Assembly (NCBI RefSeq): GCF_000830005.1
Contig: NZ_CP010407.1
Location: forward strand, 2,213,001-2,277,000
Origin: Streptomyces vietnamensis
GTDB lineage: Bacteria > Actinomycetota > Actinomycetes > Streptomycetales > Streptomycetaceae
Direction of reading: 5' to 3'
Length of the DNA: 64,000 nt
Of the stretch, positions 1-64,000 are shown piece by piece. The translations under genes and the position numbers were made by a program. The stretch's first letter is position 1. The number at the start of each line of letters is the position of its first letter. The notes under the pieces are model-generated. The model was not told the DNA's origin. It saw nothing but the letters and a program-made list of their open reading frames with translations, and searched no databases.

Positions 1-430
<430 letters not shown>

Positions 431-537
431 TCAAGGCCTGTCCGGATTATGAACAGCGCCCAACCAGCGCCACAAGAAAGCCTTTTCGGCCAGATCCGAT
501 GGGGGGACCGTACAGTGGACGGGAGGGGGGATCCGGC

Positions 538-1422
538 ATGCCGAACCGACATGAGGCCGACCGTGTCATCCACGGCTTCCCGCACCGCGCCACGATGCGG
601 GCCTCGCTCACCGCGCTCTACCGCCGCCTCTCCCCCGACGGAGTGCGCCGCTACCCGACCAGCGTGACCGCCGCCGACGTGACTTTCGGCGACGACGAGG
701 ACCTCCACCTCGGCGCCCAGCGGGTGGCCCACGCCCTCGTCCGGCACCTGCAACTGCCCGAGGCGCGCATCGTGGTGAGCTTCCGGCCCATGGAGTACGC
801 GGCGGCCGTCGAGCTCACGGCGGGACCCGAGTACTTCGTCGAGCTCAACGACCGCTTCCGGACCCGCCGCAGGGACATCGGCGCGGCCCTCGCCCACGAG
901 ATCACCCACGTCCTGCTGCACCGGCTCGGCCTCGGCCTCCCCTCCACCGCCGAGAACGAGGTCCTCACCGACGTGGTGACCACCTATCTGGGCGCCGGCT
1001 GGCTGCTGCTCGACGCGTACCGGCGGGACGGCGTCGAGAGCCAGAAGCTCGGCTATCTGACCCCGGAGGAGTTCGGCTGGGTCCTCGCCAAGCGGGCCGA
1101 GGTCTTCGGCGAGGACCCGTCGCCGTGGTTCACCAGCGCGGTGGCGTACGAGGCGTGGGTACGGGGCCGGGCGGAGGCCGCGCGCGAGCGGACCGCGCCG
1201 CCGCTCGCCGGGGCGGGCTGGGCCGAGCGCCGCCGGTACGGATGGGAGCGGCGCCGGGGCCGGGCCTCCGAGGACGCCCCGTACGCCTTCGACGGCGGGG
1301 CCCCGGCGACCGGGGTCTCCTTCCCCTGCCCGGTCTGCCTCCAGCGCCTGCGGATCCCGGCGGGACGGACGCTGCGGGCCCGGTGCGGGGTGTGCGGCTC
1401 GGTCCTGGAGTGCGCCTCCTGA
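538..1422 (+). CDS. HEXXH-type metalloprotease-like protein with C-terminal zinc ribbon
   Basis: A 294-residue soluble protein. HEITH at residues 120-124 is a gluzincin-type HExxH zinc motif, and a Glu about 16 residues later (in NEVLTD) could be the third ligand. The C-terminus (about 264-293) has two CxxC pairs (CPVC and CGVC) like a zinc ribbon. The ATG at 538 follows GGAGGGGGG and is preferred over an upstream in-frame ATG at 499. A possible -10 (TACAGT) lies at 511-516. The ankyrin/HEAT gene starts 45 bp downstream and is probably co-transcribed. No signal peptide is visible, so it would act in the cytoplasm. Substrate is unknown; the metalloprotease call rests on HExxH alone. Confidence 0.72.
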   Translation: MPNRHEADRVIHGFPHRATMRASLTALYRRLSPDGVRRYPTSVTAADVTFGDDEDLHLGAQRVAHALVRHLQLPEARIVVSFRPMEYAAAVELTAGPEYFVELNDRFRTRRRDIGAALAHEITHVLLHRLGLGLPSTAENEVLTDVVTTYLGAGWLLLDAYRRDGVESQKLGYLTPEEFGWVLAKRAEVFGEDPSPWFTSAVAYEAWVRGRAEAARERTAPPLAGAGWAERRRYGWERRRGRASEDAPYAFDGGAPATGVSFPCPVCLQRLRIPAGRTLRARCGVCGSVLECAS

Positions 1423-1467
1423 CGCACGGATTTGCGCCGCGTGCCGACGGCGCGTCAGGGTCGGGGC

Positions 1468-2937
1468 ATGAGCACGTTGTTCGACGCGATCCGGGCCGGG
1501 GACGAGGACGGGGCCGTACGGGTCCTGCGGGACGGGGCCGACCCCGAGGGCACGGAGGACGGGGAGACCGCCCTGTACCGGGCGGCCGTCGGCGACGAGG
1601 CCGGGATCGTACGGGTGCTGCTGGCCGCCGGGGCCGACCCGGGCCGGCTCAGCGGGGAGAACGACAGCGACCTGCCGCTGTGCGGGGCGGCCTGCGGCGG
1701 GCACACCGAGGTGGTGCGGGCGCTGCTCGCGGCGGGCGCGGCGGCCGACCAGGAGGAGGAGTTCGGCTTCACCGCCCTCGCCTGGGCCCTCCGCCTCGGC
1801 TACGCCGACACGGCCCGGGTGCTCCTGGAGCACGGAGCCGACCCGGACCGGCCCGGACCCGACGGGCTCCTCCCGCTCGTCGCCGCCGCCCGGCGCGGCT
1901 CGTCCGCGTGCGTACGGGCGCTCCTCGACCACGGGGCGCAGGCCCGGGAGGCGGCGCTGCGGGAGGCGCGGCGGTGGATCGGCGCCGACATCGCCGCCGA
2001 GCTGCGGCGCGGGCTCGTCGCCGGGAACGAGGGCGGGCAGACGTACGAGGCGGTCGTCCGGCGGATCCGGGAGGACGGCGGGATCACGGTCTGCGTCGAA
2101 CTGCTGCGGGAGAACGGCGCCCCGGGGCGCGGCGACGACCGGGGGACCGGTCACGCGGCGATCGCGACGCTCCTGGAGGCGGTGCTCGGTCTGCGCACCC
2201 CGCACGAGGAGCTCGCGGCGCGGGCGCTGCGCTGCGGCGACCCGGAGCTCGACGACTGGACGACGGCGGTGGCGGAACTGGCGGGCCGGGCCGACGAGGA
2301 GACCTTCGTGGCGGCGGCCGGCTGGTGCGCCTACCGGGATCCGCTGCGCCGGGCCCTCGGCGCGCGGGTGCTCGGCGCGCTGCCCGGCTTCGGCCCGAGC
2401 GCGGTGCCGGTCCTGCGGCGTCTGGCGGCGGAGGCGGTGCCCCCGGCGCGGGAGCCGCTGCTCTCGGCGGTCCTCGCGCTCGGGGAGTGCGGAGACGCGG
2501 CCGCCGTGCCCGAACTGCTCGCGGCCGCCGGGCATCCGGACCCGGTGGTGCGCCGGGCGGCCGCGGCGGCCCTCGCCGGGATCGTGCCGGCCGGGCACGT
2601 CGAGGCGCTCGGGGTGCTGCTCGCGCTGAGCCGGGACGGCGATCCCCGGGTGCGGGACTGGGCGACCCTCGCGCTCGCCGAGCTGCCCGACGACACCCCG
2701 CTCGTACGGGAGGGTCTCGCGGAGCGGCTCGGCGACGCCGATCCGGAGACTGCGGCGGAGGCGGCGCGGGGGCTTGCGATCCGTCAGGATCCGCGCGCCG
2801 TCGACGCGCTGGCGTCGATCCTGGCGGACGGGGAGGCGGACGGCGCGCCGCGCGAGACGGCGCTCGCCGCCCTGGAGCACGTCCGCGACCCGCGGGTCAG
2901 GACCCGCCTGGAGTGGACGACTCCGCGCCGCGGCTGA
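1468..2937 (+). CDS. Ankyrin-repeat plus HEAT-repeat protein
   Basis: A 489-residue repeat protein with no enzymatic motif. Residues 1-180 contain about five ankyrin units (recurring LLAAGADP, ALLAAGA, LLEHGADP, LLDHGAQ). A linker follows. Residues about 290-480 carry helical HEAT-like units rich in paired Ala/Leu/Asp/Pro-Arg (for example HPDPVVRRAAAAAL, DGDPRVRDWATLAL). This is a typical protein-interaction scaffold. The ATG at 1468 is preferred over the in-frame ATG at 1432 because it starts directly with a capping helix (MSTLFDAIRAGD). It follows the HEXXH protein closely, so the two may act together; that is inference. Confidence 0.8.
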   Translation: MSTLFDAIRAGDEDGAVRVLRDGADPEGTEDGETALYRAAVGDEAGIVRVLLAAGADPGRLSGENDSDLPLCGAACGGHTEVVRALLAAGAAADQEEEFGFTALAWALRLGYADTARVLLEHGADPDRPGPDGLLPLVAAARRGSSACVRALLDHGAQAREAALREARRWIGADIAAELRRGLVAGNEGGQTYEAVVRRIREDGGITVCVELLRENGAPGRGDDRGTGHAAIATLLEAVLGLRTPHEELAARALRCGDPELDDWTTAVAELAGRADEETFVAAAGWCAYRDPLRRALGARVLGALPGFGPSAVPVLRRLAAEAVPPAREPLLSAVLALGECGDAAAVPELLAAAGHPDPVVRRAAAAALAGIVPAGHVEALGVLLALSRDGDPRVRDWATLALAELPDDTPLVREGLAERLGDADPETAAEAARGLAIRQDPRAVDALASILADGEADGAPRETALAALEHVRDPRVRTRLEWTTPRRG

Positions 2938-2987
2938 CGCCGTTCCCGGTGGGGTGCCGGCAGGCGTGGTCGATCAGTCGGCACAGG

Positions 2988-3023
2988 GGGACCGGGCCGC
3001 CGAGGGTTCGGCGGCCCGGTCCC
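2988..3023. terminator. Bidirectional terminator hairpin
   Basis: A perfect 16-bp stem (2988-3003 paired with 3008-3023) with a GGGT loop, sitting between two convergent genes (ends at 2937 and 3057). It can serve both directions. Confidence 0.85.
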
Positions 3024-3056
3024 GTTGGGCGGGGTGAGCGTCCGTCAGGCCGCCGC

Positions 3057-4436
3057 TCACACCCCCTCGGTCACCGCCGCGGCCGCGGTCGACGAGGTCG
3101 CCGAGGCCGGGAGTCGCAGGCTCAGCAGGGCGGTGAGGAGGTACGCGCCGAGCACCCAGGGCATCGCGGCCGCGAGGGAGAGGTCGGCGAAGTACGCGGT
3201 GCCGATCGCCGCCGCTCCGAGGGCGCCGCCGAACTGCTGGGCCGTCGAGAAGACCCCGGAGGCGCTGCCCGCGAGTTCGGCCGGGGCGGCCGACAGGACG
3301 ATGTTCACGAGCGGCACGACGAGGAAGCCGAGTCCGGCGCCCGCGATCACGAGGCCGGGGACCAGGGGCCAGGCGCCGGTGTGGGCGGGGGCGGCGCCCT
3401 CCATCGCGTACCAGACCCAGCCGTAGCCGGCGGCCATGAGGACCGCGCCTGCCGTCGGGACGTACCGGCCGAGCCGGACCGCGAGCGGTTCGGCCGCGGG
3501 CGCGGTCAGGAAGCCGCCGACCGAGAAGGCGGCCATGAGCACGCCGGCCTGGGTGGGGGTGTAGCCCTGGCCGCCCTGGAGCCAGATCGCGAAGACGAGG
3601 AAGAAGCCCTGCATGCCGAGGGCGAAGAGCAGCTGGACGGCGAGGCCGTACGAGAAGGCGGGCACCCGGAACGTGCCGGCCGGGAACACCGAGCCGCGCG
3701 CCGCCACGCCCGCCACGGCGAGGACGCCCGCGGCGAGCAGGCCCCAGCCCCACAGCGGCCAGCCCCAGCCGCGGCCCTGCACCAGCGGGAGCACGACGGC
3801 GACGAGACCTGCGGCGAGGACGAGGCTGCCGGGGACCGGGGGCCTGGTGGCGGCCCGCTCACGGGTGGCGGGGACGAGGACGACGGCCGCGATCAGGGTG
3901 AGGAGCGAGACGGGGACGTTGACGAGGAAGACGCTCCGCCAGCCGAGGCCGAAGAGGTCCGCGTCGGTGAGGACGCCGCCGAGCAGCAGTCCGATCGCGG
4001 AGGCGAAGCCGGCCACCGCCCCGTACAGGCCGAAGACCTTGCCGCGCTCCTCGCCCCGGAAGAGGCTGTGGAAGGACCCGAGCACCTGCGGCATGAGGAC
4101 CGCGGCCGCGACGCCCTGCACAGCACGCGCGGCAATCAGCTGGCCGGGGGTCTGCGCGAGGCCGCAGGCGAGGCTCGCCAGGCCGAATCCGGCGGTGCCG
4201 GCGAGGAAGAGCGTCTTGCGACCGTAGCGGTCGCCGAGCCGTCCGGCGACGACGAGGGTGGCGGCGAAGCCGAGCAGATAGGCCGAGACGGTCCACTGGA
4301 GGGTGCTCTCGGAGGCTCCGAGGCCGCGCCCGAGGGAGGGCAGGGCGACGTTGACGATGGTGACGTCGACCAGGTCCATGAGGGCGGCGACCATCATGAC
4401 GACGGCGGCGGCCCAGCGGTGCGGGGTGGGTGACAC
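3057..4436 (-). CDS. MFS drug-efflux transporter (DHA2, EmrB/QacA type)
   Basis: A 459-residue inner-membrane proton antiporter with about 14 hydrophobic segments. The N-terminus has LMDLVDVTIVNVALPSLG, the DHA2 motif at TM1, and GRLGDRYGRKTLF is MFS motif A between TM2 and TM3. The GTG start at 4436 follows GAGGAGG. It is divergent from the marR gene at 4553, and the gap holds two palindromic operators, so it is almost certainly the target of that repressor. Drug specificity cannot be read from sequence. Confidence 0.9.
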   Translation of the reverse strand: MSPTPHRWAAAVVMMVAALMDLVDVTIVNVALPSLGRGLGASESTLQWTVSAYLLGFAATLVVAGRLGDRYGRKTLFLAGTAGFGLASLACGLAQTPGQLIAARAVQGVAAAVLMPQVLGSFHSLFRGEERGKVFGLYGAVAGFASAIGLLLGGVLTDADLFGLGWRSVFLVNVPVSLLTLIAAVVLVPATRERAATRPPVPGSLVLAAGLVAVVLPLVQGRGWGWPLWGWGLLAAGVLAVAGVAARGSVFPAGTFRVPAFSYGLAVQLLFALGMQGFFLVFAIWLQGGQGYTPTQAGVLMAAFSVGGFLTAPAAEPLAVRLGRYVPTAGAVLMAAGYGWVWYAMEGAAPAHTGAWPLVPGLVIAGAGLGFLVVPLVNIVLSAAPAELAGSASGVFSTAQQFGGALGAAAIGTAYFADLSLAAAMPWVLGAYLLTALLSLRLPASATSSTAAAAVTEGV

Positions 4437-4450
4437 GGGGTCCTCCTCGA

Positions 4451-4478
4451 TTTATTTCGTTCGCCCGAACGAAATAAA
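4451..4478. promoter_or_regulatory. Palindromic operator 1, MFS/marR intergenic region
   Basis: A perfect inverted repeat with 13-bp arms and a CC centre (TTTATTTCGTTCG at 4451-4463 with its complement at 4466-4478). It lies just upstream of the MFS ribosome site and shares its core TTTCGTTCG with the second site at 4511, as expected for a MarR dimer site. Confidence 0.85.
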
Positions 4479-4510
4479 AGATGCCAGGAACCCACCTCTG
4501 ATCACAAGTC

Positions 4511-4530
4511 TTTCGTTCGGTCGAACGAAA
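4511..4530. promoter_or_regulatory. Palindromic operator 2, marR promoter side
   Basis: A perfect inverted repeat, TTTCGTTCG-GT-CGAACGAAA, with 9-bp arms, the same core as operator 1. It lies 22 bp upstream of the marR ATG, suiting autoregulation. A TAGGCT -10-like hexamer at 4541-4546 just before ATG 4553 suggests a leaderless or near-leaderless mRNA. Confidence 0.82.
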
Positions 4531-4552
4531 TGAATTTTGCTAGGCTGCCGCC

Positions 4553-5056
4553 ATGAACGAGCAGGGCAGGGAGCGGGGCGGCGAGCAGGACGGCGGACGG
4601 GACCTGGAGCGGGGCGCGGTCATCGCCGCCCTCACCGCCGCCGGCCGGGACTCCAGCGCGGCCTCGGTCGCCTTCCACTCGGCGATCGCGGCCCAGCAGG
4701 ACCTGGGTGCCACCGAGACCAAGACGCTCGACCTGCTCGAACGGCACGGCCCCCTCACCGCCAAGGAGCTGGCCGAGCACTCGGGCCTGGCCCCCGCCTC
4801 CGTCACCGGGCTCGTCGACCGCCTGGAGCGCAAGGGCTTCGTGCGCAGGGTGAAGCACCCGACGGACAAGCGCCGGGTGCTCGTCGAGCCCCGCCCCGAG
4901 AAGCTGGCCGAGCTCGCCCCGCTCTTCGACGACTGGGCGCGCGAGGTGCACGAGCTCTACGAGGAGTTCACGACCGAGGAGCTGGCGACGATCACCCGCT
5001 TCCTGACCGGCGCGACCGACCGTCAGCGCGCCGCCACCAAGCGCCTCACGGAGTAG
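4553..5056 (+). CDS. MarR-family transcriptional repressor
   Basis: A 167-residue dimeric winged-helix DNA-binding protein. The recognition region is at about 55-110, with LAEHSGLAPASVTGLVDRLE as recognition helix and VKHPTDKRRVLV as the wing, the typical MarR signature. It is divergent from the MFS exporter, with two matching palindromes between them. The expected circuit is ligand-relieved repression of the pump and of marR itself. No clear ribosome site precedes the ATG, consistent with leaderless translation. Confidence 0.92.
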   Translation: MNEQGRERGGEQDGGRDLERGAVIAALTAAGRDSSAASVAFHSAIAAQQDLGATETKTLDLLERHGPLTAKELAEHSGLAPASVTGLVDRLERKGFVRRVKHPTDKRRVLVEPRPEKLAELAPLFDDWAREVHELYEEFTTEELATITRFLTGATDRQRAATKRLTE

Positions 5057-5261
5057 CTCCGCGCGGCCGCGTGCCGCAGACCCCTCCCTTTCGGCCCTTC
5101 CGGCTGCTACCTTCCTTGCCGCCAGGTCACCTAACTAACGTTTGATGGAACGGTGGCCTTCCCGCTCGCTCCGCGGGCCCGTCCGCCCACGGCTGTCCCA
5201 CCCGAGTCCGTCAGCCGTACGGCCCTGCCGTACGTCCGTCAGTCCGCAAGGGAGCCCAGCC

Positions 5262-6164
5262 ATGCCCCTGTCCCGACGTGCGCTGCTCACCACCACCGGT
5301 GCCGCCGCCCTGCTCTCGGCCCTGCCCACGCAGGCGCACGCCCGCCCCCGCCCCCTCACCGCCACCGCGATCCGCCGGATCCCGCTCCAGGGCGCGGTCA
5401 ACGTCCGCGATCTCGGCGGGTACGTCACCTACGACGGCGCCCGGGTCCGGCACGGCCTCGCCTACCGGAGCGACCACCTCGCCAAGCTCACCGACGCCGA
5501 CCTCACCACCCTCGCCGGGCTCGGCCTCGGCACGGTGGTCGACCTGCGGATCCCGCTGGAGGTCGGGTACGACGGCGCCGACCGGCTGCCCGCGGGGCCG
5601 GTCCCGGTCGCCCGGCCCATCACCGACCACGGCCTCTTCGGTCAGCTGATGGCCGCGATCGGCTCCCGCGACCCGGTCCGGCAGGAGGAGATGCTCGGCG
5701 ACGGCCGGGCCGCCGCCTTCATGCGCGAGGTCTACCGCACCTTCGTCACCGACCCCGCCAACCGGGCGGCGCTCGCGGCCACCCTGCGGGACCTGGCCGA
5801 TCCCCGCCGGGGGCCGCTGCTCTTCCACTGCACCTCCGGCAAGGACCGCACCGGCTGGACGAGCTGGCTCCTGCTCACCCTGCTCGGGGTGCCCGAGACC
5901 TCCGCCCGCGCGGACTACCTGGCCTCCAACACCTTCCGCGCCGCCTACGACGCGCGGGTGCGGGAGGGCCTGAAGCAGGGCGGGCTCATGCAGAACCCGG
6001 AGCTGATCGTGCCGCTCCAGGAGGTGCGGACCGAGTACCTGGACACCGCCCTCGACCAGGTCCGCACCTCGTACGGGAGCCTCTTCCGTTACGTGTCGGT
6101 CGGCCTCGGCCTGGAGCTGCGCGAGCTCGCGGCGCTCCGCGAACGGCTGGTGGCCGACGCCTGA
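5262..6164 (+). CDS. Secreted tyrosine/lipid-phosphatase-like protein (Y_phosphatase3 type)
   Basis: A 300-residue cysteine-dependent phosphatase. The N-terminus MPLSRRALLTTTGAAALLSA, ending in AHA, resembles a Tat signal peptide (SRRALL), so export is likely. NVRDLGGY at about 47-54 and the P-loop HCTSGKDRTG (CX5R, catalytic Cys and Arg) at about 188-197 match the PtpB-like tyrosine phosphatase family. The ATG at 5262 follows AAGGGAG; longer in-frame starts would put untypical sequence before the signal peptide. The last 76 bp overlap the 3' end of the convergent helicase gene. The physiological substrate (phosphotyrosine or phosphoinositide) is unknown. Confidence 0.88.
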   Translation: MPLSRRALLTTTGAAALLSALPTQAHARPRPLTATAIRRIPLQGAVNVRDLGGYVTYDGARVRHGLAYRSDHLAKLTDADLTTLAGLGLGTVVDLRIPLEVGYDGADRLPAGPVPVARPITDHGLFGQLMAAIGSRDPVRQEEMLGDGRAAAFMREVYRTFVTDPANRAALAATLRDLADPRRGPLLFHCTSGKDRTGWTSWLLLTLLGVPETSARADYLASNTFRAAYDARVREGLKQGGLMQNPELIVPLQEVRTEYLDTALDQVRTSYGSLFRYVSVGLGLELRELAALRERLVADA

Positions 6165-7840
6165 CGCCCGCCCCGGCCGGCACCGGCCGCCGCGCCGCGC
6201 CCGGCGCCCGCGCCGGAACCCCGGCCGGTGCCGGAGCCGCGCCCCGAACCGGCCGTCCCGCGCCCGGAGCCGCCCGCGGCGCCGGAGCCCCGGCCCGTGC
6301 CCGTCGCGGTGCCGGAGGTCCGGCTTCCGGCGGGGGTGGCGGACCCGCGGCCGGTGGACGTGCCGGGGGTGCGGCCCGAGGCCGGTGCGGCCGTGCCCGT
6401 ACCACCGCTTCCGGAGGCGGACGGACGGCGACGGCGGCGGCCGCCCGTGCCCGCGCCACCGGCTCCCGCCGGCTTGCGCGCCGGGGTCGGCTGCGGGACC
6501 TCGATGACGACGGGGACGCCCGAGGGCTCCCGGGCGCCGGTGAGCTCGGCGAGCTCCTCGTCGCTGGACTTGACCTGCGCCGTACGGGGGCTGATGCCCG
6601 CGTTCGACATCAGCCGGCCCATGTCCCGCTTCTGCTCCGGCAGGACCAGCGTGAAGACGCTGCCGGACTCGCCGGCGCGGGCCGTGCGGCCGCCGCGGTG
6701 CAGATAGTCCTTGTGGTCCATCGGCGGGTCGACGTTCACGACCATGTCGAGGTCGTCGACGTGGATGCCGCGGGCCGCCACGTTCGTCGCGACGAGCGTG
6801 GTGACCTGGCCGGTCTTGAACTGGTCCAGGGTCCGGTTGCGCTGCGGCTGCGAGCGGCCGCCGTGCAGCCCGGAGGCCCGCACGCCGTTGGCGAGGAGCC
6901 GCTTGACCAGCCGGTCCACGGACCGCTTGGTGTCCATGAAGAGGATCGTCCGGCCTTCGCGGGCCGCGATCCGCAGCGTGACGGCCTTCTTGTCGGTCTC
7001 GTCGAGCACGTAGAGCAGGTGGTGCTCCATCGTGGTCACCGCACCGGCCGACGGGTCGACCGAGTGCACGACCGGGTCGTCCAGGAACATCTTGACCAGC
7101 TTGTCGATGTTCCGGTCGAGGGTCGCGGAGAACAGCAGCCGCTGCCCGCCCGGCTCGACCTGCTTGAGCAGCTTCGTGACCTGCGGCAGGAAGCCCATGT
7201 CGGCCATCTGGTCGGCCTCGTCGAGGACCGTGACGGCGACCTGGTCGAGACGGCAGTCGCCCCGCTCGATGAGGTCGTGGAGCCGGCCCGGCGTGGCGAT
7301 GAGGACCTCGGCGCCGCGCCGCAGGGACGAGGACTGCCGGGTGATCGACATGCCGCCGACGACCGTGGTGATCCGCAGCCGCAGCGCGCCGGCGTACGGG
7401 GTGAGGGCGTCCGTCACCTGCTGGGCGAGCTCACGGGTCGGCACCAGGACGAGTGCGAGCGGCGCGGTCGGCTCGGCGCGGCGGCCTGCGGTGCGGGCCA
7501 GGAGCGCCAGCCCGAAGGCGAGGGTCTTGCCGGAGCCGGTACGCCCCCGGCCGAGGACGTCGCGCCCGGCGATCGAGTTCGGCAGGGTCGCGGCCTGGAT
7601 CGGGAAGGGCTCGGTCACACCCTGCTCGGTGAGCGTCCGCAGCAGCGCGGCCGGCATGTCCAGGTCCTCGAAGGAGGCCACGGGCGGCAGCGCGGGCGTC
7701 ACCGTCTCCGGCGGAGTGAACTCCTGCGGCGGCGGGGGCGCGGCGGGACGACGGCCGCCGCGGGGGCCCTTCGGCTGGGACGTGGACTTCGCCTGGGCGG
7801 TGCGGGGGCCGCGCTTGTGGGGGCGTTCGGAGCGGGTCAT
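6089..7840 (-). CDS. DEAD-box ATP-dependent RNA helicase
   Basis: A 583-residue helicase that unwinds RNA duplexes. All core motifs are visible: PFPIQ Q-motif (78-82), GRGRTGSGKT (98-106), PTRELA, DEAD (207-210), SAT (238-240), and HRGGRTAR (381-388). Residues 1-50 are basic and proline-rich. From about 470 to the end the protein is a Gly/Ser/Thr/Arg low-complexity tail, probably an RNA-binding extension. The start is ATG 7840. The coding tail overlaps the convergent phosphatase by 76 bp. Upstream lies an unusual hairpin and tandem repeat array (7867-8020), so leader-based control is possible. Confidence 0.93.
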   Translation of the reverse strand: MTRSERPHKRGPRTAQAKSTSQPKGPRGGRRPAAPPPPQEFTPPETVTPALPPVASFEDLDMPAALLRTLTEQGVTEPFPIQAATLPNSIAGRDVLGRGRTGSGKTLAFGLALLARTAGRRAEPTAPLALVLVPTRELAQQVTDALTPYAGALRLRITTVVGGMSITRQSSSLRRGAEVLIATPGRLHDLIERGDCRLDQVAVTVLDEADQMADMGFLPQVTKLLKQVEPGGQRLLFSATLDRNIDKLVKMFLDDPVVHSVDPSAGAVTTMEHHLLYVLDETDKKAVTLRIAAREGRTILFMDTKRSVDRLVKRLLANGVRASGLHGGRSQPQRNRTLDQFKTGQVTTLVATNVAARGIHVDDLDMVVNVDPPMDHKDYLHRGGRTARAGESGSVFTLVLPEQKRDMGRLMSNAGISPRTAQVKSSDEELAELTGAREPSGVPVVIEVPQPTPARKPAGAGGAGTGGRRRRRPSASGSGGTGTAAPASGRTPGTSTGRGSATPAGSRTSGTATGTGRGSGAAGGSGRGTAGSGRGSGTGRGSGAGAGRGAAAGAGRGGRQASATSRSRSAASSRSSRPRPTDT

Positions 7841-7866
7841 TCGTGCCTTCCTGGCCGGTGCGCGGC

Positions 7867-7907
7867 ACAGCCGGGGCCCGCACCTGCGCGATGCGGGCCC
7901 CGGCTGT
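7867..7907. terminator. Strong hairpin between tetR and helicase gene
   Basis: A perfect 16-bp inverted repeat (7867-7882 with 7892-7907; arm starts ACAGCCGGGGCC) and a 9-nt loop. It lies downstream of the tetR gene and upstream of the helicase start, both on the minus strand. It could terminate tetR or structure the helicase leader. Its right arm overlaps the first unit of the tandem repeat. Confidence 0.7.
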
Positions 7908-8020
7908 CTCTACCCGGAACACGAGATACGGGCCCCGGCTGTCTCTCCCGGAGCACGCGATGCGACCCCGGCTGTCTCTCCCGGGACTCGCGATACAGGT
8001 CCCGGATGTCTACCGGAACA
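7890..8020. repeat. Four degenerate tandem repeats of 33-35 bp
   Basis: Units begin at 7890 (35 bp), 7925 (34 bp), 7959 (33 bp) and 7992 (about 29 bp). Each opens GATGCG or GATACG-like, followed by a CCCCGGCTGTCTC core and a CCCGG block. Divergence grows towards 8020. There are no unique spacers, so this is not CRISPR. Confidence 0.85.
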
Positions 8021-8030
8021 ATAGTGCGCC

Positions 8031-8705
8031 TCAGGACCTTCCCGCCCCGACCCCCCGCTCCCCGGACTCCCCGGGCGCCCCGGGACCGCGTACGGCGATG
8101 CCGTCCAGGACCATGGACAGGTACTGGCGGGCGATCTCCTCCGGGCTGTGCTGTCCGCCCGGCCGGTACCAGGACGCGGCGACCCAGACGGTGTCGCGCA
8201 CGAAGCGGTAGGTGAGGCGGACGTCGAGGTCGGCGCGGAAGACCCCGGCGGCGACGCCGCGCTCCAGGGTCCCGAGCCAGGCCTTCTCGAACTTGCGCTG
8301 CGAGTCGACGAGGTAGCCGAAGCGGGGCTGGTCGACGAGGTGCTGCGACTCCTTCTGGTAGATGGCGACGGCGGCGCGGTGCCGGTCGATCTCCCGGAAG
8401 GACTCGGTGACGAGGGCCTCGATGGTCTCGCGGGGGCCGAGGTCGGCGTCGAGGACGGCGTCGTACCCCTCCCACAGCTCGTTCAGGAAGGTGGAGAGGA
8501 TCTCGTCGAGCATCGACTCCTTGGAGTCGAAGTGGTAGTAGAGGCTGCCGGCGAGCATCCCGGCGGCGTCCGCGATCTTGCGGACGGTGGTGGCGTTGTA
8601 CCCCTGGGCGGCGAAGACCTCGGCCGCCGTGTCGAGGAGTTCACGGCGCCGCTCGGGCCCCCCGCTCGCCTGGGTGGTCTTCTTCTTGCTTGCAGTGTTC
8701 GGCAC
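8031..8705 (-). CDS. TetR-family transcriptional regulator
   Basis: 224 residues. The N-terminal HTH is at about 20-65 (TAAEVFAAQGYNATTVRKIADAAGMLAGSLYYHFDSKESM split over the usual three helices). The C-terminal ligand domain has the KstR2/FadR-like pattern ESQHLVD and SWYRPGG, a hint of an acyl-CoA type ligand (inference only). The GTG start at 8705 lacks a strong ribosome site. The tail after about 205 is Gly/Pro-rich. Neighbours are the helicase (downstream) and a VOC protein (upstream); neither is an obvious target. Confidence 0.88.
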   Translation of the reverse strand: MPNTASKKKTTQASGGPERRRELLDTAAEVFAAQGYNATTVRKIADAAGMLAGSLYYHFDSKESMLDEILSTFLNELWEGYDAVLDADLGPRETIEALVTESFREIDRHRAAVAIYQKESQHLVDQPRFGYLVDSQRKFEKAWLGTLERGVAAGVFRADLDVRLTYRFVRDTVWVAASWYRPGGQHSPEEIARQYLSMVLDGIAVRGPGAPGESGERGVGAGRS

Positions 8706-8744
8706 GTGCCCATTCTGGTCCCCCGCGCGGCGGCCCGGTCGGGG

Positions 8745-9134
8745 TCAGGCGGTCGCCGCGCGCTCCGCCTTGCTGCGCTCCACGCAGAACTCGTTGCCCT
8801 CCGGGTCCTTCATGGTCGCCCAGCCGGTGCCGTCCGGGTTCCGGTGGTCCTCGAAGAGCGTGGCGCCGAGGCCGAGGAGCCGCTCGACCTCCTCGTCCCG
8901 GGTGCGGTCCTGCGGCTGGAGGTCGAGGTGGACGCGGTTCTTCACCGACTTCGTGTCGGGCACCTGGATGAAGAGGAGGTTCGCGCCGGGCGACTCGACC
9001 GTGGCCTCCGGGTCGCCGGGGAAGTCGTCGTCGGCGAGCTTCGCGTCGAGAACGGCGGCCCAGAAGCTCGCCAGGGCGTGGGCGTCGGCGCAGTCGATGG
9101 TCACGTGTCGTACGAGAGAAGTCATGGGTGCCAT
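8745..9134 (-). CDS. VOC-superfamily (glyoxalase-like) protein
   Basis: 129 residues, a single beta-alpha-beta-beta-beta vicinal-oxygen-chelate unit pair. It has RHVTIDCADAHALASFW near the N-terminus, VHLDLQP in the middle, and the C-terminal signature MKDPEGNEFCVE typical of the glyoxalase-like family. A start is possible at ATG 9134 or nine bases later at ATG 9125 (MTSLVRH); I cannot decide between them because neither has a clear ribosome site. Substrate unknown; many relatives are of unassigned function. Confidence 0.83.
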   Translation of the reverse strand: MAPMTSLVRHVTIDCADAHALASFWAAVLDAKLADDDFPGDPEATVESPGANLLFIQVPDTKSVKNRVHLDLQPQDRTRDEEVERLLGLGATLFEDHRNPDGTGWATMKDPEGNEFCVERSKAERAATA

Positions 9135-9178
9135 GATCGCGCGCCCCGACGACCGGGGGCCACCGAATTCCCCAACGA

Positions 9179-9544
9179 TCAGTCCGCGGTGGCGAGTTGC
9201 CTGCCCTCGGTGACCGCGACGAGCGCGGCGAGCGAGGAGCGGGTGCCCTGGAGGTCGTGGATCTTCTCGTCGATGGCGTCGAGCCGGGCGACGAGCATCG
9301 GGTTGAGGCAGGGCTCGATCTCCGCCTCGCTGCCGCAGACGCAGTCGAGGACCTCGGCGATGACCCGGGTCGGCAGTCCGGCGCCGAGGAGGGCGCGGAT
9401 GCGGCGCACGACGGCGGGGGCGTCGGGGCCGTACACCCGCTGCCCGCCGGGGGTGCGCTCCGAGTCGAGGAGGCCCTGCTCCTCGTAGTAGCGGAGCAGC
9501 CGGACGCTCACCCCGGTCTCGCGCGCCAGCTCACCGATCTTCAT
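9179..9544 (-). CDS. MerR-family regulator with cysteine cluster
   Basis: 121 residues. The N-terminal MerR HTH is at 1-70 (MKIGELARETGVSVRLLRYY, GQRVYG). A dimerisation coiled coil follows. The effector region CVCGSEAEIEPC (C-x-C-x8-C, about 81-92) could sense metal or redox state. The ATG at 9544 follows GAGGGGGG. It is divergent from the aldo/keto reductase gene, whose promoter has the stretched spacing and central dyad of MerR-controlled promoters. A second dyad covers its own ribosome site, suggesting autoregulation. Confidence 0.9.
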   Translation of the reverse strand: MKIGELARETGVSVRLLRYYEEQGLLDSERTPGGQRVYGPDAPAVVRRIRALLGAGLPTRVIAEVLDCVCGSEAEIEPCLNPMLVARLDAIDEKIHDLQGTRSSLAALVAVTEGRQLATAD

Positions 9545-9560
9545 GTGACCCCCCTCACAT
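9543..9560. promoter_or_regulatory. Dyad over merR start (autoregulatory site candidate)
   Basis: ATGTGA-N6-TCACAT, perfect 6-bp arms with a CCCCCC centre, overlapping the merR start codon and ribosome site. It shares the TGTGA half-site with the dyad at 9581. Confidence 0.55.
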
Positions 9561-9574
9561 CGGCCCGTCCGCGC

Positions 9575-9606
9575 TTGAACCTCACATCCGTGTGAGCTCC
9601 TACGGT
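9575..9606 (+). promoter_or_regulatory. MerR-type promoter of aldo/keto reductase
   Basis: TTGAAC (9575-9580) and TACGGT (9601-9606) are separated by 20 bp, longer than the usual 17. The spacer contains the dyad CTCACA-TCCG-TGTGAG (9581-9596). This is the architecture of promoters twisted into activity by MerR proteins. The ATG at 9614 lies 8 bp after the -10 element, so the mRNA is probably leaderless. Confidence 0.78.
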
Positions 9607-9613
9607 TCCGAGC

Positions 9614-10510
9614 ATGACGAACAACACGACTCCGTCCACTGATACGACGATATTCCAGCTCGGCGGGGACCTGCCGGTCCGGCGTGTCGGGTACGGCACG
9701 ATGCGACTCGCCGACGGTCCCGGCGATCCGACCGGCCCGGAGGCCCGCATCTGGACGGCCCCGGCCGACCGGGCGGCGGCGGTGGACCTGCTCCGGACGG
9801 CCGCCGAGGCGGGCGTCACCCTCTTCGACACGGCCGACGCGTACGCCCTGGGAGCCGGCGAGGAGCTGCTCGCCGAGGCGCTGCACCCGTACGGCGACGG
9901 GGTCGCGGTGGCCACCAAGGTCGGCGTGGTCCGGCCCTCCCCCACCGAGTGGGTGCCGCTGGGCCACCCCGCCTATCTGCGCCAGCAGGCCGAGCTGGGC
10001 CTGCGCCGGCTGCGTACGGAGCGGATCGACCTCCTCTACCTCCACCGTCTGGACGAGAACGTCCCGGTCGCCGAGCAGGTCGGCGCCCTGAAGCGGCTCC
10101 AGGAGGAGGGCAAGGTCCGGCACATCGGGCTCTCGGAGGTGACGGTCGAGCAGCTCACCGAGGCCGAGGCGACGGCCCCGATCGCGGCGGTGCAGAACCT
10201 CTACAACCTGGCGACCCGCGACCACGAGCCGGTCGTCGAGCACACGGCCGGGCGCGGGATCGCGTTCGTCCCCTTCTTCCCGGTCGCCATGGGCGGGCAC
10301 GCGGGTCCGGACGGTCCGGTCGCCCGGGTGGCCCGCGAGGTCGGGGCGACCCCGTCCCAGACGGCCCTGGCGTGGCTGCTCCACCGGGCCCCGCACATCC
10401 TCCCGATCCCGGGTACGTCCTCGGCGGCCCACCTGGTGGAGAACCTGGGCGCGCTCGACGTCGCGCTCACCGAGGAGCAGTTCGCCCGACTGGCCCGAGA
10501 GGTCTCATGA
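9614..10510 (+). CDS. Aldo/keto reductase
   Basis: A 298-residue NADPH-dependent TIM-barrel oxidoreductase. Catalytic tetrad candidates are visible: FDTADAY (Asp, Tyr), VATKVG (Lys), and LLYLHRLD (His). The cofactor-binding end is LPIPGTSSAAHL. It probably reduces aldehydes or ketones in response to the stress sensed by the divergent MerR protein. It has no Shine-Dalgarno and sits right behind a MerR-type promoter, so it is probably leaderless. Its last codons overlap the convergent VWA gene by 6 bp. Confidence 0.92.
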   Translation: MTNNTTPSTDTTIFQLGGDLPVRRVGYGTMRLADGPGDPTGPEARIWTAPADRAAAVDLLRTAAEAGVTLFDTADAYALGAGEELLAEALHPYGDGVAVATKVGVVRPSPTEWVPLGHPAYLRQQAELGLRRLRTERIDLLYLHRLDENVPVAEQVGALKRLQEEGKVRHIGLSEVTVEQLTEAEATAPIAAVQNLYNLATRDHEPVVEHTAGRGIAFVPFFPVAMGGHAGPDGPVARVAREVGATPSQTALAWLLHRAPHILPIPGTSSAAHLVENLGALDVALTEEQFARLAREVS

Positions 10511-11224
10511 CCGTACGACGCCCTGGGCGCGGGCCGCGGCGAGCCAGGCGGGGAACTCGGAGACGAGCCGGTCGTACAGCTCCGCGTCCGGGACCCGGCT
10601 CGGGTCCTGGCCCGCGTGGAAGAAGCCGGCATTGTCGAGGGGCCGCTTCGCCGGCACGTCCAGCTCGTCGAGCCGGCGCAGGAACTCGAACTGCCGGCTT
10701 CCGGGGTCGCCGAAGCCGATGAACTGCCAGAAGATGGGCAGCCGGGCCGCCTTGCAGACGTACCGCTCGGCGGCGAGCTTGTTGATCGGCCCTCCGTCGG
10801 TCTGGAAGACGACGAGCGCGGGGGCGGTGGAGCCGCTGTCCAGGTAGTGGTCGATGACGGCGTCCATGGCGAGGTGGTAGCTCGTCTTCCCCATGTGGCC
10901 GAGTCCGGCGACGATCCGGTCGATCCTGCCGACGTGGTCGTCGAGCCGGATGTCGGTCTCGGCGTCGATGTCGGTGGAGAAGAACACCACCGGCACCCGC
11001 CCGTCGTCGTCGAGGTGCGCGGAGAGCCCCAACACCCGGTCGGCGAGGGCCTGCACGGTGCCGTTGGCGTAATAGGGCTTCATGGAGCCCGAGTAGTCGA
11101 CGACGAGGTAGACGGCGACCCGCTGCCCGCTGATCCCGTGCCGTTCGAGGGAGGCCCCGGCCTCCTTGTAGAGGCTCACGAGCGCGGGCGCGGTCTCCTC
11201 GACCTTGCGCAGGTTCAGTGCCAT
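10505..11224 (-). CDS. VWA-domain protein, TerF-like
   Basis: 239 residues, a von Willebrand A fold with a MIDAS site: DYSGSMKP (about 43-50) gives the DxSxS motif, and downstream Thr (GKTS) and Asp (FQTDGG) positions complete the metal site. It resembles the VWA part of tellurium-resistance TerF proteins (MALNLRKVEETAPALVSLYKEA), though no other ter gene is present here. The ATG at 11224 abuts the TAG stop of the padR gene with no gap; the ribosome site GGAGGGGGAG lies inside padR, so translation is coupled. Function beyond metal-dependent binding is unknown. Confidence 0.85.
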   Translation of the reverse strand: MALNLRKVEETAPALVSLYKEAGASLERHGISGQRVAVYLVVDYSGSMKPYYANGTVQALADRVLGLSAHLDDDGRVPVVFFSTDIDAETDIRLDDHVGRIDRIVAGLGHMGKTSYHLAMDAVIDHYLDSGSTAPALVVFQTDGGPINKLAAERYVCKAARLPIFWQFIGFGDPGSRQFEFLRRLDELDVPAKRPLDNAGFFHAGQDPSRVPDAELYDRLVSEFPAWLAAARAQGVVRS

Positions 11225-11836
11225 CTACCGCTCCCCCTCCAACTCCTCGATGTCCGCGAGCATGGCGTCGGCCAGGTCGCGTTCGGCCGTGTAGTACCGC
11301 TCGGCCCAGGCGAGGGTGAGCCGGGGGTACGCCCAGGCCTCGTCCGCCCCCGCGTCCGCCACGTCGGCCTCGGCGCGCTGCCGCATGCGCTCGGCGTACT
11401 CCCGGTGCGCGGCCAGGATCTCCCGCATCCGCTCGGGTTCGAGGAGGTGTCCGAGCCAGAGCCGCAGCATCGGCCCGTGCTTGAGGACGGGCGGGTCGAG
11501 GGGGGCCGTGCGGGCCCAGGTGCGGACGGCGTCGAGGCCTTCGTCGGTGATCCGGTAGACGCGCTTGTCGCGGGTGCCGGCCTCGGGGGCGACGAGCCGC
11601 GAGGTGGCGTAGCCGCTGTTCTCCAGGCGCTTGAGCTCGCTGTAGATCTGGCTGAAGGAAGGGCTCCAGTAGAAGAGGCCGAGGGACCGGTCGGACCACT
11701 TCTTGACGTCGTAGCCGGACAACTCCCGTCCGTGGGAGAGCAGTCCGAGCACCGCCCAGCTGGTCGCGGGAAGCCCTGGCACGCTCTCTCGGTCCACCAC
11801 GGACGGAAGTCTACGGCCCTTCCCCCTGGTGACCAT
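11225..11836 (-). CDS. PadR-family transcriptional regulator
   Basis: About 203 residues from ATG 11836; a start at GTG 11800 is equally plausible. The PadR winged helix is at about 20-95 (ATSWAVLGLLSHG, GYDVKKW, YWSPSFSQIYSELKRLE, TRDKRVYRIT), followed by a C-terminal helical dimerisation domain. It forms an operon with the VWA gene (zero spacing) and is divergent from the LLM oxidoreductase at 11896. A dyad in the gap could be its operator, so it may control the flavin oxidoreductase as well as itself. Confidence 0.88.
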   Translation of the reverse strand: MVTRGKGRRLPSVVDRESVPGLPATSWAVLGLLSHGRELSGYDVKKWSDRSLGLFYWSPSFSQIYSELKRLENSGYATSRLVAPEAGTRDKRVYRITDEGLDAVRTWARTAPLDPPVLKHGPMLRLWLGHLLEPERMREILAAHREYAERMRQRAEADVADAGADEAWAYPRLTLAWAERYYTAERDLADAMLADIEELEGER

Positions 11837-11864
11837 GCCTGCTAGAAGTATTTCGATTAGGCAT
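11835..11864. promoter_or_regulatory. PadR operator candidate
   Basis: ATGCCT (11835-11840) and AGGCAT (11859-11864), 6-bp arms 18 bp apart, lie in the 59-bp gap between divergent padR and the LLM oxidoreductase gene. An inner CTA/TAG pair extends the symmetry. Confidence 0.5.
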
Positions 11865-11895
11865 AGAAGCCGGTCTTCCCCGGGAGGAGCGTCCC

Positions 11896-13035
11896 GTGAA
11901 GTTCTCCATGATCTTCGAAGCACAGCTCGTCGACCCGACCCCCGCCCGCGAACACCAGGTCCTCCACGACTGCGTCGAACAGGCCGTCCTCGCCGAGGAG
12001 ATGGGCTTCGACCGGATCTGGGCGGTCGAGCACCACTCCCTCGTCCAGTACGCCCACATGAGCGCGTCCGAGATCTTCCTGACCTGGGTCGCGGCCCGCA
12101 CCCGGACCATCCGCGTCGGCCACGGCGTCGTCACCATGCCCTTCGGCTACCAGCACCCGGTCCGGGTCGCCGAGCGCGCCGCCATGCTCGACGTGCTCTC
12201 CGGAGGCCGGGTCGACGTGGGCGCCGGCCGGGGCGCGACCCGCCAGGAGACCCGGATGTTCGGGGTGCGCCCGGAGGACACCCGCCCGCAGACCGAGGAG
12301 GCCCTGCGGATCTTCGCCTCGGCCTGGCGGGAGCCGGAGTTCGAGTGGCACGGCACCCTCGACATCGGGCCCGGCGCGGTCCTCCCCCGCCCCGTACAGA
12401 CCCCGCATCCGCCGCTCTTCATGGCCTGCTCGCAGCACGACTCCCTCCGGCAGGCCGCCGAACTCGGCATCGGCGCCCTGGTGATGGGCTTCGCGGGCGC
12501 CGAGGACGTGCGGGCGATGCGCGCGGTGTACGACCAGGCCCTCGCCTCCAGGGACGGCTCCCGGTTCGTCTCCACGGAGGTCAACGACCACTTCTCCGCC
12601 CTCTGCCCGACGATCGTCCTCGACGACGCCGCCCGCGCGCTCCGGCTCGGCACCCGGGGCCAGCGCTTCTTCGCCGAGTCGATCGCCCACTGGTACGGCG
12701 GCGCGCCCGCCCCGACGGGCTACGCGGAGGACGAGGACCACAGCGGGGCGCTCGACGAGCAGCGGCAGAAGCTGATCGCCCGCCTGCACGAGGCGGACAT
12801 CCCCGCCCGCCCGGTCGACACGGGCACGTACAACACCGACCACGCCTACGGGGACGCGGCGACGGCGATCGCCTACGTCGAGCGGCTCCGGGAGATCGGC
12901 GTGGACGAGGTGATGTGCCTGATCCAGATGGGCACGGTGCCGCAGGAGGTCTGTCTGGAGACGATCCGGCAGTGGGGCGAGCACGTCATCCCGCACTTCC
13001 GCGCACCGCGGGCGTCCGCACCGGGCTCCGCCTGA
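11896..13035 (+). CDS. LLM-class flavin-dependent oxidoreductase
   Basis: A 379-residue luciferase-like monooxygenase-fold (TIM barrel) protein using F420 or FMN. Family features include MGFDRIWAVEHH near the N-terminus, GRVDVGAGRGATRQE (about 107-121) and a C-terminal region DEVMCLIQMGTVP typical of alkanal-monooxygenase-like members. The GTG start at 11896 has a strong GGGAGGAG ribosome site. It is divergent from padR with a dyad between. Substrate unknown. A terminator-like inverted repeat follows at 13042. Confidence 0.9.
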   Translation: MKFSMIFEAQLVDPTPAREHQVLHDCVEQAVLAEEMGFDRIWAVEHHSLVQYAHMSASEIFLTWVAARTRTIRVGHGVVTMPFGYQHPVRVAERAAMLDVLSGGRVDVGAGRGATRQETRMFGVRPEDTRPQTEEALRIFASAWREPEFEWHGTLDIGPGAVLPRPVQTPHPPLFMACSQHDSLRQAAELGIGALVMGFAGAEDVRAMRAVYDQALASRDGSRFVSTEVNDHFSALCPTIVLDDAARALRLGTRGQRFFAESIAHWYGGAPAPTGYAEDEDHSGALDEQRQKLIARLHEADIPARPVDTGTYNTDHAYGDAATAIAYVERLREIGVDEVMCLIQMGTVPQEVCLETIRQWGEHVIPHFRAPRASAPGSA

Positions 13036-13041
13036 GACCGC

Positions 13042-13098
13042 ACCCTCGGACGCGTGTCGGCGAGCGCCTCACGGAGCCCCGGCACCGCGTCCGAGGGT
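13042..13098. terminator. Long-loop terminator between convergent genes
   Basis: A perfect 13-bp inverted repeat (ACCCTCGGACGCG at 13042-13054, complement at 13086-13098) with a 31-nt loop, between the LLM oxidoreductase and tetR ends. Confidence 0.65.
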
Positions 13099-13121
13099 CG
13101 ATCGCGGGAACCGGGTCGAGG

Positions 13122-13688
13122 TCACAGCAGTCGGTCGACCAGCCCGTCGACCCAGTCCGGGGCGAGCGGGACCATGCCGAACAGGACGCGGATGTACATC
13201 GGGGCCATGATGTGGTCCAGCACGTCGGACGCGTCGAGTGCGCACTCGCCGCGTTCGCGGGCACGATCGAGCATGGCCTGCAGCTGCCGGGTGCGTTCGG
13301 CGCGGAGGGCCTCAGCCGCCTGCAGGCCCTCCGGACCGTTGCTCGACAGGGCGACGGCCAGGCGCACCACCGCCAGACCGTCGGGTCCGGTGATCTCGCG
13401 GGCGACCTGGGCCGCGTACGTGCGCAGGTCGCCGGCCAGGCTCCCGGTGTCGGGCATCGGCGACCGCGCGTTGAGGCGGGCGAGCGTCACGTCGGTGAGC
13501 AGGGCCTCCAGGCTGCCCCACCGGCGGTAGATGCTGCTGTCGGCCACGCCCGCGCGGGCCGCGACCTCGCCGACGGTGAAGTTGCCGTGGCCGCGCTCGC
13601 TGATCAGGTCGGTGACGGCCTGGTGCACCTGCGCGCCGACGCGGGCGCTGCGCCCTCCGGGCCGCCGGGCTCGCTCTCGCTCGTTCAT
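13122..13688 (-). CDS. TetR-family repressor of the adjacent MFS pump
   Basis: 188 residues. The HTH is at about 20-65 (VTDLISERGHGNFTVGEVAA, VADSSIYRRWGS). The C-terminal all-helical ligand domain is of the TetR_C type seen with MFS drug pumps. The ATG at 13688 follows GGTGGGGG. It is divergent from the EmrB-like transporter, with two similar AACGCAG-based dyads between them, so it probably represses the pump and itself. Confidence 0.9.
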   Translation of the reverse strand: MNERERARRPGGRSARVGAQVHQAVTDLISERGHGNFTVGEVAARAGVADSSIYRRWGSLEALLTDVTLARLNARSPMPDTGSLAGDLRTYAAQVAREITGPDGLAVVRLAVALSSNGPEGLQAAEALRAERTRQLQAMLDRARERGECALDASDVLDHIMAPMYIRVLFGMVPLAPDWVDGLVDRLL

Positions 13689-13699
13689 GCCCCCACCTT

Positions 13700-13720
13700 A
13701 ACGCAGCCGGAACTTGCGTT
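13700..13720. promoter_or_regulatory. TetR operator candidate 1, overlapping -35
   Basis: AACGCA (13700-13705) and TGCGTT (13715-13720), perfect 6-bp arms with a 9-bp spacer. The right arm overlaps a TTGCGT -35 at 13714-13719. Confidence 0.7.
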
Positions 13721-13743
13721 TGTGAGGCGACCCTCCCTACAGT
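13714..13743 (+). promoter_or_regulatory. Promoter of MFS gene
   Basis: TTGCGT (13714-13719), 18-bp spacer, TACAGT (13738-13743). Transcription would begin near 13750, inside the second dyad, and run into the MFS gene at 13835. Confidence 0.6.
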
Positions 13744-13748
13744 CACCT

Positions 13749-13769
13749 AACGCAGCCACCGACTGCTTT
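13749..13769. promoter_or_regulatory. TetR operator candidate 2, near transcription start
   Basis: AACGCAG (13749-13755) and CTGCTTT (13763-13769), one mismatch between arms, 7-bp spacer. It shares AACGCAGCC with candidate 1. Confidence 0.6.
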
Positions 13770-13834
13770 AGAGCATTCAGGGGGCTGACCGCGCCGGCAC
13801 GGAGAGGCGCGACCGACGACGGAGAGGAATCCCC

Positions 13835-15307
13835 ATGGCTGCATCGGCCGCGGTCTCAGGCAGTGGACGAAACCGGGCCGTGCTGCTCGCGGTGACCTGC
13901 CTGGGCCAGTTCATGGTCCTGCTCGACAACACGATCGTCGGAGCGGCGCTGCCCGACATGCAGCACCGGCTGCACACTCGACTGACCGGTCTGCAATGGA
14001 TCGTCGACGCGTACGTCCTGCTGGTCGCCATGCTGCTGCTGTCGGGCGGTGTCTTCGCCGACCGGTTCGGCCGCAAGCGGGTGTACCTGACCGGCGTGGT
14101 GGTGTTCACCGCCGCGTCGGCGCTGTGCAGCCTCGCGCCCTCGCTCGGCTGGCTGGTCGTCGGCCGGGTGCTGCAGGGCATCGGGGCCGCGGCGCTGAGC
14201 CCTGCCTCGCTCGCCCTGCTCGCCGCCGCCCACCCCGTACCGCAAGAACGGATGAAGGCGATCGGGCTGTGGGCCGGACTCAGCGGAATCGGCCTGGCCG
14301 CGGGCCCCGTGGCCGGCGGAGTGCTGACGGACGCCTTCGGCTGGCCCGCCATCTTCCTGGTCAACCTGCCCATCGGCGTGGTCCTTCTGCTGGTCGGTCT
14401 GCGCAGCCTCGATGAGACCCGCAATCCGGGCGCCCCCGCGATCGACGTCCCGGGGACGGTGCTGTCCGTTCTCGGGGTGGGGGTGCTGACCTACGGGCTG
14501 ATCGAGGGTGGTGCCCGCGGCTGGACGTCACCGGTGATCCTGGGAAGCTTCGCCGCCGCGGTGGTCCTCCTCGCCGCCTTCGTCGCCGTCGAAGCGCGTC
14601 GCTCCGCACCGGTGCTGCCGCTGCGGCTGTTCCGCCGGCGCCTGTTCACCGTGTCCAACACCGCCATGGTCGTGGTGGGGTTCGCGCTCATGGGCTCGTC
14701 GTTCTTCTTCTCCCAGTTCTTCGTGTACGTCCAGGGCAGCTCGATCCTGCGCGCCGGCCTGCAGACCCTGCCGCTGTCCCTCGCCATGGTGATCGTCAGC
14801 CCGTACGCGGGCCGGCTCGCCGCCCGGTACGGCTTCCGCGTCGTGGTCACCACCGGCCTGGCCCTGGCCGGCCTGGGGCTGCTCGCGCTCGGCACGGTGC
14901 ACGCCGACACCGGCTACGGGAACGTGTGGTGGCGGCTGGGAGTCGTCGGCACCGGCTTCGCCCTGACCATGTCCCCCCTGACGGGAGCTGCCATCCAGGC
15001 GGTCAGCCCGCAGGAAGGCGGCCTCGCCTCGGGCATCAGCAGCACCACCCGGCAGATCGGTGCGGTGCTCGGCGTGGCGGTGCTCGGGGCAGTCGTCCGC
15101 GCCCGGGAATCCGGCGGCGCCTCCTTCGGGGCCGGCCTCGACAGCGCCTTCGTCGCGGCCGGTGCCATCACCTTGGCCACCGCCGTGTTCACCGGCCTGT
15201 GGCTGGCGAGGTCCAAGCCCGCGGAAGACTCCGCGGGCTTGGGACGTTCCACCGCCCCGGATGCGGTCACCACCTCGGACAGGGCGTCCGCGAACAGCCC
15301 GAACTAG
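13835..15307 (+). CDS. MFS drug-efflux transporter (EmrB/QacA, 14 TM)
   Basis: A 490-residue inner-membrane proton-driven exporter. TM1 carries the DHA2 motif LDNTIVGAALPDMQ; motif A FADRFGRKRVYL follows TM2, and motif C-like GPVAGGVLTDAFGW lies in TM5. The ATG at 13835 follows GGAGAGGAA. It is controlled by the divergent TetR protein to judge from the two operators. The hydrophilic tail of about 35 residues (SADGLGRST-like Ser/Asp/Asn-rich) is ordinary for the family. Confidence 0.92.
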   Translation: MAASAAVSGSGRNRAVLLAVTCLGQFMVLLDNTIVGAALPDMQHRLHTRLTGLQWIVDAYVLLVAMLLLSGGVFADRFGRKRVYLTGVVVFTAASALCSLAPSLGWLVVGRVLQGIGAAALSPASLALLAAAHPVPQERMKAIGLWAGLSGIGLAAGPVAGGVLTDAFGWPAIFLVNLPIGVVLLLVGLRSLDETRNPGAPAIDVPGTVLSVLGVGVLTYGLIEGGARGWTSPVILGSFAAAVVLLAAFVAVEARRSAPVLPLRLFRRRLFTVSNTAMVVVGFALMGSSFFFSQFFVYVQGSSILRAGLQTLPLSLAMVIVSPYAGRLAARYGFRVVVTTGLALAGLGLLALGTVHADTGYGNVWWRLGVVGTGFALTMSPLTGAAIQAVSPQEGGLASGISSTTRQIGAVLGVAVLGAVVRARESGGASFGAGLDSAFVAAGAITLATAVFTGLWLARSKPAEDSAGLGRSTAPDAVTTSDRASANSPN

Positions 15308-15548
15308 ACCAGGAGCCTCCCCGTCGTCGTCGGCCGCGGTGAGCGCGTCCTCTCCCCGCGGGACACGCCCCGCACCGACGAACACGCGGAAGCGCCCATC
15401 GGCCGGGACCCTTCGACCGTGCGGCAGCCCAACGCGCACCGACGGGCACCGGCATCTCCCCCGACGGACCTTCGCGCACCCGCACCACACGCGCCGCAGC
15501 GCCCACCCAGTCGTCCGGTCGGGGACATTCGGGGGGCGCTGCGCTCAG

Positions 15549-15571
15549 TTCCGTACGTCGTTGTACGGGAC
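15549..15571. terminator. Terminator candidate downstream of gltD
   Basis: A 9-bp stem including one G-T pair (15549-15557 with 15563-15571, core CCGTAC/GTACGG), 16 bp downstream of the gltD stop. The rest of 15308-15548 shows no convincing gene or motif. Confidence 0.45.
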
Positions 15572-15586
15572 GTTCTCGGGGGCCGG

Positions 15587-17039
15587 TCAGACCGTCAGGG
15601 CACGGTCCGTCGGGCGGATCGGGGCCGGCAGGGAGCTGGCTCCGGTCAGGTAGCGGTCCACGCCGCGGGCGGCGGAGCGGCCCTCGGCGATGGCCCAGAC
15701 GATGAGGGACTGGCCGCGGCCGGCGTCACCGGCGACGAACACGCCGTCGACGTTGGTGGCGAAGTCCGCGTCGCGGGCGATGTTGCCCCGCTCGTCGAGC
15801 TCCAGGCCGAACTGGGCGACCAGGCCGTTCTCCACGTCCGTGCCGGTGAAGCCCATCGCGAGCGTGACCAGCTGGGCGGGGATCTTGCGCTCCGTGCCCG
15901 GCTTCTGGGTCAGCTTGCCGTCGACGAACTCGACCTCGACGAGGTGGAGGAACTGGACGTTGCCGTCCTCGTCGCCCTCGAAGTGGGTGGTGGAGACGGA
16001 GTAGACCCGCTCGCCGCCCTCCTCGTGCGCCGAGGTGACCTTGTAGAGCATGGGGAAGGTCGGCCAGGGCTGGCCGGCGTTCCGCTCGTCGCCCGGCTTC
16101 GGCATGATCTCCAGCTGCGTGACCGAGGCCGCGCCCTGGCGGTGTGCCGTGCCGACGCAGTCCGCGCCGGTGTCGCCGCCGCCGATGACGACGACGTGCT
16201 TGCCCTCGGCGGTGATCGGCGGGGCCACGAAGTCGCCCTCGACGACCTTGTTGGCGAGCGGCAGGTACTCCATCGCCTGGTGGATGCCGTTCAGCTCCCG
16301 GCCCGGGACGGGCAGGTCGCGGGCGGTGGTGGCGCCGGCGGCGATGACGACCGCGTCGTACCGGTTGCGCAGCGCCGTCGCCGGCATGTCGCGGCCGATC
16401 TCGACGCCGGTGCGGAACTTGGTGCCCTCCGCGCGCATCTGCTCGATGCGGCGGTTGATGTGCCGCTTCTCCATCTTGAACTCGGGGATGCCGTAGCGGA
16501 GGAGGCCTCCGATGCGGTCCGCGCGCTCGTAGACGGCGACGGTGTGGCCGGCCCGGGTCAGCTGCTGGGCGGCGGCCAGACCGGCCGGTCCCGAGCCGAT
16601 GACGGCGACGGTCTTGCCGGAGAGGCGGTCGGGCGCCTGCGGCTTGACGTCGTTGGCGTCCCAGGCCTTGTCGATGATGGAGACTTCGACGTTCTTGATG
16701 GTGACGGCCGGCTGGTTGATGCCGAGCACGCACGCCGACTCACACGGAGCCGGGCACAGGCGGCCGGTGAACTCCGGGAAGTTGTTGGTGGCGTGCAGGC
16801 GCTCCTGCGCCGCCGACCAGTCCTCGCGGTAGGCGTAGTCGTTCCACTCGGGGATCAGGTTCCCGAGGGGACAGCCGTTGTGGCAGAACGGGATGCCGCA
16901 GTCCATGCAGCGGCCGGCCTGCTTGCTGATGATCGGGAGCAGGGATCCGGGGACGTAGACCTCGTTCCAGTCCCTGACGCGCTCGCCCACCGGTCGGGTC
17001 TGGGCGACTTCACGCCCGGTGGTCAGGAAGCCCTTGGGG

Positions 17040-17047
<8 letters not shown>
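15587..17047 (-). CDS. gltD: Glutamate synthase (NADPH) small subunit
   Basis: 486 residues. It passes electrons from NADPH through FAD and iron-sulphur clusters to GltB. N-terminal cysteine motifs [17 protein letters not shown] and [12 protein letters not shown] bind 4Fe-4S clusters. [13 protein letters not shown] binds FAD and [11 protein letters not shown] binds NADPH. The ATG at 17047 overlaps the gltB stop by 8 bp, so the two are translationally coupled in the order gltB-gltD. With glutamine from glutamine synthetase this enzyme makes glutamate, amino donor for the nearby his and trp pathways. Confidence 0.97.
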
Positions 17048-21602
<4,555 letters not shown>

Positions 21603-22033
21603 CGGCTCTCCCGTCGTCGTCGTGGCATATGCAACTGCCGAGGGACGACGTTGGCCCTCCGCGAAATTTCGTGCAGGTTACATGATGGCTGGCTTCTCGC
21701 GAAGTGGATAGCTCATTCCAGCATGCGGACATCACCGATACGGAGCGGTGGTGTGGGTTCACCTGTGGGGTGCGGCGACAGAGGCTGTCCCGCGGGGACG
21801 GATCGAGGGCCCGGAGGATCTTCGGGTCTCCGGTGACCCGCCACTGAGAGTGGGCTTCATTGCCCGATGACGCTCAGGCCTCTTTCCCGTTGGTCACGGG
21901 TTCGAAACCGCCGGGTAACCGGCTACATATGTGACGTCCTGCATAGTGTCTCATCGCCACGGTGGAATGGACCAGGGATATACGTCACAGCCGCTCCGTG
22001 GCCTATGTCCAGAAAAGGGACCCCGAAATGACT

Positions 22034-22058
22034 GAGAGGCCCCTTTTGAGGGCCTCTC
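22034..22058 (-). terminator. Terminator of VIT transporter gene
   Basis: Stem GAGAGGCCC (22034-22042) with GGGCCTCTC (22050-22058) and a 7-nt loop, followed on the minus strand by a short AT-rich run. Confidence 0.75.
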
Positions 22059-22067
22059 GGTCTTGTG

Positions 22068-22092
22068 CGGCGGTACGGAATCCGTACCGCCG
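22068..22092. repeat. 25-bp near-perfect palindrome
   Basis: 12-bp arms CGGCGGTACGGA / TCCGTACCGCCG around a single A. A partial third copy of the arm (AATCCGTACCGG) follows at 22101-22112. It is 31 bp past the transporter stop; it could be an additional hairpin or a protein-binding site. Confidence 0.75.
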
Positions 22093-22122
22093 AAGTACGA
22101 AATCCGTACCGGTTCCGCCGGG

Positions 22123-22851
22123 CTACAACGCGGCCCCGAAGAGCATGCCGAGCCCGTACGTGACGGCCGCGGCGGCACCGCCCAGGACGAGCTGGCGCAT
22201 GCCGCTGAAGAGCCAGCCGCGGGCGGTCACCCGGGCCACCAGGGCGCCGCAGGCGAAGAGCCCGAGGAGCGCGAGCAGCACGGCGGGCCAGAGCGCGGTC
22301 GCCCCGAGCAGGTACGGCAGGACGGGGAGGAGCGCGCCGAGCGCGAAGGAGCCGAAGGAGGAGACGGCGGCGACCAGCGGCGACGGCAGGTCGTCCGGGT
22401 CGATGCCGAGCTCCTCGCGGGCGTGGATCTCCAGGGCCTGCTCGGGGTCCTTCGACAGCTGCATCGCGACCTCGCGGGCGAGCGCGGGCTCGACACCGCG
22501 GGAGACGTAGAGCGCGGCGAGCTCCTCCATCTCGTCGATCGGGTGCTTGCGCAACTGACGGCGCTCGACGTCCAGTTCCGCCTGGACGAGCTCGCGCTGC
22601 GAGGCGACGGAGGTGTACTCGCCGGCCGCCATGGAGAACGCGCCGGCCGCGAGACCCGCGAGGCCGGTGATGACGACGGTCCCCGAGGAGACCGCGCCAC
22701 CGGCGACACCGGTCATCAGGGCGAGGTTGGAGACGAGTCCGTCCATCGCGCCGAACACCGCCGGGCGCAGCCAACCGCCGTTCACGTCGCGGTGCGTGTG
22801 GTTGTCGCGGTGGGCCTCGTGCAGTGGCGCCTGGGCTTCGATGATGGACAT
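22123..22851 (-). CDS. VIT/CCC1-family iron or manganese transporter
   Basis: 242 residues, an integral membrane protein of the VIT1/CCC1 family that moves Fe2+ or Mn2+. The N-terminus is His-rich (HEAHRDNHTHRD), the family signature VFGAMDGLVSNLAL is at about 29-42, GAFSMAAGEYTSVASQREL lies in the second membrane region, and a cytoplasmic metal-binding helical stretch (VERRQLRKHPIDEMEELA, ALEIHAREELG) precedes the last three membrane helices. The ATG at 22851 follows GAGGGGAG; an upstream in-frame ATG at 22938 is unlikely. Its promoter faces away from the ADP-ribosylglycohydrolase operon. Confidence 0.9.
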   Translation of the reverse strand: MSIIEAQAPLHEAHRDNHTHRDVNGGWLRPAVFGAMDGLVSNLALMTGVAGGAVSSGTVVITGLAGLAAGAFSMAAGEYTSVASQRELVQAELDVERRQLRKHPIDEMEELAALYVSRGVEPALAREVAMQLSKDPEQALEIHAREELGIDPDDLPSPLVAAVSSFGSFALGALLPVLPYLLGATALWPAVLLALLGLFACGALVARVTARGWLFSGMRQLVLGGAAAAVTYGLGMLFGAAL

Positions 22852-22993
22852 GGTTCTCCCCTCGTTCCGGCGGGCCGGGATGCACCCGCCGCCCCCAACA
22901 CGTCGAAAATACGCCCGATGTAAGGGGCGCGCCAGCAAGGTAGGCCGTACTTACTAAGGCCCGCCTCAGTGAGGGCAACCCAACCTGGCGAGG

Positions 22994-23009
22994 TGTCAGC
23001 CGGGTGACA
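22994..23009. promoter_or_regulatory. Dyad upstream of the ADP-ribosylglycohydrolase operon
   Basis: TGTCA-N6-TGACA (GTGTCAGCCGGGTGACAG in full), perfect 5-bp arms, about 95 bp upstream of the first gene. GntR-type dimers bind sites of this general form. No regulator gene is adjacent. A GGGGCGCC/GGCGCCCC hairpin (23062-23083) lies in the putative leader. Confidence 0.4.
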
Positions 23010-23103
23010 GAGACGTTTCTTCGGCGAGTTCGCGGCCCGTGGTGGCACAGATCCAGGCATCGGGGCGCCGCCGTCGGCGCCCCCACCGAGGAAGGGGCGC
23101 GAG

Positions 23104-24099
23104 ATGGTGAACAGCACGGCCTGCGACACGCGTGAACGGGCGAGAGGGGCGCTCCTCGGCCTCGCCGTCGGCGACGCGCTCGGCGCCCCCGCCGAGAACA
23201 TGAAGCCCTCCGAGATCCGCCGCCGCTGGGGCCGCATCGAGGGCTTCGTGACGGACAGTCCGGCGGGCACGGACGACACGGAGTACGCGATCTTCTCGGG
23301 GCTGCTCCTCGCCCGGCACGGCTCGGCCCTCACCGTCCACCACGTCGAACGGGCCTGGCACCACTGGATCGCCGACCTCGACGAAGGCCCCTTCCGCGGC
23401 GCGGGCTTCTCGGAGCGCGGCACCCTGGAGAACCTCCGCCGGGGCCTGGCGGCCCCCATCTCGGCCCAGCACCGCCACGCGTGGAGCGACGGCCTCGCGA
23501 TGCGCGCGGCACCCTTCGGGGTCTTCGCCGCCGGACGCCCGGCGGAGGCGGCGCGCCTCGTCGCGATCGACGGCAGCGTCAGCCACGACGGGGAGGGCAT
23601 CTACGGGGGCCAGGCGGTGGCGGCGGGCGTGGCGGCGGCGATGACGGGAGCGACGGTCACCTCGGTGATCGCAGCGGCCCTGTCGGTCGTCCCCATGGAC
23701 TCCTGGACGGCGCGCTCGCTGCGCCGTGCGGTCGTCGCGGCCCAGCGCGTCCAGCCGGACCCGCTCACCCGCGAACGCCAGGTCCGCTCGGCGGTCGTCA
23801 TCGGCGGCTATCCCTGGACGGACCTGGCCCCGGAGGCGGTGGGCCTGGCGTTCGGCGCCTTCGCGGCGGCCCGCGGCGACTTCCGCACGGCGGTCCTGAC
23901 GGCCGTCAACATGGGCCGCGACGCCGACACGACGGCAGCGGTGGCGGGCGCCCTGGCGGGCGCGGCGGGCGGCGTGGACGCGATCCCGCCCGACTGGGCC
24001 AAGGCCATCGCCCCGGTGACGGGCAGCTGCCTCCCGTCGATGCGCGGCTACCACGTCCTGGACGTGGCAGACCTCCTGACCCCGGAGGAGGCGGCATGA
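23104..24099 (+). CDS. ADP-ribosylglycohydrolase family protein, paralogue 1
   Basis: 331 residues, an all-helical DraG/ARH fold with two metal ions. Signatures are intact: GLAVGDALGAP (about 19-29), TDDTEYAIFSG (about 57-67; metal-binding TDDT) and the C-terminal MGRDADTTAAVAGA (about 270-283; metal-binding DxDT). The family cleaves N- or O-ribosyl bonds, classically removing ADP-ribose from Arg, Ser or small molecules. It is the first gene of a seven-gene operon, with ATG 23104 after AAGGGG. The stop overlaps the next start (ATGA). The true substrate is not known. Confidence 0.9.
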   Translation: MVNSTACDTRERARGALLGLAVGDALGAPAENMKPSEIRRRWGRIEGFVTDSPAGTDDTEYAIFSGLLLARHGSALTVHHVERAWHHWIADLDEGPFRGAGFSERGTLENLRRGLAAPISAQHRHAWSDGLAMRAAPFGVFAAGRPAEAARLVAIDGSVSHDGEGIYGGQAVAAGVAAAMTGATVTSVIAAALSVVPMDSWTARSLRRAVVAAQRVQPDPLTRERQVRSAVVIGGYPWTDLAPEAVGLAFGAFAAARGDFRTAVLTAVNMGRDADTTAAVAGALAGAAGGVDAIPPDWAKAIAPVTGSCLPSMRGYHVLDVADLLTPEEAA

Positions 24100-25637
24100 G
24101 CGCGGACGTGACGACGACCGCGACCGACACCGCCGGGGGCGCCGCGGGCCTCACGGACGCCGCGGGCCTCGCGGGCGCTGCGGGCGCTGCCGCCCCCGCC
24201 GTGGGCGAGGCCCTCGGGACGGACACCATTGCCGCCACCACCGCTGTGGGCAATCGTTCCGCAGGGCGAGGGGGGTCCCCCCTGCTCGAGCGAAGCCGAG
24301 AGCTTGGGGGAGGGTGGGCACAGCCCCCGATGCCGGGTTCCGGCCCCCTGCTCGGTGACCCGCGGGACCAGATGCCGCCGGTGCCGGGCACGGACGAGCT
24401 GGGCCTGGCCCCGCAGGGCCCCGTCCCGGTGCGGGCCACCGGCTCCTGGGGCGGCGGCGCCCAAGAGGTCCCGCAGCCCGACGCCCCTCGCAGGGCCGGG
24501 CGCGACGCCGTCGAGGGCCTCCTCCTCGGGCTCGCCGCAGGCGACGCCGCAGGCTGGCCCGCCGCCCGGCACCGCGCCGCCCGCATGCCCGAATGGACCC
24601 GCCGCCTCACCCGCGAACTCGACACCTTCGCCGAGCAGAACGCGACGACCACCCTCCCCGTCCCCATCGCCCTCAACCAGCCCCCGGAGCCCCTCCGTCT
24701 CGGCCCCTCCGACGACGCCGAGTGGGCGGTCTTCACCGCCGAGGCGATCCTCACCGCCGACGGCCCGGTGTTCGCCAACCTCCCCCCGGACCGCCGTCTC
24801 CGCGCCGCCGTCGACCTCGCCTGGAACGCCCTCGCCGGCCAGGTCGCCGCCGCCGCCGACCGCGCCCCCGAGGTCGAGTCGGCCGTACTGCCGCTCCGCG
24901 CCCGGATCTCGGTCCGCGCGGGCCTCGGCAACCTCGCCACCGGCCTGCGTCCGCCCGCGACGGGCCACGACAACCCGCACTTCTTCGACGACGCGGCCTG
25001 CGTCCGTGCCGCGGTCCTCGCCGTCGTCCACCCCGGCGACCCCCGCGCGGCCGCCGAACTCGCCGAGTTCGACGCCCGGTACACCCAGGACGGCGACGGC
25101 GTGCACGGCGCCCGTGCGACGGCGGCGGCCGTCGCCGCGGCCCTCGGCGGGGCGACGGTCGACGAGGCCGTCGAGGCGGCGCTCGCCGAACTCCCGCCCG
25201 TCACCGAGATCGGCCGCAACGCCCGGCACGCCGTGAAGCTGGCCCAGGCCGCCGATTCGGCCTTCGAACTGGTCCCGCTCCTGGAGCACCAGATCGTGGA
25301 CCACGTCTACAGCTACGGCATCGCCGCCGCCGAGACCCTCCCGGTCGCCCTGGCCCTCGCCACCGCCGCCCGGGGCGAGATGACGGCGGCGGTACCGTCC
25401 GCCGCCTGCCTCTCCCGGGTCGCCGACTCGGCCCCGGCGCTCGCGGGCGCGCTCACCGGCGCGCTGGGCGGCGGCCGTTCGGTCCCGGCGAGCTGGCGCG
25501 AGGCGTGCAGGACGCTCGCGGGCTGCGCGCTGCCCCGGCTCGCGGGTACGGACCTGGTGGAACTCGCCGGGCTGCTCGGAGCCACGGAACCGGCCACCCC
25601 AGGTGGACAATTCCGACATGACACCCACACTGGATGA
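24096..25637 (+). CDS. ADP-ribosylglycohydrolase family protein, paralogue 2 (divergent)
   Basis: 513 residues. The ARH-like domain begins at about 135 (GLLLGLAAGDAAGWPAA). The first metal motif has become PSDDAEWAVF, and the C-terminal motif is CLSRVADSAPALAGA in place of GRDxDT, so part of the metal-binding set is missing and the protein may be inactive or altered. Residues 1-130 are a disordered Ala/Gly/Pro-rich extension. Codons 50-77 are read from an 80-bp intergenic-type repeat (24244-24323). It starts by ATGA overlap with paralogue 1 and overlaps paralogue 3 by 20 bp. Confidence 0.82.
   Translation: MSADVTTTATDTAGGAAGLTDAAGLAGAAGAAAPAVGEALGTDTIAATTAVGNRSAGRGGSPLLERSRELGGGWAQPPMPGSGPLLGDPRDQMPPVPGTDELGLAPQGPVPVRATGSWGGGAQEVPQPDAPRRAGRDAVEGLLLGLAAGDAAGWPAARHRAARMPEWTRRLTRELDTFAEQNATTTLPVPIALNQPPEPLRLGPSDDAEWAVFTAEAILTADGPVFANLPPDRRLRAAVDLAWNALAGQVAAAADRAPEVESAVLPLRARISVRAGLGNLATGLRPPATGHDNPHFFDDAACVRAAVLAVVHPGDPRAAAELAEFDARYTQDGDGVHGARATAAAVAAALGGATVDEAVEAALAELPPVTEIGRNARHAVKLAQAADSAFELVPLLEHQIVDHVYSYGIAAAETLPVALALATAARGEMTAAVPSAACLSRVADSAPALAGALTGALGGGRSVPASWREACRTLAGCALPRLAGTDLVELAGLLGATEPATPGGQFRHDTHTG
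24244..24323. repeat. Nested repeat hairpin inside coding sequence
   Basis: Outer ends CTGTGGGCAATCGTTCCGC and GGGTGGGCACAG are those of the 202-bp element's left arm. Between them (about 24268-24312) sits a different hairpin with CCCCCC/GGGGGG arms around CTCGAGCGAAGCCGAGAGC. It is read in frame as part of paralogue 2. Confidence 0.8.
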
Positions 25638-26769
25638 CCGGATCACCGGCAGCCTCCTCGGGGCCGCCGTCGGCGACGCGCTCGGCGGCCCCGTGGAGGG
25701 CTACACCCCCGAGCAGATCCTGGAGCGCCACGGCGGCCGCGTCACCGGGATCGTCGGCCCCTGGAACGGCGGCGACTGGCGCACCGCCCGGCCCATCGCG
25801 CCGTACCACAAGGGCGACGGGCACGTCACCGACGACACCTTGATGACCCATGCGCTGATCCGGGTGTACGAGAAGGTCCGCGGCCACCTCGACGCGTACG
25901 CGGTCGCGGACCACCTCGTCCCCGAGCTCATGGGCCGTATCGTCTGGATCCCGGAGCTGGAGTCGGAGGCACTCCCCCTCCAGCGGATCTTCCTGGCCGA
26001 GAAGTGGATCGTCACCCGCCTCCACTACGGTCACGCCGACCCCCGCGAGGCCGGCAACGGCAACGTCGTCAACTGCGGTGCGGCGATGTACATGGCGCCG
26101 GTCGGCCTGGTCAACGCCGCCCACCCGGCGGCCGCGTACGCCGAGGCGATCGACCTGACGGGCGCGCACCAGTCCTCGTACGGCCGGGAGGCGGCGGGTG
26201 TCTTCGCGGCGGCGGTCGCGGCGGCCTGCGCGCCGGGCGCGACGCCGACGTCGGTGGTGGAGGAGGCCCTGTCCCTGGCGAAGGACGGGACGCGCGCGGC
26301 GATCGAGGCGGTCACCGAAGTGGCGTCCGGACAACGGGACTTCGAGTCCGCCCTCGTCCCCCTCCGCAGGGCGGTGGCCCCCTTCGACACGGTCGGCCCC
26401 GACTACCGCGCCCCCTCCCTGGGCGCCCGCCGCCCCTCCCGCCTGCACGCGATCGAGGAACTCCCGATCGCCCTCGGCATGCTCCTGGTCGGCGAGGGCG
26501 ACTTCCGCCGTACGGTCCTGGGCGCGGTCAACTACGGCCGCGACTGCGACTCGATCGCCACGATGGCGGGCGCGATCGTGGGCGCGCTGCACGGCGAGTC
26601 GGCGGTCCCCCCGGAATGGGCCAAGCAGGTGGCGGAGGCGAGCCGCCTGGACCTCCACGCCCCGGCGAGAACGCTGGCCGCGGTGGCCCGCGAGATCTTC
26701 GCGGCGGACACCGCCGCCCGCCGGTCCCACGAATCGGCCTTCGCGACCCTGACGAGCGCGGGCCGATGA
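25618..26769 (+). CDS. ADP-ribosylglycohydrolase family protein, paralogue 3
   Basis: 383 residues from ATG 25618, which follows AGGTGG; GTG 25603 is an alternative. All family motifs are present: LLGAAVGDALGGPVEG (about 14-29), HVTDDTLMTHAL (about 69-80) and NYGRDCDSIATMAGAIVGA (about 303-321). It is the longest catalytic domain of the four, with an insertion around IVWIPELESEALPLQ. Likely an active dinuclear-metal ribosyl hydrolase. It overlaps paralogue 2 by 20 bp and paralogue 4 by 4 bp. Confidence 0.9.
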   Translation: MTPTLDDRITGSLLGAAVGDALGGPVEGYTPEQILERHGGRVTGIVGPWNGGDWRTARPIAPYHKGDGHVTDDTLMTHALIRVYEKVRGHLDAYAVADHLVPELMGRIVWIPELESEALPLQRIFLAEKWIVTRLHYGHADPREAGNGNVVNCGAAMYMAPVGLVNAAHPAAAYAEAIDLTGAHQSSYGREAAGVFAAAVAAACAPGATPTSVVEEALSLAKDGTRAAIEAVTEVASGQRDFESALVPLRRAVAPFDTVGPDYRAPSLGARRPSRLHAIEELPIALGMLLVGEGDFRRTVLGAVNYGRDCDSIATMAGAIVGALHGESAVPPEWAKQVAEASRLDLHAPARTLAAVAREIFAADTAARRSHESAFATLTSAGR

Positions 26770-28469
26770 CCCTCCGCGTGACCTGGGTCCAACCGGAGGA
26801 CCTGGTGGGCCACGAACTCCGCCAGGCGTCGGAGGACGGCCGCGACGCGAGGGCCTTGGCGGCCCGCTGGACGGCAGCGGGCGGCCCGCCGTCCCCGGAG
26901 ACGGCCGGCGCGTCCCCGGTCCCCCGCCCGGACCTCCGCCCCCTGGCGGAAGAACTCCTGGACACCCTGACGTCCCTCCCGTCCCCCCTGTCGGCCCACG
27001 AGCCCACCGACCTCCCCTCGATCCAGGCTTTGACGGCCCCCCACACCGCCCCTCCCCCAAACTCTGGCGAGACCGGGCGCTCCGCCCCCGAACCCCCGCC
27101 CGCCCCCGCGCGGGCCCGCATCAAGGCGGGCGGCGCCCCCGCCCGTTGGGGGCCCGCGCCCGCGCTGGGCGGCGCCCCCGTCCACCCCCGTGTGGGCAAT
27201 CGTCCCGCAGGGCGGGACGGGTGGGCACACGGGACGGCGCCCCCAGCCGGGCCCAGGCTCCCGGGCCTGGACCCGCACCCCAGCAGCGGCGCACCGGCAG
27301 TGCGGGTCCAGGCGCGGGAGCCTCTGGCGCCGGCAGGGCGCGGGTCCGTTGTGCCCACCCGTTCCGCCCCAGCGGAACGACTGCCCACAACGGTCCGGTC
27401 CGGCGAGGGCGCCGCCCTCCGGGACCGGCTGCACGCCGCCTGGCTGGGACGGGCCGTCGGGTGCCTGCTCGGCAAGCCCGTCGAGAAGCTCCCCCTCCCC
27501 GCCATCCGCGCCCTCGCCCGCGCCGCCGGCAACTGGCCCCTCGCCACCTGGTTCACCGCCCGCGGCGTCCCGCCGGAGCTGCTCGCCGCCCATCCCTGGA
27601 ACCGTCGTTCCGCCGCCACCTCCCTCGCCGAGAACATCGACGGCATGCCCGAGGACGACGACCTCAACTACCCCCTCCTCAACCTGCTGCTCCTCCAGCG
27701 GTACGGCCGCGACTTCACCACCGCCGACGTCGCCCGCCTCTGGCTCGACGAGCTCCCCGCCGGCCGCACCTTCACGGCCGAGCGCGTCGCCTACCGCAAC
27801 CTCCTCGACGGCGTCGAACCCCCGCTGACCGCCGTCCGCCGCAACCCCTTCCGCGAGTGGATCGGCGCCCAGATCCGGGCCGACGTCCACGGCTGGACCC
27901 ATCCGGGCGACCCGGTGGCCGCCGCCGCGCAGGCGTACCGGGACGCGGTGCTCACGCACACCGCCAACGGCGTCTACGGCGCCATGTTCGTCGCCGCCGT
28001 CCTCGCCGCCGCGGCGACCGGGGCGGCGGACGTCCATCAGTCCCTCGCCGCCGGTCTCGGCGTGGTCCCGCCGCGCTCGCGCCTCGCGGAGGCCGTTCGG
28101 CGGGGCATCGCGTACGCCACCACGGAGCCCGACTTCGACACCGTCGTCGACCGCCTGCACGCCGAACTCGGCGGGTACCACTGGGTGCATGCCGTCCCCA
28201 ACGCCGCCCTGCTCGCCGCCGCCCTCACCCACGCCGACGGCGACTTCTCGCGCTCCGTCTGCGCGGCGGTCTCGGGCGGCTGGGACACCGACTCCAACGG
28301 CGCCACCGCCGGTTCGGTCGCCGGGCTGCTCGCCGGGCACCCGGACCGGCTGCCCGAGCGCTGGACCTCCCCCCTCAAGAACCGTCTGGCGACCTCGGTG
28401 CCGTCCTTCGACGGCATCGGCTTCGACACCCTGGCCGAACTGACACACACGGAGGCAGTACGCCCATGA
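26766..28469 (+). CDS. ADP-ribosylglycohydrolase family protein, paralogue 4, two-part
   Basis: 567 residues. N-terminal module (about 1-95, TWVQPEDLVGHELRQASEDG) of unknown fold; long linker; ARH domain from about 218 (WLGRAVGCLLGKPVEK, MPEDDDLNYPLLNLLLL at about 294-310, GGWDTDSNGATAGSVAG near the C-terminus). The acidic motif is EDDDL rather than TDDT, marking a distinct ARH subfamily. Residues about 142-209 in the linker are translated from a 202-bp palindromic repeat (27190-27391). It starts by ATGA overlap and ends by ATGA overlap with the PfkB kinase gene. Confidence 0.85.
   Translation: MTLRVTWVQPEDLVGHELRQASEDGRDARALAARWTAAGGPPSPETAGASPVPRPDLRPLAEELLDTLTSLPSPLSAHEPTDLPSIQALTAPHTAPPPNSGETGRSAPEPPPAPARARIKAGGAPARWGPAPALGGAPVHPRVGNRPAGRDGWAHGTAPPAGPRLPGLDPHPSSGAPAVRVQAREPLAPAGRGSVVPTRSAPAERLPTTVRSGEGAALRDRLHAAWLGRAVGCLLGKPVEKLPLPAIRALARAAGNWPLATWFTARGVPPELLAAHPWNRRSAATSLAENIDGMPEDDDLNYPLLNLLLLQRYGRDFTTADVARLWLDELPAGRTFTAERVAYRNLLDGVEPPLTAVRRNPFREWIGAQIRADVHGWTHPGDPVAAAAQAYRDAVLTHTANGVYGAMFVAAVLAAAATGAADVHQSLAAGLGVVPPRSRLAEAVRRGIAYATTEPDFDTVVDRLHAELGGYHWVHAVPNAALLAAALTHADGDFSRSVCAAVSGGWDTDSNGATAGSVAGLLAGHPDRLPERWTSPLKNRLATSVPSFDGIGFDTLAELTHTEAVRP
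27190..27391. repeat. 202-bp near-palindromic element, copy A (in coding sequence)
   Basis: Both ends carry about 50-bp imperfect inverted repeats (GTGTGGGCAATCGTCCCGC at left; complement of GTTGTGGGCAGTCGTTCCGC at right). Each end is itself a small hairpin, and the middle holds another inverted pair (GGCTCCCGGGCCTGGACCC with GGTCCAGGCGCGGGAGCC). About the first 70 and last 50 bp match copy B at 35689-35890, in the same orientation. Confidence 0.92.
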
Positions 28470-29386
28470 CCAGCATCGTCGTGCTCGGCAGCACGAACAT
28501 GGATCTCGTCGTCTACGTGCCGCGGGCCCCCGCCCTCGGCGAGACGGTCACCGGCCGCTCCTTCCGTACGGTCCCCGGCGGCAAGGGCGCCAACCAGGCC
28601 GTCGCCGCCGCCCGCGCGGGCGGCGAGGTGGCGATGATCGGCGCGGTCGGCGCCGACGGCTTCGGGACACAGCTACGCGCCACCCTGGAGCACTGCGCGG
28701 TGGACACCGATCTGCTGCGTACCTCCGAGGGCCCCTCCGGCACCGCCCATGTCGTCGTCGACGACGAGGGCGGCAACGCGATCGTCGTCGTCCCCGGCGC
28801 CAACGGCACCGTCACCTCCCTCACCCACGGCGACGAGGCCCTCATCGGCACCGCCGACACCCTGCTCCTCCAGCTCGAACTCCCCCTCTCCGTCGTCGTC
28901 GAGGGCGCCGTCACCGCCCGCCGGCTCGGTGTCCGCACGGTCCTCACCCCCGCCCCCACGCAAGCCCTCCCGCCGGAACTGCTCGCCGCCACCGATCTGT
29001 TGGTGCCCAACGAGCACGAGGCCGCCGCGCTCACCGGACTCACCGACCCGCGCGAAGCCGCTCAGGCCCTGCTGCGGGACGTCCCCGAGGTGGTCGTCAC
29101 CCTGGGCGCGGCCGGCAGCCTGTACGCGGTGCGCGGCGCCGAACCGGTCGCCGTCCCCGCGCCCCGGGTCCGGGCCGTGGACACCACGGGAGCGGGCGAC
29201 ACCTTCGTCGGCGCCCTCGCGGTCGCCCTCGGCGAGGGCCGTCCCGCCCCGGAGGCGCTCGCCTGGGCGCAGACGGCCGCCGCGCTCTCCGTCCGGCGCG
29301 AGGGCGCGTCGACCTCGATGCCGTACCGCGTCGAGATCGAGGCCGCCTTCCGCTCCCCCGACTCGCTGGAGGCGAACGCCGTATGA
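28466..29386 (+). CDS. PfkB-family sugar kinase (ribokinase-like)
   Basis: 306 residues; phosphorylates a sugar or nucleoside with ATP. PfkB signature 1 GGKGANQAVAAARAGG is at about 36-51 and signature 2 DTTGAGDTFVGALAVAL, with the catalytic Asp, at about 242-258. The N-terminus MTSIVVLGSTNMDLV is typical of ribokinases. In this operon it plausibly phosphorylates ribose (or a ribosyl product) released by the four glycohydrolases; that is inference from context. ATGA overlaps join it to both neighbours. Confidence 0.92.
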   Translation: MTSIVVLGSTNMDLVVYVPRAPALGETVTGRSFRTVPGGKGANQAVAAARAGGEVAMIGAVGADGFGTQLRATLEHCAVDTDLLRTSEGPSGTAHVVVDDEGGNAIVVVPGANGTVTSLTHGDEALIGTADTLLLQLELPLSVVVEGAVTARRLGVRTVLTPAPTQALPPELLAATDLLVPNEHEAAALTGLTDPREAAQALLRDVPEVVVTLGAAGSLYAVRGAEPVAVPAPRVRAVDTTGAGDTFVGALAVALGEGRPAPEALAWAQTAAALSVRREGASTSMPYRVEIEAAFRSPDSLEANAV

Positions 29387-30585
29387 CCACCGAGACGTCC
29401 ACGGCGCCCCTGCACGGGCTGCGCGTCCTGGATCTCGCGACCCTCTTCGCCGGCCCGCTCGCGGCCATGATGCTGGGCGACTTCGGCGCCGACGTCGTCA
29501 AGGTCGAGCATCCCCGCAAGCCGGATCCGTCCCGTGGCCACGGCCCCGCCAAGGACGGCATCGGCCTGTGGTGGAAGGTCCTCGGCCGGAACAAGCGGGC
29601 GATCACCCTCGACCTGTCCTCGCCGGGCGGCCGCGACACGCTGCTCGCGCTCGCCGCCGACGCGGACGTGATCGTGGAGAACTTCCGCCCGGGCACCCTG
29701 GAGCGCTGGGGTCTGGGCTGGGAGGAGCTGTCGACCGTCAACCCGCGTCTGGTGCTGACCCGGGTCACCGGCTTCGGCCAGTTCGGCCCGTACGCCCACC
29801 GCCCCGGCTTCGGCACCCTCGCCGAGGCGATGAGCGGCTTCGCCGCGATCACCGGCGAACCGGACGGCCCGCCGACCCTGCCGCCCTTCGGCCTCGCCGA
29901 CTCGATCGCCGCCCTCGCCACGGCGTACGCGGTGATGACCGCGCTCACCGCGAGGACGGCGACCGGCCGCGGCCAGGTCGTCGACATGGCGATCATCGAA
30001 CCGATGCTCTCCGTCATCGGACCCCACCCCCTCTGGTACGACCAGCTCGGTTACGTCCAGCCCCGGACCGGCAACCGCTCCCGCAACAACGCCCCGCGCA
30101 ACACCTACCGGACCGCCGACGGCTCCTGGGTCGCCGTCTCCACCTCCGCCCAGTCGATCGCCGAGCGGGTGCTGCGGCTCGTCGGCCGCCCGGAGCTGAT
30201 CGACGAGCCGTGGTTCGCCGACGGCACGGGCCGGGCCGAGCACGCGGACGTCCTCGACGAGGCGGTCGGCTCGTGGATCGCCCGCCACACCCGCGACGAG
30301 GCGATGGCGGCCTTCGAGAAGGCGGAGGCGGCCATCGCCCCCGTCTACGACGTCCGGGACGTCGTCGCCGACCCGCAGTACCAGGCGCTCCGCACCGTGA
30401 CCGAGGTGCAGGACCCCGAACTCGGCCCGATCAAGATGCAGAACGTCCTCTTCCGCCTCTCCGAGACCCCCGGCGCCATCCGCTGGTCCGGCCGCCCGCA
30501 CGGCGCCGACACCACCGCCGTCCTCTCCGAACTCGGCCTCACCCCCGCCGAGATCGACGCCCTCCGCGAGCAAGGAGCGGTATGA
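29383..30585 (+). CDS. Class III CoA-transferase (CaiB/BaiF family)
   Basis: 400 residues. It transfers CoA between an acyl-CoA and a carboxylic acid through an enzyme-bound anhydride. Family marks: GLRVLDLATLFAGPLAAMML and FGADVVKVEHP at the N-terminus, NKRAITLDL, and the catalytic Asp in GRGQVVDMAIIEPM (about 197-210). The partner lyase is the next gene. It probably activates a hydroxy- or dicarboxylic acid as its CoA thioester. Four-base overlaps on both sides. Confidence 0.92.
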   Translation: MTTETSTAPLHGLRVLDLATLFAGPLAAMMLGDFGADVVKVEHPRKPDPSRGHGPAKDGIGLWWKVLGRNKRAITLDLSSPGGRDTLLALAADADVIVENFRPGTLERWGLGWEELSTVNPRLVLTRVTGFGQFGPYAHRPGFGTLAEAMSGFAAITGEPDGPPTLPPFGLADSIAALATAYAVMTALTARTATGRGQVVDMAIIEPMLSVIGPHPLWYDQLGYVQPRTGNRSRNNAPRNTYRTADGSWVAVSTSAQSIAERVLRLVGRPELIDEPWFADGTGRAEHADVLDEAVGSWIARHTRDEAMAAFEKAEAAIAPVYDVRDVVADPQYQALRTVTEVQDPELGPIKMQNVLFRLSETPGAIRWSGRPHGADTTAVLSELGLTPAEIDALREQGAV

Positions 30586-31562
30586 GCCCCCTCAGCGGCC
30601 CCGACGAGGGGAAACGGACGGGCGCGGGCCCGCAGCCGGGTGCCGGGGGCGCCCCCGCACACCCCCTCGCGCCCCTCACCTGGCTGTACGCCCCCGGCGA
30701 CCGCCCCGACGTCGTGTGCAAGGCCATGTCCTCCGGCGCCGACGTCGTGATCGTCGATCTGGAGGACGCGGTCGCCCCTGACCGCAAGGCGTACGCCCTC
30801 GACGCCACGGCCGATCTCCTCGCGGACGTCCACCCCGTCCCGGTGCACGTCCGCGTCCACACCCCGCGCGACATCCCCACCCTGGCCCCCCTCCCCGGCC
30901 TCTGCGGTCTCCGTGTACCCAAGGTGACACACGCCACTGACATCCACCGGATCGCCCGGCTCGCCCCGGGCCTCGCGCTCTATCCGCTCCTGGAGAGCGC
31001 CCTCGCCGTGGAGCACGCCTACGCCATCGCCGCCGCCCATCCCTCCGTGCGCGGCATCGCCCTCGGCGAGGCCGATCTCCGCGCCGACCTGGGGGTACGG
31101 GAGGACAGCGGCCTCGACTGGCCGCGCGGGCGGGTGGTGGTCGCGGCCCGCGCGGCCGCCCTCCCCCCGCCGGCCCAGTCCGTCCATCCGGACATCCGCG
31201 ACCTGGACGCGCTGGCCGCCGGCTGCGCCCGGGGCCGGTCCATGGGCTTCTTCGGCCGGGCGGCCATCCACCCCCGCCAGCTCCCGGTCATCGAGCGCGC
31301 CTATCTCCCCACCCCCGCGGAGGTCGACGCGGCCCGTGAGGTCGTCGCGGCGGCCGCGACCGAGCGGGGCGCCCTCGCCCTCCCGGACGGCCGCTTCGTC
31401 GACGCGGCGGTGGTGGAGGGCGCCCACCGGGTCCTCGCCCTCGCGGCCCGCGCCGGCTGCCCCGTACCCCCGCATGCGAAAGGGCCGCCGGAACCTCTCG
31501 GTCCCGGCGGCCCTCGTGATGTCCGTGCCGGTCAGCTCTTGGCGGCCGACCCGGCGCCGTGA
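30582..31562 (+). CDS. CitE-like CoA-ester lyase (HpcH/HpaI aldolase family)
   Basis: 326 residues, a Mg2+-dependent TIM-barrel lyase cleaving (3S)-malyl-, citramalyl- or related CoA esters. Motifs: LYAPGDRPDVVCKAMSSGAD, VDLEDAVAPDRK (substrate/metal region), PLLESALAVEHA (Glu ligand), LGEADLRADLG (Asp ligand) and GFFGRAAIHPRQL. It has a 30-residue low-complexity N-terminal extension. The last 25-30 codons run through the terminator hairpin of the convergent lgt gene and overlap lgt by 31 bp. It is the last gene of the operon and starts by ATGA overlap. Confidence 0.88.
   Translation: MSPLSGPDEGKRTGAGPQPGAGGAPAHPLAPLTWLYAPGDRPDVVCKAMSSGADVVIVDLEDAVAPDRKAYALDATADLLADVHPVPVHVRVHTPRDIPTLAPLPGLCGLRVPKVTHATDIHRIARLAPGLALYPLLESALAVEHAYAIAAAHPSVRGIALGEADLRADLGVREDSGLDWPRGRVVVAARAAALPPPAQSVHPDIRDLDALAAGCARGRSMGFFGRAAIHPRQLPVIERAYLPTPAEVDAAREVVAAAATERGALALPDGRFVDAAVVEGAHRVLALAARAGCPVPPHAKGPPEPLGPGGPRDVRAGQLLAADPAP
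31480..31516 (-). terminator. lgt terminator embedded in the lyase 3' coding end
   Basis: A perfect 11-bp stem AGGGCCGCCGG / CCGGCGGCCCT with a 12-nt loop; on the minus strand it is followed by TTTCGC. It may stop transcription from both sides. Confidence 0.75.
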
Positions 31563-32509
31563 TCGGCGCCGTTGCCTTCGGTTTCCTTGTCCTCGTCCCC
31601 GGGCCCGTCGGTCTTGTCCTCGACGGCGTCCGCGGCCTCGGCGTCGGCGGCCTCCGCGCCCTCGGCGCCGTCCGCCTTCTCGGCGGCCTTCTCCGCGGCC
31701 CTCGGCTCCACGATCTCCTCACGGCCCGGCCGGAAGCGGGGCGAGACGATCAGGTAGATCACGGCCGCCAGGCCGACGAAGATCGCGGTCCACACGTTGA
31801 GCCGGAGGCCCATGATGTGGTGCGCCTCGTCGACGCGCAGCGCCTCCGTCCAGACGCGGCCCGAGCAGTACGCGGCGACGTACAGGGCGAACGCCCGCCC
31901 GTGGCCGAGCTTGAAGCGGCGGTCGGCCCAGATGACCAGGAAGCCGACGGCGACGTTCCACAGCGACTCGTACAGGAAGGTCGGGTGGTAGAGGCCGGCC
32001 TCGCGGTTGGGGCCCTCGGTGATCTTCAGCGCCCACGGCACGTCGGTCGGCTTGCCGTAGAGCTCCTGGTTGAACCAGTTGCCCCAGCGGCCGATGGCCT
32101 GGGCGAAGGCGATTCCGGGGGCGATGACGTCCGCGTACACGGGCAGGGAGATCCCGCGCCGACGGCAGCCGATCCAGGCGCCCACCGCGCCGAGCGCGAT
32201 GGCGCCCCAGATGCCGAGGCCGCCCTCCCAGATCTTGAAGGCGTCGACCCAGTTCTCACCCTCGCTGAAGTACAGCTGGTAGTCGGTGATCACGTGGTAG
32301 AGGCGTCCGCCGACGAGGCCGAAGGGCACCGCCCAGACGGCGATGTCGGCCACGGTGCCGGCTGTGCCGCCCCGGGCGATCCAGCGCTTGTTGCCGAGCC
32401 AGACGGCGACGAAGACACCGATGATGATGCAGAAGGCATAGCCGCGCAGCGGGATCGGTCCGAGGTGGATCACGCCGGTCGACGGGCTGGGAATGTAGGC
32501 AAGGTCCAT
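31532..32509 (-). CDS. lgt: Prolipoprotein diacylglyceryl transferase
   Basis: 325 residues, inner membrane. It transfers diacylglyceryl from phosphatidylglycerol to the lipobox Cys of prolipoproteins. The signature GRWGNWFNQELYG is at about 144-156; a conserved Tyr/His membrane segment (PLRGYAFCIIIG) is near the N-terminus and VGGRLYHVITD follows; seven hydrophobic segments. After about 265 comes a long acidic tail (repeated Glu-Ala-Ala-Asp), common in actinobacterial Lgt. ATG 32509. It lies downstream of the thioredoxin-like gene on the same strand. Confidence 0.96.
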   Translation of the reverse strand: MDLAYIPSPSTGVIHLGPIPLRGYAFCIIIGVFVAVWLGNKRWIARGGTAGTVADIAVWAVPFGLVGGRLYHVITDYQLYFSEGENWVDAFKIWEGGLGIWGAIALGAVGAWIGCRRRGISLPVYADVIAPGIAFAQAIGRWGNWFNQELYGKPTDVPWALKITEGPNREAGLYHPTFLYESLWNVAVGFLVIWADRRFKLGHGRAFALYVAAYCSGRVWTEALRVDEAHHIMGLRLNVWTAIFVGLAAVIYLIVSPRFRPGREEIVEPRAAEKAAEKADGAEGAEAADAEAADAVEDKTDGPGDEDKETEGNGADHGAGSAAKS

Positions 32510-32597
32510 GGCAGGACCGACGCTACCCTGCCGGGCGGGCGGGACGGCAGCCCACCCGGCAACTTCTGGGTAACCAATCCTCCGAATATGCTGCCGG

Positions 32598-33419
32598 CTA
32601 ACCCGCCGACGGGGAGGCGGTGCCCGCCTTCTTGCCCTTGTTGGCCTCGGCGACCCACTTCTTCAGGTTGTCCGGGGAGATCTGCTCGTTCCCCTTGGTC
32701 GGGAAGATCGATTCTCCGTTGAGGAGGACGGACGGGGTGCCGCGGAAGCCGCCGTTCTGGAAGGCCTCGTTCGACTTCTTCACCCAGCTGTCGTGCGTGC
32801 CGTCGTTCACACAGCTGCGGAAGGCCGGCGTGTCGAGCCCGGGCACCTTCGCGGCCAGCTCGATCAGCTTGGCGTTCTTCCCGTAGGCGTCGTCCGTCTC
32901 GGGCGGCTGGTTGATGTAGAGCGTGTCGTGGTACGCGGTGAACTTCCCCGCGTCCTGGGCGCACGCGGCCGCGTTCGCCGCGCGCAGCGAGCCGCTGCCG
33001 CCCATGTTCCCGTCGATGAGGGTGGCGAGGTGGTAGTCGACCTTGAGCGCGCCGGAGGCCTCGAGCTCGTGGATCGAGTCCCGCATGACGTTCTCGAACT
33101 GGGCGCACGCCGGGCAGCGGAAGTCCTCCCAGACCGCGAGCGTCGAGGGGGCGTCCGCCTTGCCCGTGGGGATGGCGGGCTTGGCGTCCTCGTCGGTCGC
33201 TCCGGTCGGCGCGACCACCGGTCCCGCCTTGTCGGATCCGCTGTTCTTGTCGCCGCCCGCGGCGATCACGCCGACGACCGCGGCCAGGCCGAGGACACCG
33301 ACCACCGCCGCCGACACGATCAGGACGCGCCGCTGCTTCTCGCGGGCCTTGTCGCGCTCGCGCTGCTCCTTGAGCCGCTCCCGGGCACTGTGCGGACCGT
33401 TCCGCTTGTTCTCGCTCAC
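32598..33419 (-). CDS. DsbA-like thioredoxin-fold membrane-anchored protein
   Basis: 273 residues from GTG 33419 (AGGGGC upstream); an ATG at 33446 is the alternative. A basic cytoplasmic N-terminus, one transmembrane segment at about 32-54, then an extracellular thioredoxin domain with the redox motif CPAC (about 102-105) in WEDFRCPACAQF and the cis-Pro loop GTPSVLLNG. Two further cysteines (AAACAQ, SCVND) could form a structural disulphide. It probably helps oxidise or isomerise exported proteins. The same architecture is suggested by the first codons of the gene at the right edge. Confidence 0.9.
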   Translation of the reverse strand: MSENKRNGPHSARERLKEQRERDKAREKQRRVLIVSAAVVGVLGLAAVVGVIAAGGDKNSGSDKAGPVVAPTGATDEDAKPAIPTGKADAPSTLAVWEDFRCPACAQFENVMRDSIHELEASGALKVDYHLATLIDGNMGGSGSLRAANAAACAQDAGKFTAYHDTLYINQPPETDDAYGKNAKLIELAAKVPGLDTPAFRSCVNDGTHDSWVKKSNEAFQNGGFRGTPSVLLNGESIFPTKGNEQISPDNLKKWVAEANKGKKAGTASPSAG

Positions 33420-33433
33420 GCCCCTGGCAACGA

Positions 33434-33463
33434 ACCGGGGAGGCACATCCGCGCCTCCCCGGT
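33434..33463 (-). terminator. trpBA operon terminator
   Basis: A perfect 11-bp stem ACCGGGGAGGC / GCCTCCCCGGT with an 8-nt loop, 20 bp after the trpA stop. Confidence 0.8.
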
Positions 33464-33483
33464 CCCAGATCCACCCGAATGGG

Positions 33484-34301
33484 CTACGAAACGCGGCGGA
33501 CGCCCTCGGCGAGTTCGGCCGCCAGTTCCCTTACGGCGATGAGCCCGGCCGCCTCGTCGCCGTCGGCGTCGAGGATGCGCTGCACGAAGGCGGAGCCGAC
33601 GATGACGCCGTCGGCGAAGCCGGCGACCTCACGCGCCTGCGTGGCGTTGGAGACGCCGAGCCCGACGCACACGGGGAACTCGGAGGTCGCACGGGTGCGG
33701 CGGACCAGGTCCGCGGCCTGCTCGCCGACCGACTCGCGGGTGCCGGTGACACCCATGAGCGAGGCGGCGTAGACGAAGCCGGAGCCGGCGGCCGTGATGG
33801 TGGCGAGGCGCTCGTCCTTGCTGCTGGGCGCGACGACGAAGACGGTCGCGAGACCGTGCTTGTCGGCGTGCTCGCGCCAGACCGCGGACTCCTGGACCGG
33901 CAGGTCGGGCAGGATGCAGCCCGCGCCGCCGGCCTCGGCGAGCTCCTCGGTGAAGCGCTCGATGCCGTACCGGTCGATCGGGTTCCAGTACGTCATGACG
34001 AGGACCGGCTTGCCGGTGGCCTCGTGGGCCTCGCGGACCGTCCGCATGACGTCGGCGATCTTCACGCCGCCGCGCAGCGCGATGTCGTCGGCGGTCTGGA
34101 TGACCGGGCCGTCGAGGACCGGGTCGCTGTGCGGAAGCCCGACCTCGACGACGTCGGCGCCGCCGTCGAAGACGGCCTTGATCGCGGCGATGCCGCCGTC
34201 GACGGTCGGGAAGCCGGCCGGCAGGTACGCGATGAGCGCGGCCCGGTTCTCGGCCTTGGCCTTGGCGAGGGTGTCGCCGAGCAGCTGGATGTTTCCGGTG
34301 G

Positions 34302-34305
<4 letters not shown>
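33484..34305 (-). CDS. trpA: Tryptophan synthase alpha subunit
   Basis: 273 residues, a TIM barrel that splits indole-3-glycerol phosphate to indole and glyceraldehyde 3-phosphate and channels indole to TrpB. Catalytic residues are Glu in [16 protein letters not shown] and Asp in [13 protein letters not shown]. The phosphate site is GVTGTRE and GLGVSNATQ. The GTG start overlaps the trpB stop (GTGA). It is the last gene of the trp run, followed by a terminator hairpin. Confidence 0.97.
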
Positions 34306-35585
<1,280 letters not shown>

Positions 35586-35970
35586 GCGGATGCTCCTCGC
35601 GGGGCGGGTGTGCCCCGGGATACGTGGGGTTGATGGTCACGGTATGCGCGCGACCGGTCACGTTTACGGCAACGCCGCACCCTGCCCCGTGTGGGCAATC
35701 GTCCCGCAGGGCGGGACGGGTGGGCACACGGGACGGCGCCCCCAGCCGGGCCCAGGCTCCCGCGCCTGGACCCGCACCGACCGCGCGGCGCGCTCCCGGT
35801 GCGGGTTCAGGCGCGGGGAGCTCGGGCGCCGCTATGGGCGCCGTCCGTTGTGCCCACCCGTTCCGCCCCAGCGGAACGACTGCCCACAACGGGGGTGGGC
35901 GGGTGGGTACACAACGATTGCCCGCACTGCGGTGGGCCGAAGGGCCAGGGCTGGAGGGCTGGGCGTTGCT
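35586..35970. other. 385-bp gap inside the trp cluster (trpM to trpB)
   Basis: It contains the 202-bp repeat copy B (35689-35890), a degenerate half-end next to it (about 35905-35930, GATTGCCCGCAC), and the trpB leader (35586-35688). No gene is visible. Confidence 0.8.
35689..35890. repeat. 202-bp near-palindromic element, copy B (between trpM and trpB)
   Basis: Same length, ends and orientation as copy A at 27190. Ends GTGTGGGCAATCGTCCCGC and CGGAACGACTGCCCACAAC. The inner pair GACCCGCACC / GGTGCGGGTT sits within longer complementary arms. As RNA the whole element can fold into one long hairpin with two end hairpins. Confidence 0.92.
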
Positions 35971-36243
35971 CTACGTGAAGGTGCGCGCGAGGCGCCGGCG
36001 CCATCGCATGCCGTTGACCTGGCCCGGCTCCGAGCCGATGACGTACCGCACCCGGCGGCCGTGGACACGGCGGGCGGGCGCGCGGCAGCCGCGCGGACGG
36101 CAGCCCCTGGCCAGGGGGGCGTGCTTGGAGACGGGGGCGGCGGCGGTACGGAGCCGGCCGCGACGGCCCGAGGCGTCCGCGGGCACGACCGGGCCGCCCG
36201 GGGCGGAGCCCAGGGCGGTCGGCGTGGCGCGGCGGACGGTCAC
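35971..36243 (-). CDS. trpM: TrpM-like small basic protein
   Basis: 90 residues from GTG 36243, 7 bp after the trpC stop. It is very Arg/Ala/Pro-rich; the C-terminal half has two Cys (ARGCRPRGCRAP) and a distinctive end RYVIGSEPGQVNGMRWRRR. Position between trpC and trpB and this C-terminal signature match Streptomyces TrpM, a small protein reported to modulate tryptophan biosynthesis and development. I rely on memory for that; the role here is inference. Confidence 0.75.
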   Translation of the reverse strand: MTVRRATPTALGSAPGGPVVPADASGRRGRLRTAAAPVSKHAPLARGCRPRGCRAPARRVHGRRVRYVIGSEPGQVNGMRWRRRLARTFT

Positions 36244-36250
36244 GGCTCGG

Positions 36251-37060
36251 TCAGCTCCGGCCGTGACGGAGGGCCGGGTGGGCGCCGGCGGCGACGAGGT
36301 CGGCGACGGCGGCCTTCGGGTCGCGGCCGGTGACGAGGGACTCGCCGACGAGGACCGCGTCGGCGCCCGCGTTGGCGTAGGCGATGAGGTCGTGCGGGCC
36401 GCGGACGCCGGACTCGGCGACCTTGACGATGTGCGCGGGGATCTCGGGGGCGACGCGCTCGAAGGTGGAGCGGTCGACCTTGAGGGTCTTGAGGTCGCGC
36501 GCGTTGACGCCGATGATGCGGGCGCCCGCGTCGACGGCGCGCTCGACCTCCTCCTCGTCGTGGACCTCGACCAGCGGGGTGAGACCGATGGACTCGGCAC
36601 GCTCGATGAGGGAGACCAGCGCCTCCTGCTCCAGGGCGGCGACGATGAGGAGCGCGAGGTCCGCTCCGTACGCCCGCGCCTCCCAGAGCTGGTACGCGGT
36701 GACGATGAAGTCCTTGCGCAGCACGGGGATGTCGACCCGGGCGCGGACGGCCTCCAGGTCGGCGAGCGAGCCGCCGAAGCGGCGCTGCTCGGTGAGGACG
36801 GAGATGACGGCGGCGCCGCCCGCCTCGTAGTCCGCGGCGAGACCGGCCGGGTCGGCGATCGCGGCGAGCGCGCCCTTGGACGGGCTGGAGCGCTTGACCT
36901 CGCAGATCACCTTGACGCCGTCCCCGCGCAGTGCGGCGACGCCGTCCTTGGCCTGCGGCGCCTTGGCGGCGCGCTCCTTGAGCTCGTCGAGGGTGACCCG
37001 CGCCTGTCGCTCTGCGAGGTCGGCGCGTACGCCTTCGATGATCTCGTCGAGCACACTCAC
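36251..37060 (-). CDS. trpC: Indole-3-glycerol phosphate synthase
   Basis: 269 residues, a TIM barrel that closes the indole ring from CdRP. It starts with [17 protein letters not shown]. Catalytic Lys/Glu are in [19 protein letters not shown] and VEVHDEEE; phosphate binding is at AESGVRGP and AVLVGESLV. The GTG at 37060 follows AAGGGGG. A TAGGAT -10-like hexamer (minus strand, 37119-37124) suggests trpC also has its own promoter in the 133-bp gap after the DUF2752 gene. Confidence 0.96.
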
Positions 37061-37118
37061 GCGAGGGGCCCCCTTCCGGGACGGTGACGGTGATGAAGAA
37101 CCAGGTTCAGCCACTTCG

Positions 37119-37124
37119 ATCCTA
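37119..37124 (-). promoter_or_regulatory. -10 element candidate for trpCMBA
   Basis: TAGGAT on the minus strand, about 60 bp upstream of the trpC GTG. No good -35 is visible and no leader peptide with Trp codons follows. Confidence 0.4.
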
Positions 37125-37193
37125 TCCGCAGGACGGCCCCGGACTCGCATCGGCCCGAGCGGCGTCCCACCTGCTGGGACTCCCGACGGGCGC

Positions 37194-37802
37194 TCAGGGG
37201 GCCAGGGCTGCGCCGAAGGGAAGGTTCCGGACCAGGGTGAAGAGGGCGAGGACGGCCCCGATCCCCCACCACCAGACCGGGGAGACCGCGAGGCGCATGG
37301 GCACCCCGCGGACGGCGCGAATCAGCCAGACGACCATGACGACGGCGAAGATCCCGTAGCCGACGACGGCGAGGGCGTTGGAGCCGAGGGCGGCCGGGAG
37401 GTCGCCGTGGGCGACGGCGTGGGCGCTGCGGAGTCCGCCGCAGCCGGGGCAGTAGACGCCGGTGAAGCGGAGGAGCGGGCAGACGGGGTAGTGCCCGGGT
37501 TCGTTGGGGTCGACGGTCCCGACGTAGGCGAACGCGGCGGCGACCCCGGCGAGGATGCCGACCGGCACGGACAGCCGCCGCACGAGCGACCGCGGTGGCT
37601 GCTGCGGCGGTGCCGGTGCGTAAGCCCCGGCCCAGGACGCGTGCCCGGCCCGTACGTACGCCCCCGGCGCGGCGGCGCCCGGCAGGACGCCAGGGCCCGG
37701 TGCGGTGTCCGCGGTCGGCGGTGTGGCGTTCGGGTGGGCGGGTTCACCCGGGTGGGTGAGGGAATCGTCGGTCACGGCTCCGGCCGTCGGCTGCGCGTCC
37801 AC
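37194..37802 (-). CDS. DUF2752 membrane protein
   Basis: 202 residues from GTG 37802. A Pro/Ala-rich cytoplasmic N-terminus to about 75, then about three transmembrane segments. The DUF2752 signature is [21 protein letters not shown], split here as [15 protein letters not shown] and [12 protein letters not shown]. The cysteine cluster may bind metal or form disulphides. Function unknown; its place inside the trp region between trpE and trpC is typical of Streptomyces. Confidence 0.82.
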
Positions 37803-37826
37803 CCGGTGATTCTCGCCCCTCACGCG

Positions 37827-37863
37827 CGAGGGCGCAGCCCGGCACGGCCGGACTGCGCCCTCG
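37827..37863 (-). terminator. Hairpin downstream of the HGxxPAAW gene
   Basis: A 17-bp stem with one mismatch (37827-37843 with 37847-37863, arm CGAGGGCGCAG) and a 3-nt ACG loop, 16 bp past the stop of the 84-residue gene. It would separate trpE-proximal from DUF2752-trpC transcripts or attenuate between them. Confidence 0.75.
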
Positions 37864-37879
37864 GATGCGTCGTGCCGCG

Positions 37880-38134
37880 TCAGACGCGGGCCTTCGCGGT
37901 CTCGGTCGCGGCCTCGCGGGCGGCGACGACGGCCTCCGACTCCTTCGGCATGCCGAGGCCCGCCACCTTCATCGCGCCGCCGATGATGCCGCCGAGGAAG
38001 ATGACGCCCACGCCGGCCCAGAAACCGGCCACGTTGGCGGCCACCATGAAGACGCCGGCGATGCAGAAGCCGATGAAGGAGATGATGACACCGGTCCAGG
38101 CGGCCGGGGTGTGTCCGTGGGCGCTGCCCGCCAT
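37880..38134 (-). CDS. Small HGxxPAAW-motif membrane protein
   Basis: 84 residues with two transmembrane helices (about 13-33 and 35-58) and a charged Ala/Glu C-terminus. The N-terminal HGHTPAAWTGV is the HGxxPAAW motif that names a small actinobacterial protein group of unknown function. ATG 38134 follows GAGGAG at ideal spacing, so it is well translated. It lies in the trp region between the Trp-associated membrane protein gene and DUF2752. Confidence 0.85.
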   Translation of the reverse strand: MAGSAHGHTPAAWTGVIISFIGFCIAGVFMVAANVAGFWAGVGVIFLGGIIGGAMKVAGLGMPKESEAVVAAREAATETAKARV

Positions 38135-38246
38135 GAGTTGCTCCTCGTTGCAGTTGCTCGATGGTGAGGTCTCGCGTGCGCGGACACTCGGCGCTCATTG
38201 TCCCGCACGCGGGCGCGCGAGGATGAATCGGGGGTGCCCGGACGAT

Positions 38247-38290
38247 CACGCGTCGCGAACGGGACCCCGGCACGCGTCGCGGACGGAACC
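38247..38290. repeat. Two-copy 20-bp direct repeat, 24-bp period
   Basis: CACGCGTCGCG-A-ACGG (38247-38266) and CACGCGTCGCG-G-ACGG (38271-38290), two mismatches in 20 bp, just beyond the stop codon at 38293. Confidence 0.75.
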
Positions 38291-38292
38291 GG

Positions 38293-38943
38293 TCATCCGC
38301 CCTGGGTGGGGTCCTCGCCGCGGTCCAGGGCCTTCCACAGGTCCTCGGGCCGGTCCGGGTCGGTCGTGGGGGCCTTGCGGCCGGTGCGCGGGGTGCCGGA
38401 GCGCTCGTAGCGGCCGCCCATCGCCGGCCAGTTCTTGCCGAAGCGGAGGGCGAAGAGGCCGGCGAGCAGGATGAGGGCGGCGCCCGCGGCGGTCACGTAC
38501 GGCCAGATGGTGTGGGTGAGGCCGGCGACGGCGGCGGCGGTGTCGCCGCTGATCCGGGCGGCCTCGGCGTCGAGCGCGGCGCTGTCGGAGGCGCCGAGGA
38601 CCGCGGCGAGCGCGGCGCCCGCGCCGCTGAGCGCGAGGAGCGCGGCGACGAGGGTGCGGCCGGTGCGGCGGACGGCGAAGACGGCGAAGAGCGCGGCGAG
38701 GCCGACGATCGCGAGGGCGGTCGGCACGCCGGTGACGGCACTGCCGGCGGCCTCGACGGGGACGCTGCCGCCGCCGACGGACGCGGTGCCCTCGGCCCAG
38801 ATCTGGCCGGCGGAGAGCAGGACGACGGTGGCGCCGAGGGCGCCGAGGAGGAGGGCCGTCGCCAGGCTGCGGCGGCCGCCGGTGGGGACGGCCGCGCGGG
38901 CGGCCCGGGGCTGGGGTACGGGTACGGCACTCACGTACCCCAC
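38293..38943 (-). CDS. Trp-operon-associated membrane protein (TIGR02234 type)
   Basis: 216 residues, four hydrophobic segments: about 26-46, 69-90, 95-116 and 147-167. The family is named for its constant place beside trp genes in actinobacteria; its role is unknown. GTG 38943 (AGGGGAT upstream) or GTG 38934 can start it. It lies 14 bp after the trpE stop, so it is probably in the trpE transcript. The C-terminal 45 residues are hydrophilic and Arg/Pro-rich. Confidence 0.8.
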   Translation of the reverse strand: MGYVSAVPVPQPRAARAAVPTGGRRSLATALLLGALGATVVLLSAGQIWAEGTASVGGGSVPVEAAGSAVTGVPTALAIVGLAALFAVFAVRRTGRTLVAALLALSGAGAALAAVLGASDSAALDAEAARISGDTAAAVAGLTHTIWPYVTAAGAALILLAGLFALRFGKNWPAMGGRYERSGTPRTGRKAPTTDPDRPEDLWKALDRGEDPTQGG

Positions 38944-38957
38944 TATCCCCTACGTGC

Positions 38958-40448
38958 TCAGTCGCCGTTCATCCGGTTGGCGGTGTGGACGGCGCGGAGT
39001 ACGGCCGCGGCCTTGTTGCGGCACTCGTTGTCCTCGGCGACCGGGTCGGAGTCGGCGACGACACCGGCTCCGGCCTGCACGTACGCCGTTCCGTCGCGGA
39101 GCAGAGCGGTGCGGATGGCGATGGCGGTGTCGGCGTCCCCGGCGAAGTCGAGATAACCGACACATCCGCCGTAGAGGCCGCGCCGGGAGGGTTCGAGCTC
39201 CTCGATGATCTGCATGGCGCGGGGCTTGGGCGCGCCGGAGAGCGTGCCGGCGGGGAAGCAGGCGGTGAGGACGTCGAAGGCGGTGCGGCCGTCGGCGACC
39301 TCGCCGGTGACGGTGGAGACGATGTGCATGACGTGCGAGTAGCGCTCGATCGACATGAAGTCGACGACCTCCACCGAGCCGGGCGTGCAGACGCGGCCGA
39401 GGTCGTTGCGGCCGAGGTCGACGAGCATGAGGTGCTCGGCGCGCTCCTTGGGGTCGGCGAGCAGTTCCTCGGCGAGGTCGTGGTCCTCCTGCGGGGTGGC
39501 GCCGCGGTGCCGGGTGCCGGCGATGGGGTGGAGCATCGCCCGCCCGTCCTCGACCTTGACGAGGGCCTCGGGCGAGGAGCCGACGACGTCGAAGCCGTTC
39601 TCGAAGCGGAAGAGGTACATGTACGGGGACGGGTTGGTGGCCCGCAGGACCCGGTACACGTCGAGCGCGGAGGCGGTGCAGCGGGTCTCGAAGCGCTGCG
39701 AGGGCACGACCTGGAAGGCCTCGCCGGCGCGGATGCGCTCCTTGATGTCCTCGACGGCGTCCTGGTAGGCCGTGCCGCCCCAGAGGGCGGAGAACTCGGG
39801 CAGCTCGGAGGGCGGGAGGGCGGCGGGGACGGTCGCGACCGGGCGGGCCAGGTCGGCCTCCATGGCGTCGAGGCGGGCGACGGCGTGCGCGTACGCCTCG
39901 TCGATGCCGGTCTCCAGGTCGTTGTGGTTGATCGCGTTGGCGATCAGCAGGACCGAGCCGTCCCAGTGGTCGAGGACCGCGAGGTCGCTGGTGAGGAGCA
40001 TGGTCAGCTCGGGGAGCTTCAGGTCGTCGCGGGTGGAGTCCCCGATCTTCTCCAGGCGGCGGACGATGTCGTAGCCGAGGTAGCCGACCATGCCGCCGGT
40101 GAACGGGGGCATCCCGGACGCGAGGTCGCGGGGGGTGTGGAGGGTCTCGACGGTGGCGCGCAGGGCGGCGAGCGGGTCGCCGTCGACGGGGACGCCGACG
40201 GGCGGGGTGCCCAGCCAGTGCGCCTGCCCGTCCTTGACCGTCAGGGTGGCGTCGCTGCGGACTCCGATGAAGGAGTAGCGGGACCAGCTGCGGCCGTTCT
40301 CCGCGGATTCGAGGAGGAAGGTGCCGGGGCGTTCGGCGGCGAGCTTGCGGTAGAGCCCGACCGGGGTGTCGCCGTCCGCGAGGAGCCTGCGGCTGACGGG
40401 GATGACGCGGCGGTCGGCCGCCAGCTTGCGGAAGGTCTCGAGATCCAT
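38958..40448 (-). CDS. trpE: Anthranilate synthase component I
   Basis: 496 residues; converts chorismate plus ammonia to anthranilate. The N-terminal LLES motif (45-48) is the tryptophan feedback site. Chorismate-binding C-terminal motifs: [71 protein letters not shown]. No trpG is fused or adjacent, so the glutaminase partner is elsewhere. Its ATG lies 11 bp after the hisI stop, so hisI-trpE form one transcript. Confidence 0.97.
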
Positions 40449-40459
40449 GGCACCGGACC

Positions 40460-40828
40460 TTACTGGGAGACGGGGAGCACGTCGGTGTCGAAGCAGGTGC
40501 GGGTGCCGGTGTGGCAGGCGGCTCCGACCTGGTCGACCTTGACGAGGAGGGTGTCGGCGTCGCAGTCGAGGGCGACGGACTTGACGTGCTGGACGTGCCC
40601 GGAGGTGTCGCCCTTGACCCAGTACTCGTTCCGGCTGCGGGACCAGTAGGTGCAGCGGCCGGTGGTGAGGGTGCGGTGGAGGGCCTCGTCGTCCATCCAG
40701 CCGAGCATCAGCACCTCACCGGTGTCGTACTGCTGGGCGATGGCGGGGACGAGCCCGTCGGCGCTGCGCTTGAGGCGGGCGGCGATGGCCGGGTCGAGGT
40801 CGCTGGGGGTCCGGGGCGTGCTGGTCAT
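40460..40828 (-). CDS. hisI: Phosphoribosyl-AMP cyclohydrolase
   Basis: 122 residues; a zinc enzyme opening the adenine ring of PR-AMP in histidine synthesis. Typical sequences: [37 protein letters not shown], and the zinc/magnesium region [12 protein letters not shown] plus CHTG and CF. ATG 40828 has no ribosome site but a CACAAT -10-like hexamer is just upstream, so the mRNA is probably leaderless. It is separated from the main his operon (43499-49230) and heads the trpE transcript. Confidence 0.95.
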
Positions 40829-40912
40829 GGCGCCATTGTGCCGCGATCCGGAGCGGTGTCCGGCGGGGCGTCCACTGGGCGGACCGGAGCCCCCGGTCGT
40901 ACGCTGGCGGGC

Positions 40913-41548
40913 ATGTCGACCCATGCGAAACGTGAACGGCTTCTGCTCGCCGATCTGTTGGAGGCGGCGGGCCCCGACGCACCCACGCTCTGCGAGGGCT
41001 GGCGGACCCGGGACCTCGCGGCCCATGTGGTGGTGCGGGAGCGGCGTCCGGACGCGGCGGCGGGTGCGGTCGTACCGGCGCTCAAGGAGCGGATGGACCG
41101 GGTGACGGCGGAGTTCGCCGACAAGCCGTACGAGGAGCTGATCCGGCTCATCCGTACGGGTCCGCCGAAGTTCTCGCCGTTCACCATCAAGCAGGTGGAC
41201 GAGGGGGCGAACGTCGTCGAGTTCTACGTCCACGCGGAGGACGTACGCCGTGCCCAGCCCGACTGGTCGGCGCGGGAGCTCGACCCGGTCTTCGCGGACG
41301 CCCTCTGGTCCCGCCTGGAGCGGACGGCCCGGCTGCTCGGCCGCAAGGCCCCGGTGGGCCTGGTGCTGCGCCGTCCGAACGGCCAGACGGCGGTCGCCCA
41401 CCGCGGCACCCCGGTGGTGACGGCCTCCGGGGAGCCGGGCGAGCTGATGATGTACCTGTACGGCCGCCAGGACTCGGCGAAGGTGGCCCTGGAGGGCGAG
41501 CCGGAGGCGATCGAGCGGCTGCGGGAGACGAAGCAGCTGGGGATCTGA
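40913..41548 (+). CDS. TIGR03085-type DinB/maleylpyruvate-isomerase-like protein
   Basis: 211 residues, a four-helix DinB-like fold. Probable metal ligands: [15 protein letters not shown] (His), and [14 protein letters not shown] (Glu/His). Such proteins often use mycothiol or are of unknown function. ATG 40913 sits just behind TACGCT (about 40901-40906), so transcription is probably leaderless, divergent from hisI. It ends 1 bp from the convergent MFS stop. Confidence 0.82.
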
Positions 41549-41549
41549 G

Positions 41550-42791
41550 CTAGCGGGGCAGTTCGGCGCGGCGGAGGGCCGGGACCACGAGGGCGTACAC
41601 GCCGGACAGGGCGCAGACCGCCGCGCTGACGACGAAGACCGGGCCGGGGCCCCAGAGGCCGATGGCCGCGCCGGTGACCGGGAAGCTCAGCGGGGCGATG
41701 CCGAGGCTGCCGAGGCTGGAGACGGCGCTCACCCGGCCGAGGTAGGCGGGGTCGCACTCGGTCTGGACGAGGGCGTTGCACAGGGCTCCGGAGAGCCCTG
41801 CGAGCAGGCCGATGGAGACCGCGACGAGGGCGGCGAGGGGCAGCTGGGGGACGTAGGCGAGGGCGCCGATCGATACGGCTCCGAGCACCATGGTCCAGCC
41901 CATGACGACCCCGGCCCGGGGTATGCAGCCCTTGACGGTCAGGAGCAGGGAGGCGCCGCCGGCGCCGATGCCGAAGCCGGCGAGGACCCAGCCGATGCCG
42001 GAGGCGCCCCAGCCGCGCTGGTCGGAGAGGACCGCGAGGCCGACGTTGAGGGGGCCCGCGAAGCCGAGGTCGGCGAGCAGGACGACGATCATCAGCGGGC
42101 CGAGCGCCTTGTGGCCGCGGAGATAGCGCAGGCCGTCGGCGAGGTCGCGCAGGGCGGTGCGGTCGGACGCCTCGTCCTCCTGCGGCAGCGGGCGGAGCTT
42201 GAGCGCGCCGAGCAGGGGCAGGGAGAGCGCGAAGAGGATCCCGGCGACGCCGAAGGCGGTGGCGGAGCCGCCGAGGGCGACGGCGAGGCCGCCCAGCGGG
42301 GCACCGAGGACGGCGCCGAGGCGGTACGAGAGACCGCGCATCCCCTGGACGCGGGCGAGCTGGTCGCGTTCGGCGATGCGGGGCGGCAGGGCGCCGACGG
42401 CGGGCAGGAAGACGGCGTCGACGACGCCGAAGACGAGGGCGACGGCGGCGAGCGCCCACAGGCCGGGCGAGGCGAGGAAGAGGGTCGCGGCCAGGCCGAG
42501 GACGACCAGGGCGCGGACGGTGTCTGAGGCGATGACGACCCGGCGCGGGCCGAGGCGGTCGGCGATCGCTCCCCCGACGAGCAGGAGCAGCGCGCGGGGC
42601 ACGGCGGAGACGGCCATGACGAGCCCGGCCTGGGCGGGGGTGCCGCTGCTCACGGCGGTCCAGGAGAGGGCGAGGTAGAAGACGCTGTCGCCGAGGGTGG
42701 AGGCGGTGTAGGCGCCGAGCCAGCGCAGGACCTGGGGGCTGCGGTGGGCGGGGGCCGCCGTGGTGTCGGGGGTGCTCGCGAGGGTGGTCAT
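41550..42791 (-). CDS. MFS transporter (12 TM, MFS_3-like)
   Basis: 413 residues, about 12 transmembrane segments. Motif A-like [15 protein letters not shown] follows TM2, and the N-terminus [20 protein letters not shown] resembles macrolide-type exporters. ATG 42791 lies one base after the ArsR-like regulator's stop; the ribosome site GAGG-type lies inside that gene, so the pair is coupled. Substrate unknown. Confidence 0.9.
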
Positions 42792-42792
42792 C

Positions 42793-43380
42793 TCATCCCC
42801 TGTAGGGGAAGCCGTGGAGGTGGACGGCGACGTTCTCGCGGCCCTCGGTGTCGCCGGCTTCCTCGGCGGCGCGGGCCCGCTGGTCGTACTTCTCGAGGAG
42901 CGCGTCGAGTTCCTTGCCGAGGGCGGCGAGTTCGGCGGCGGTGAGGCGCGGCAGCCATTCGGAGCTGATCGAGGCGGCGCGCCACTCGTCGGACCAGGTG
43001 TGCCGCTCGTCGAGGAAGCGGGCGTACATCTGCTTGCGCTGCTCGTCGACCGTACGGCCGAAGGCGACGCTCGCGGCGGCGAGTTCGGGAGCGTCGCGGA
43101 GGTCTTCGTCGTGGACGCTGAAACCGTACGAGCTCGGCTGCCACCAGCGCTCGCGTCCGTCCGTCGACCGGTTCTCGGCCTCCTCGATGAGGCCGTGCTC
43201 GGCGAGCTTGCGCAGGTGGTAGCTGACGAGGGAGACGGCTTCGTCGACCTGCTCGGCGAGCTGGGACGCGGTGGCGGTACGGGCCACGAAGAGGGCGCGG
43301 TAGAGGCGCATCCGCAGCGGGTGCGAGATGGCTTTGAGGGTGCCGAGATCGGTGATCCGGCGGTTCTCCGACGAGGTCAT
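42793..43380 (-). CDS. ArsR/HTH_20-type regulator
   Basis: 195 residues. A winged helix at about 15-85 (LKAISHPLRMRLYRALFVARTATASQ split, EAVSLVSYHLRKLAEHGLIEE) of the ArsR type, then a longer C-terminal domain with aromatic and acidic residues of the kind seen in multidrug-pump regulators. ATG 43380. It forms an operon with the MFS gene. A near-perfect TTGCACAA/TTGCGCAA dyad 30-50 bp upstream is a likely autoregulatory operator. Confidence 0.88.
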   Translation of the reverse strand: MTSSENRRITDLGTLKAISHPLRMRLYRALFVARTATASQLAEQVDEAVSLVSYHLRKLAEHGLIEEAENRSTDGRERWWQPSSYGFSVHDEDLRDAPELAAASVAFGRTVDEQRKQMYARFLDERHTWSDEWRAASISSEWLPRLTAAELAALGKELDALLEKYDQRARAAEEAGDTEGRENVAVHLHGFPYRG

Positions 43381-43408
43381 GACACCGACCTTAGATGCGA
43401 AAGAAAAC

Positions 43409-43430
43409 TTGCACAACAAAAATTGCGCAA
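43409..43430. promoter_or_regulatory. Operator dyad upstream of arsR-like gene
   Basis: TTGCACAA (43409-43416), CAAAAA spacer, TTGCGCAA (43423-43430); one mismatch between arms, in an unusually AT-rich island. Confidence 0.65.
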
Positions 43431-43455
43431 CTGATCCTGCACATCCGGGCAAGAA

Positions 43456-43479
43456 GAAGGGCCCCCGAAGGGGCCCTTC
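43456..43479 (-). terminator. his operon terminator
   Basis: A perfect 10-bp stem GAAGGGCCCC / GGGGCCCTTC with a CGAA loop, 20 bp after the hisF stop and followed on the minus strand by TTCTTG. Confidence 0.88.
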
Positions 43480-43498
43480 CCACAAGCGGAACGACGAC

Positions 43499-44254
43499 TC
43501 AGCGAACCGGGTGACCGGCTTCCCGCAGCGTCTCCTTGACCTGCGAGATCCGCAGGTCGCCGAAGTGGAAGACGGAGGCCGCGAGCACCGCGTCCGCGCC
43601 CGCCGCGACGGCCGGCGGGAAGTCGGCGAGCTTGCCGGCGCCGCCGGAGGCGATCACCGGGACCGTCACGTGCTTGCGCACGGCCGCGATCATCTCGGTG
43701 TCGTAGCCGTCCTTCGTGCCGTCGGCGTCCATCGAGTTGAGCAGGATCTCCCCCGCGCCGAGCTCGGCGGCCCGGTGCGCCCACTCGACGGCGTCGATGC
43801 CGGTGCCCTTGCGGCCGCCGTGCGTCGTCACCTCGAAGGAGCCGGTGGAGGTACGGCGGGCGTCGACCGACAGGACGAGGACCTGGCGGCCGAAGCGCTC
43901 CGCGATCTCCTGGATCAGCTCGGGGCGCGCGATGGCGGCGGTGTTGACGCCCACCTTGTCGGCACCGGCCCGCAGCAGCTTGTCGACGTCCTCGGCCGAG
44001 CGGACGCCGCCGCCGACCGTGAGCGGGATGAAGACCTGCTCGGCGGTGCGGCGCACCACGTCGTAGGTGGTCTCCCGGTTGCCGGAGGAGGCGGTGATGT
44101 CGAGGAAGGTCAGCTCGTCGGCGCCCTCGGCGTCGTACAGCTTGGCCATCTCGACGGGGTCGCCCGCGTCGCGCAGGTTCTGGAAGTTGACGCCCTTGAC
44201 GACCCGGCCGTTGTCCACGTCCAGGCAGGGAATCACGCGTACGGCGAGGCTCAT
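43499..44254 (-). CDS. hisF: Imidazole glycerol phosphate synthase, cyclase subunit
   Basis: 251 residues, a TIM barrel that joins ammonia from HisH to PRFAR, giving IGP and AICAR. Catalytic Asp is in [16 protein letters not shown] (Asp12) and LVLSVDARR. Phosphate sites: VGGGVRS and ASGGAGK. ATG overlaps the ridA stop (ATGA). Last gene of the his operon, followed by a terminator. Confidence 0.97.
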
Positions 44255-44649
44255 GCGGCATCTCCCCTGTAGGCCTCGATCTCGACCTCGACGACCAGTC
44301 GCGGGTCGACGAAGCCGGAGACGATGATCATGGAAGCGGCGGGACGGACGGCGTCGAACAGCTCCTTGTGGGCGCGGCCGACCTCGTCCACGTCCCGGGC
44401 GTGGGTGATGTACATCCGGGTGCGGACGACGTCCTCGGGGCCGAGGTCCAGCTGCTTCAGGGCGTCGAAGGCCACGTTGAAGGAGTTGATGGCCTGTTCG
44501 TACGGGCCGCCGTCGGCGATCGCTCCGCCGACCACCGACGTACAGCCGGAGACCAGGACCGTGCCGTTCGGGAGCTCGACCGCGCGGGAGTAGCCGAACT
44601 GCTCCTCCCAGGGAGCGCCGGTGACGACCTTGCGGACCTCGGAGGTCAC
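44251..44649 (-). CDS. RidA-family reactive-intermediate deaminase
   Basis: 132 residues from GTG 44649, overlapping the hisA stop (GTGA). YjgF/RidA fold: [38 protein letters not shown] (conserved Arg, given here in two halves around LGPEDVV) and [12 protein letters not shown] (Glu). It would hydrolyse reactive enamine/imine by-products of PLP enzymes such as HisC. Its constant place in the Streptomyces his operon suggests a role in protecting the pathway. Confidence 0.88.
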
Positions 44650-45371
44650 GACGCCACCGCCGCGAGCGCCTCTTCGAGGGTGAACGCCTTGGCGTACAGC
44701 GCCTTGCCGATGATCGCGCCCTCGACGCCCAGCGGGACCAGGCCGGACAGGGCCCGCAGGTCGTCCAGGGAGGACACGCCGCCGGAGGCGATGACGGGCT
44801 TGTCGGTGGCCGCGCAGACGTTCTTCAGGAGCTCCAGGTTGGGGCCCTGGAGGGTGCCGTCCTTGGCGATGTCGGTGACGACGTACCGGGAGCAGCCCTC
44901 GGAGTCGAGGCGGGCCAGCGTCTCGTACAGGTCGCCGCCGTCGCGGGTCCAGCCGCGGCCGCGCAGGGTCGTGCCGCGCACGTCGAGGCCGACGGCGATC
45001 TTGTCGCCGTACTGGGCGATGACCTTGGCGACCCACTCGGGGGTCTCCAGGGCGGCGGTGCCGAGGTTGACCCGGGTGCAGCCGGTGGCGAGGGCGGCGG
45101 CGAGCGAGGCGTCGTCGCGGATGCCGCCGGAGAGCTCGACCTTGATGTCCATGGCCTCGGTGACCTGACGGACCAGGTCACGGTTGTCGCCGGTGCCGAA
45201 GGCGGCGTCCAGGTCGACGAGGTGGAGCCACTCGGCGCCGGCGCGCTGCCAGGCCAGGGCGGCCTCGAGCGGAGAGCCGTAGGAGGTCTCGCTGCCGGAC
45301 TCGCCGTGGACGAGGCGGACGGCCTGGCCGTCGCGGACGTCGACGGCGGGGAGGAGTTCGAGAGTGCTCAC
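44646..45371 (-). CDS. priA: Phosphoribosyl isomerase A (HisA/TrpF bifunctional type)
   Basis: 241 residues, a TIM barrel. Catalytic Asp11 is in [16 protein letters not shown] and the second acid is in [15 protein letters not shown]. In Streptomyces this enzyme isomerises both ProFAR (histidine) and PRA (tryptophan); the absence of trpF in the trp cluster here supports that. GTG start overlaps the hisH stop (GTGA) and the end overlaps ridA. It is a physical and metabolic link between the two pathways of this window. Confidence 0.93.
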
Positions 45372-46015
45372 AGGGTTCCGATCCAGTTGGTGAGGAGCTG
45401 GGCGCCGGCGTCGCCGGACTTCTCGGGGTGGAACTGGGTCGCCCAGAGGGCGCCGTTCTCGACCGCCGCGACGAAGGGCTCGCCGTGGGTGGCCCAGCTG
45501 ACCTTGGGGGCGCGGATGTTGGGGTTGCCGATCTCCAGGGTCCACTCGCGCACCGCGTAGGAGTGCACGAAGTAGTACCGGGCGTCGGCGTCGAGCCCCG
45601 CGAAGAGCTGGGTGCCGGCGGGGGCGTCGACGGTGTTCCAGCCCATGTGGGGGACGACGGGGGCGTTCAGCGGCTCGACCGTACCGGGCCACTCGTCGAG
45701 GCCCTCGGTCTCCACGCCGTGCTCGATGCCCTGGGCGAAGAGGATCTGCATGCCGACGCAGATGCCCATGACCGGGCGGCCGCCGGAGAGCCGGCGGCCG
45801 ATGATCCAGTCGCCGCGGGCCTCCTTGAGGCCCTGCATGCAGGCGGAGAAGGCGCCGACGCCGGGGACGAGGAGCCCGTCGGCGTTCATGGCCCTGTCGT
45901 AGTCGCGGGTGATCTCGACGTCGGCGCCGACCCGGGCGAGCGCGCGCTCGGCGGAGCGCACGTTGCCGAAGCCGTAGTCGAAGACGACGACCTTCTTGGG
46001 AGAACTCGTGCTCAT
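45368..46015 (-). CDS. hisH: Imidazole glycerol phosphate synthase, glutaminase subunit
   Basis: 215 residues, a class I glutamine amidotransferase. Nucleophile Cys86 is in GICVGMQ; His and Glu are in QFHPEKSG. It supplies ammonia to HisF. ATG 46015 overlaps the stop of the small membrane ORF upstream (ATGA). An earlier in-frame ATG at 46054 lies inside that ORF and is unlikely. Confidence 0.96.
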
Positions 46016-46176
46016 GACCACACGTCCAGACGCAGCACGCCGGCGGAGAGACACATCGCGGCGCCGATGGAGAGGAGCACGATGAGGCCCTTGGGCATCT
46101 GCTGTTTGACGAAGGAGTAGATGCCGCCGAGCAGGAAGAGCCCGACGAGGATCAGGATGGTGGAGAGGCCCGTCAC
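46012..46176 (-). CDS. Small membrane protein in his operon
   Basis: 54 residues from GTG 46176, 2 bp after the hisB stop. Two hydrophobic helices (about 5-21 and 30-48) joined by [10 protein letters not shown]; no signal cleavage site. The stop overlaps the hisH start by 4 bp, so it is translated as part of the his operon. Function unknown; tight placement between hisB and hisH argues that it is real. Confidence 0.8.
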
Positions 46177-46178
46177 GG

Positions 46179-49230
<3,052 letters not shown>

Positions 49231-49269
49231 GGGTCAATTCTCGCAGACGGCCTACAACGCCGGTCGCCC

Positions 49270-49306
49270 GTATCAGCAGCTGATACATGGCTATCACTGG
49301 CTGATA
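49270..49306. promoter_or_regulatory. Palindrome pair upstream of hisD
   Basis: GTATCAGC-A-GCTGATAC (49270-49286), a perfect 8-bp-arm palindrome, followed by TATCA-N5-TGATA (49292-49306) with the same CTGATAC half-site. It is 40-75 bp upstream of the hisD GTG and divergent to the gene at 49446. The regulator is not encoded nearby. Confidence 0.65.
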
Positions 49307-49445
49307 CACGCCACGGTGGCGTCTCCTCGCCACTCCTGACCGTTAGCGTTCAGCCCGTCACACTGCGGGAAGAACGACTGTACGAATCCACGAGTCCCGG
49401 GAAGCGGAATCGTGGGAGCGCATCGGGGAGAGCGAGGGGGCGGCA

Positions 49446-51059
49446 GTGACCGAGCCGCACGAGGACGGGATGCCGGACGGTCTCACGGGCCCGGAGCGGG
49501 CCATGTGGCGGGCGTTCCGGATCGGCAGGACCTGTGATCTGACGGAGGGGACCGCGGAGCGGGACGACCCCTTCGGGGGACGGGAGTGGGGAGAGGAGCG
49601 GAGTGTCCGCGCCGACGTGGTGGCGCTGCTGCTGCTCGACGGGCCGCCGGCGCGGTCCGGGCGGGTGGCCGCGCTGAAGCTGCGCGGGGTCAGGATCACC
49701 GGCGTGCTGAACCTGGCGGGCGGGACGATAGGGCCGTACGTGGAGCTGCAGGGCTGCCGGTTCGACGGCGAGGTGGTGCTGCCCGAGGCCCGGTTCGGCA
49801 CGCTGCGGATGGTCGAGTGCGCGCTGCCGCGCCTGGAGGCGGCTCGGCTGCACACGGAGGGGGACCTGCACCTGCCGCGCTGCCGGGTGCGCCGGGGCAT
49901 CCGGCTGACGGACGCCCAGATCGGCACGGACCTGCTGCTCAACCAGATCCAGGTGTGGCCGGACCGGCGGGGGCGGGCGATCACGGCGGACGGGATGGTG
50001 GTCGCCCAGGACCTCCAGGCCGAGCTGATCGAGGCCCACGGCGAGCTGAGCCTGCGCGGGGCGAAGGTGGGGGTCTCGCTCAGCCTGCGGGGCAGCGTGC
50101 TGCGCGGCGCGCAGGGCCGCCGCGCGCTGAACGCCCCGCAGCTGACGGTGGAGCGCTCGCTCTATCTGAACGCTGCCTGGGTGTACGAGGGGACGGCGGG
50201 CTCGGGCCGGGCGGGGCACACGACGGCCACCCCGCCGTACGGGGTGACGCCCGCCCAGGGCACCCGCCGCAAGCCGGTGGAGTGCCACGGCGGGGTGCGG
50301 CTCGACGACGGCCGGTTCGGTGACGCGGTGGACCTGCACAGCGCCCGCTTCCTGCTGAACGGCGCGCGGCGGGACGAGCTGTCGCTGCGCCGGATCGTCA
50401 CCCCGGAGCTGCGGTTCAACGGCGAGCGCCCGGAGGAGGGGCGGGTGGTGCTCAACGGCGCGAAGGTCATCACCCTCATCGACCTGTCGACCAGCTGGCC
50501 GGGGCCCGGCGGGCTCGCGATGGGCGGCTTCGTCTACGAGAACCTCGTGCCGTACGGGCACTTCCCGCTGGCCCGGCGCCTGGAGTGGGTGGCGGCGGCG
50601 ACCCCGGAGTACGCCCCCGAGCCGTACGAGCGGCTCGCGACGGTCCTGCGGAACAGCGGGGAGGACGCCGACGCCCGCGAGGTGCTGCTCGCCAAGCAGC
50701 GGCGCAGACGGGAGACCCTGCCGATCGCGGGGAAGCTGTGGGGGTACCTCCAGGACTGGACCGTGGCGTACGGCTACCGGCCGGGCCGGGCGGCGCTGTG
50801 GATGGCCGTGCTGTGGGCGGCGGGCACGGTGGTCTTCTCCCACTACCGCCCGATACCGATGAAGGCGGACGAGGGACCCGAGTGGAACGGCACGCTGTAC
50901 GCGCTCGACCTGCTGCTGCCCGTGATCACCCTGGGCCAGGACGGCTACTGGCGACTCGAGGGCATCTGGCAGTGGGTGGCGGCGGTGCTGATCCTCCTCG
51001 GCTGGATCCTGGCGACGACGGTGGCGGCGGGTGCGACCCGACTGCTGCGGAGGGGGTGA
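49446..51059 (+). CDS. Membrane-anchored beta-helix-like protein
   Basis: 537 residues. Residues about 60-360 are a repetitive stretch with an approximate 20-residue period (ALKLRGVRITGVLNLAG, VELQGCRFDGEV, LHLPRCRVRRGI), like pentapeptide/bactofilin-type solenoids. Two C-terminal transmembrane segments lie at about 455-475 and 510-530, joined by a loop. GTG 49446 has GAGGGGG upstream. Relatives are sometimes labelled membrane oxidoreductases, but I see no cofactor motif. Its stop codon lies in the founder unit of a tandem repeat. Confidence 0.72.
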   Translation: MTEPHEDGMPDGLTGPERAMWRAFRIGRTCDLTEGTAERDDPFGGREWGEERSVRADVVALLLLDGPPARSGRVAALKLRGVRITGVLNLAGGTIGPYVELQGCRFDGEVVLPEARFGTLRMVECALPRLEAARLHTEGDLHLPRCRVRRGIRLTDAQIGTDLLLNQIQVWPDRRGRAITADGMVVAQDLQAELIEAHGELSLRGAKVGVSLSLRGSVLRGAQGRRALNAPQLTVERSLYLNAAWVYEGTAGSGRAGHTTATPPYGVTPAQGTRRKPVECHGGVRLDDGRFGDAVDLHSARFLLNGARRDELSLRRIVTPELRFNGERPEEGRVVLNGAKVITLIDLSTSWPGPGGLAMGGFVYENLVPYGHFPLARRLEWVAAATPEYAPEPYERLATVLRNSGEDADAREVLLAKQRRRRETLPIAGKLWGYLQDWTVAYGYRPGRAALWMAVLWAAGTVVFSHYRPIPMKADEGPEWNGTLYALDLLLPVITLGQDGYWRLEGIWQWVAAVLILLGWILATTVAAGATRLLRRG

Positions 51060-51168
51060 GGGCGGTGCTCCCGCAGAAGGGGTGAGGTCCGTGCTCCCGC
51101 AGAGAGGGTGCGGGCGGTGCTCCCGCGGAGAGGGTGTGGGCCGTGCTCCCGCAGAAGGGGTGAGAGTG
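51039..51168. repeat. 26-bp tandem repeat array spanning a stop codon
   Basis: Units at 51065, 51091, 51117 and 51143 share GTGCTCCCGCAGAGAGGGTG with few changes and an exact 26-bp period. The 26 bp before (51039-51064, containing the TGA at 51057-51059) is a diverged founder unit. Confidence 0.88.
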
Positions 51169-51240
51169 CTGTCACCGCCGGGTGAGGGTGCTGTCGCGAC
51201 CTGGTGATGCGGCTGCCGCGGCGGGCCGGACCGAGAGACA

Positions 51241-52278
51241 ATGCACAGCACCATGTCCATGCTCCGCGCCCTGGTCGGCACCCTCCGCTCGGCCCGGCAC
51301 GCACCACGGCTCGCCGCGGCGCTCGTGCCGGACGACGCCGTGCTGCTCGACGCCCCGGACGAGCGGCTCGCCCCGGCCCTGGTCGCCGCCGCCCTCGGCG
51401 ATCCGGAGCCCGCGGCGAAGCTGCTCGCCACCACCCGGGACGCCGGCGAGTGGGAGGACCGCGACCGGTACGTCACCCGGCTCGCCACCTTCGCGTACAA
51501 CAGGGGCGACTGGCTCACCCGGTGGGTCTCCGCCGCGTCCCGGGATCCCGACGCCCTCCTCGTCACGGCGCAGCTCGCCGTCCGCAGGGCCTGGGAGTCC
51601 CCGGCGCGGGCCGAGCGGCTGCGCGAGCTCGCCCCGCTGGTCCAGGAGATCGCCGGGGAGGCTCCGCACGATCCGGTGCCGTGGCGCCTCGCCCTGGACC
51701 ACGCGCGCGGGACGCACGCCGGGCCCGGGGTGTTCGAGTCGCTGTGGGAGCAGGCCGTGCGCCGCTCCCCGCACCACTACGGCTGCCACGTCGCCGCCCT
51801 GAAGTACCTCTCCGCGCAGTGGTACGGCTCGCACCGCGCCGCGTTCGACTTCGCCGAGCAGGCCGCCGACGACGCCGCCCCGGGCTCGCTCGTCGGGGCG
51901 CTGCCGGTCCGCGCGGCGTACGACGTGCTCCGGGCGCCGACGGGTCCCGACAGGTTCGTGCCCATCGCCAGGGTCGACCGGGCGGTGGCCCGCGCCCTGG
52001 CCCTGTCGGCGGCGTTCCCGGCGGGCGACCCGTGGCCGGCCGAGGTCCGCAACCTGCTCGCGTACGTGCTCGTGGAGCGGGCGCGCTGGGAGGAGGCGTG
52101 GGGGGAGTTCGGGCGGATCGGCCCGTACGCGACCTCGTTCCCCTGGGGTGCCGCGCGGGGTGCCGCCCCTGCGGATCCCCTTCTCCGGTTCCTGGCCGCG
52201 CGGGACCGGGTACGGGGCGAACTGGCCCGCCGGACACCGCTGGGGCCCGTCCGGCGGACCGGGGTCGGACACCGCTGA
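51241..52278 (+). CDS. Hypothetical helical-repeat protein
   Basis: 345 residues, soluble, almost entirely alpha-helical and Ala/Leu/Arg-rich, with TPR-like spacing (WRLALDHARG, AALKYLSAQWYGSHRAAFDF, LLAYVLVERARWEEAWGEF). No catalytic motif. ATG 51241 has GAGAG upstream; ATGs at 51253 and 51259 are alternatives. Resembles DUF4034-type proteins, which I cannot confirm. The next gene starts 61 bp downstream. Confidence 0.65.
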   Translation: MHSTMSMLRALVGTLRSARHAPRLAAALVPDDAVLLDAPDERLAPALVAAALGDPEPAAKLLATTRDAGEWEDRDRYVTRLATFAYNRGDWLTRWVSAASRDPDALLVTAQLAVRRAWESPARAERLRELAPLVQEIAGEAPHDPVPWRLALDHARGTHAGPGVFESLWEQAVRRSPHHYGCHVAALKYLSAQWYGSHRAAFDFAEQAADDAAPGSLVGALPVRAAYDVLRAPTGPDRFVPIARVDRAVARALALSAAFPAGDPWPAEVRNLLAYVLVERARWEEAWGEFGRIGPYATSFPWGAARGAAPADPLLRFLAARDRVRGELARRTPLGPVRRTGVGHR

Positions 52279-52339
52279 GGGGCACCGGTCCCGGAAGGGC
52301 CGGACGGGGCGGGCCCGTCGGCCATTAGGCTTGGCGGCT

Positions 52340-53077
52340 GTGACCACCGCTCGCCTGCCTCTCTTCCCGCTCAACGCGGTGCTGTTCCCCGGCCTCGTGC
52401 TGCCGCTGAACGTCTTCGAGGAGCGTTATCGCGCCATGATGCGCGAGCTGCTCACGATCGACGCCTCGGAGCCGCGCCGCTTCGCCGTCGTCGCCATCCG
52501 CGACGGCCGCGAGGTCGCGCCGACGGCTCCGGGCATGCCGGACCAGACGGCGCTGCCGGAGAAGGGCCCGGCGGCGGGCTTCGGCTCCGATCCCATCCAG
52601 TCCTTCCACCGGGTGGGCTGCATCGCCGACGCGGCGTCGATCCGGGAGCGCGCCAACGGCAGCTTCGAGGTGATGGCCACCGGGACGACCCGGGTGAAGC
52701 TGCTGTCGGTCGACGCGAGCGGGCCGTTCCTGACGGCCGAGGTCGAGGAGATCCCCGAGGAGCAGGGCGAGGAGGCGGGCACGCTCGCCGAGGGCGTGCT
52801 GCGGGCCTTCCGCAGCTATCAGAAGCGCCTCGCGGGGGCCCGGGAGCGTTCGCTGACGACGAGTGAGCTGCCGGACGAGCCCTCCGTGGTCTCGTACCTG
52901 GTCGCGGCTGCGGCGGTGCTCGACACCCCGTCGAAGCAGCGGCTGCTCCAGGCGCCGGACACGGCGACCCGGCTGCGCGAGGAGCTGACGCTGCTGCGCG
53001 CGGAGACCGCGGTGCTGCGGCATCTGCCGTCGCTGCCGGCGGTGGACCTGACGAAGGCCCCGACGTACCCGAACTGA
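52340..53077 (+). CDS. LON substrate-binding-domain protein
   Basis: 245 residues. N-terminal LAN/PUA-like domain: LPLFPLNAVLFPGLVLPLNVFEERYRAM (family start, in two parts FPLNAVLFPG and LNVFEERYR), then G-T-T-R substrate domain features and a helical C-terminus. No ATPase or protease part, so it is a stand-alone substrate-binding protein of unknown role. GTG 52340 lies 8 bp after a TAGGCT -10-like hexamer (52326-52331), suggesting leaderless mRNA. Confidence 0.85.
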   Translation: MTTARLPLFPLNAVLFPGLVLPLNVFEERYRAMMRELLTIDASEPRRFAVVAIRDGREVAPTAPGMPDQTALPEKGPAAGFGSDPIQSFHRVGCIADAASIRERANGSFEVMATGTTRVKLLSVDASGPFLTAEVEEIPEEQGEEAGTLAEGVLRAFRSYQKRLAGARERSLTTSELPDEPSVVSYLVAAAAVLDTPSKQRLLQAPDTATRLREELTLLRAETAVLRHLPSLPAVDLTKAPTYPN

Positions 53078-53151
53078 GCGGGCCCCCGACGTAACCGAAC
53101 CGCCCCGGCCCCGGCCGGACGGACCGAGCCGACCGAGTCGAGGAAGAGCGC

Positions 53152-53649
53152 GTGGCGAAGAAGCAGAAGAAGAACAGCGGGGGCACTCCGGCGACGGTGG
53201 CCCTGGCGGCGGCCGGCACCCCGTTCACCCTGCACGCGTACGAGCACGACCCGGCCTCCCCCTCGTACGGCGAGGAGGCGGCGGAGGCCCTCGGCGTCTC
53301 CCCCGACCGGGTGTTCAAGACGCTGGTCGCGGACGTCGACGGCGAGCTGACGGTCGCGGTGGTCCCGGTGGCGGGCCAGCTGGACCTGAAGGCCCTCGCC
53401 TCGGCGGTCGGCGGGAAGCGGGCCGCGATGGCCGACCCGGCGGCGGCGGAGCGCACCACGGGGTACGTCCGGGGCGGCATCTCCCCGCTGGGCCAGCGCA
53501 AGCGGCTCCGTACCGTCCTCGACTCCTCGGCCTCGGAGCACGCGACCGTCTGCATCTCGGCGGGCCGCCGCGGCCTGGAGGTGGAGCTCTCCCCCGCGGA
53601 CCTGGCCGCCCTCACCTCGGCGGTCGTGGCCCCGATCGGCCGCGCCTGA
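53152..53649 (+). CDS. ybaK: Cys-tRNA(Pro)/Cys-tRNA(Cys) deacylase, YbaK type
   Basis: 165 residues; hydrolyses mischarged Cys-tRNA(Pro). YbaK/ProX fold: AAGTPFTLHAYEHD, VFKTLVADVDG (catalytic Lys), AVVPVAGQLDLK, GYVRGGISPLGQRK and a C-terminal CISAGRRGLEVEL. GTG 53152 with GAGGAAGAG upstream. Full-length for the family. Confidence 0.93.
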   Translation: MAKKQKKNSGGTPATVALAAAGTPFTLHAYEHDPASPSYGEEAAEALGVSPDRVFKTLVADVDGELTVAVVPVAGQLDLKALASAVGGKRAAMADPAAAERTTGYVRGGISPLGQRKRLRTVLDSSASEHATVCISAGRRGLEVELSPADLAALTSAVVAPIGRA

Positions 53650-53652
53650 CGC

Positions 53653-53712
53653 CAGGGCCCGTCTTCCGGATCAGGCTCCGCGAGCCCGGCACGATCCGAG
53701 GGACGGGCCCTG
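53653..53712. terminator. Bidirectional terminator, ybaK / membrane gene
   Basis: An 11-bp perfect stem CAGGGCCCGTC (53653-53663) with GACGGGCCCTG (53702-53712); inside it a second pair CCGGATC/GATCCG. Between convergent genes. Confidence 0.7.
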
Positions 53713-53732
53713 GGCGCGGCCTTGCCGGGTCG

Positions 53733-54371
53733 TCAGTGGGTGCCCGGGCCCTGCGTGTACGGCTTCGGCTGTCCCCAGTGCTCCGGTTCCGGGTCGCGCG
53801 GTCCGAAGACGGCCGTCAGCGCGAGGTGCACGATCATGGCGGCGAGCGGCCAGGCCAGCATCGCGGCGGCCGCCAGGTTCAGTTCGAGCGGCGCCTCGAA
53901 GGTGACGTTGGGGCCGACCGCCTTCGCGTGGGCGACCACGTCGTCGGTGGGGCCGAAGCTCGTCCCGATCCACCAGGCGAGCAGCGAGCCCAGGCCGCCG
54001 CCGAGCGCCAGGCCGAGGACGAGCGGGACGCCGCCCTTGCGGCGCAGCAGGAAGACGACGAGCGCGGCGACCGCGCCGAAGGCAAGGGCGAGGAGGACGA
54101 ACGTTCCGTCGGCGCCGATCGCCTGCTCCCCCTCCGAGTTCCGGAGGTAGACGCCCTTGCCGTCCGAGATGAGCAGGACGCGCGGGGCCAGGTTCAGCCA
54201 CAGCACTCCGAGCAGCGCCCCCGCGAGCGCGGAGACGAGGGTCACCAGCAGGCCCTGTACGACCTCGGCCGCCGTGATCGGGTCCCCGGCCGGGCCCGCC
54301 GGCGGCGGGGGCGGCGGGGGCCGGTCGGGATCGTGCGGCGGCTGGTGAGGCGGAGTCAGAGGTGCGGTCAC
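53733..54371 (-). CDS. DUF2567-like membrane protein
   Basis: 212 residues from GTG 54371. Pro-rich cytoplasmic N-terminus, then four transmembrane segments (about 38-60, 90-108, 115-133, 168-190). An extracytoplasmic loop LISDGKGVYLRNSEGEQAIGAD follows TM1. Function unknown. It lies downstream of the ABC exporter genes on the same strand. Confidence 0.72.
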   Translation of the reverse strand: MTAPLTPPHQPPHDPDRPPPPPPPAGPAGDPITAAEVVQGLLVTLVSALAGALLGVLWLNLAPRVLLISDGKGVYLRNSEGEQAIGADGTFVLLALAFGAVAALVVFLLRRKGGVPLVLGLALGGGLGSLLAWWIGTSFGPTDDVVAHAKAVGPNVTFEAPLELNLAAAAMLAWPLAAMIVHLALTAVFGPRDPEPEHWGQPKPYTQGPGTH

Positions 54372-54405
54372 CCCGCCATCGTGCCAGGTGTCCCTGTGGC
54401 CCGCC

Positions 54406-55233
54406 TCAGCGGACGGCGGCCCGCCGGTAGGCCCAGGTCGCGACGGCGAGCGAGACGACGCCGACCGCCCCGCACACGGCGAGGTCGACGGCGACGGCCG
54501 CCCAGTCGGGATGCGGGTCGAAGGTGCGGGCCAGGGCCTCCACGCCGTACGTGGACGGCAGCAGGTCCCGCGCCCAGCCGATCGGCCCCGGCAGCCGCTC
54601 GGCGGGGAGGACCCCGAGGAGCAGGGCCGCCGACATGCCGAGCTGGCCCAGGAGGGTGGCCAGCTCCTGGCGGGGTGCGAGGAGCCCGAGGGCCGCGCCG
54701 AGCCCGGCGAGCGCCGCCCCGGCGAGCGGGACGACGGCGGCGAGGATCCACAGGTGGCCGAGCGGCAGCCCGAAGAGGACGGAGCCGGCGACGGCGGTGA
54801 CGGCGGTCCCGGGCACGGTGAAGGAGGCGTACGCCCCGGCCGCGCCGAGCACGACGGCGGCGGGCGGCACGGGCAGGGTGGCGTAGTGGTCGAGGCCGCC
54901 GCCGGCCCGCAGCTGCCCGAAGTACTGGGCGAGCAGGTTGAGCGCGACGAAGGCGACGACGAGGACGGTGGAGCCGGCCACGACGGCGCGCGCCTCGGAG
55001 CCGCCGTCGACGACCCCGCGCATCAGGACCATGATCCCGATCGACTGGAAGGTGGCGACGAAGAGCAGCGGGATGCGGGCCACGCGGGCGCGGGAGAGCT
55101 GCGCGCGGTAGACGGCGGCCAGGGCCGGGAGGACCCGGGCGCGGGGGGCGAGGGGCGCGGCGCCGTCGTCCGCGTCCCGGCTCGCGGCGGGGAGCGCGCC
55201 GGTCGGCAGGACCTCGGCGGGCAGGGTGCTCAC
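54406..55233 (-). CDS. ABC exporter permease (ABC-2 type)
   Basis: 275 residues, six hydrophobic segments, ABC-2 membrane domain. N-terminal hydrophilic about 30 residues; GLDHYATLPVP in the first cytoplasmic loop is typical. GTG 55233 follows AGGAG. It pairs with the ATPase at 55274, 40 bp upstream on the same strand. Substrate unknown. Confidence 0.9.
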   Translation of the reverse strand: MSTLPAEVLPTGALPAASRDADDGAAPLAPRARVLPALAAVYRAQLSRARVARIPLLFVATFQSIGIMVLMRGVVDGGSEARAVVAGSTVLVVAFVALNLLAQYFGQLRAGGGLDHYATLPVPPAAVVLGAAGAYASFTVPGTAVTAVAGSVLFGLPLGHLWILAAVVPLAGAALAGLGAALGLLAPRQELATLLGQLGMSAALLLGVLPAERLPGPIGWARDLLPSTYGVEALARTFDPHPDWAAVAVDLAVCGAVGVVSLAVATWAYRRAAVR

Positions 55234-55273
55234 TGCGTACGGCTCCTGAAGGTCACGTGCGGTCGGTCCGGGG

Positions 55274-56254
55274 TCACGCCTTCACCAGTCCTTCGGTCGC
55301 GCCGCCCAGGGCGAGGTACACGTCCTCCAGGCTGGGCGTGGCCAGGGTGAAGTCGTCGAGCGCGGCGAACGCGGCCCCGCCGGTGACGGTGGCGACGGCC
55401 GCGCGGGCCTCGTCGGGGGCGAGCCGGAGGTTCCAGCGGCGTCCGGTCTCCTGGGCGAGGCCGCGGAGGGCGGCGACCTCGGGCAGGTGGAGCGGCGGCG
55501 CGTCGCGCCACACCAGCTCGACGCGGACCTCGCCGGCGACCCGTTCCTTGAGTCCGGCGGGGGTGTCGCAGGCGATGACCCGGCCGCGGTCGATGACGGC
55601 GACCCGGTCGAGGACGGTCTCGGCCTCGATGACGTTGTGGGTGACGAGGAGCACGGTGGTGCCGTGTTCGGCGCGGCGCCGGTCGACGGCGGCCCAGACG
55701 GCGCGCCGGGCGACGGGGTCCATGCCGGTGGTGGGTTCGTCGAGGACGAGGACGGGCCTGCGGCCGACGAGCGCGGCGGCGAAGCAGGCGAGGCGCCGCT
55801 GTCCGCCGGAGAGCTTCTTGAGGGGACGGCCGGCGATCTCGCCGAGGCCGAGCTCGTCCAGGACGGCGTCGCGCTCGGCGCGGGCGTCGTGGGCGGTGAG
55901 GCCGCGGAGCCGTCCGGTGGTCTCGGCGGCGAGGGAGACGGTCAGCTCGTCGAGGGCGGTGGACTCCTGGCCGAGGTAGGCGAGGAGCCGGGCCGCCCGC
56001 TCGGGGTGGCGCACGAGGTCGTGGCCGAGGAGTTCGACGGTGCCGGAGTCGGGGCGCATGAGGCCGGTGAGCTGGCGGACGAGGGTGGACTTGCCGGCAC
56101 CGTTGGGGCCGAGCAGGCCGAAGATCTCGCCGCCGCGCACGTCGAGGCTGATCCCGTCGGTGGCCCGCACCTCGGGGGTCGCGGGCGCGCCGCGCCGGCC
56201 GCGCGTGGCGGGGTACGTCTTGACCAGATCCCGCACCACGCACACCGTACTCAC
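55274..56254 (-). CDS. ABC exporter ATP-binding protein
   Basis: 326 residues. Walker A GPNGAGKST, Q-loop YLGQES, signature LSGGQRR, Walker B VLVLDEPTTGMD, H-loop VTHN. The C-terminal 90 residues form the DrrA-like extension. GTG 56254 is the best start but its ribosome site is weak, and an upstream start would run into the NYN gene's end at 56266. Partner permease downstream. Confidence 0.93.
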   Translation of the reverse strand: MSTVCVVRDLVKTYPATRGRRGAPATPEVRATDGISLDVRGGEIFGLLGPNGAGKSTLVRQLTGLMRPDSGTVELLGHDLVRHPERAARLLAYLGQESTALDELTVSLAAETTGRLRGLTAHDARAERDAVLDELGLGEIAGRPLKKLSGGQRRLACFAAALVGRRPVLVLDEPTTGMDPVARRAVWAAVDRRRAEHGTTVLLVTHNVIEAETVLDRVAVIDRGRVIACDTPAGLKERVAGEVRVELVWRDAPPLHLPEVAALRGLAQETGRRWNLRLAPDEARAAVATVTGGAAFAALDDFTLATPSLEDVYLALGGATEGLVKA

Positions 56255-56265
56255 GGAGAAAGAGA

Positions 56266-57588
56266 TTACGGGGTCGCCGGGCCCGCTCCGGGCGCGGGGG
56301 CGTGTTCGGCGGCGGTCCGGACGTCGATCTCGCGCCAGAATCCGGCCCGGATCGCGTACCGGTCGTGCTCGTCGATCTGGTCGTCCTTGTGGGCGAGAAG
56401 TCCGAAACGGGCGGCGTAGCGGAGGAGTTCTCCGTCGATGCGGTGCGGGATGCGCGGGTAGAGGGTGGAGAGCTTCTGGACGTGGCTCTGCTCGGGGAGC
56501 CGTTCCATCCAGCGGCGGGCGAACACCTGTCCGACCTCGAAGGGGTCGCCGCCGACGGTCGTGATGTCCTCCTCGCGGTCGGCCCAGCGCTGCTCCGCGC
56601 TGGTGAGCGTGGCGAGGGTGGGCAGGGTGGCGGTCTCGGCCGGTTCGCCGAAGGCGGGGGCGGGGCGCTCGATCCAGCCCCGGTCGGAGGACCAGCGGAG
56701 CGCGCTCGCGCCCTGCGGGACGGGGGTGGCCTGGGTGCCGGGTCCGCGCAGTCCCGCGAGGTCCTTGGGGGTGGGGACGCCCTTGCCCGTCGCCGGGGAG
56801 GGGACGCCCGCGCCGTGGGCGTGCGCGTCGTCGCCCGCGTGACCGTTGGTGCGGACGTGACCGTTGGTGTGCAGGTGGTCGTGGCCGCCGTCGCCGTTCG
56901 CGTCGGCGGGGGCCACGGCGGCGGCCGCCTCGGCGGCCCGTTCGGCGGAGGCGGCGAGGGCCGTCTCGGGCAGCGGCGCGGAGAGGATGGCGGCGATCTC
57001 GGGGCGCGGGGCGGGCGGCGGGGCGCAGATGCCGGTGAGGTCCTTGGCGCGGACGGCGCGGGTGATCCAGGCCCGGTCGAGGACCCGCCGTTCGTCGGCC
57101 TCGGCGACGAGGTCCTCGGACTGGTTGTAGTCGCCGTCGGCGGCCTGGACGGCCCACAGGTGGACGGCGACGCCGTGCTCCTTGGCCGACATGAGGCCGG
57201 GCAGCAGGTCGCCGTCGCCGGTGACGAGCACGATGTCGGAGCAGGCCCTGTTCCGGGCGAGCTCGGTCAGCTCGGTGTGCATGGCCGCGTCGACGCCCTT
57301 CTGCGCCCAGCGTCCGTCGCTCCTGGTCAGGGCGCCGAGCCGGACGGTGACCCGGGGCATCACGCGCAGCCTGCGGTGCTCGGGCTGGGGCACCCGGTCG
57401 GGCGCGCCGTCGAACCAGTAGATCCGCAGGAGGGGCAGCCCGGTCTCGGCCTCGGCGCGCTGCCGCAACTGCTGGATCAGGCCGGCGTGGTCGACGGTGA
57501 TCCTGGAGCGGGCCGGTTCCCCGGCGAGGAGACTGGCGGCGGCGCCCAGCAGGTAGCCGGCGTCCACCAGGACGACGCAGCGGTCCAC
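56266..57588 (-). CDS. NYN-domain (PIN-like) putative ribonuclease
   Basis: 440 residues from GTG 57588 (AGAGGG at good spacing); GTG 57597 is too close to that site. The NYN domain at 1-165 has the acidic set CVVLVDAGYLL, KGVDAAMHTEL and LVTGDGDLLPGL (Asp residues of a metal nuclease). A His/Gly/Asn-rich linker (DGGHDHLHTNGHVRTNG) is at about 235-255, and a C-terminal helical region follows. Likely an RNase acting on RNA; target unknown. Confidence 0.86.
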   Translation of the reverse strand: MDRCVVLVDAGYLLGAAASLLAGEPARSRITVDHAGLIQQLRQRAEAETGLPLLRIYWFDGAPDRVPQPEHRRLRVMPRVTVRLGALTRSDGRWAQKGVDAAMHTELTELARNRACSDIVLVTGDGDLLPGLMSAKEHGVAVHLWAVQAADGDYNQSEDLVAEADERRVLDRAWITRAVRAKDLTGICAPPPAPRPEIAAILSAPLPETALAASAERAAEAAAAVAPADANGDGGHDHLHTNGHVRTNGHAGDDAHAHGAGVPSPATGKGVPTPKDLAGLRGPGTQATPVPQGASALRWSSDRGWIERPAPAFGEPAETATLPTLATLTSAEQRWADREEDITTVGGDPFEVGQVFARRWMERLPEQSHVQKLSTLYPRIPHRIDGELLRYAARFGLLAHKDDQIDEHDRYAIRAGFWREIDVRTAAEHAPAPGAGPATP

Positions 57589-57812
57589 GTGTTCCACCCT
57601 CTTTCGGGAGCCTCGGGTTCGAAAGGGTGCTTCGGGTTCCTTCGAGTCTGCCCGACGGCCAGGTGCTTGACGTCCGGAACTGGATCATCGGCGTGGCGAG
57701 TGTCACGCCCGCTCGACCTCTACGCTCCGTAATGATCCAACATGCGGCGGTTCGTGCCGTATGTGAGTCTGACAGCGGCCCTGGCCCCTAGTCCCTTTGA
57801 GGAGGCATCCCC

Positions 57813-57986
57813 ATGGCCAAGAACCGCAACCAGAACCGCAGTCAGAAGCAGCAGTCGCCGGCCGAGCGCGGTCAGCAGCAGGCGCAGCAGTCGGCGATGG
57901 AGTCGCAGGCCGAGCAGCGCGCGAGCCAGGTCACCCCCGGTGACATGGCCCGCAAGGGTCGCCAGAAGCGCTTCGGTCACAACTGA
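57813..57986 (+). CDS. 57-residue Gln-rich basic protein
   Basis: Begins MAKNRNQNRSQKQQSPAERG and ends RKGRQKRFGHN. Eleven or more Gln, highly charged and disordered, with no membrane segment. GAGGAGG lies 7 bp before ATG 57813, among the best ribosome sites in the window, so translation is likely strong. Downstream is a 15-bp terminator. Unknown function; small basic Gln-rich proteins of this kind may bind RNA, which is only a guess. Confidence 0.82.
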   Translation: MAKNRNQNRSQKQQSPAERGQQQAQQSAMESQAEQRASQVTPGDMARKGRQKRFGHN

Positions 57987-58006
57987 CGCGACCGGACTGC
58001 ACGGCA

Positions 58007-58040
58007 AAGGGGCGCGCCCGTGACGACGGGCGCGCCCCTT
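58007..58040. terminator. Bidirectional terminator, small ORF / dnaE
   Basis: A perfect 15-bp stem (58007-58021 with 58026-58040, arm AAGGGGCGCGCCCGT) and GACG loop, between convergent genes. Confidence 0.9.
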
Positions 58041-58048
58041 GCGCGTGC

Positions 58049-58086
58049 GTGAAGGCCGGTGCGGTTCGTGAAGGCCGGCGCGGTTA
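58049..58086. repeat. Two-copy 19-bp direct repeat
   Basis: GTGAAGGCCGGTGCGGTTC followed at once by GTGAAGGCCGGCGCGGTTA; one or two mismatches, just downstream of dnaE. A diverged third unit may follow. Confidence 0.7.
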
Positions 58087-58113
58087 AAGCCCCGGCACGG
58101 TTGTGGAACCGGG

Positions 58114-61100
58114 TCAGCCGGCCAGGCAGGACGGGCCGAGCAGCACCTTCAGGTCGCCGAAGAGCGCCGGATCGGCGGTCACCCGGTGCCGGTCGAGCCG
58201 CAGCACGGTGGTGGTGCGGGGGCCCTGGAGCTTGATCCGCACCTCGGTGTTGCCCTTGTGGTGCTTGAGGATCTCGCCGAGCCTGCTGACCATCGGCGGG
58301 GTCACCTTCACCGTCGGGATGGTGAGGACCACCGGCGCGTTGGTCCCGGCGTTCGACAGGTCGGGGACCATCAGCTCCATGGCGACGAGGCGGGGCACGT
58401 CCTCGCGCTTGTCGAGCCGTCCCTTGACGAAGACGACCGTGTCCTCGACCAGCTGGGTGGAGACCAGCTGGTACGTGGCCGGGAAGAACATGCACTCGAT
58501 GGAGCCGGCCAGGTCCTCGACGGTGGCGATCGCCCAGGCGTTGCCCTGCTTGGTCATCTTGCGCTGGAGGCCGGAGATGATGCCGCCGATGGTGACGACC
58601 GCGCCGTCGCCGTGCTCGCCGCCGGTCAGCTGGGAGATCGACGCGTCCGTCTTGTCGGACAGGACGTGCTCGATGCCGAAGAGCGGGTGGTCGGAGACGT
58701 AGAGGCCGAGCATCTCGCGCTCCTGGGCGAGCAGGTACGACTTCTCCCACTCGACGTCGGAGAACTCGACGTCCAGGCCGAAGCCGGGCTCGTCGCTCGC
58801 CTCGTCGCCCATCCCGCCGAAGAGGTCGAACTGCCCCTCGGCCTCCTTGCGCTTGACCGCCACCACGTTGTCGATCATGGGTTCGTGGTGGGCGACCAGG
58901 CCCTTGCGGGTGTGGCCCATCTCGTCGAAGGCGCCGGCCTTGATCAGCGACTCGACGGTCCGCTTGTTGCAGACGACGGCCTCGACCTTGTCGAGGAAGT
59001 CGGGGAAGGAGGAGTACTTCCCCTTGGCCTTGCGCGTCTTGATGATCGACTCGACGACGTTGGTGCCGACGTTCCGGATGGCGGAGAGGCCGAAGAGGAT
59101 CACGTCGTCGCCCTGGGCGGCGAAGTTCGACTCGGACTCGTTCACGTTGGGCGGCAGGACCTTGATGCCCATGCGGCGGCACTCGTTGAGGTAGACCGCG
59201 GACTTGTCCTTGTCGTCCTTGACCGAGGTGAGCAGTCCCGCCATGTACTCGGCGGGGTGGTTGGCCTTGAGGTAGGCGGTCCAGTAGGAGACCAGGCCGT
59301 ACGCGGCGGAGTGCGCCTTGTTGAAGGCGTAGCCGGCGAAGGGGACCAGGACGTCCCAGAGGGCCTGGATGGCCTCGTCGCTGTAGCCGTTCTTCTTGGC
59401 TCCGGCCTGGAAGATGGTGAAGTTCTTCGCCAGCTCCTCGGGCTTCTTCTTGCCCATGACGCGGCGGAGGATGTCGGCCTCGCCGAGCGAGTAGCCGGCG
59501 ATGATCTGGGCGGCCTTCTGCACCTGCTCCTGGTACACGATGAGGCCGTAGGTGACCGCGAGCACCTCTTCGAGCGGCTTCTCCAGCTCGGGGTGGATCG
59601 GGGTGATCTCCTGCTGGCCGTTCTTGCGCAGGGCGTAGTTCGTGTGCGAGTTCATGCCCATCGGGCCCGGCCGGTACAGGGCGGACACGGCGGAGATGTC
59701 TTCGAAGTTGTCGGGCTTCATCAGCCGCAGCAGCGAGCGCATGGGGCCGCCGTCGAACTGGAAGACGCCGAGGGTGTCACCGCGCTGGAGCAGTTCGAAG
59801 GTCTTGGGGTCGTCGAGCGGCAGCGCCAGGAGATCGATGTCGATCCCCTTGTTGGACTTCACCATCTTGACGGCGTCGTCCATGATCGTGAGGTTGCGCA
59901 GGCCGAGGAAGTCCATCTTCAGCAGGCCGAGCGACTCGCAGCTCGGGTAGTCCCACTGCGTGATGGTGACGCCGTCGGTGTGCCGCACCCAGATCGGGGC
60001 GTGGTCGACGATGGGCTCGCTGGACATGATCACGCCGGCGGCGTGCACGCCCATCTGGCGGACCAGGCCCTCGACGCCCTTGGCGGTGTCGATGACCTTC
60101 TTGACGTCCGGCTCGTTCTCGTACATCGCGCGGATCTCGCCGGCCTCGCTGTAGCGCGGGTGCGAGGGGTCGGTGATGCCGTTGAGGTCGATGCCCTTGC
60201 CGAGGACGTCGGCGGGCATGGCCTTGGTGAGCCGGTCGCCCATGGCGTACGGGTAGCCGAGGACGCGCGCGGAGTCCTTGATGGCGTTCTTCGCCTTGAT
60301 CTTTCCGTACGTGCCGATCATGGCGACCTTGTCGGCGCCGTACTTCTCCGTCACGTACCGGATCACCTCGACGCGCCGACGCTCGTCGAAGTCGATGTCG
60401 ACATCGGGCATCGAGATGCGCTCGGGGTTGAGGAAGCGCTCGAAGATCAGGCCGTGCGGGATCGGGTCGAGGTCGGTGATGCCCATGGCGTACGCGACGA
60501 TCGAGCCGGCCGCGGAGCCTCGGCCGGGGCCCACGGCGATGCCCTGCTTCTTCGCCCACATGATGAAGTCGGCGACGACGAGGAAGTAGCCGGGGAAGCC
60601 CATCGAGATGATGGTGTCCATCTCGTACTCGACCTGCTTGAGCCGGTCCTCGGGGATGCCCCCGGGGAAGCGGCGGTGCATGCCGCGCATGGTCTCCTCG
60701 CGGAACCAGGAGACCTCGGTGTAGCCCTCGGGGATGTCGAACTTCGGCATGAGGTTCTTGGCCTCGAACATGCCGGTGGTGTCGACCTGCTCCGCGACCA
60801 GGAGGGTGTTGCGGCAGCCCTCCTGCCAGGCGTCCGAGGAGTCGACGGCGTACATCTCGTCCGTGGACTTCAGGTAGTAGCCGGTGCCGTCGAACTTGAA
60901 GCGGTCCGGGTCCGAGAGGTTCTTGCCGGTCTGGATGCACAGCAGGGCGTCGTGGGCGGTGGCCTCGTGCGCGTACGTGTAGTGCGAGTCGTTGGTGACC
61001 AGCGGCGGGATGCCGAGCTTCTTGCCGATCTCCAGGAGTCCGTCGCGGACCCGGTGCTCGATCTCGATGCCGTGGTCCATCAGCTCCAGGAAGTACCGGT

Positions 61101-61653
61101 CCTTGCCGAAGATGTCCTGGTACTCGGAGGCGGACTTCAGGGCCTCGTCGAACTGGCCGAGGCGGAGGCGGGTCTGCAGCTCGCCGGAGGGGCAGCCGGT
61201 GGAGGCGATCAGGCCCTCGGACCACTGGGAGATGGTCTCCTTGTCCATCCGGGGCCACTTCTGCAGCCAGCCCTCGGCGTACGCGTCGGAGGAGAGCTTG
61301 AAGAGGTTGTGGAGTCCGGTGGAGTTGGCCGCCCAGATCGTCTTGTGGGTGTAACCGCCGGAACCGGAGACGTCGTCCCGCTTCTGGTGCGGCTGGCCCC
61401 ACTGGATCTTCCGCTTGTTGCGCCGGGACTCGGGCGCCACGTACGCCTCGATGCCGATGATCGGCGTCACACCGGCCTTCTTCGCGCTGTGGAAGAAGTC
61501 GTACGCCCCGTGCAGGTTGCCGTGGTCGGACATGGCGATGTGGGTCATGCCCATCTCGTTGCACGCGTTGAACATGTCCTTCAGCCGCGCGGCACCGTCC
61601 AGCAGCGAGTACTGGGTGTGGACGTGGAGGTGCGTGAAGGGCGGCCTGGTCAC
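58114..61653 (-). CDS. dnaE: DNA polymerase III alpha subunit
   Basis: 1179 residues, replicative polymerase (C-family). An N-terminal PHP domain starts at once (THLHVHTQYSLLDG). Catalytic Asp residues are in MPDVDIDFDERR (about 415-425) with GPGRGSAAGSIVAYAMG preceding; a helix-hairpin-helix and OB-fold (VTIGGIISGLQRKMTKQG) lie in the C-terminal third. GTG 61653 follows GGAGG; longer in-frame starts upstream are non-conserved. Divergent from the DUF2252 gene. Confidence 0.97.
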   Translation of the reverse strand: MTRPPFTHLHVHTQYSLLDGAARLKDMFNACNEMGMTHIAMSDHGNLHGAYDFFHSAKKAGVTPIIGIEAYVAPESRRNKRKIQWGQPHQKRDDVSGSGGYTHKTIWAANSTGLHNLFKLSSDAYAEGWLQKWPRMDKETISQWSEGLIASTGCPSGELQTRLRLGQFDEALKSASEYQDIFGKDRYFLELMDHGIEIEHRVRDGLLEIGKKLGIPPLVTNDSHYTYAHEATAHDALLCIQTGKNLSDPDRFKFDGTGYYLKSTDEMYAVDSSDAWQEGCRNTLLVAEQVDTTGMFEAKNLMPKFDIPEGYTEVSWFREETMRGMHRRFPGGIPEDRLKQVEYEMDTIISMGFPGYFLVVADFIMWAKKQGIAVGPGRGSAAGSIVAYAMGITDLDPIPHGLIFERFLNPERISMPDVDIDFDERRRVEVIRYVTEKYGADKVAMIGTYGKIKAKNAIKDSARVLGYPYAMGDRLTKAMPADVLGKGIDLNGITDPSHPRYSEAGEIRAMYENEPDVKKVIDTAKGVEGLVRQMGVHAAGVIMSSEPIVDHAPIWVRHTDGVTITQWDYPSCESLGLLKMDFLGLRNLTIMDDAVKMVKSNKGIDIDLLALPLDDPKTFELLQRGDTLGVFQFDGGPMRSLLRLMKPDNFEDISAVSALYRPGPMGMNSHTNYALRKNGQQEITPIHPELEKPLEEVLAVTYGLIVYQEQVQKAAQIIAGYSLGEADILRRVMGKKKPEELAKNFTIFQAGAKKNGYSDEAIQALWDVLVPFAGYAFNKAHSAAYGLVSYWTAYLKANHPAEYMAGLLTSVKDDKDKSAVYLNECRRMGIKVLPPNVNESESNFAAQGDDVILFGLSAIRNVGTNVVESIIKTRKAKGKYSSFPDFLDKVEAVVCNKRTVESLIKAGAFDEMGHTRKGLVAHHEPMIDNVVAVKRKEAEGQFDLFGGMGDEASDEPGFGLDVEFSDVEWEKSYLLAQEREMLGLYVSDHPLFGIEHVLSDKTDASISQLTGGEHGDGAVVTIGGIISGLQRKMTKQGNAWAIATVEDLAGSIECMFFPATYQLVSTQLVEDTVVFVKGRLDKREDVPRLVAMELMVPDLSNAGTNAPVVLTIPTVKVTPPMVSRLGEILKHHKGNTEVRIKLQGPRTTTVLRLDRHRVTADPALFGDLKVLLGPSCLAG

Positions 61654-61852
61654 AGTGGGGATGCCTCCGACGATGCTGTGGTCCTCTGGGGAGCGACCCC
61701 CAGGCCCCCGATGAATTTCTGGGGGGACAGCGTGGAAGTCTACGTCGGCCGACTGACAGAACGCGGGCACTCAGGAGTACGGTCGCGCGTTGGAGGACCG
61801 GGAACACCTGTCCCATTTGTCATAAGCAGTCTTGCACCAGGAGGCACCCTCG

Positions 61853-63178
61853 ATGTCGGTCCCGCAGCCCACCGCAGCCGAGCGCGGTGAGCACATCCTC
61901 GCCGTCTTCGACACCGCCTTCGGCGAGCTCCTCGCCGCCGACCCCGCGGCCTTCCGCGTCAAGTTCCGGAAGATGGCCGGCTCCGCCTTCGCCTTCTACC
62001 GGGGCACGGCCTGCCTGTTCTACTCCGACCTGGAGCGGGAGACCCACGGCGGCCCGTACCTGGACGAGCAGACCGGCCGGGTCTGGATCCACGGCGATCT
62101 CCACGCCGAGAACTTCGGCACGTACATGGACGCCAACGGACGCCTCGTCTTCAACGTCAACGACTTCGACGAGGCCTACGTCGGCCCCTTCACCTGGGAC
62201 CTGAAGCGGCTTTCCGCCTCCCTCGCCCTCATCGGCTACGCCAAGGCGCTCAGCGACGAGCAGATCACCGAGCTCGTCCGGATCTACGCGGGCGCGTACC
62301 GGGAGCGGATACACGCCCTCGCGACCGGCGCCAAGGGCGACGACGTCCCCGCCTTCACCCTGGAGACCGCCGACGGGGCGCTGCTCGGCGCCCTGCGCGA
62401 GGCCCGGGCACTGACCCGCTTCGGGCTGCTCGACTCCATGACCGAGATCCGCGAGTTCGAGCGCCGCTTCTCGGCGGGCGCGGGCACGATCGAGCTGGAC
62501 GCGGCCACCCGGTACAAGGTCCTCGCGGCCTTCGACGGCTACCTGGAGACCCTGCCGGAGTCGAGCCTGGCCCGCCCCGACTCGTACCGGGTGAAGGACG
62601 TCGTCGGGCGGCGCGGGATCGGCATCGGCTCGGCCGGCCTCCCCTCGTACAACATCCTCCTGGAGGGCAACAGCGACGCCCTGGAGAACGACGTCGTGAT
62701 CTACCTCAAGCAGGCGCAGACCCCGGCGGTCTCCCGGCACGTCACGGACGCGGCGGTACGGGAGTACTTCCAGCACGAGGGCCACCGCACCGTGATCTCG
62801 CAGCGGGCGCTGCAGGCGCACGCCGACCCGTGGCTCGGCTGGACGGAGCTGGACGGGGCGGGCCAGCTGGTCGCCGAGGTGTCGCCGTACGCGGTGGACC
62901 TGGACTGGTCGGACATCGACGACCCGCGGGAGATCGCGGCCACCGTCGCCGACCTGGGCCGGGCGACGGCCACGATGCACGCGGCGGCGGACGACTCCAG
63001 CGGCCACTCCCTGGTCCCGTTCTCGACGGAGCGGGCCATCGACGCGGCGATCGCCGCCGACGAGGAGGGCTTCGCCCAGCTCCTGGTCGACTTCGCGCAC
63101 TCCTACGGGGCGCGGGCGCGGGCGGACCACCAGATCTTCGTGGACCTGTTCCGCAACGGCCGGATCCCGGGGCTCTAG
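61853..63178 (+). CDS. DUF2252 family protein (kinase-like)
   Basis: 441 residues. The motif HGDLHAENFG (about 80-89), then FNVNDFDEAYVGPFTWDLKRL, resembles the catalytic loop and metal-binding DFD of aminoglycoside-kinase-like folds, which is how DUF2252 is usually described. ATG 61853 follows AGGAGG; the ATG 21 bp earlier is inside the ribosome site region. Function unknown. The 199-bp gap to dnaE holds both promoters and a CTGGGG/CCCCAG hairpin. Confidence 0.83.
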   Translation: MSVPQPTAAERGEHILAVFDTAFGELLAADPAAFRVKFRKMAGSAFAFYRGTACLFYSDLERETHGGPYLDEQTGRVWIHGDLHAENFGTYMDANGRLVFNVNDFDEAYVGPFTWDLKRLSASLALIGYAKALSDEQITELVRIYAGAYRERIHALATGAKGDDVPAFTLETADGALLGALREARALTRFGLLDSMTEIREFERRFSAGAGTIELDAATRYKVLAAFDGYLETLPESSLARPDSYRVKDVVGRRGIGIGSAGLPSYNILLEGNSDALENDVVIYLKQAQTPAVSRHVTDAAVREYFQHEGHRTVISQRALQAHADPWLGWTELDGAGQLVAEVSPYAVDLDWSDIDDPREIAATVADLGRATATMHAAADDSSGHSLVPFSTERAIDAAIAADEEGFAQLLVDFAHSYGARARADHQIFVDLFRNGRIPGL

Positions 63179-63220
63179 CAGGACGCACAGCTTGTCCTTA
63201 GAGACCTCTTACGGGTCGGC

Positions 63221-63925
63221 ATGGGACACTCCACGACGATGGACATGGCAGGGACGCAGCTGAGGGCGCTGCGGGCGGCGTTCTTCACGGCACTGGTCGT
63301 GACGCTGTCCGTGGCGTCCCACGTGCTGCTCTCCCGCGTGTCGCTGCCGCTCGGGACGGTCGTCCCGGTCGCGGTCGGCGTCTTCGCCGTGGCGTACGCG
63401 CTGGCCGGCCGCGAGCGCGGCCTCGGCCCGATCGCCGGGCTCCTCGTCCCGCTGGAACTGGCCGCCGACACGCTCTTCACCAGCGGTCAGGCGGTCTGTT
63501 ACGGCCCCGCCGGCGGCCCGGTCGCCGGTTCGCTGCGCTCGGTGGGCGTGGACGTGTTCTGCGGCGGCGCCGTGGGCACGCCGCTGCCCGGCGTGGTGAC
63601 CCCGGAGAGCGGGAGCGCCGCCGCCCTGCTCGACTCCCCCGACCCGGCGCTGCCGTGGCTGCTGCTCCTGGCCCATGTGGGCGTGGGGCTCTCGGCGGCC
63701 TGCTGGCTGCGCGGCGGGGAGCGGGCGCTCGCCCGGCTGCTCCGCGCGGTGGAGTCCTTCGCGTTCCGGCCGCTGCTCCTGGTGGCGGCCTTCTTCCGGG
63801 CCGCGGGTCCGGCGCCGCGGCGGGCCGGCCGGCCCGCCGACCGGCCCCGCTCCTCCCGTGCCCGGCTCCTCGTGCACTCCGTCGGGCGGCGGGGGCCGCC
63901 GCGTCCGGTGCTCGCTCTCGTCTGA
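63221..63925 (+). CDS. Membrane protein of unknown function
   Basis: 234 residues, about four hydrophobic segments (15-37, 42-62, 68-85, 143-163). An extracytoplasmic loop with two Cys (AVCYGPAGG and DVFCGGAVG) lies between them; the tail is Arg/Pro-rich and cytoplasmic. ATG 63221, or the ATG at 63239 (MDMAGTQ). The pair of exported Cys and the DsbA-like start in the next gene suggest a redox or metal context; weak inference. Confidence 0.7.
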   Translation: MGHSTTMDMAGTQLRALRAAFFTALVVTLSVASHVLLSRVSLPLGTVVPVAVGVFAVAYALAGRERGLGPIAGLLVPLELAADTLFTSGQAVCYGPAGGPVAGSLRSVGVDVFCGGAVGTPLPGVVTPESGSAAALLDSPDPALPWLLLLAHVGVGLSAACWLRGGERALARLLRAVESFAFRPLLLVAAFFRAAGPAPRRAGRPADRPRSSRARLLVHSVGRRGPPRPVLALV

Positions 63926-63979
63926 GCGGGCCCCGACGCGTCCCCCTGCCCTTCCCCACCTTCCACGGAGAACACGATC

Positions 63980-64000
63980 ATGAGTGCACGCAACAGCCAC
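63980..64000 (+). CDS. Start of next gene (7 codons, cut by window edge)
   Basis: ATG 63980 follows GGAG; reads MSARNSH and continues beyond the window. The start MS-R-NS resembles DsbA-like thioredoxin proteins of Streptomyces (compare the gene at 32598), which would fit the upstream Cys-containing membrane protein; too short to be sure. Confidence 0.45.

Follow-up and report, generated by a model that had tools for sequence, protein, structure and literature searches.

A conserved seven-gene block in Streptomyces vietnamensis that may serve the breakdown of a ribofuranosylated organic acid

Introduction

Streptomyces vietnamensis carries a run of seven genes for four proteins of the ADP-ribosylglycohydrolase (ARH) family, a sugar kinase, a CoA-transferase and an acyl-CoA lyase. 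What could such a set do together? The genes, named g1 to g7 in Table 1, lie in the window analyzed here, a stretch of 64,000 nucleotides of contig NZ_CP010407.1. On balance, we think that they encode the enzymes of a sugar-type pathway that takes up an organic acid ribofuranoside from outside the cell and breaks it down. The original prediction, which was supported in part, had proposed a coherent catabolic route with the sugar going to the kinase and the acid to the CoA branch; this route was supported.

Results

Layout and integrity of the block

Each of g1-g7 has an ATG start and a TGA stop, and the junctions overlap by 4, 20, 4, 4, 4 and 4 bp. The coordinates agree with the earlier description of one strand with six overlapping junctions, five of them ATGA and one of 20 bp. 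Pfam assigned four PF03747 (ADP_ribosyl_GH) domains, PfkB, CoA_transf_3 and HpcH_HpaI, all above cut-off. The G+C content at codon position 3 was 0.91-0.96 across the seven genes and dN/dS against three close relatives was 0.11-0.53 for all of them, suggesting that none has decayed. Internal promoters or terminators had been expected to speak against the operon, and a scan of 22900-31700, of a kind that is weak in high-G+C DNA, found 0 promoter-like and 0 terminator-like sites (0.0 and 1.2 in shuffles).

The intergenic region upstream of g1 is where relatives carry an iron-box-like block, and a 16-mer of this region matches the genome exactly at a single place. The VIT-family gene stays at gltB in a locus where the operon is absent (L152). 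The gene on the other flank is presumably lgt. Also, the 208-bp repeat within g4 is no part of the pathway; 40 places in the same genome scored 89-100%, of 214 first-look candidates.

Table 1. Features of the block and its flanks, in window positions
Feature	Position	Strand	Evidence
g1, ARH with intact metal motifs	23104..24099	+	PF03747, 207 bits
g2, predicted ARH-like pseudoenzyme	24096..25637	+	PF03747, 127.7 bits
g3, ARH with intact motifs VTDDTLMT, GRDCDS	25618..26769	+	PF03747, 186 bits
g4, ARH (EDDD, GWDTDS) with N-terminal domain and linker	26766..28469	+	PF03747, 164.4 bits
g5, predicted ribokinase	28466..29386	+	TIGR02152, 307.4 bits, cut-off 299.65
g6, class III CoA-transferase (CaiB/BaiF)	29383..30585	+	PF02515, 419.5 bits
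g7, CitE/RipC-like acyl-CoA lyase	30582..31562	+	PF03328, 78.6 bits
g4 N-terminal domain, ~106 aa	26766..27083	+	aligned in relatives over about query 1-106
Near-palindromic dispersed repeat, 208 bp, in frame within g4	27186..27393	.	40 places scored
Intergenic region between VIT1 and g1, contains TGTCAGCCGGGTGACA	22939..23103	.	upstream regions compared
VIT-family flanking gene, outside unit	22123..22938	-	PF01988, 231.6 bits
lgt-like flanking gene, outside unit, convergent, 31 bp overlap with g7	31532..32509	-	ORF reading

Conservation and the linked importer

An unconserved neighborhood had been given at the outset as a reason to abandon the operon. Instead, the CoA-transferase and lyase genes adjoined ARH genes in 33 of the 34 loci read in related genomes, and the core recurs in two other phyla. 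The order of the genes present was kept in all 18 first-round loci having both g4 and g6, and the sister genera carry the block at another genomic site with its order unchanged. Retention of the CoA genes beside the ARHs and relocation as a block in the same order show that the unit is real. The four ARH types were also found together in Deinococcota (Trueperaceae, LacI-perm-perm-SBP-g1-g2-g3-g4-CaiB-CitE), in Bacillota (Brevibacillus, importer-g2-g1-g4-g3-LacI-CitE-CoA ligase-DUF624-kinase) and in another actinomycete, Enemella, with CaiB-g2-g1 divergent from LacI-perm-SBP-g3-g4.

The original prediction noted no transporter or regulator and supposed that the substrate may be made within the cell. 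This is contradicted by the relatives, where the unit includes a LacI regulator and a CUT1-type ABC importer. Such linkage was seen in sister genera and other phyla and also in one genome from the genus of the window, and the genes stand in the operon in g247 (a genus that we take to be Kitasatospora), g257, G014 and Trueperaceae. LacI, permease and SBP genes lay directly upstream of g1 in 4/4 loci (L117, L118, L119 and L153), a count that covers the loci holding g1 and its upstream flank that were searched with transporter queries. Pfam confirmed LacI, one permease and the SBP, and the second permease comes from ORF reading only. Among 36 genomes, 16 had both the operon and the SBP, 4 only the operon, 3 only the SBP and 13 neither (p=0.0006, uncorrected for kinship). 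Within the genus (n=27) the numbers were 13, 4, 3 and 7 (p=0.04, likewise uncorrected), with the SBP absent from 4 of the 17 operon genomes. In one genome (G023, locus L152), which gave no matches to g1-g7, the gltB/lgt site holds the permease and SBP by themselves.

In the window's genome, the importer genes are sited apart from the operon and a clear LacI orthologue was not found (best match 39%, 183 bits). A regulon with a shared palindrome was rejected: in the ordinary genomes of the genus, neither g1 nor the standalone importer had the LacI site CTGTAAACGTTTACAG upstream, and TGTCRNCCGGGTGACA matches the genome exactly at one place and with one mismatch at two more (control 2).

The CoA branch

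The best NCBIfam match of g6 was SucGlutTfsCaiB, at 239 of the 750 needed, and it reached no named CaiB equivalog cut-off. For g7, the best match was RipC (125.8 of 375 needed), the CitE equivalog gave 94.9 of 443.4, and the closest solved structures were 8khl and 9nzb. The nearest named relatives of g7 and g6 thus include RipC and SUGCT-type CoA enzymes (itaconate, HMG, glutarate), but both proteins fall far under the equivalog cut-offs and the block is without a hydratase gene.

One possible explanation is that the ARHs and the ribokinase salvage ribose from a riboside and that CaiB and CitE serve an unrelated acid, being merely co-transcribed or co-induced. Of the 34 loci, 7 lack the kinase and all seven keep CaiB and CitE, and one genome (G012) has g4 and the kinase together without CaiB and CitE. 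At 1e-6, a search of 80 g4-type loci found CaiB in 3 and CitE in 0, so that a nearby CoA branch is missing for most ARHs of this type; a relaxed threshold applied to seven loci found CitE in two (L220 and L240). Known systems are also consistent with separate roles. E. coli yegTUV, the GgaR regulon, is similar in that a single operon with its own repressor unites a transporter, an ARH (YegU) and a PfkB kinase (YegV); as described in the available text, it differs in having one ARH, a nucleoside:H+ symporter, a GntR-type repressor and no CoA branch (PMC10819704). Similarly, in a staphylococcal set on an SCC element an ARH adjoins a permease and a ribokinase, but the available text gives one ARH, a nucleobase-type permease and no CoA branch (PMC3321955). 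Against this explanation, the four ARHs occur together with CaiB and CitE in nearly all related loci and in Trueperaceae, and in the Brevibacillus set, where no CaiB was found, that place is taken by CitE and a CoA ligase. We therefore regard an unrelated acid as rather unlikely and favor a single pathway that includes the CoA branch. Other gene sets neighbor the ARHs in L231 (AtuA and DUF4387) and L174 (UPF0261 and PEP-hydrolase-like genes), which suggests that the acid of this pathway may differ between lineages.

The four ARH proteins

The dinuclear metal motifs, DD and GxDxD(S/T), are present in g1, g3 and g4. In g1, GTDDTE and GRDADT were kept in 21/21 rows, the window included, and in rows from other phyla. 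In g2, SDDAEW is retained and the first Asp of GxDxD(S/T) is replaced (SRVADSA). This form was seen in all 19 g2 rows aligned, and the first Asp was absent in 10/10 rows from three phyla; in L220, L233, L239 and L240 the DD is likewise lost or broken. Since metal ligands are lost in all 10 sequences of this alignment, g2 is a conserved pseudo-ARH that is predicted to be non-catalytic. It was found alongside active-type ARH paralogues in every locus aligned. Its N-terminal ~130 aa were modelled as disordered, and Foldseek with its weaker model (mean pLDDT 61.3) matched ARH3 (3.0e-4) and DraG (3.6e-3). The g4 ARH domain was modelled with pLDDT 96.8, with 1t5j MJ1187 as the best fold match (TM 0.67/0.79). 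No Pfam family matched the segment 26766-27398 of g4, and its N-terminal domain is conserved in relatives. In the ARH tree, g2, g3 and g4 each formed one clade (g3 100/100) and g1 a main clade of 10. The four different ARH types described earlier therefore stand as types, but only three have a full metal site. Vertebrate ARH2 is also suspected to be catalytically inactive (PMC7050489, available text), in contrast to which g2 is bacterial and forms its own clade, in a tree without ARH2.

In S. coelicolor, SCO2028-SCO2031 are probably the orthologues of g1-g4, with SCO2028 as g1 and SCO2030 as g3. A literature search did not find SCO2034 with lgt, and thus this probable mapping is based on four consecutive ARH tags and the gene numbering. 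The available text of PMC9411070 gives the four as uncharacterised, and three of them also appear in that of PMC5087735; both describe them as putative ADP-ribosylhydrolases only and propose no pathway.

Another possible explanation, and the one assumed in the family name and in the literature on Streptomyces, is that the four ARHs strip ADP-ribose from protein, nucleic acid or small-molecule targets. This is improbable. ARHs release ADP-ribose, not ribose, and the genes linked to these ARHs encode a sugar importer, a LacI regulator and a ribokinase. In the flanking ORFs read, which were partly profile-tested, we noticed no gene for a transferase, macrodomain or Nudix protein. The explanation does gain from family membership and from the metal motifs intact in three of the four, and characterised ADP-ribosyltransferases exist in S. 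coelicolor (PMC9411070, available text). However, the DraG adenine motif ExxA (Glu121; PMC7050489, available text) was unmatched in g1, in an alignment to 2woc that has moderate confidence there and leaves the Tyr212 region unaligned. Also, SCO2028 and SCO2030 had no activity on uracil-linked alpha-ADP-ribose, the single linkage assayed in the available text of PMC13036486.

The kinase and the sugar

The kinase g5 passes TIGR02152 (Table 1), and its N-x-D, GGKGANQ and AGD residues align with E. coli RbsK. Exchange was studied in 12 hand-picked genomes. Where the g4-linked kinase was present, 0/4 sampled genomes had a second TIGR02152 match at E<=1e-50. Where the operon lacked the kinase, 6/7 genomes had a TIGR02152 match elsewhere, 5 of these in the rbs operon; G010, with a partial operon, had no kinase of this type at the threshold. 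The stand-in kinases score 267-298, under the TIGR02152 cut-off, and were called RbsK from context and from the D-ribose pyranase beside one of them. By profile and by this exchange, g5 is a predicted ribokinase, and therefore the sugar set free is most likely D-ribose. By ORF reading, a g4-type ARH lies directly 5' of a ribokinase-like gene in the distant G075 and comes after an importer in G049.

PfkB kinases readily change substrate, and g5 scores under the cut-off of PRK11142, an older model for ribokinase (263.9 of 341). Both would fit the same pathway logic with another cis-diol furanose, such as apiose, and a shifted kinase specificity, as would the need of ARH for a cis-2,3-diol (PMC7050489, available text). 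We give this version little chance, given the TIGR02152 score, the residues aligned with RbsK and the exchange with rbs-operon kinases.

Discussion

In the pathway that we favor, a CUT1-type ABC importer, LacI-repressed in relatives, would take up an extracellular compound of ribofuranose and an organic acid. The ribosyl bond or bonds would be hydrolyzed by g1, g3 and g4 through a two-metal site gripping the ribose cis-2,3-diol; g2 would pair with one of them, most likely g1, without being catalytic itself. Ribose would be phosphorylated by g5, or by the ribose-operon ribokinase where g5 is absent. The acid would be converted to a CoA thioester by g6, which g7 would split into a short acyl-CoA and an oxo acid. 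We infer the acid as aglycone, the ribosidic bonds, the g1-g2 pairing and the products. LacI-regulated CUT1 ABC sugar operons are similar, with LacI, permeases, SBP, hydrolases and kinase as in the relatives; here, in contrast, the hydrolases are of the ARH fold and not CAZy enzymes, and a CoA-transferase and a CitE-like lyase are added. A pathway with ARH, PfkB kinase, CoA-transferase and lyase was not found in the open-licence literature, in line with the earlier statement that none is described.

The gene set predicts that an extracellular ribosylated acid is used in several phyla, and the SBP could be a handle for fishing it out. More tentatively, and with less than even confidence, we suggest a cross-phylum ribosidase module of three active ARH-fold proteins and one pseudo-ARH for an environmental ribofuranosylated hydroxy acid. 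If this is true, many bacterial "ADP-ribosylglycohydrolases" are sugar-catabolic enzymes rather than erasers of ADP-ribosylation. Eight DraG/ARH proteins of S. coelicolor are listed among ADP-ribosylhydrolases in the available text of PMC9411070. Four of the eight probably belong to the sugar-acid pathway and, therefore, the number of ARHs may give too high an estimate of ADP-ribosylation signalling in bacteria of this kind. In addition, g2 offers a bacterial pseudo-ARH that occurs beside active paralogues.

The window's genome contains ARHs at six sites other than the operon. Contexts of ARH paralogues were considered as a clue to the substrate and set aside, as nothing was common among L110 and L112-L114. 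A g4 paralogue elsewhere adjoins a BCCT transporter and lies near a glycerate kinase.

Operon structure and proposed pathway

The seven genes of the operon, consisting of four ADP-ribosylglycohydrolases (ARHs; g1-g4), a PfkB ribokinase (g5), a CaiB CoA-transferase (g6) and a CitE-like lyase (g7), are on the same strand, with ATG starts, TGA stops and successive overlaps of 4, 20, 4, 4, 4 and 4 bp. Pfam gave PF03747 for each of g1-g4, then PfkB, CoA_transf_3 and HpcH_HpaI, and with the gene coordinates this bears out exactly the seven-gene run of the original prediction. All seven genes have coding-type composition and are under purifying selection (dN/dS 0.11-0.53 against three close relatives). 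Six further places in this genome hold ARHs.

The operon is best read as serving the uptake and breakdown of a ribofuranosylated organic acid. The ribofuranoside would be imported and hydrolysed by the ARHs with a pseudo-ARH as partner, the released ribose would become ribose-5-phosphate, and the acid would be converted to a CoA thioester and undergo retro-aldol cleavage. The unit would be of the known LacI/CUT1 sugar operon type, to which it adds ARH-fold hydrolases and a CoA branch. Simpler cousins are E. coli yegTUV, whose function is stated as unknown (PMC10819704), and a staphylococcal ARH-permease-ribokinase set (PMC3321955). SCO2028-SCO2031, probably the S. coelicolor orthologues of g1-g4, are listed among uncharacterised DraG/ARH homologues (PMC9411070), SCO2028, SCO2029 and SCO2030 are listed as such homologues again (PMC5087735), and purified SCO2028 and SCO2030 were inactive on uracil-linked alpha-ADP-ribose (PMC13036486). 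A search of mainly open-licence literature found no match to the full gene set and, in line with the original prediction, no described pathway with it.

Conservation within the family

Of 41 genomes, counting this one, 22 gave a match at E<=0.001 in the first round; in some of them the match was to a paralogue only. From these, 20 regions plus one more were read. In 17 of these loci g1-g4, g6 and g7 occur together. Sixteen adjoin VIT1/gltB; on the opposite side, 15 have lgt and one is cut short by a contig edge. A second set of 15 loci, picked by g2 match, included seven loci of the sister genus g247 and one of g257; in these the same gene order is found at a different site, with neither gltB nor lgt within the 16 kb read. 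After g7, three g247 loci (L078, L084 and L089) have ORFs for an acyl-CoA thioesterase-like protein and a 6-phosphogluconate dehydrogenase, with Pfam backing in L078 only.

A search for co-occurrence of ARH, PfkB, CaiB and CitE had been proposed as a check, and CaiB and CitE were found beside the ARH genes in 33 of 34 loci (34 genomes; L029-L045, L047, L048 and L078-L092), each chosen through its g4 or g2 match and of sufficient length for the call; L049, which ends after g3, and L046 are outside this count. The sole exception, G012, keeps just g1 at the usual site, with g4 and g5 together elsewhere. Of the 34 loci, 27 have the kinase; it is absent from L038, L041, L042, L045, L048, L082 and L090. 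At E<=1e-60 the g2 model matched 40 of 150 family genomes, which belong to 3 of 17 genera. Across a phylum sample of 396 genomes, ten, all of the window's genus, had a full-scoring g2 (>700 bits), 14 matched g2 at E<=1e-10, and 10 matched g3 at E<=1e-60.

Importer and regulator

The original prediction noted no transporter or regulator and proposed that the substrate may be made inside the cell. This does not hold among relatives: in g247 and g257, g1 is preceded on its own strand by genes for LacI, for two permeases and for a solute-binding protein (SBP). Pfam assigns LacI, SBP_bac_1 and, to the first permease, BPD_transp_1; the second permease is an ORF reading. The same fusion is found in G014, of the window's genus, where the kinase is missing and the unit is not near gltB. 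In S. vietnamensis a single SBP match stands out as a clear orthologue (525 bits, against 48 for the next); it lies with a permease at C1:6.58 Mb, separate from the operon. G023 has no g4 match genome-wide and no g1-g7 match at the gltB/lgt site; a permease and SBP occupy the operon's place there, between lgt and VIT1/gltB (L152), and this lone importer is probably a remnant of a fused unit. Over 36 genomes, 16 had both operon and SBP, 4 the operon only, 3 the SBP only and 13 neither (p=0.0006, kinship ignored); inside the genus the counts were 13, 4, 3 and 7 (p=0.04, kinship ignored). The partial operons of G010 and G012 were scored as operon-less. Because of the LacI/importer fusions, the importer at the operon site in G023 and the operon-SBP co-occurrence, the substrate is most likely imported. 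CTGTAAACGTTTACAG, a LacI-type site, precedes LacI in L117 and L118; L119 and L153 carry variants of it and L152 a remnant. It is absent before g1 in the S. vietnamensis genome.

The sugar and the acid

g5 scores above the cut-off of the ribokinase model TIGR02152, and its alignment with E. coli RbsK covers the motifs N-x-D, GGKGANQ and AGD. Kinase exchange was followed in 12 chosen genomes, with shared ancestry ignored. All four with a g4-linked kinase (G000, G004, G019 and G012) lacked a second kinase match at E<=1e-50. Seven operon genomes lack one: in five of them (G002, G009, G014, G021 and G562) a ribose-type operon contains a kinase, in G450 a kinase gene lies ~1.2 kb upstream of the LacI gene, and G010, with its partial operon, gave no match at E<=1e-50. 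Operon-less G023 also has its kinase in an rbs-type operon. This context is an ORF reading, with profile tests for the neighbours in G009 (RbsD, the D-ribose pyranase, over cut-off, and an RbsC-RbsB-like fusion) and G014 (ATPase and LacI). The replacing kinases score under the TIGR02152 cut-off (231-298 of 299.65, G450 lowest). Since the operon kinase exchanges with rbs-operon kinases, the released sugar is most likely D-ribose, this exchange, in a small and hand-picked sample, being the best evidence.

g6 is nearest to SUGCT/formyl-CoA-type transferases and g7 to RipC-type lyases. Neither passed an equivalog cut-off, and naming a C4-C6 hydroxy-dicarboxylate as the acid is therefore no more than a guess.

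Four ARH types, one of them a pseudoenzyme

A tree of 48 ARHs (labelled by best tblastn match; one fragment dropped) resolves g2, g3 and g4 as one clade each (100/99, 100/100 and 100/100), with possible mutual attraction of the long g3 and g4 branches. The main g1 clade holds 10 rows (97/87), and three g1-labelled rows fall outside it. Each of these clades includes Actinomycetota, Deinococcota and Bacillota. The four predicted paralogues are of four types, but one has lost metal ligands. Both metal motifs are intact in aligned g1, g3 and g4, whereas the first Asp of GxDxD is missing from g2 in 10 of 10 rows, four of which also have DD lost or broken; SRVADSA is present in 19 of 19 g2 rows within the family. 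Judged by these residues, g2 is an ARH pseudoenzyme. Its predicted structure is uneven (mean pLDDT 61.3; residues 1-130, 174-204 and 259-295 below 50), and in Foldseek its top matches are chains of the ARH fold (E from 2.6e-4 upward). The g4 ARH domain model (pLDDT 96.8) matches the folds of MJ1187, ARH3 and DraG, with no PDB sequence match at E<=0.001. According to PMC7050489, ARHs use two metals to bind the distal ribose at its cis-2,3-diol, and DraG recognises adenine via Tyr212 and the ExxA Glu121. ExxA was unmatched in g1 aligned to DraG.

The g4 N-terminal domain had no Pfam match; as read from locus sequence, L211, L220 and L239 have a stretch resembling it ahead of the ARH domain. One copy of a 208-bp repeat lies in frame in the g4 linker, and g4 has 567 aa here versus 457 aa in the close relative L030. 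The copies match the repeat's reverse complement at 77-83%; of 214 first-look candidates genome-wide, 40 places were scored, at 89-100% identity. The VIT1-g1 gap of the window, like that of many relatives, has a conserved imperfect palindrome, TGTCRnCCGGGTGACA, with a single exact occurrence in the S. vietnamensis genome.

Other lineages

A wide scan with a g4-type alignment (one genome per species, 84,980 species) yielded 80 loci kept of at least 573 confirmed. By tblastn (1e-6), these 80 included loci with permease (23), SBP (15), LacI (14), PfkB (11), g1-type (8), g2-type (7), g3-type (6), CaiB (3) and CitE (0) genes. CitE in L220 was detected when the search was relaxed (31%, E 2.7e-12), and by Pfam. 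In L240 the CoA ligase has ATP-grasp_5 and Succ_CoA_lig domains, and the SBP and second permease are ORF readings. The pairing of AtuA/DUF4387 and UPF0261/PEP-hydrolase-like genes with the multi-ARH clusters of L231 and L174 suggests a role in processing the acid half for these pairs too, which are poorly understood. With acid-processing partners differing by lineage, either the same acid would be handled differently or the aglycones would differ. By ORF reading, two distant actinobacteria have a ribokinase-like gene directly after a g4-type ARH (G075) and a g4-type ARH after an importer (G049).

Positions of features and gene orders of ARH clusters in other lineages (perm, permease)
Locus	Source	Feature or gene order	Positions	Remark
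Window	S. vietnamensis	VIT1-g1 gap	22939-23103	Iron-box-like block AAGGCTnGGCTAACCT in many relatives
Window	S. vietnamensis	g4 N-terminal domain	26766-27083	~106 aa, conserved
Window	S. vietnamensis	208-bp near-palindromic repeat	27186-27393; 35685-35892	
L110	S. vietnamensis	g4 paralogue (45% identical) adjoining BCCT betaine-type transporter	9569-13671	Glycerate kinase gene beyond
L152	G023	Importer genes alone at gltB-lgt site	8478-11529	No ARH operon there
L220	Trueperaceae MAG, Deinococcota	LacI-perm-perm-SBP-g1-g2-g3-g4-CaiB-CitE		
L233	Second Trueperaceae MAG	LacI-g1-g2-g3-g4		4.9-kb contig
L239	Enemella dayhoffiae	CaiB-g2-g1 divergent from LacI-perm-SBP-g3-g4		CaiB 68%, at locus edge
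L240	Brevibacillus sp. SYP-B805	SBP-perm-perm-g2-g1-g4-g3-LacI-CitE-CoA ligase-DUF624-PfkB kinase		
L211	Nonomuraea ceibae	g2-g3-g4-PfkB		Contig edge
L231	Bacillota MAG	LacI-HAD-perm-perm-SBP-g1-g2-g4-g1'-AtuA-DUF4387	10322-12042	Multi-ARH cluster, AtuA + DUF4387 pairing
L174	Streptosporangiaceae MAG	g1-g2 with PfkB, UPF0261 and PEP-hydrolase-like genes beside	685-3674	Multi-ARH cluster, UPF0261 + PEP-hydrolase-like pairing
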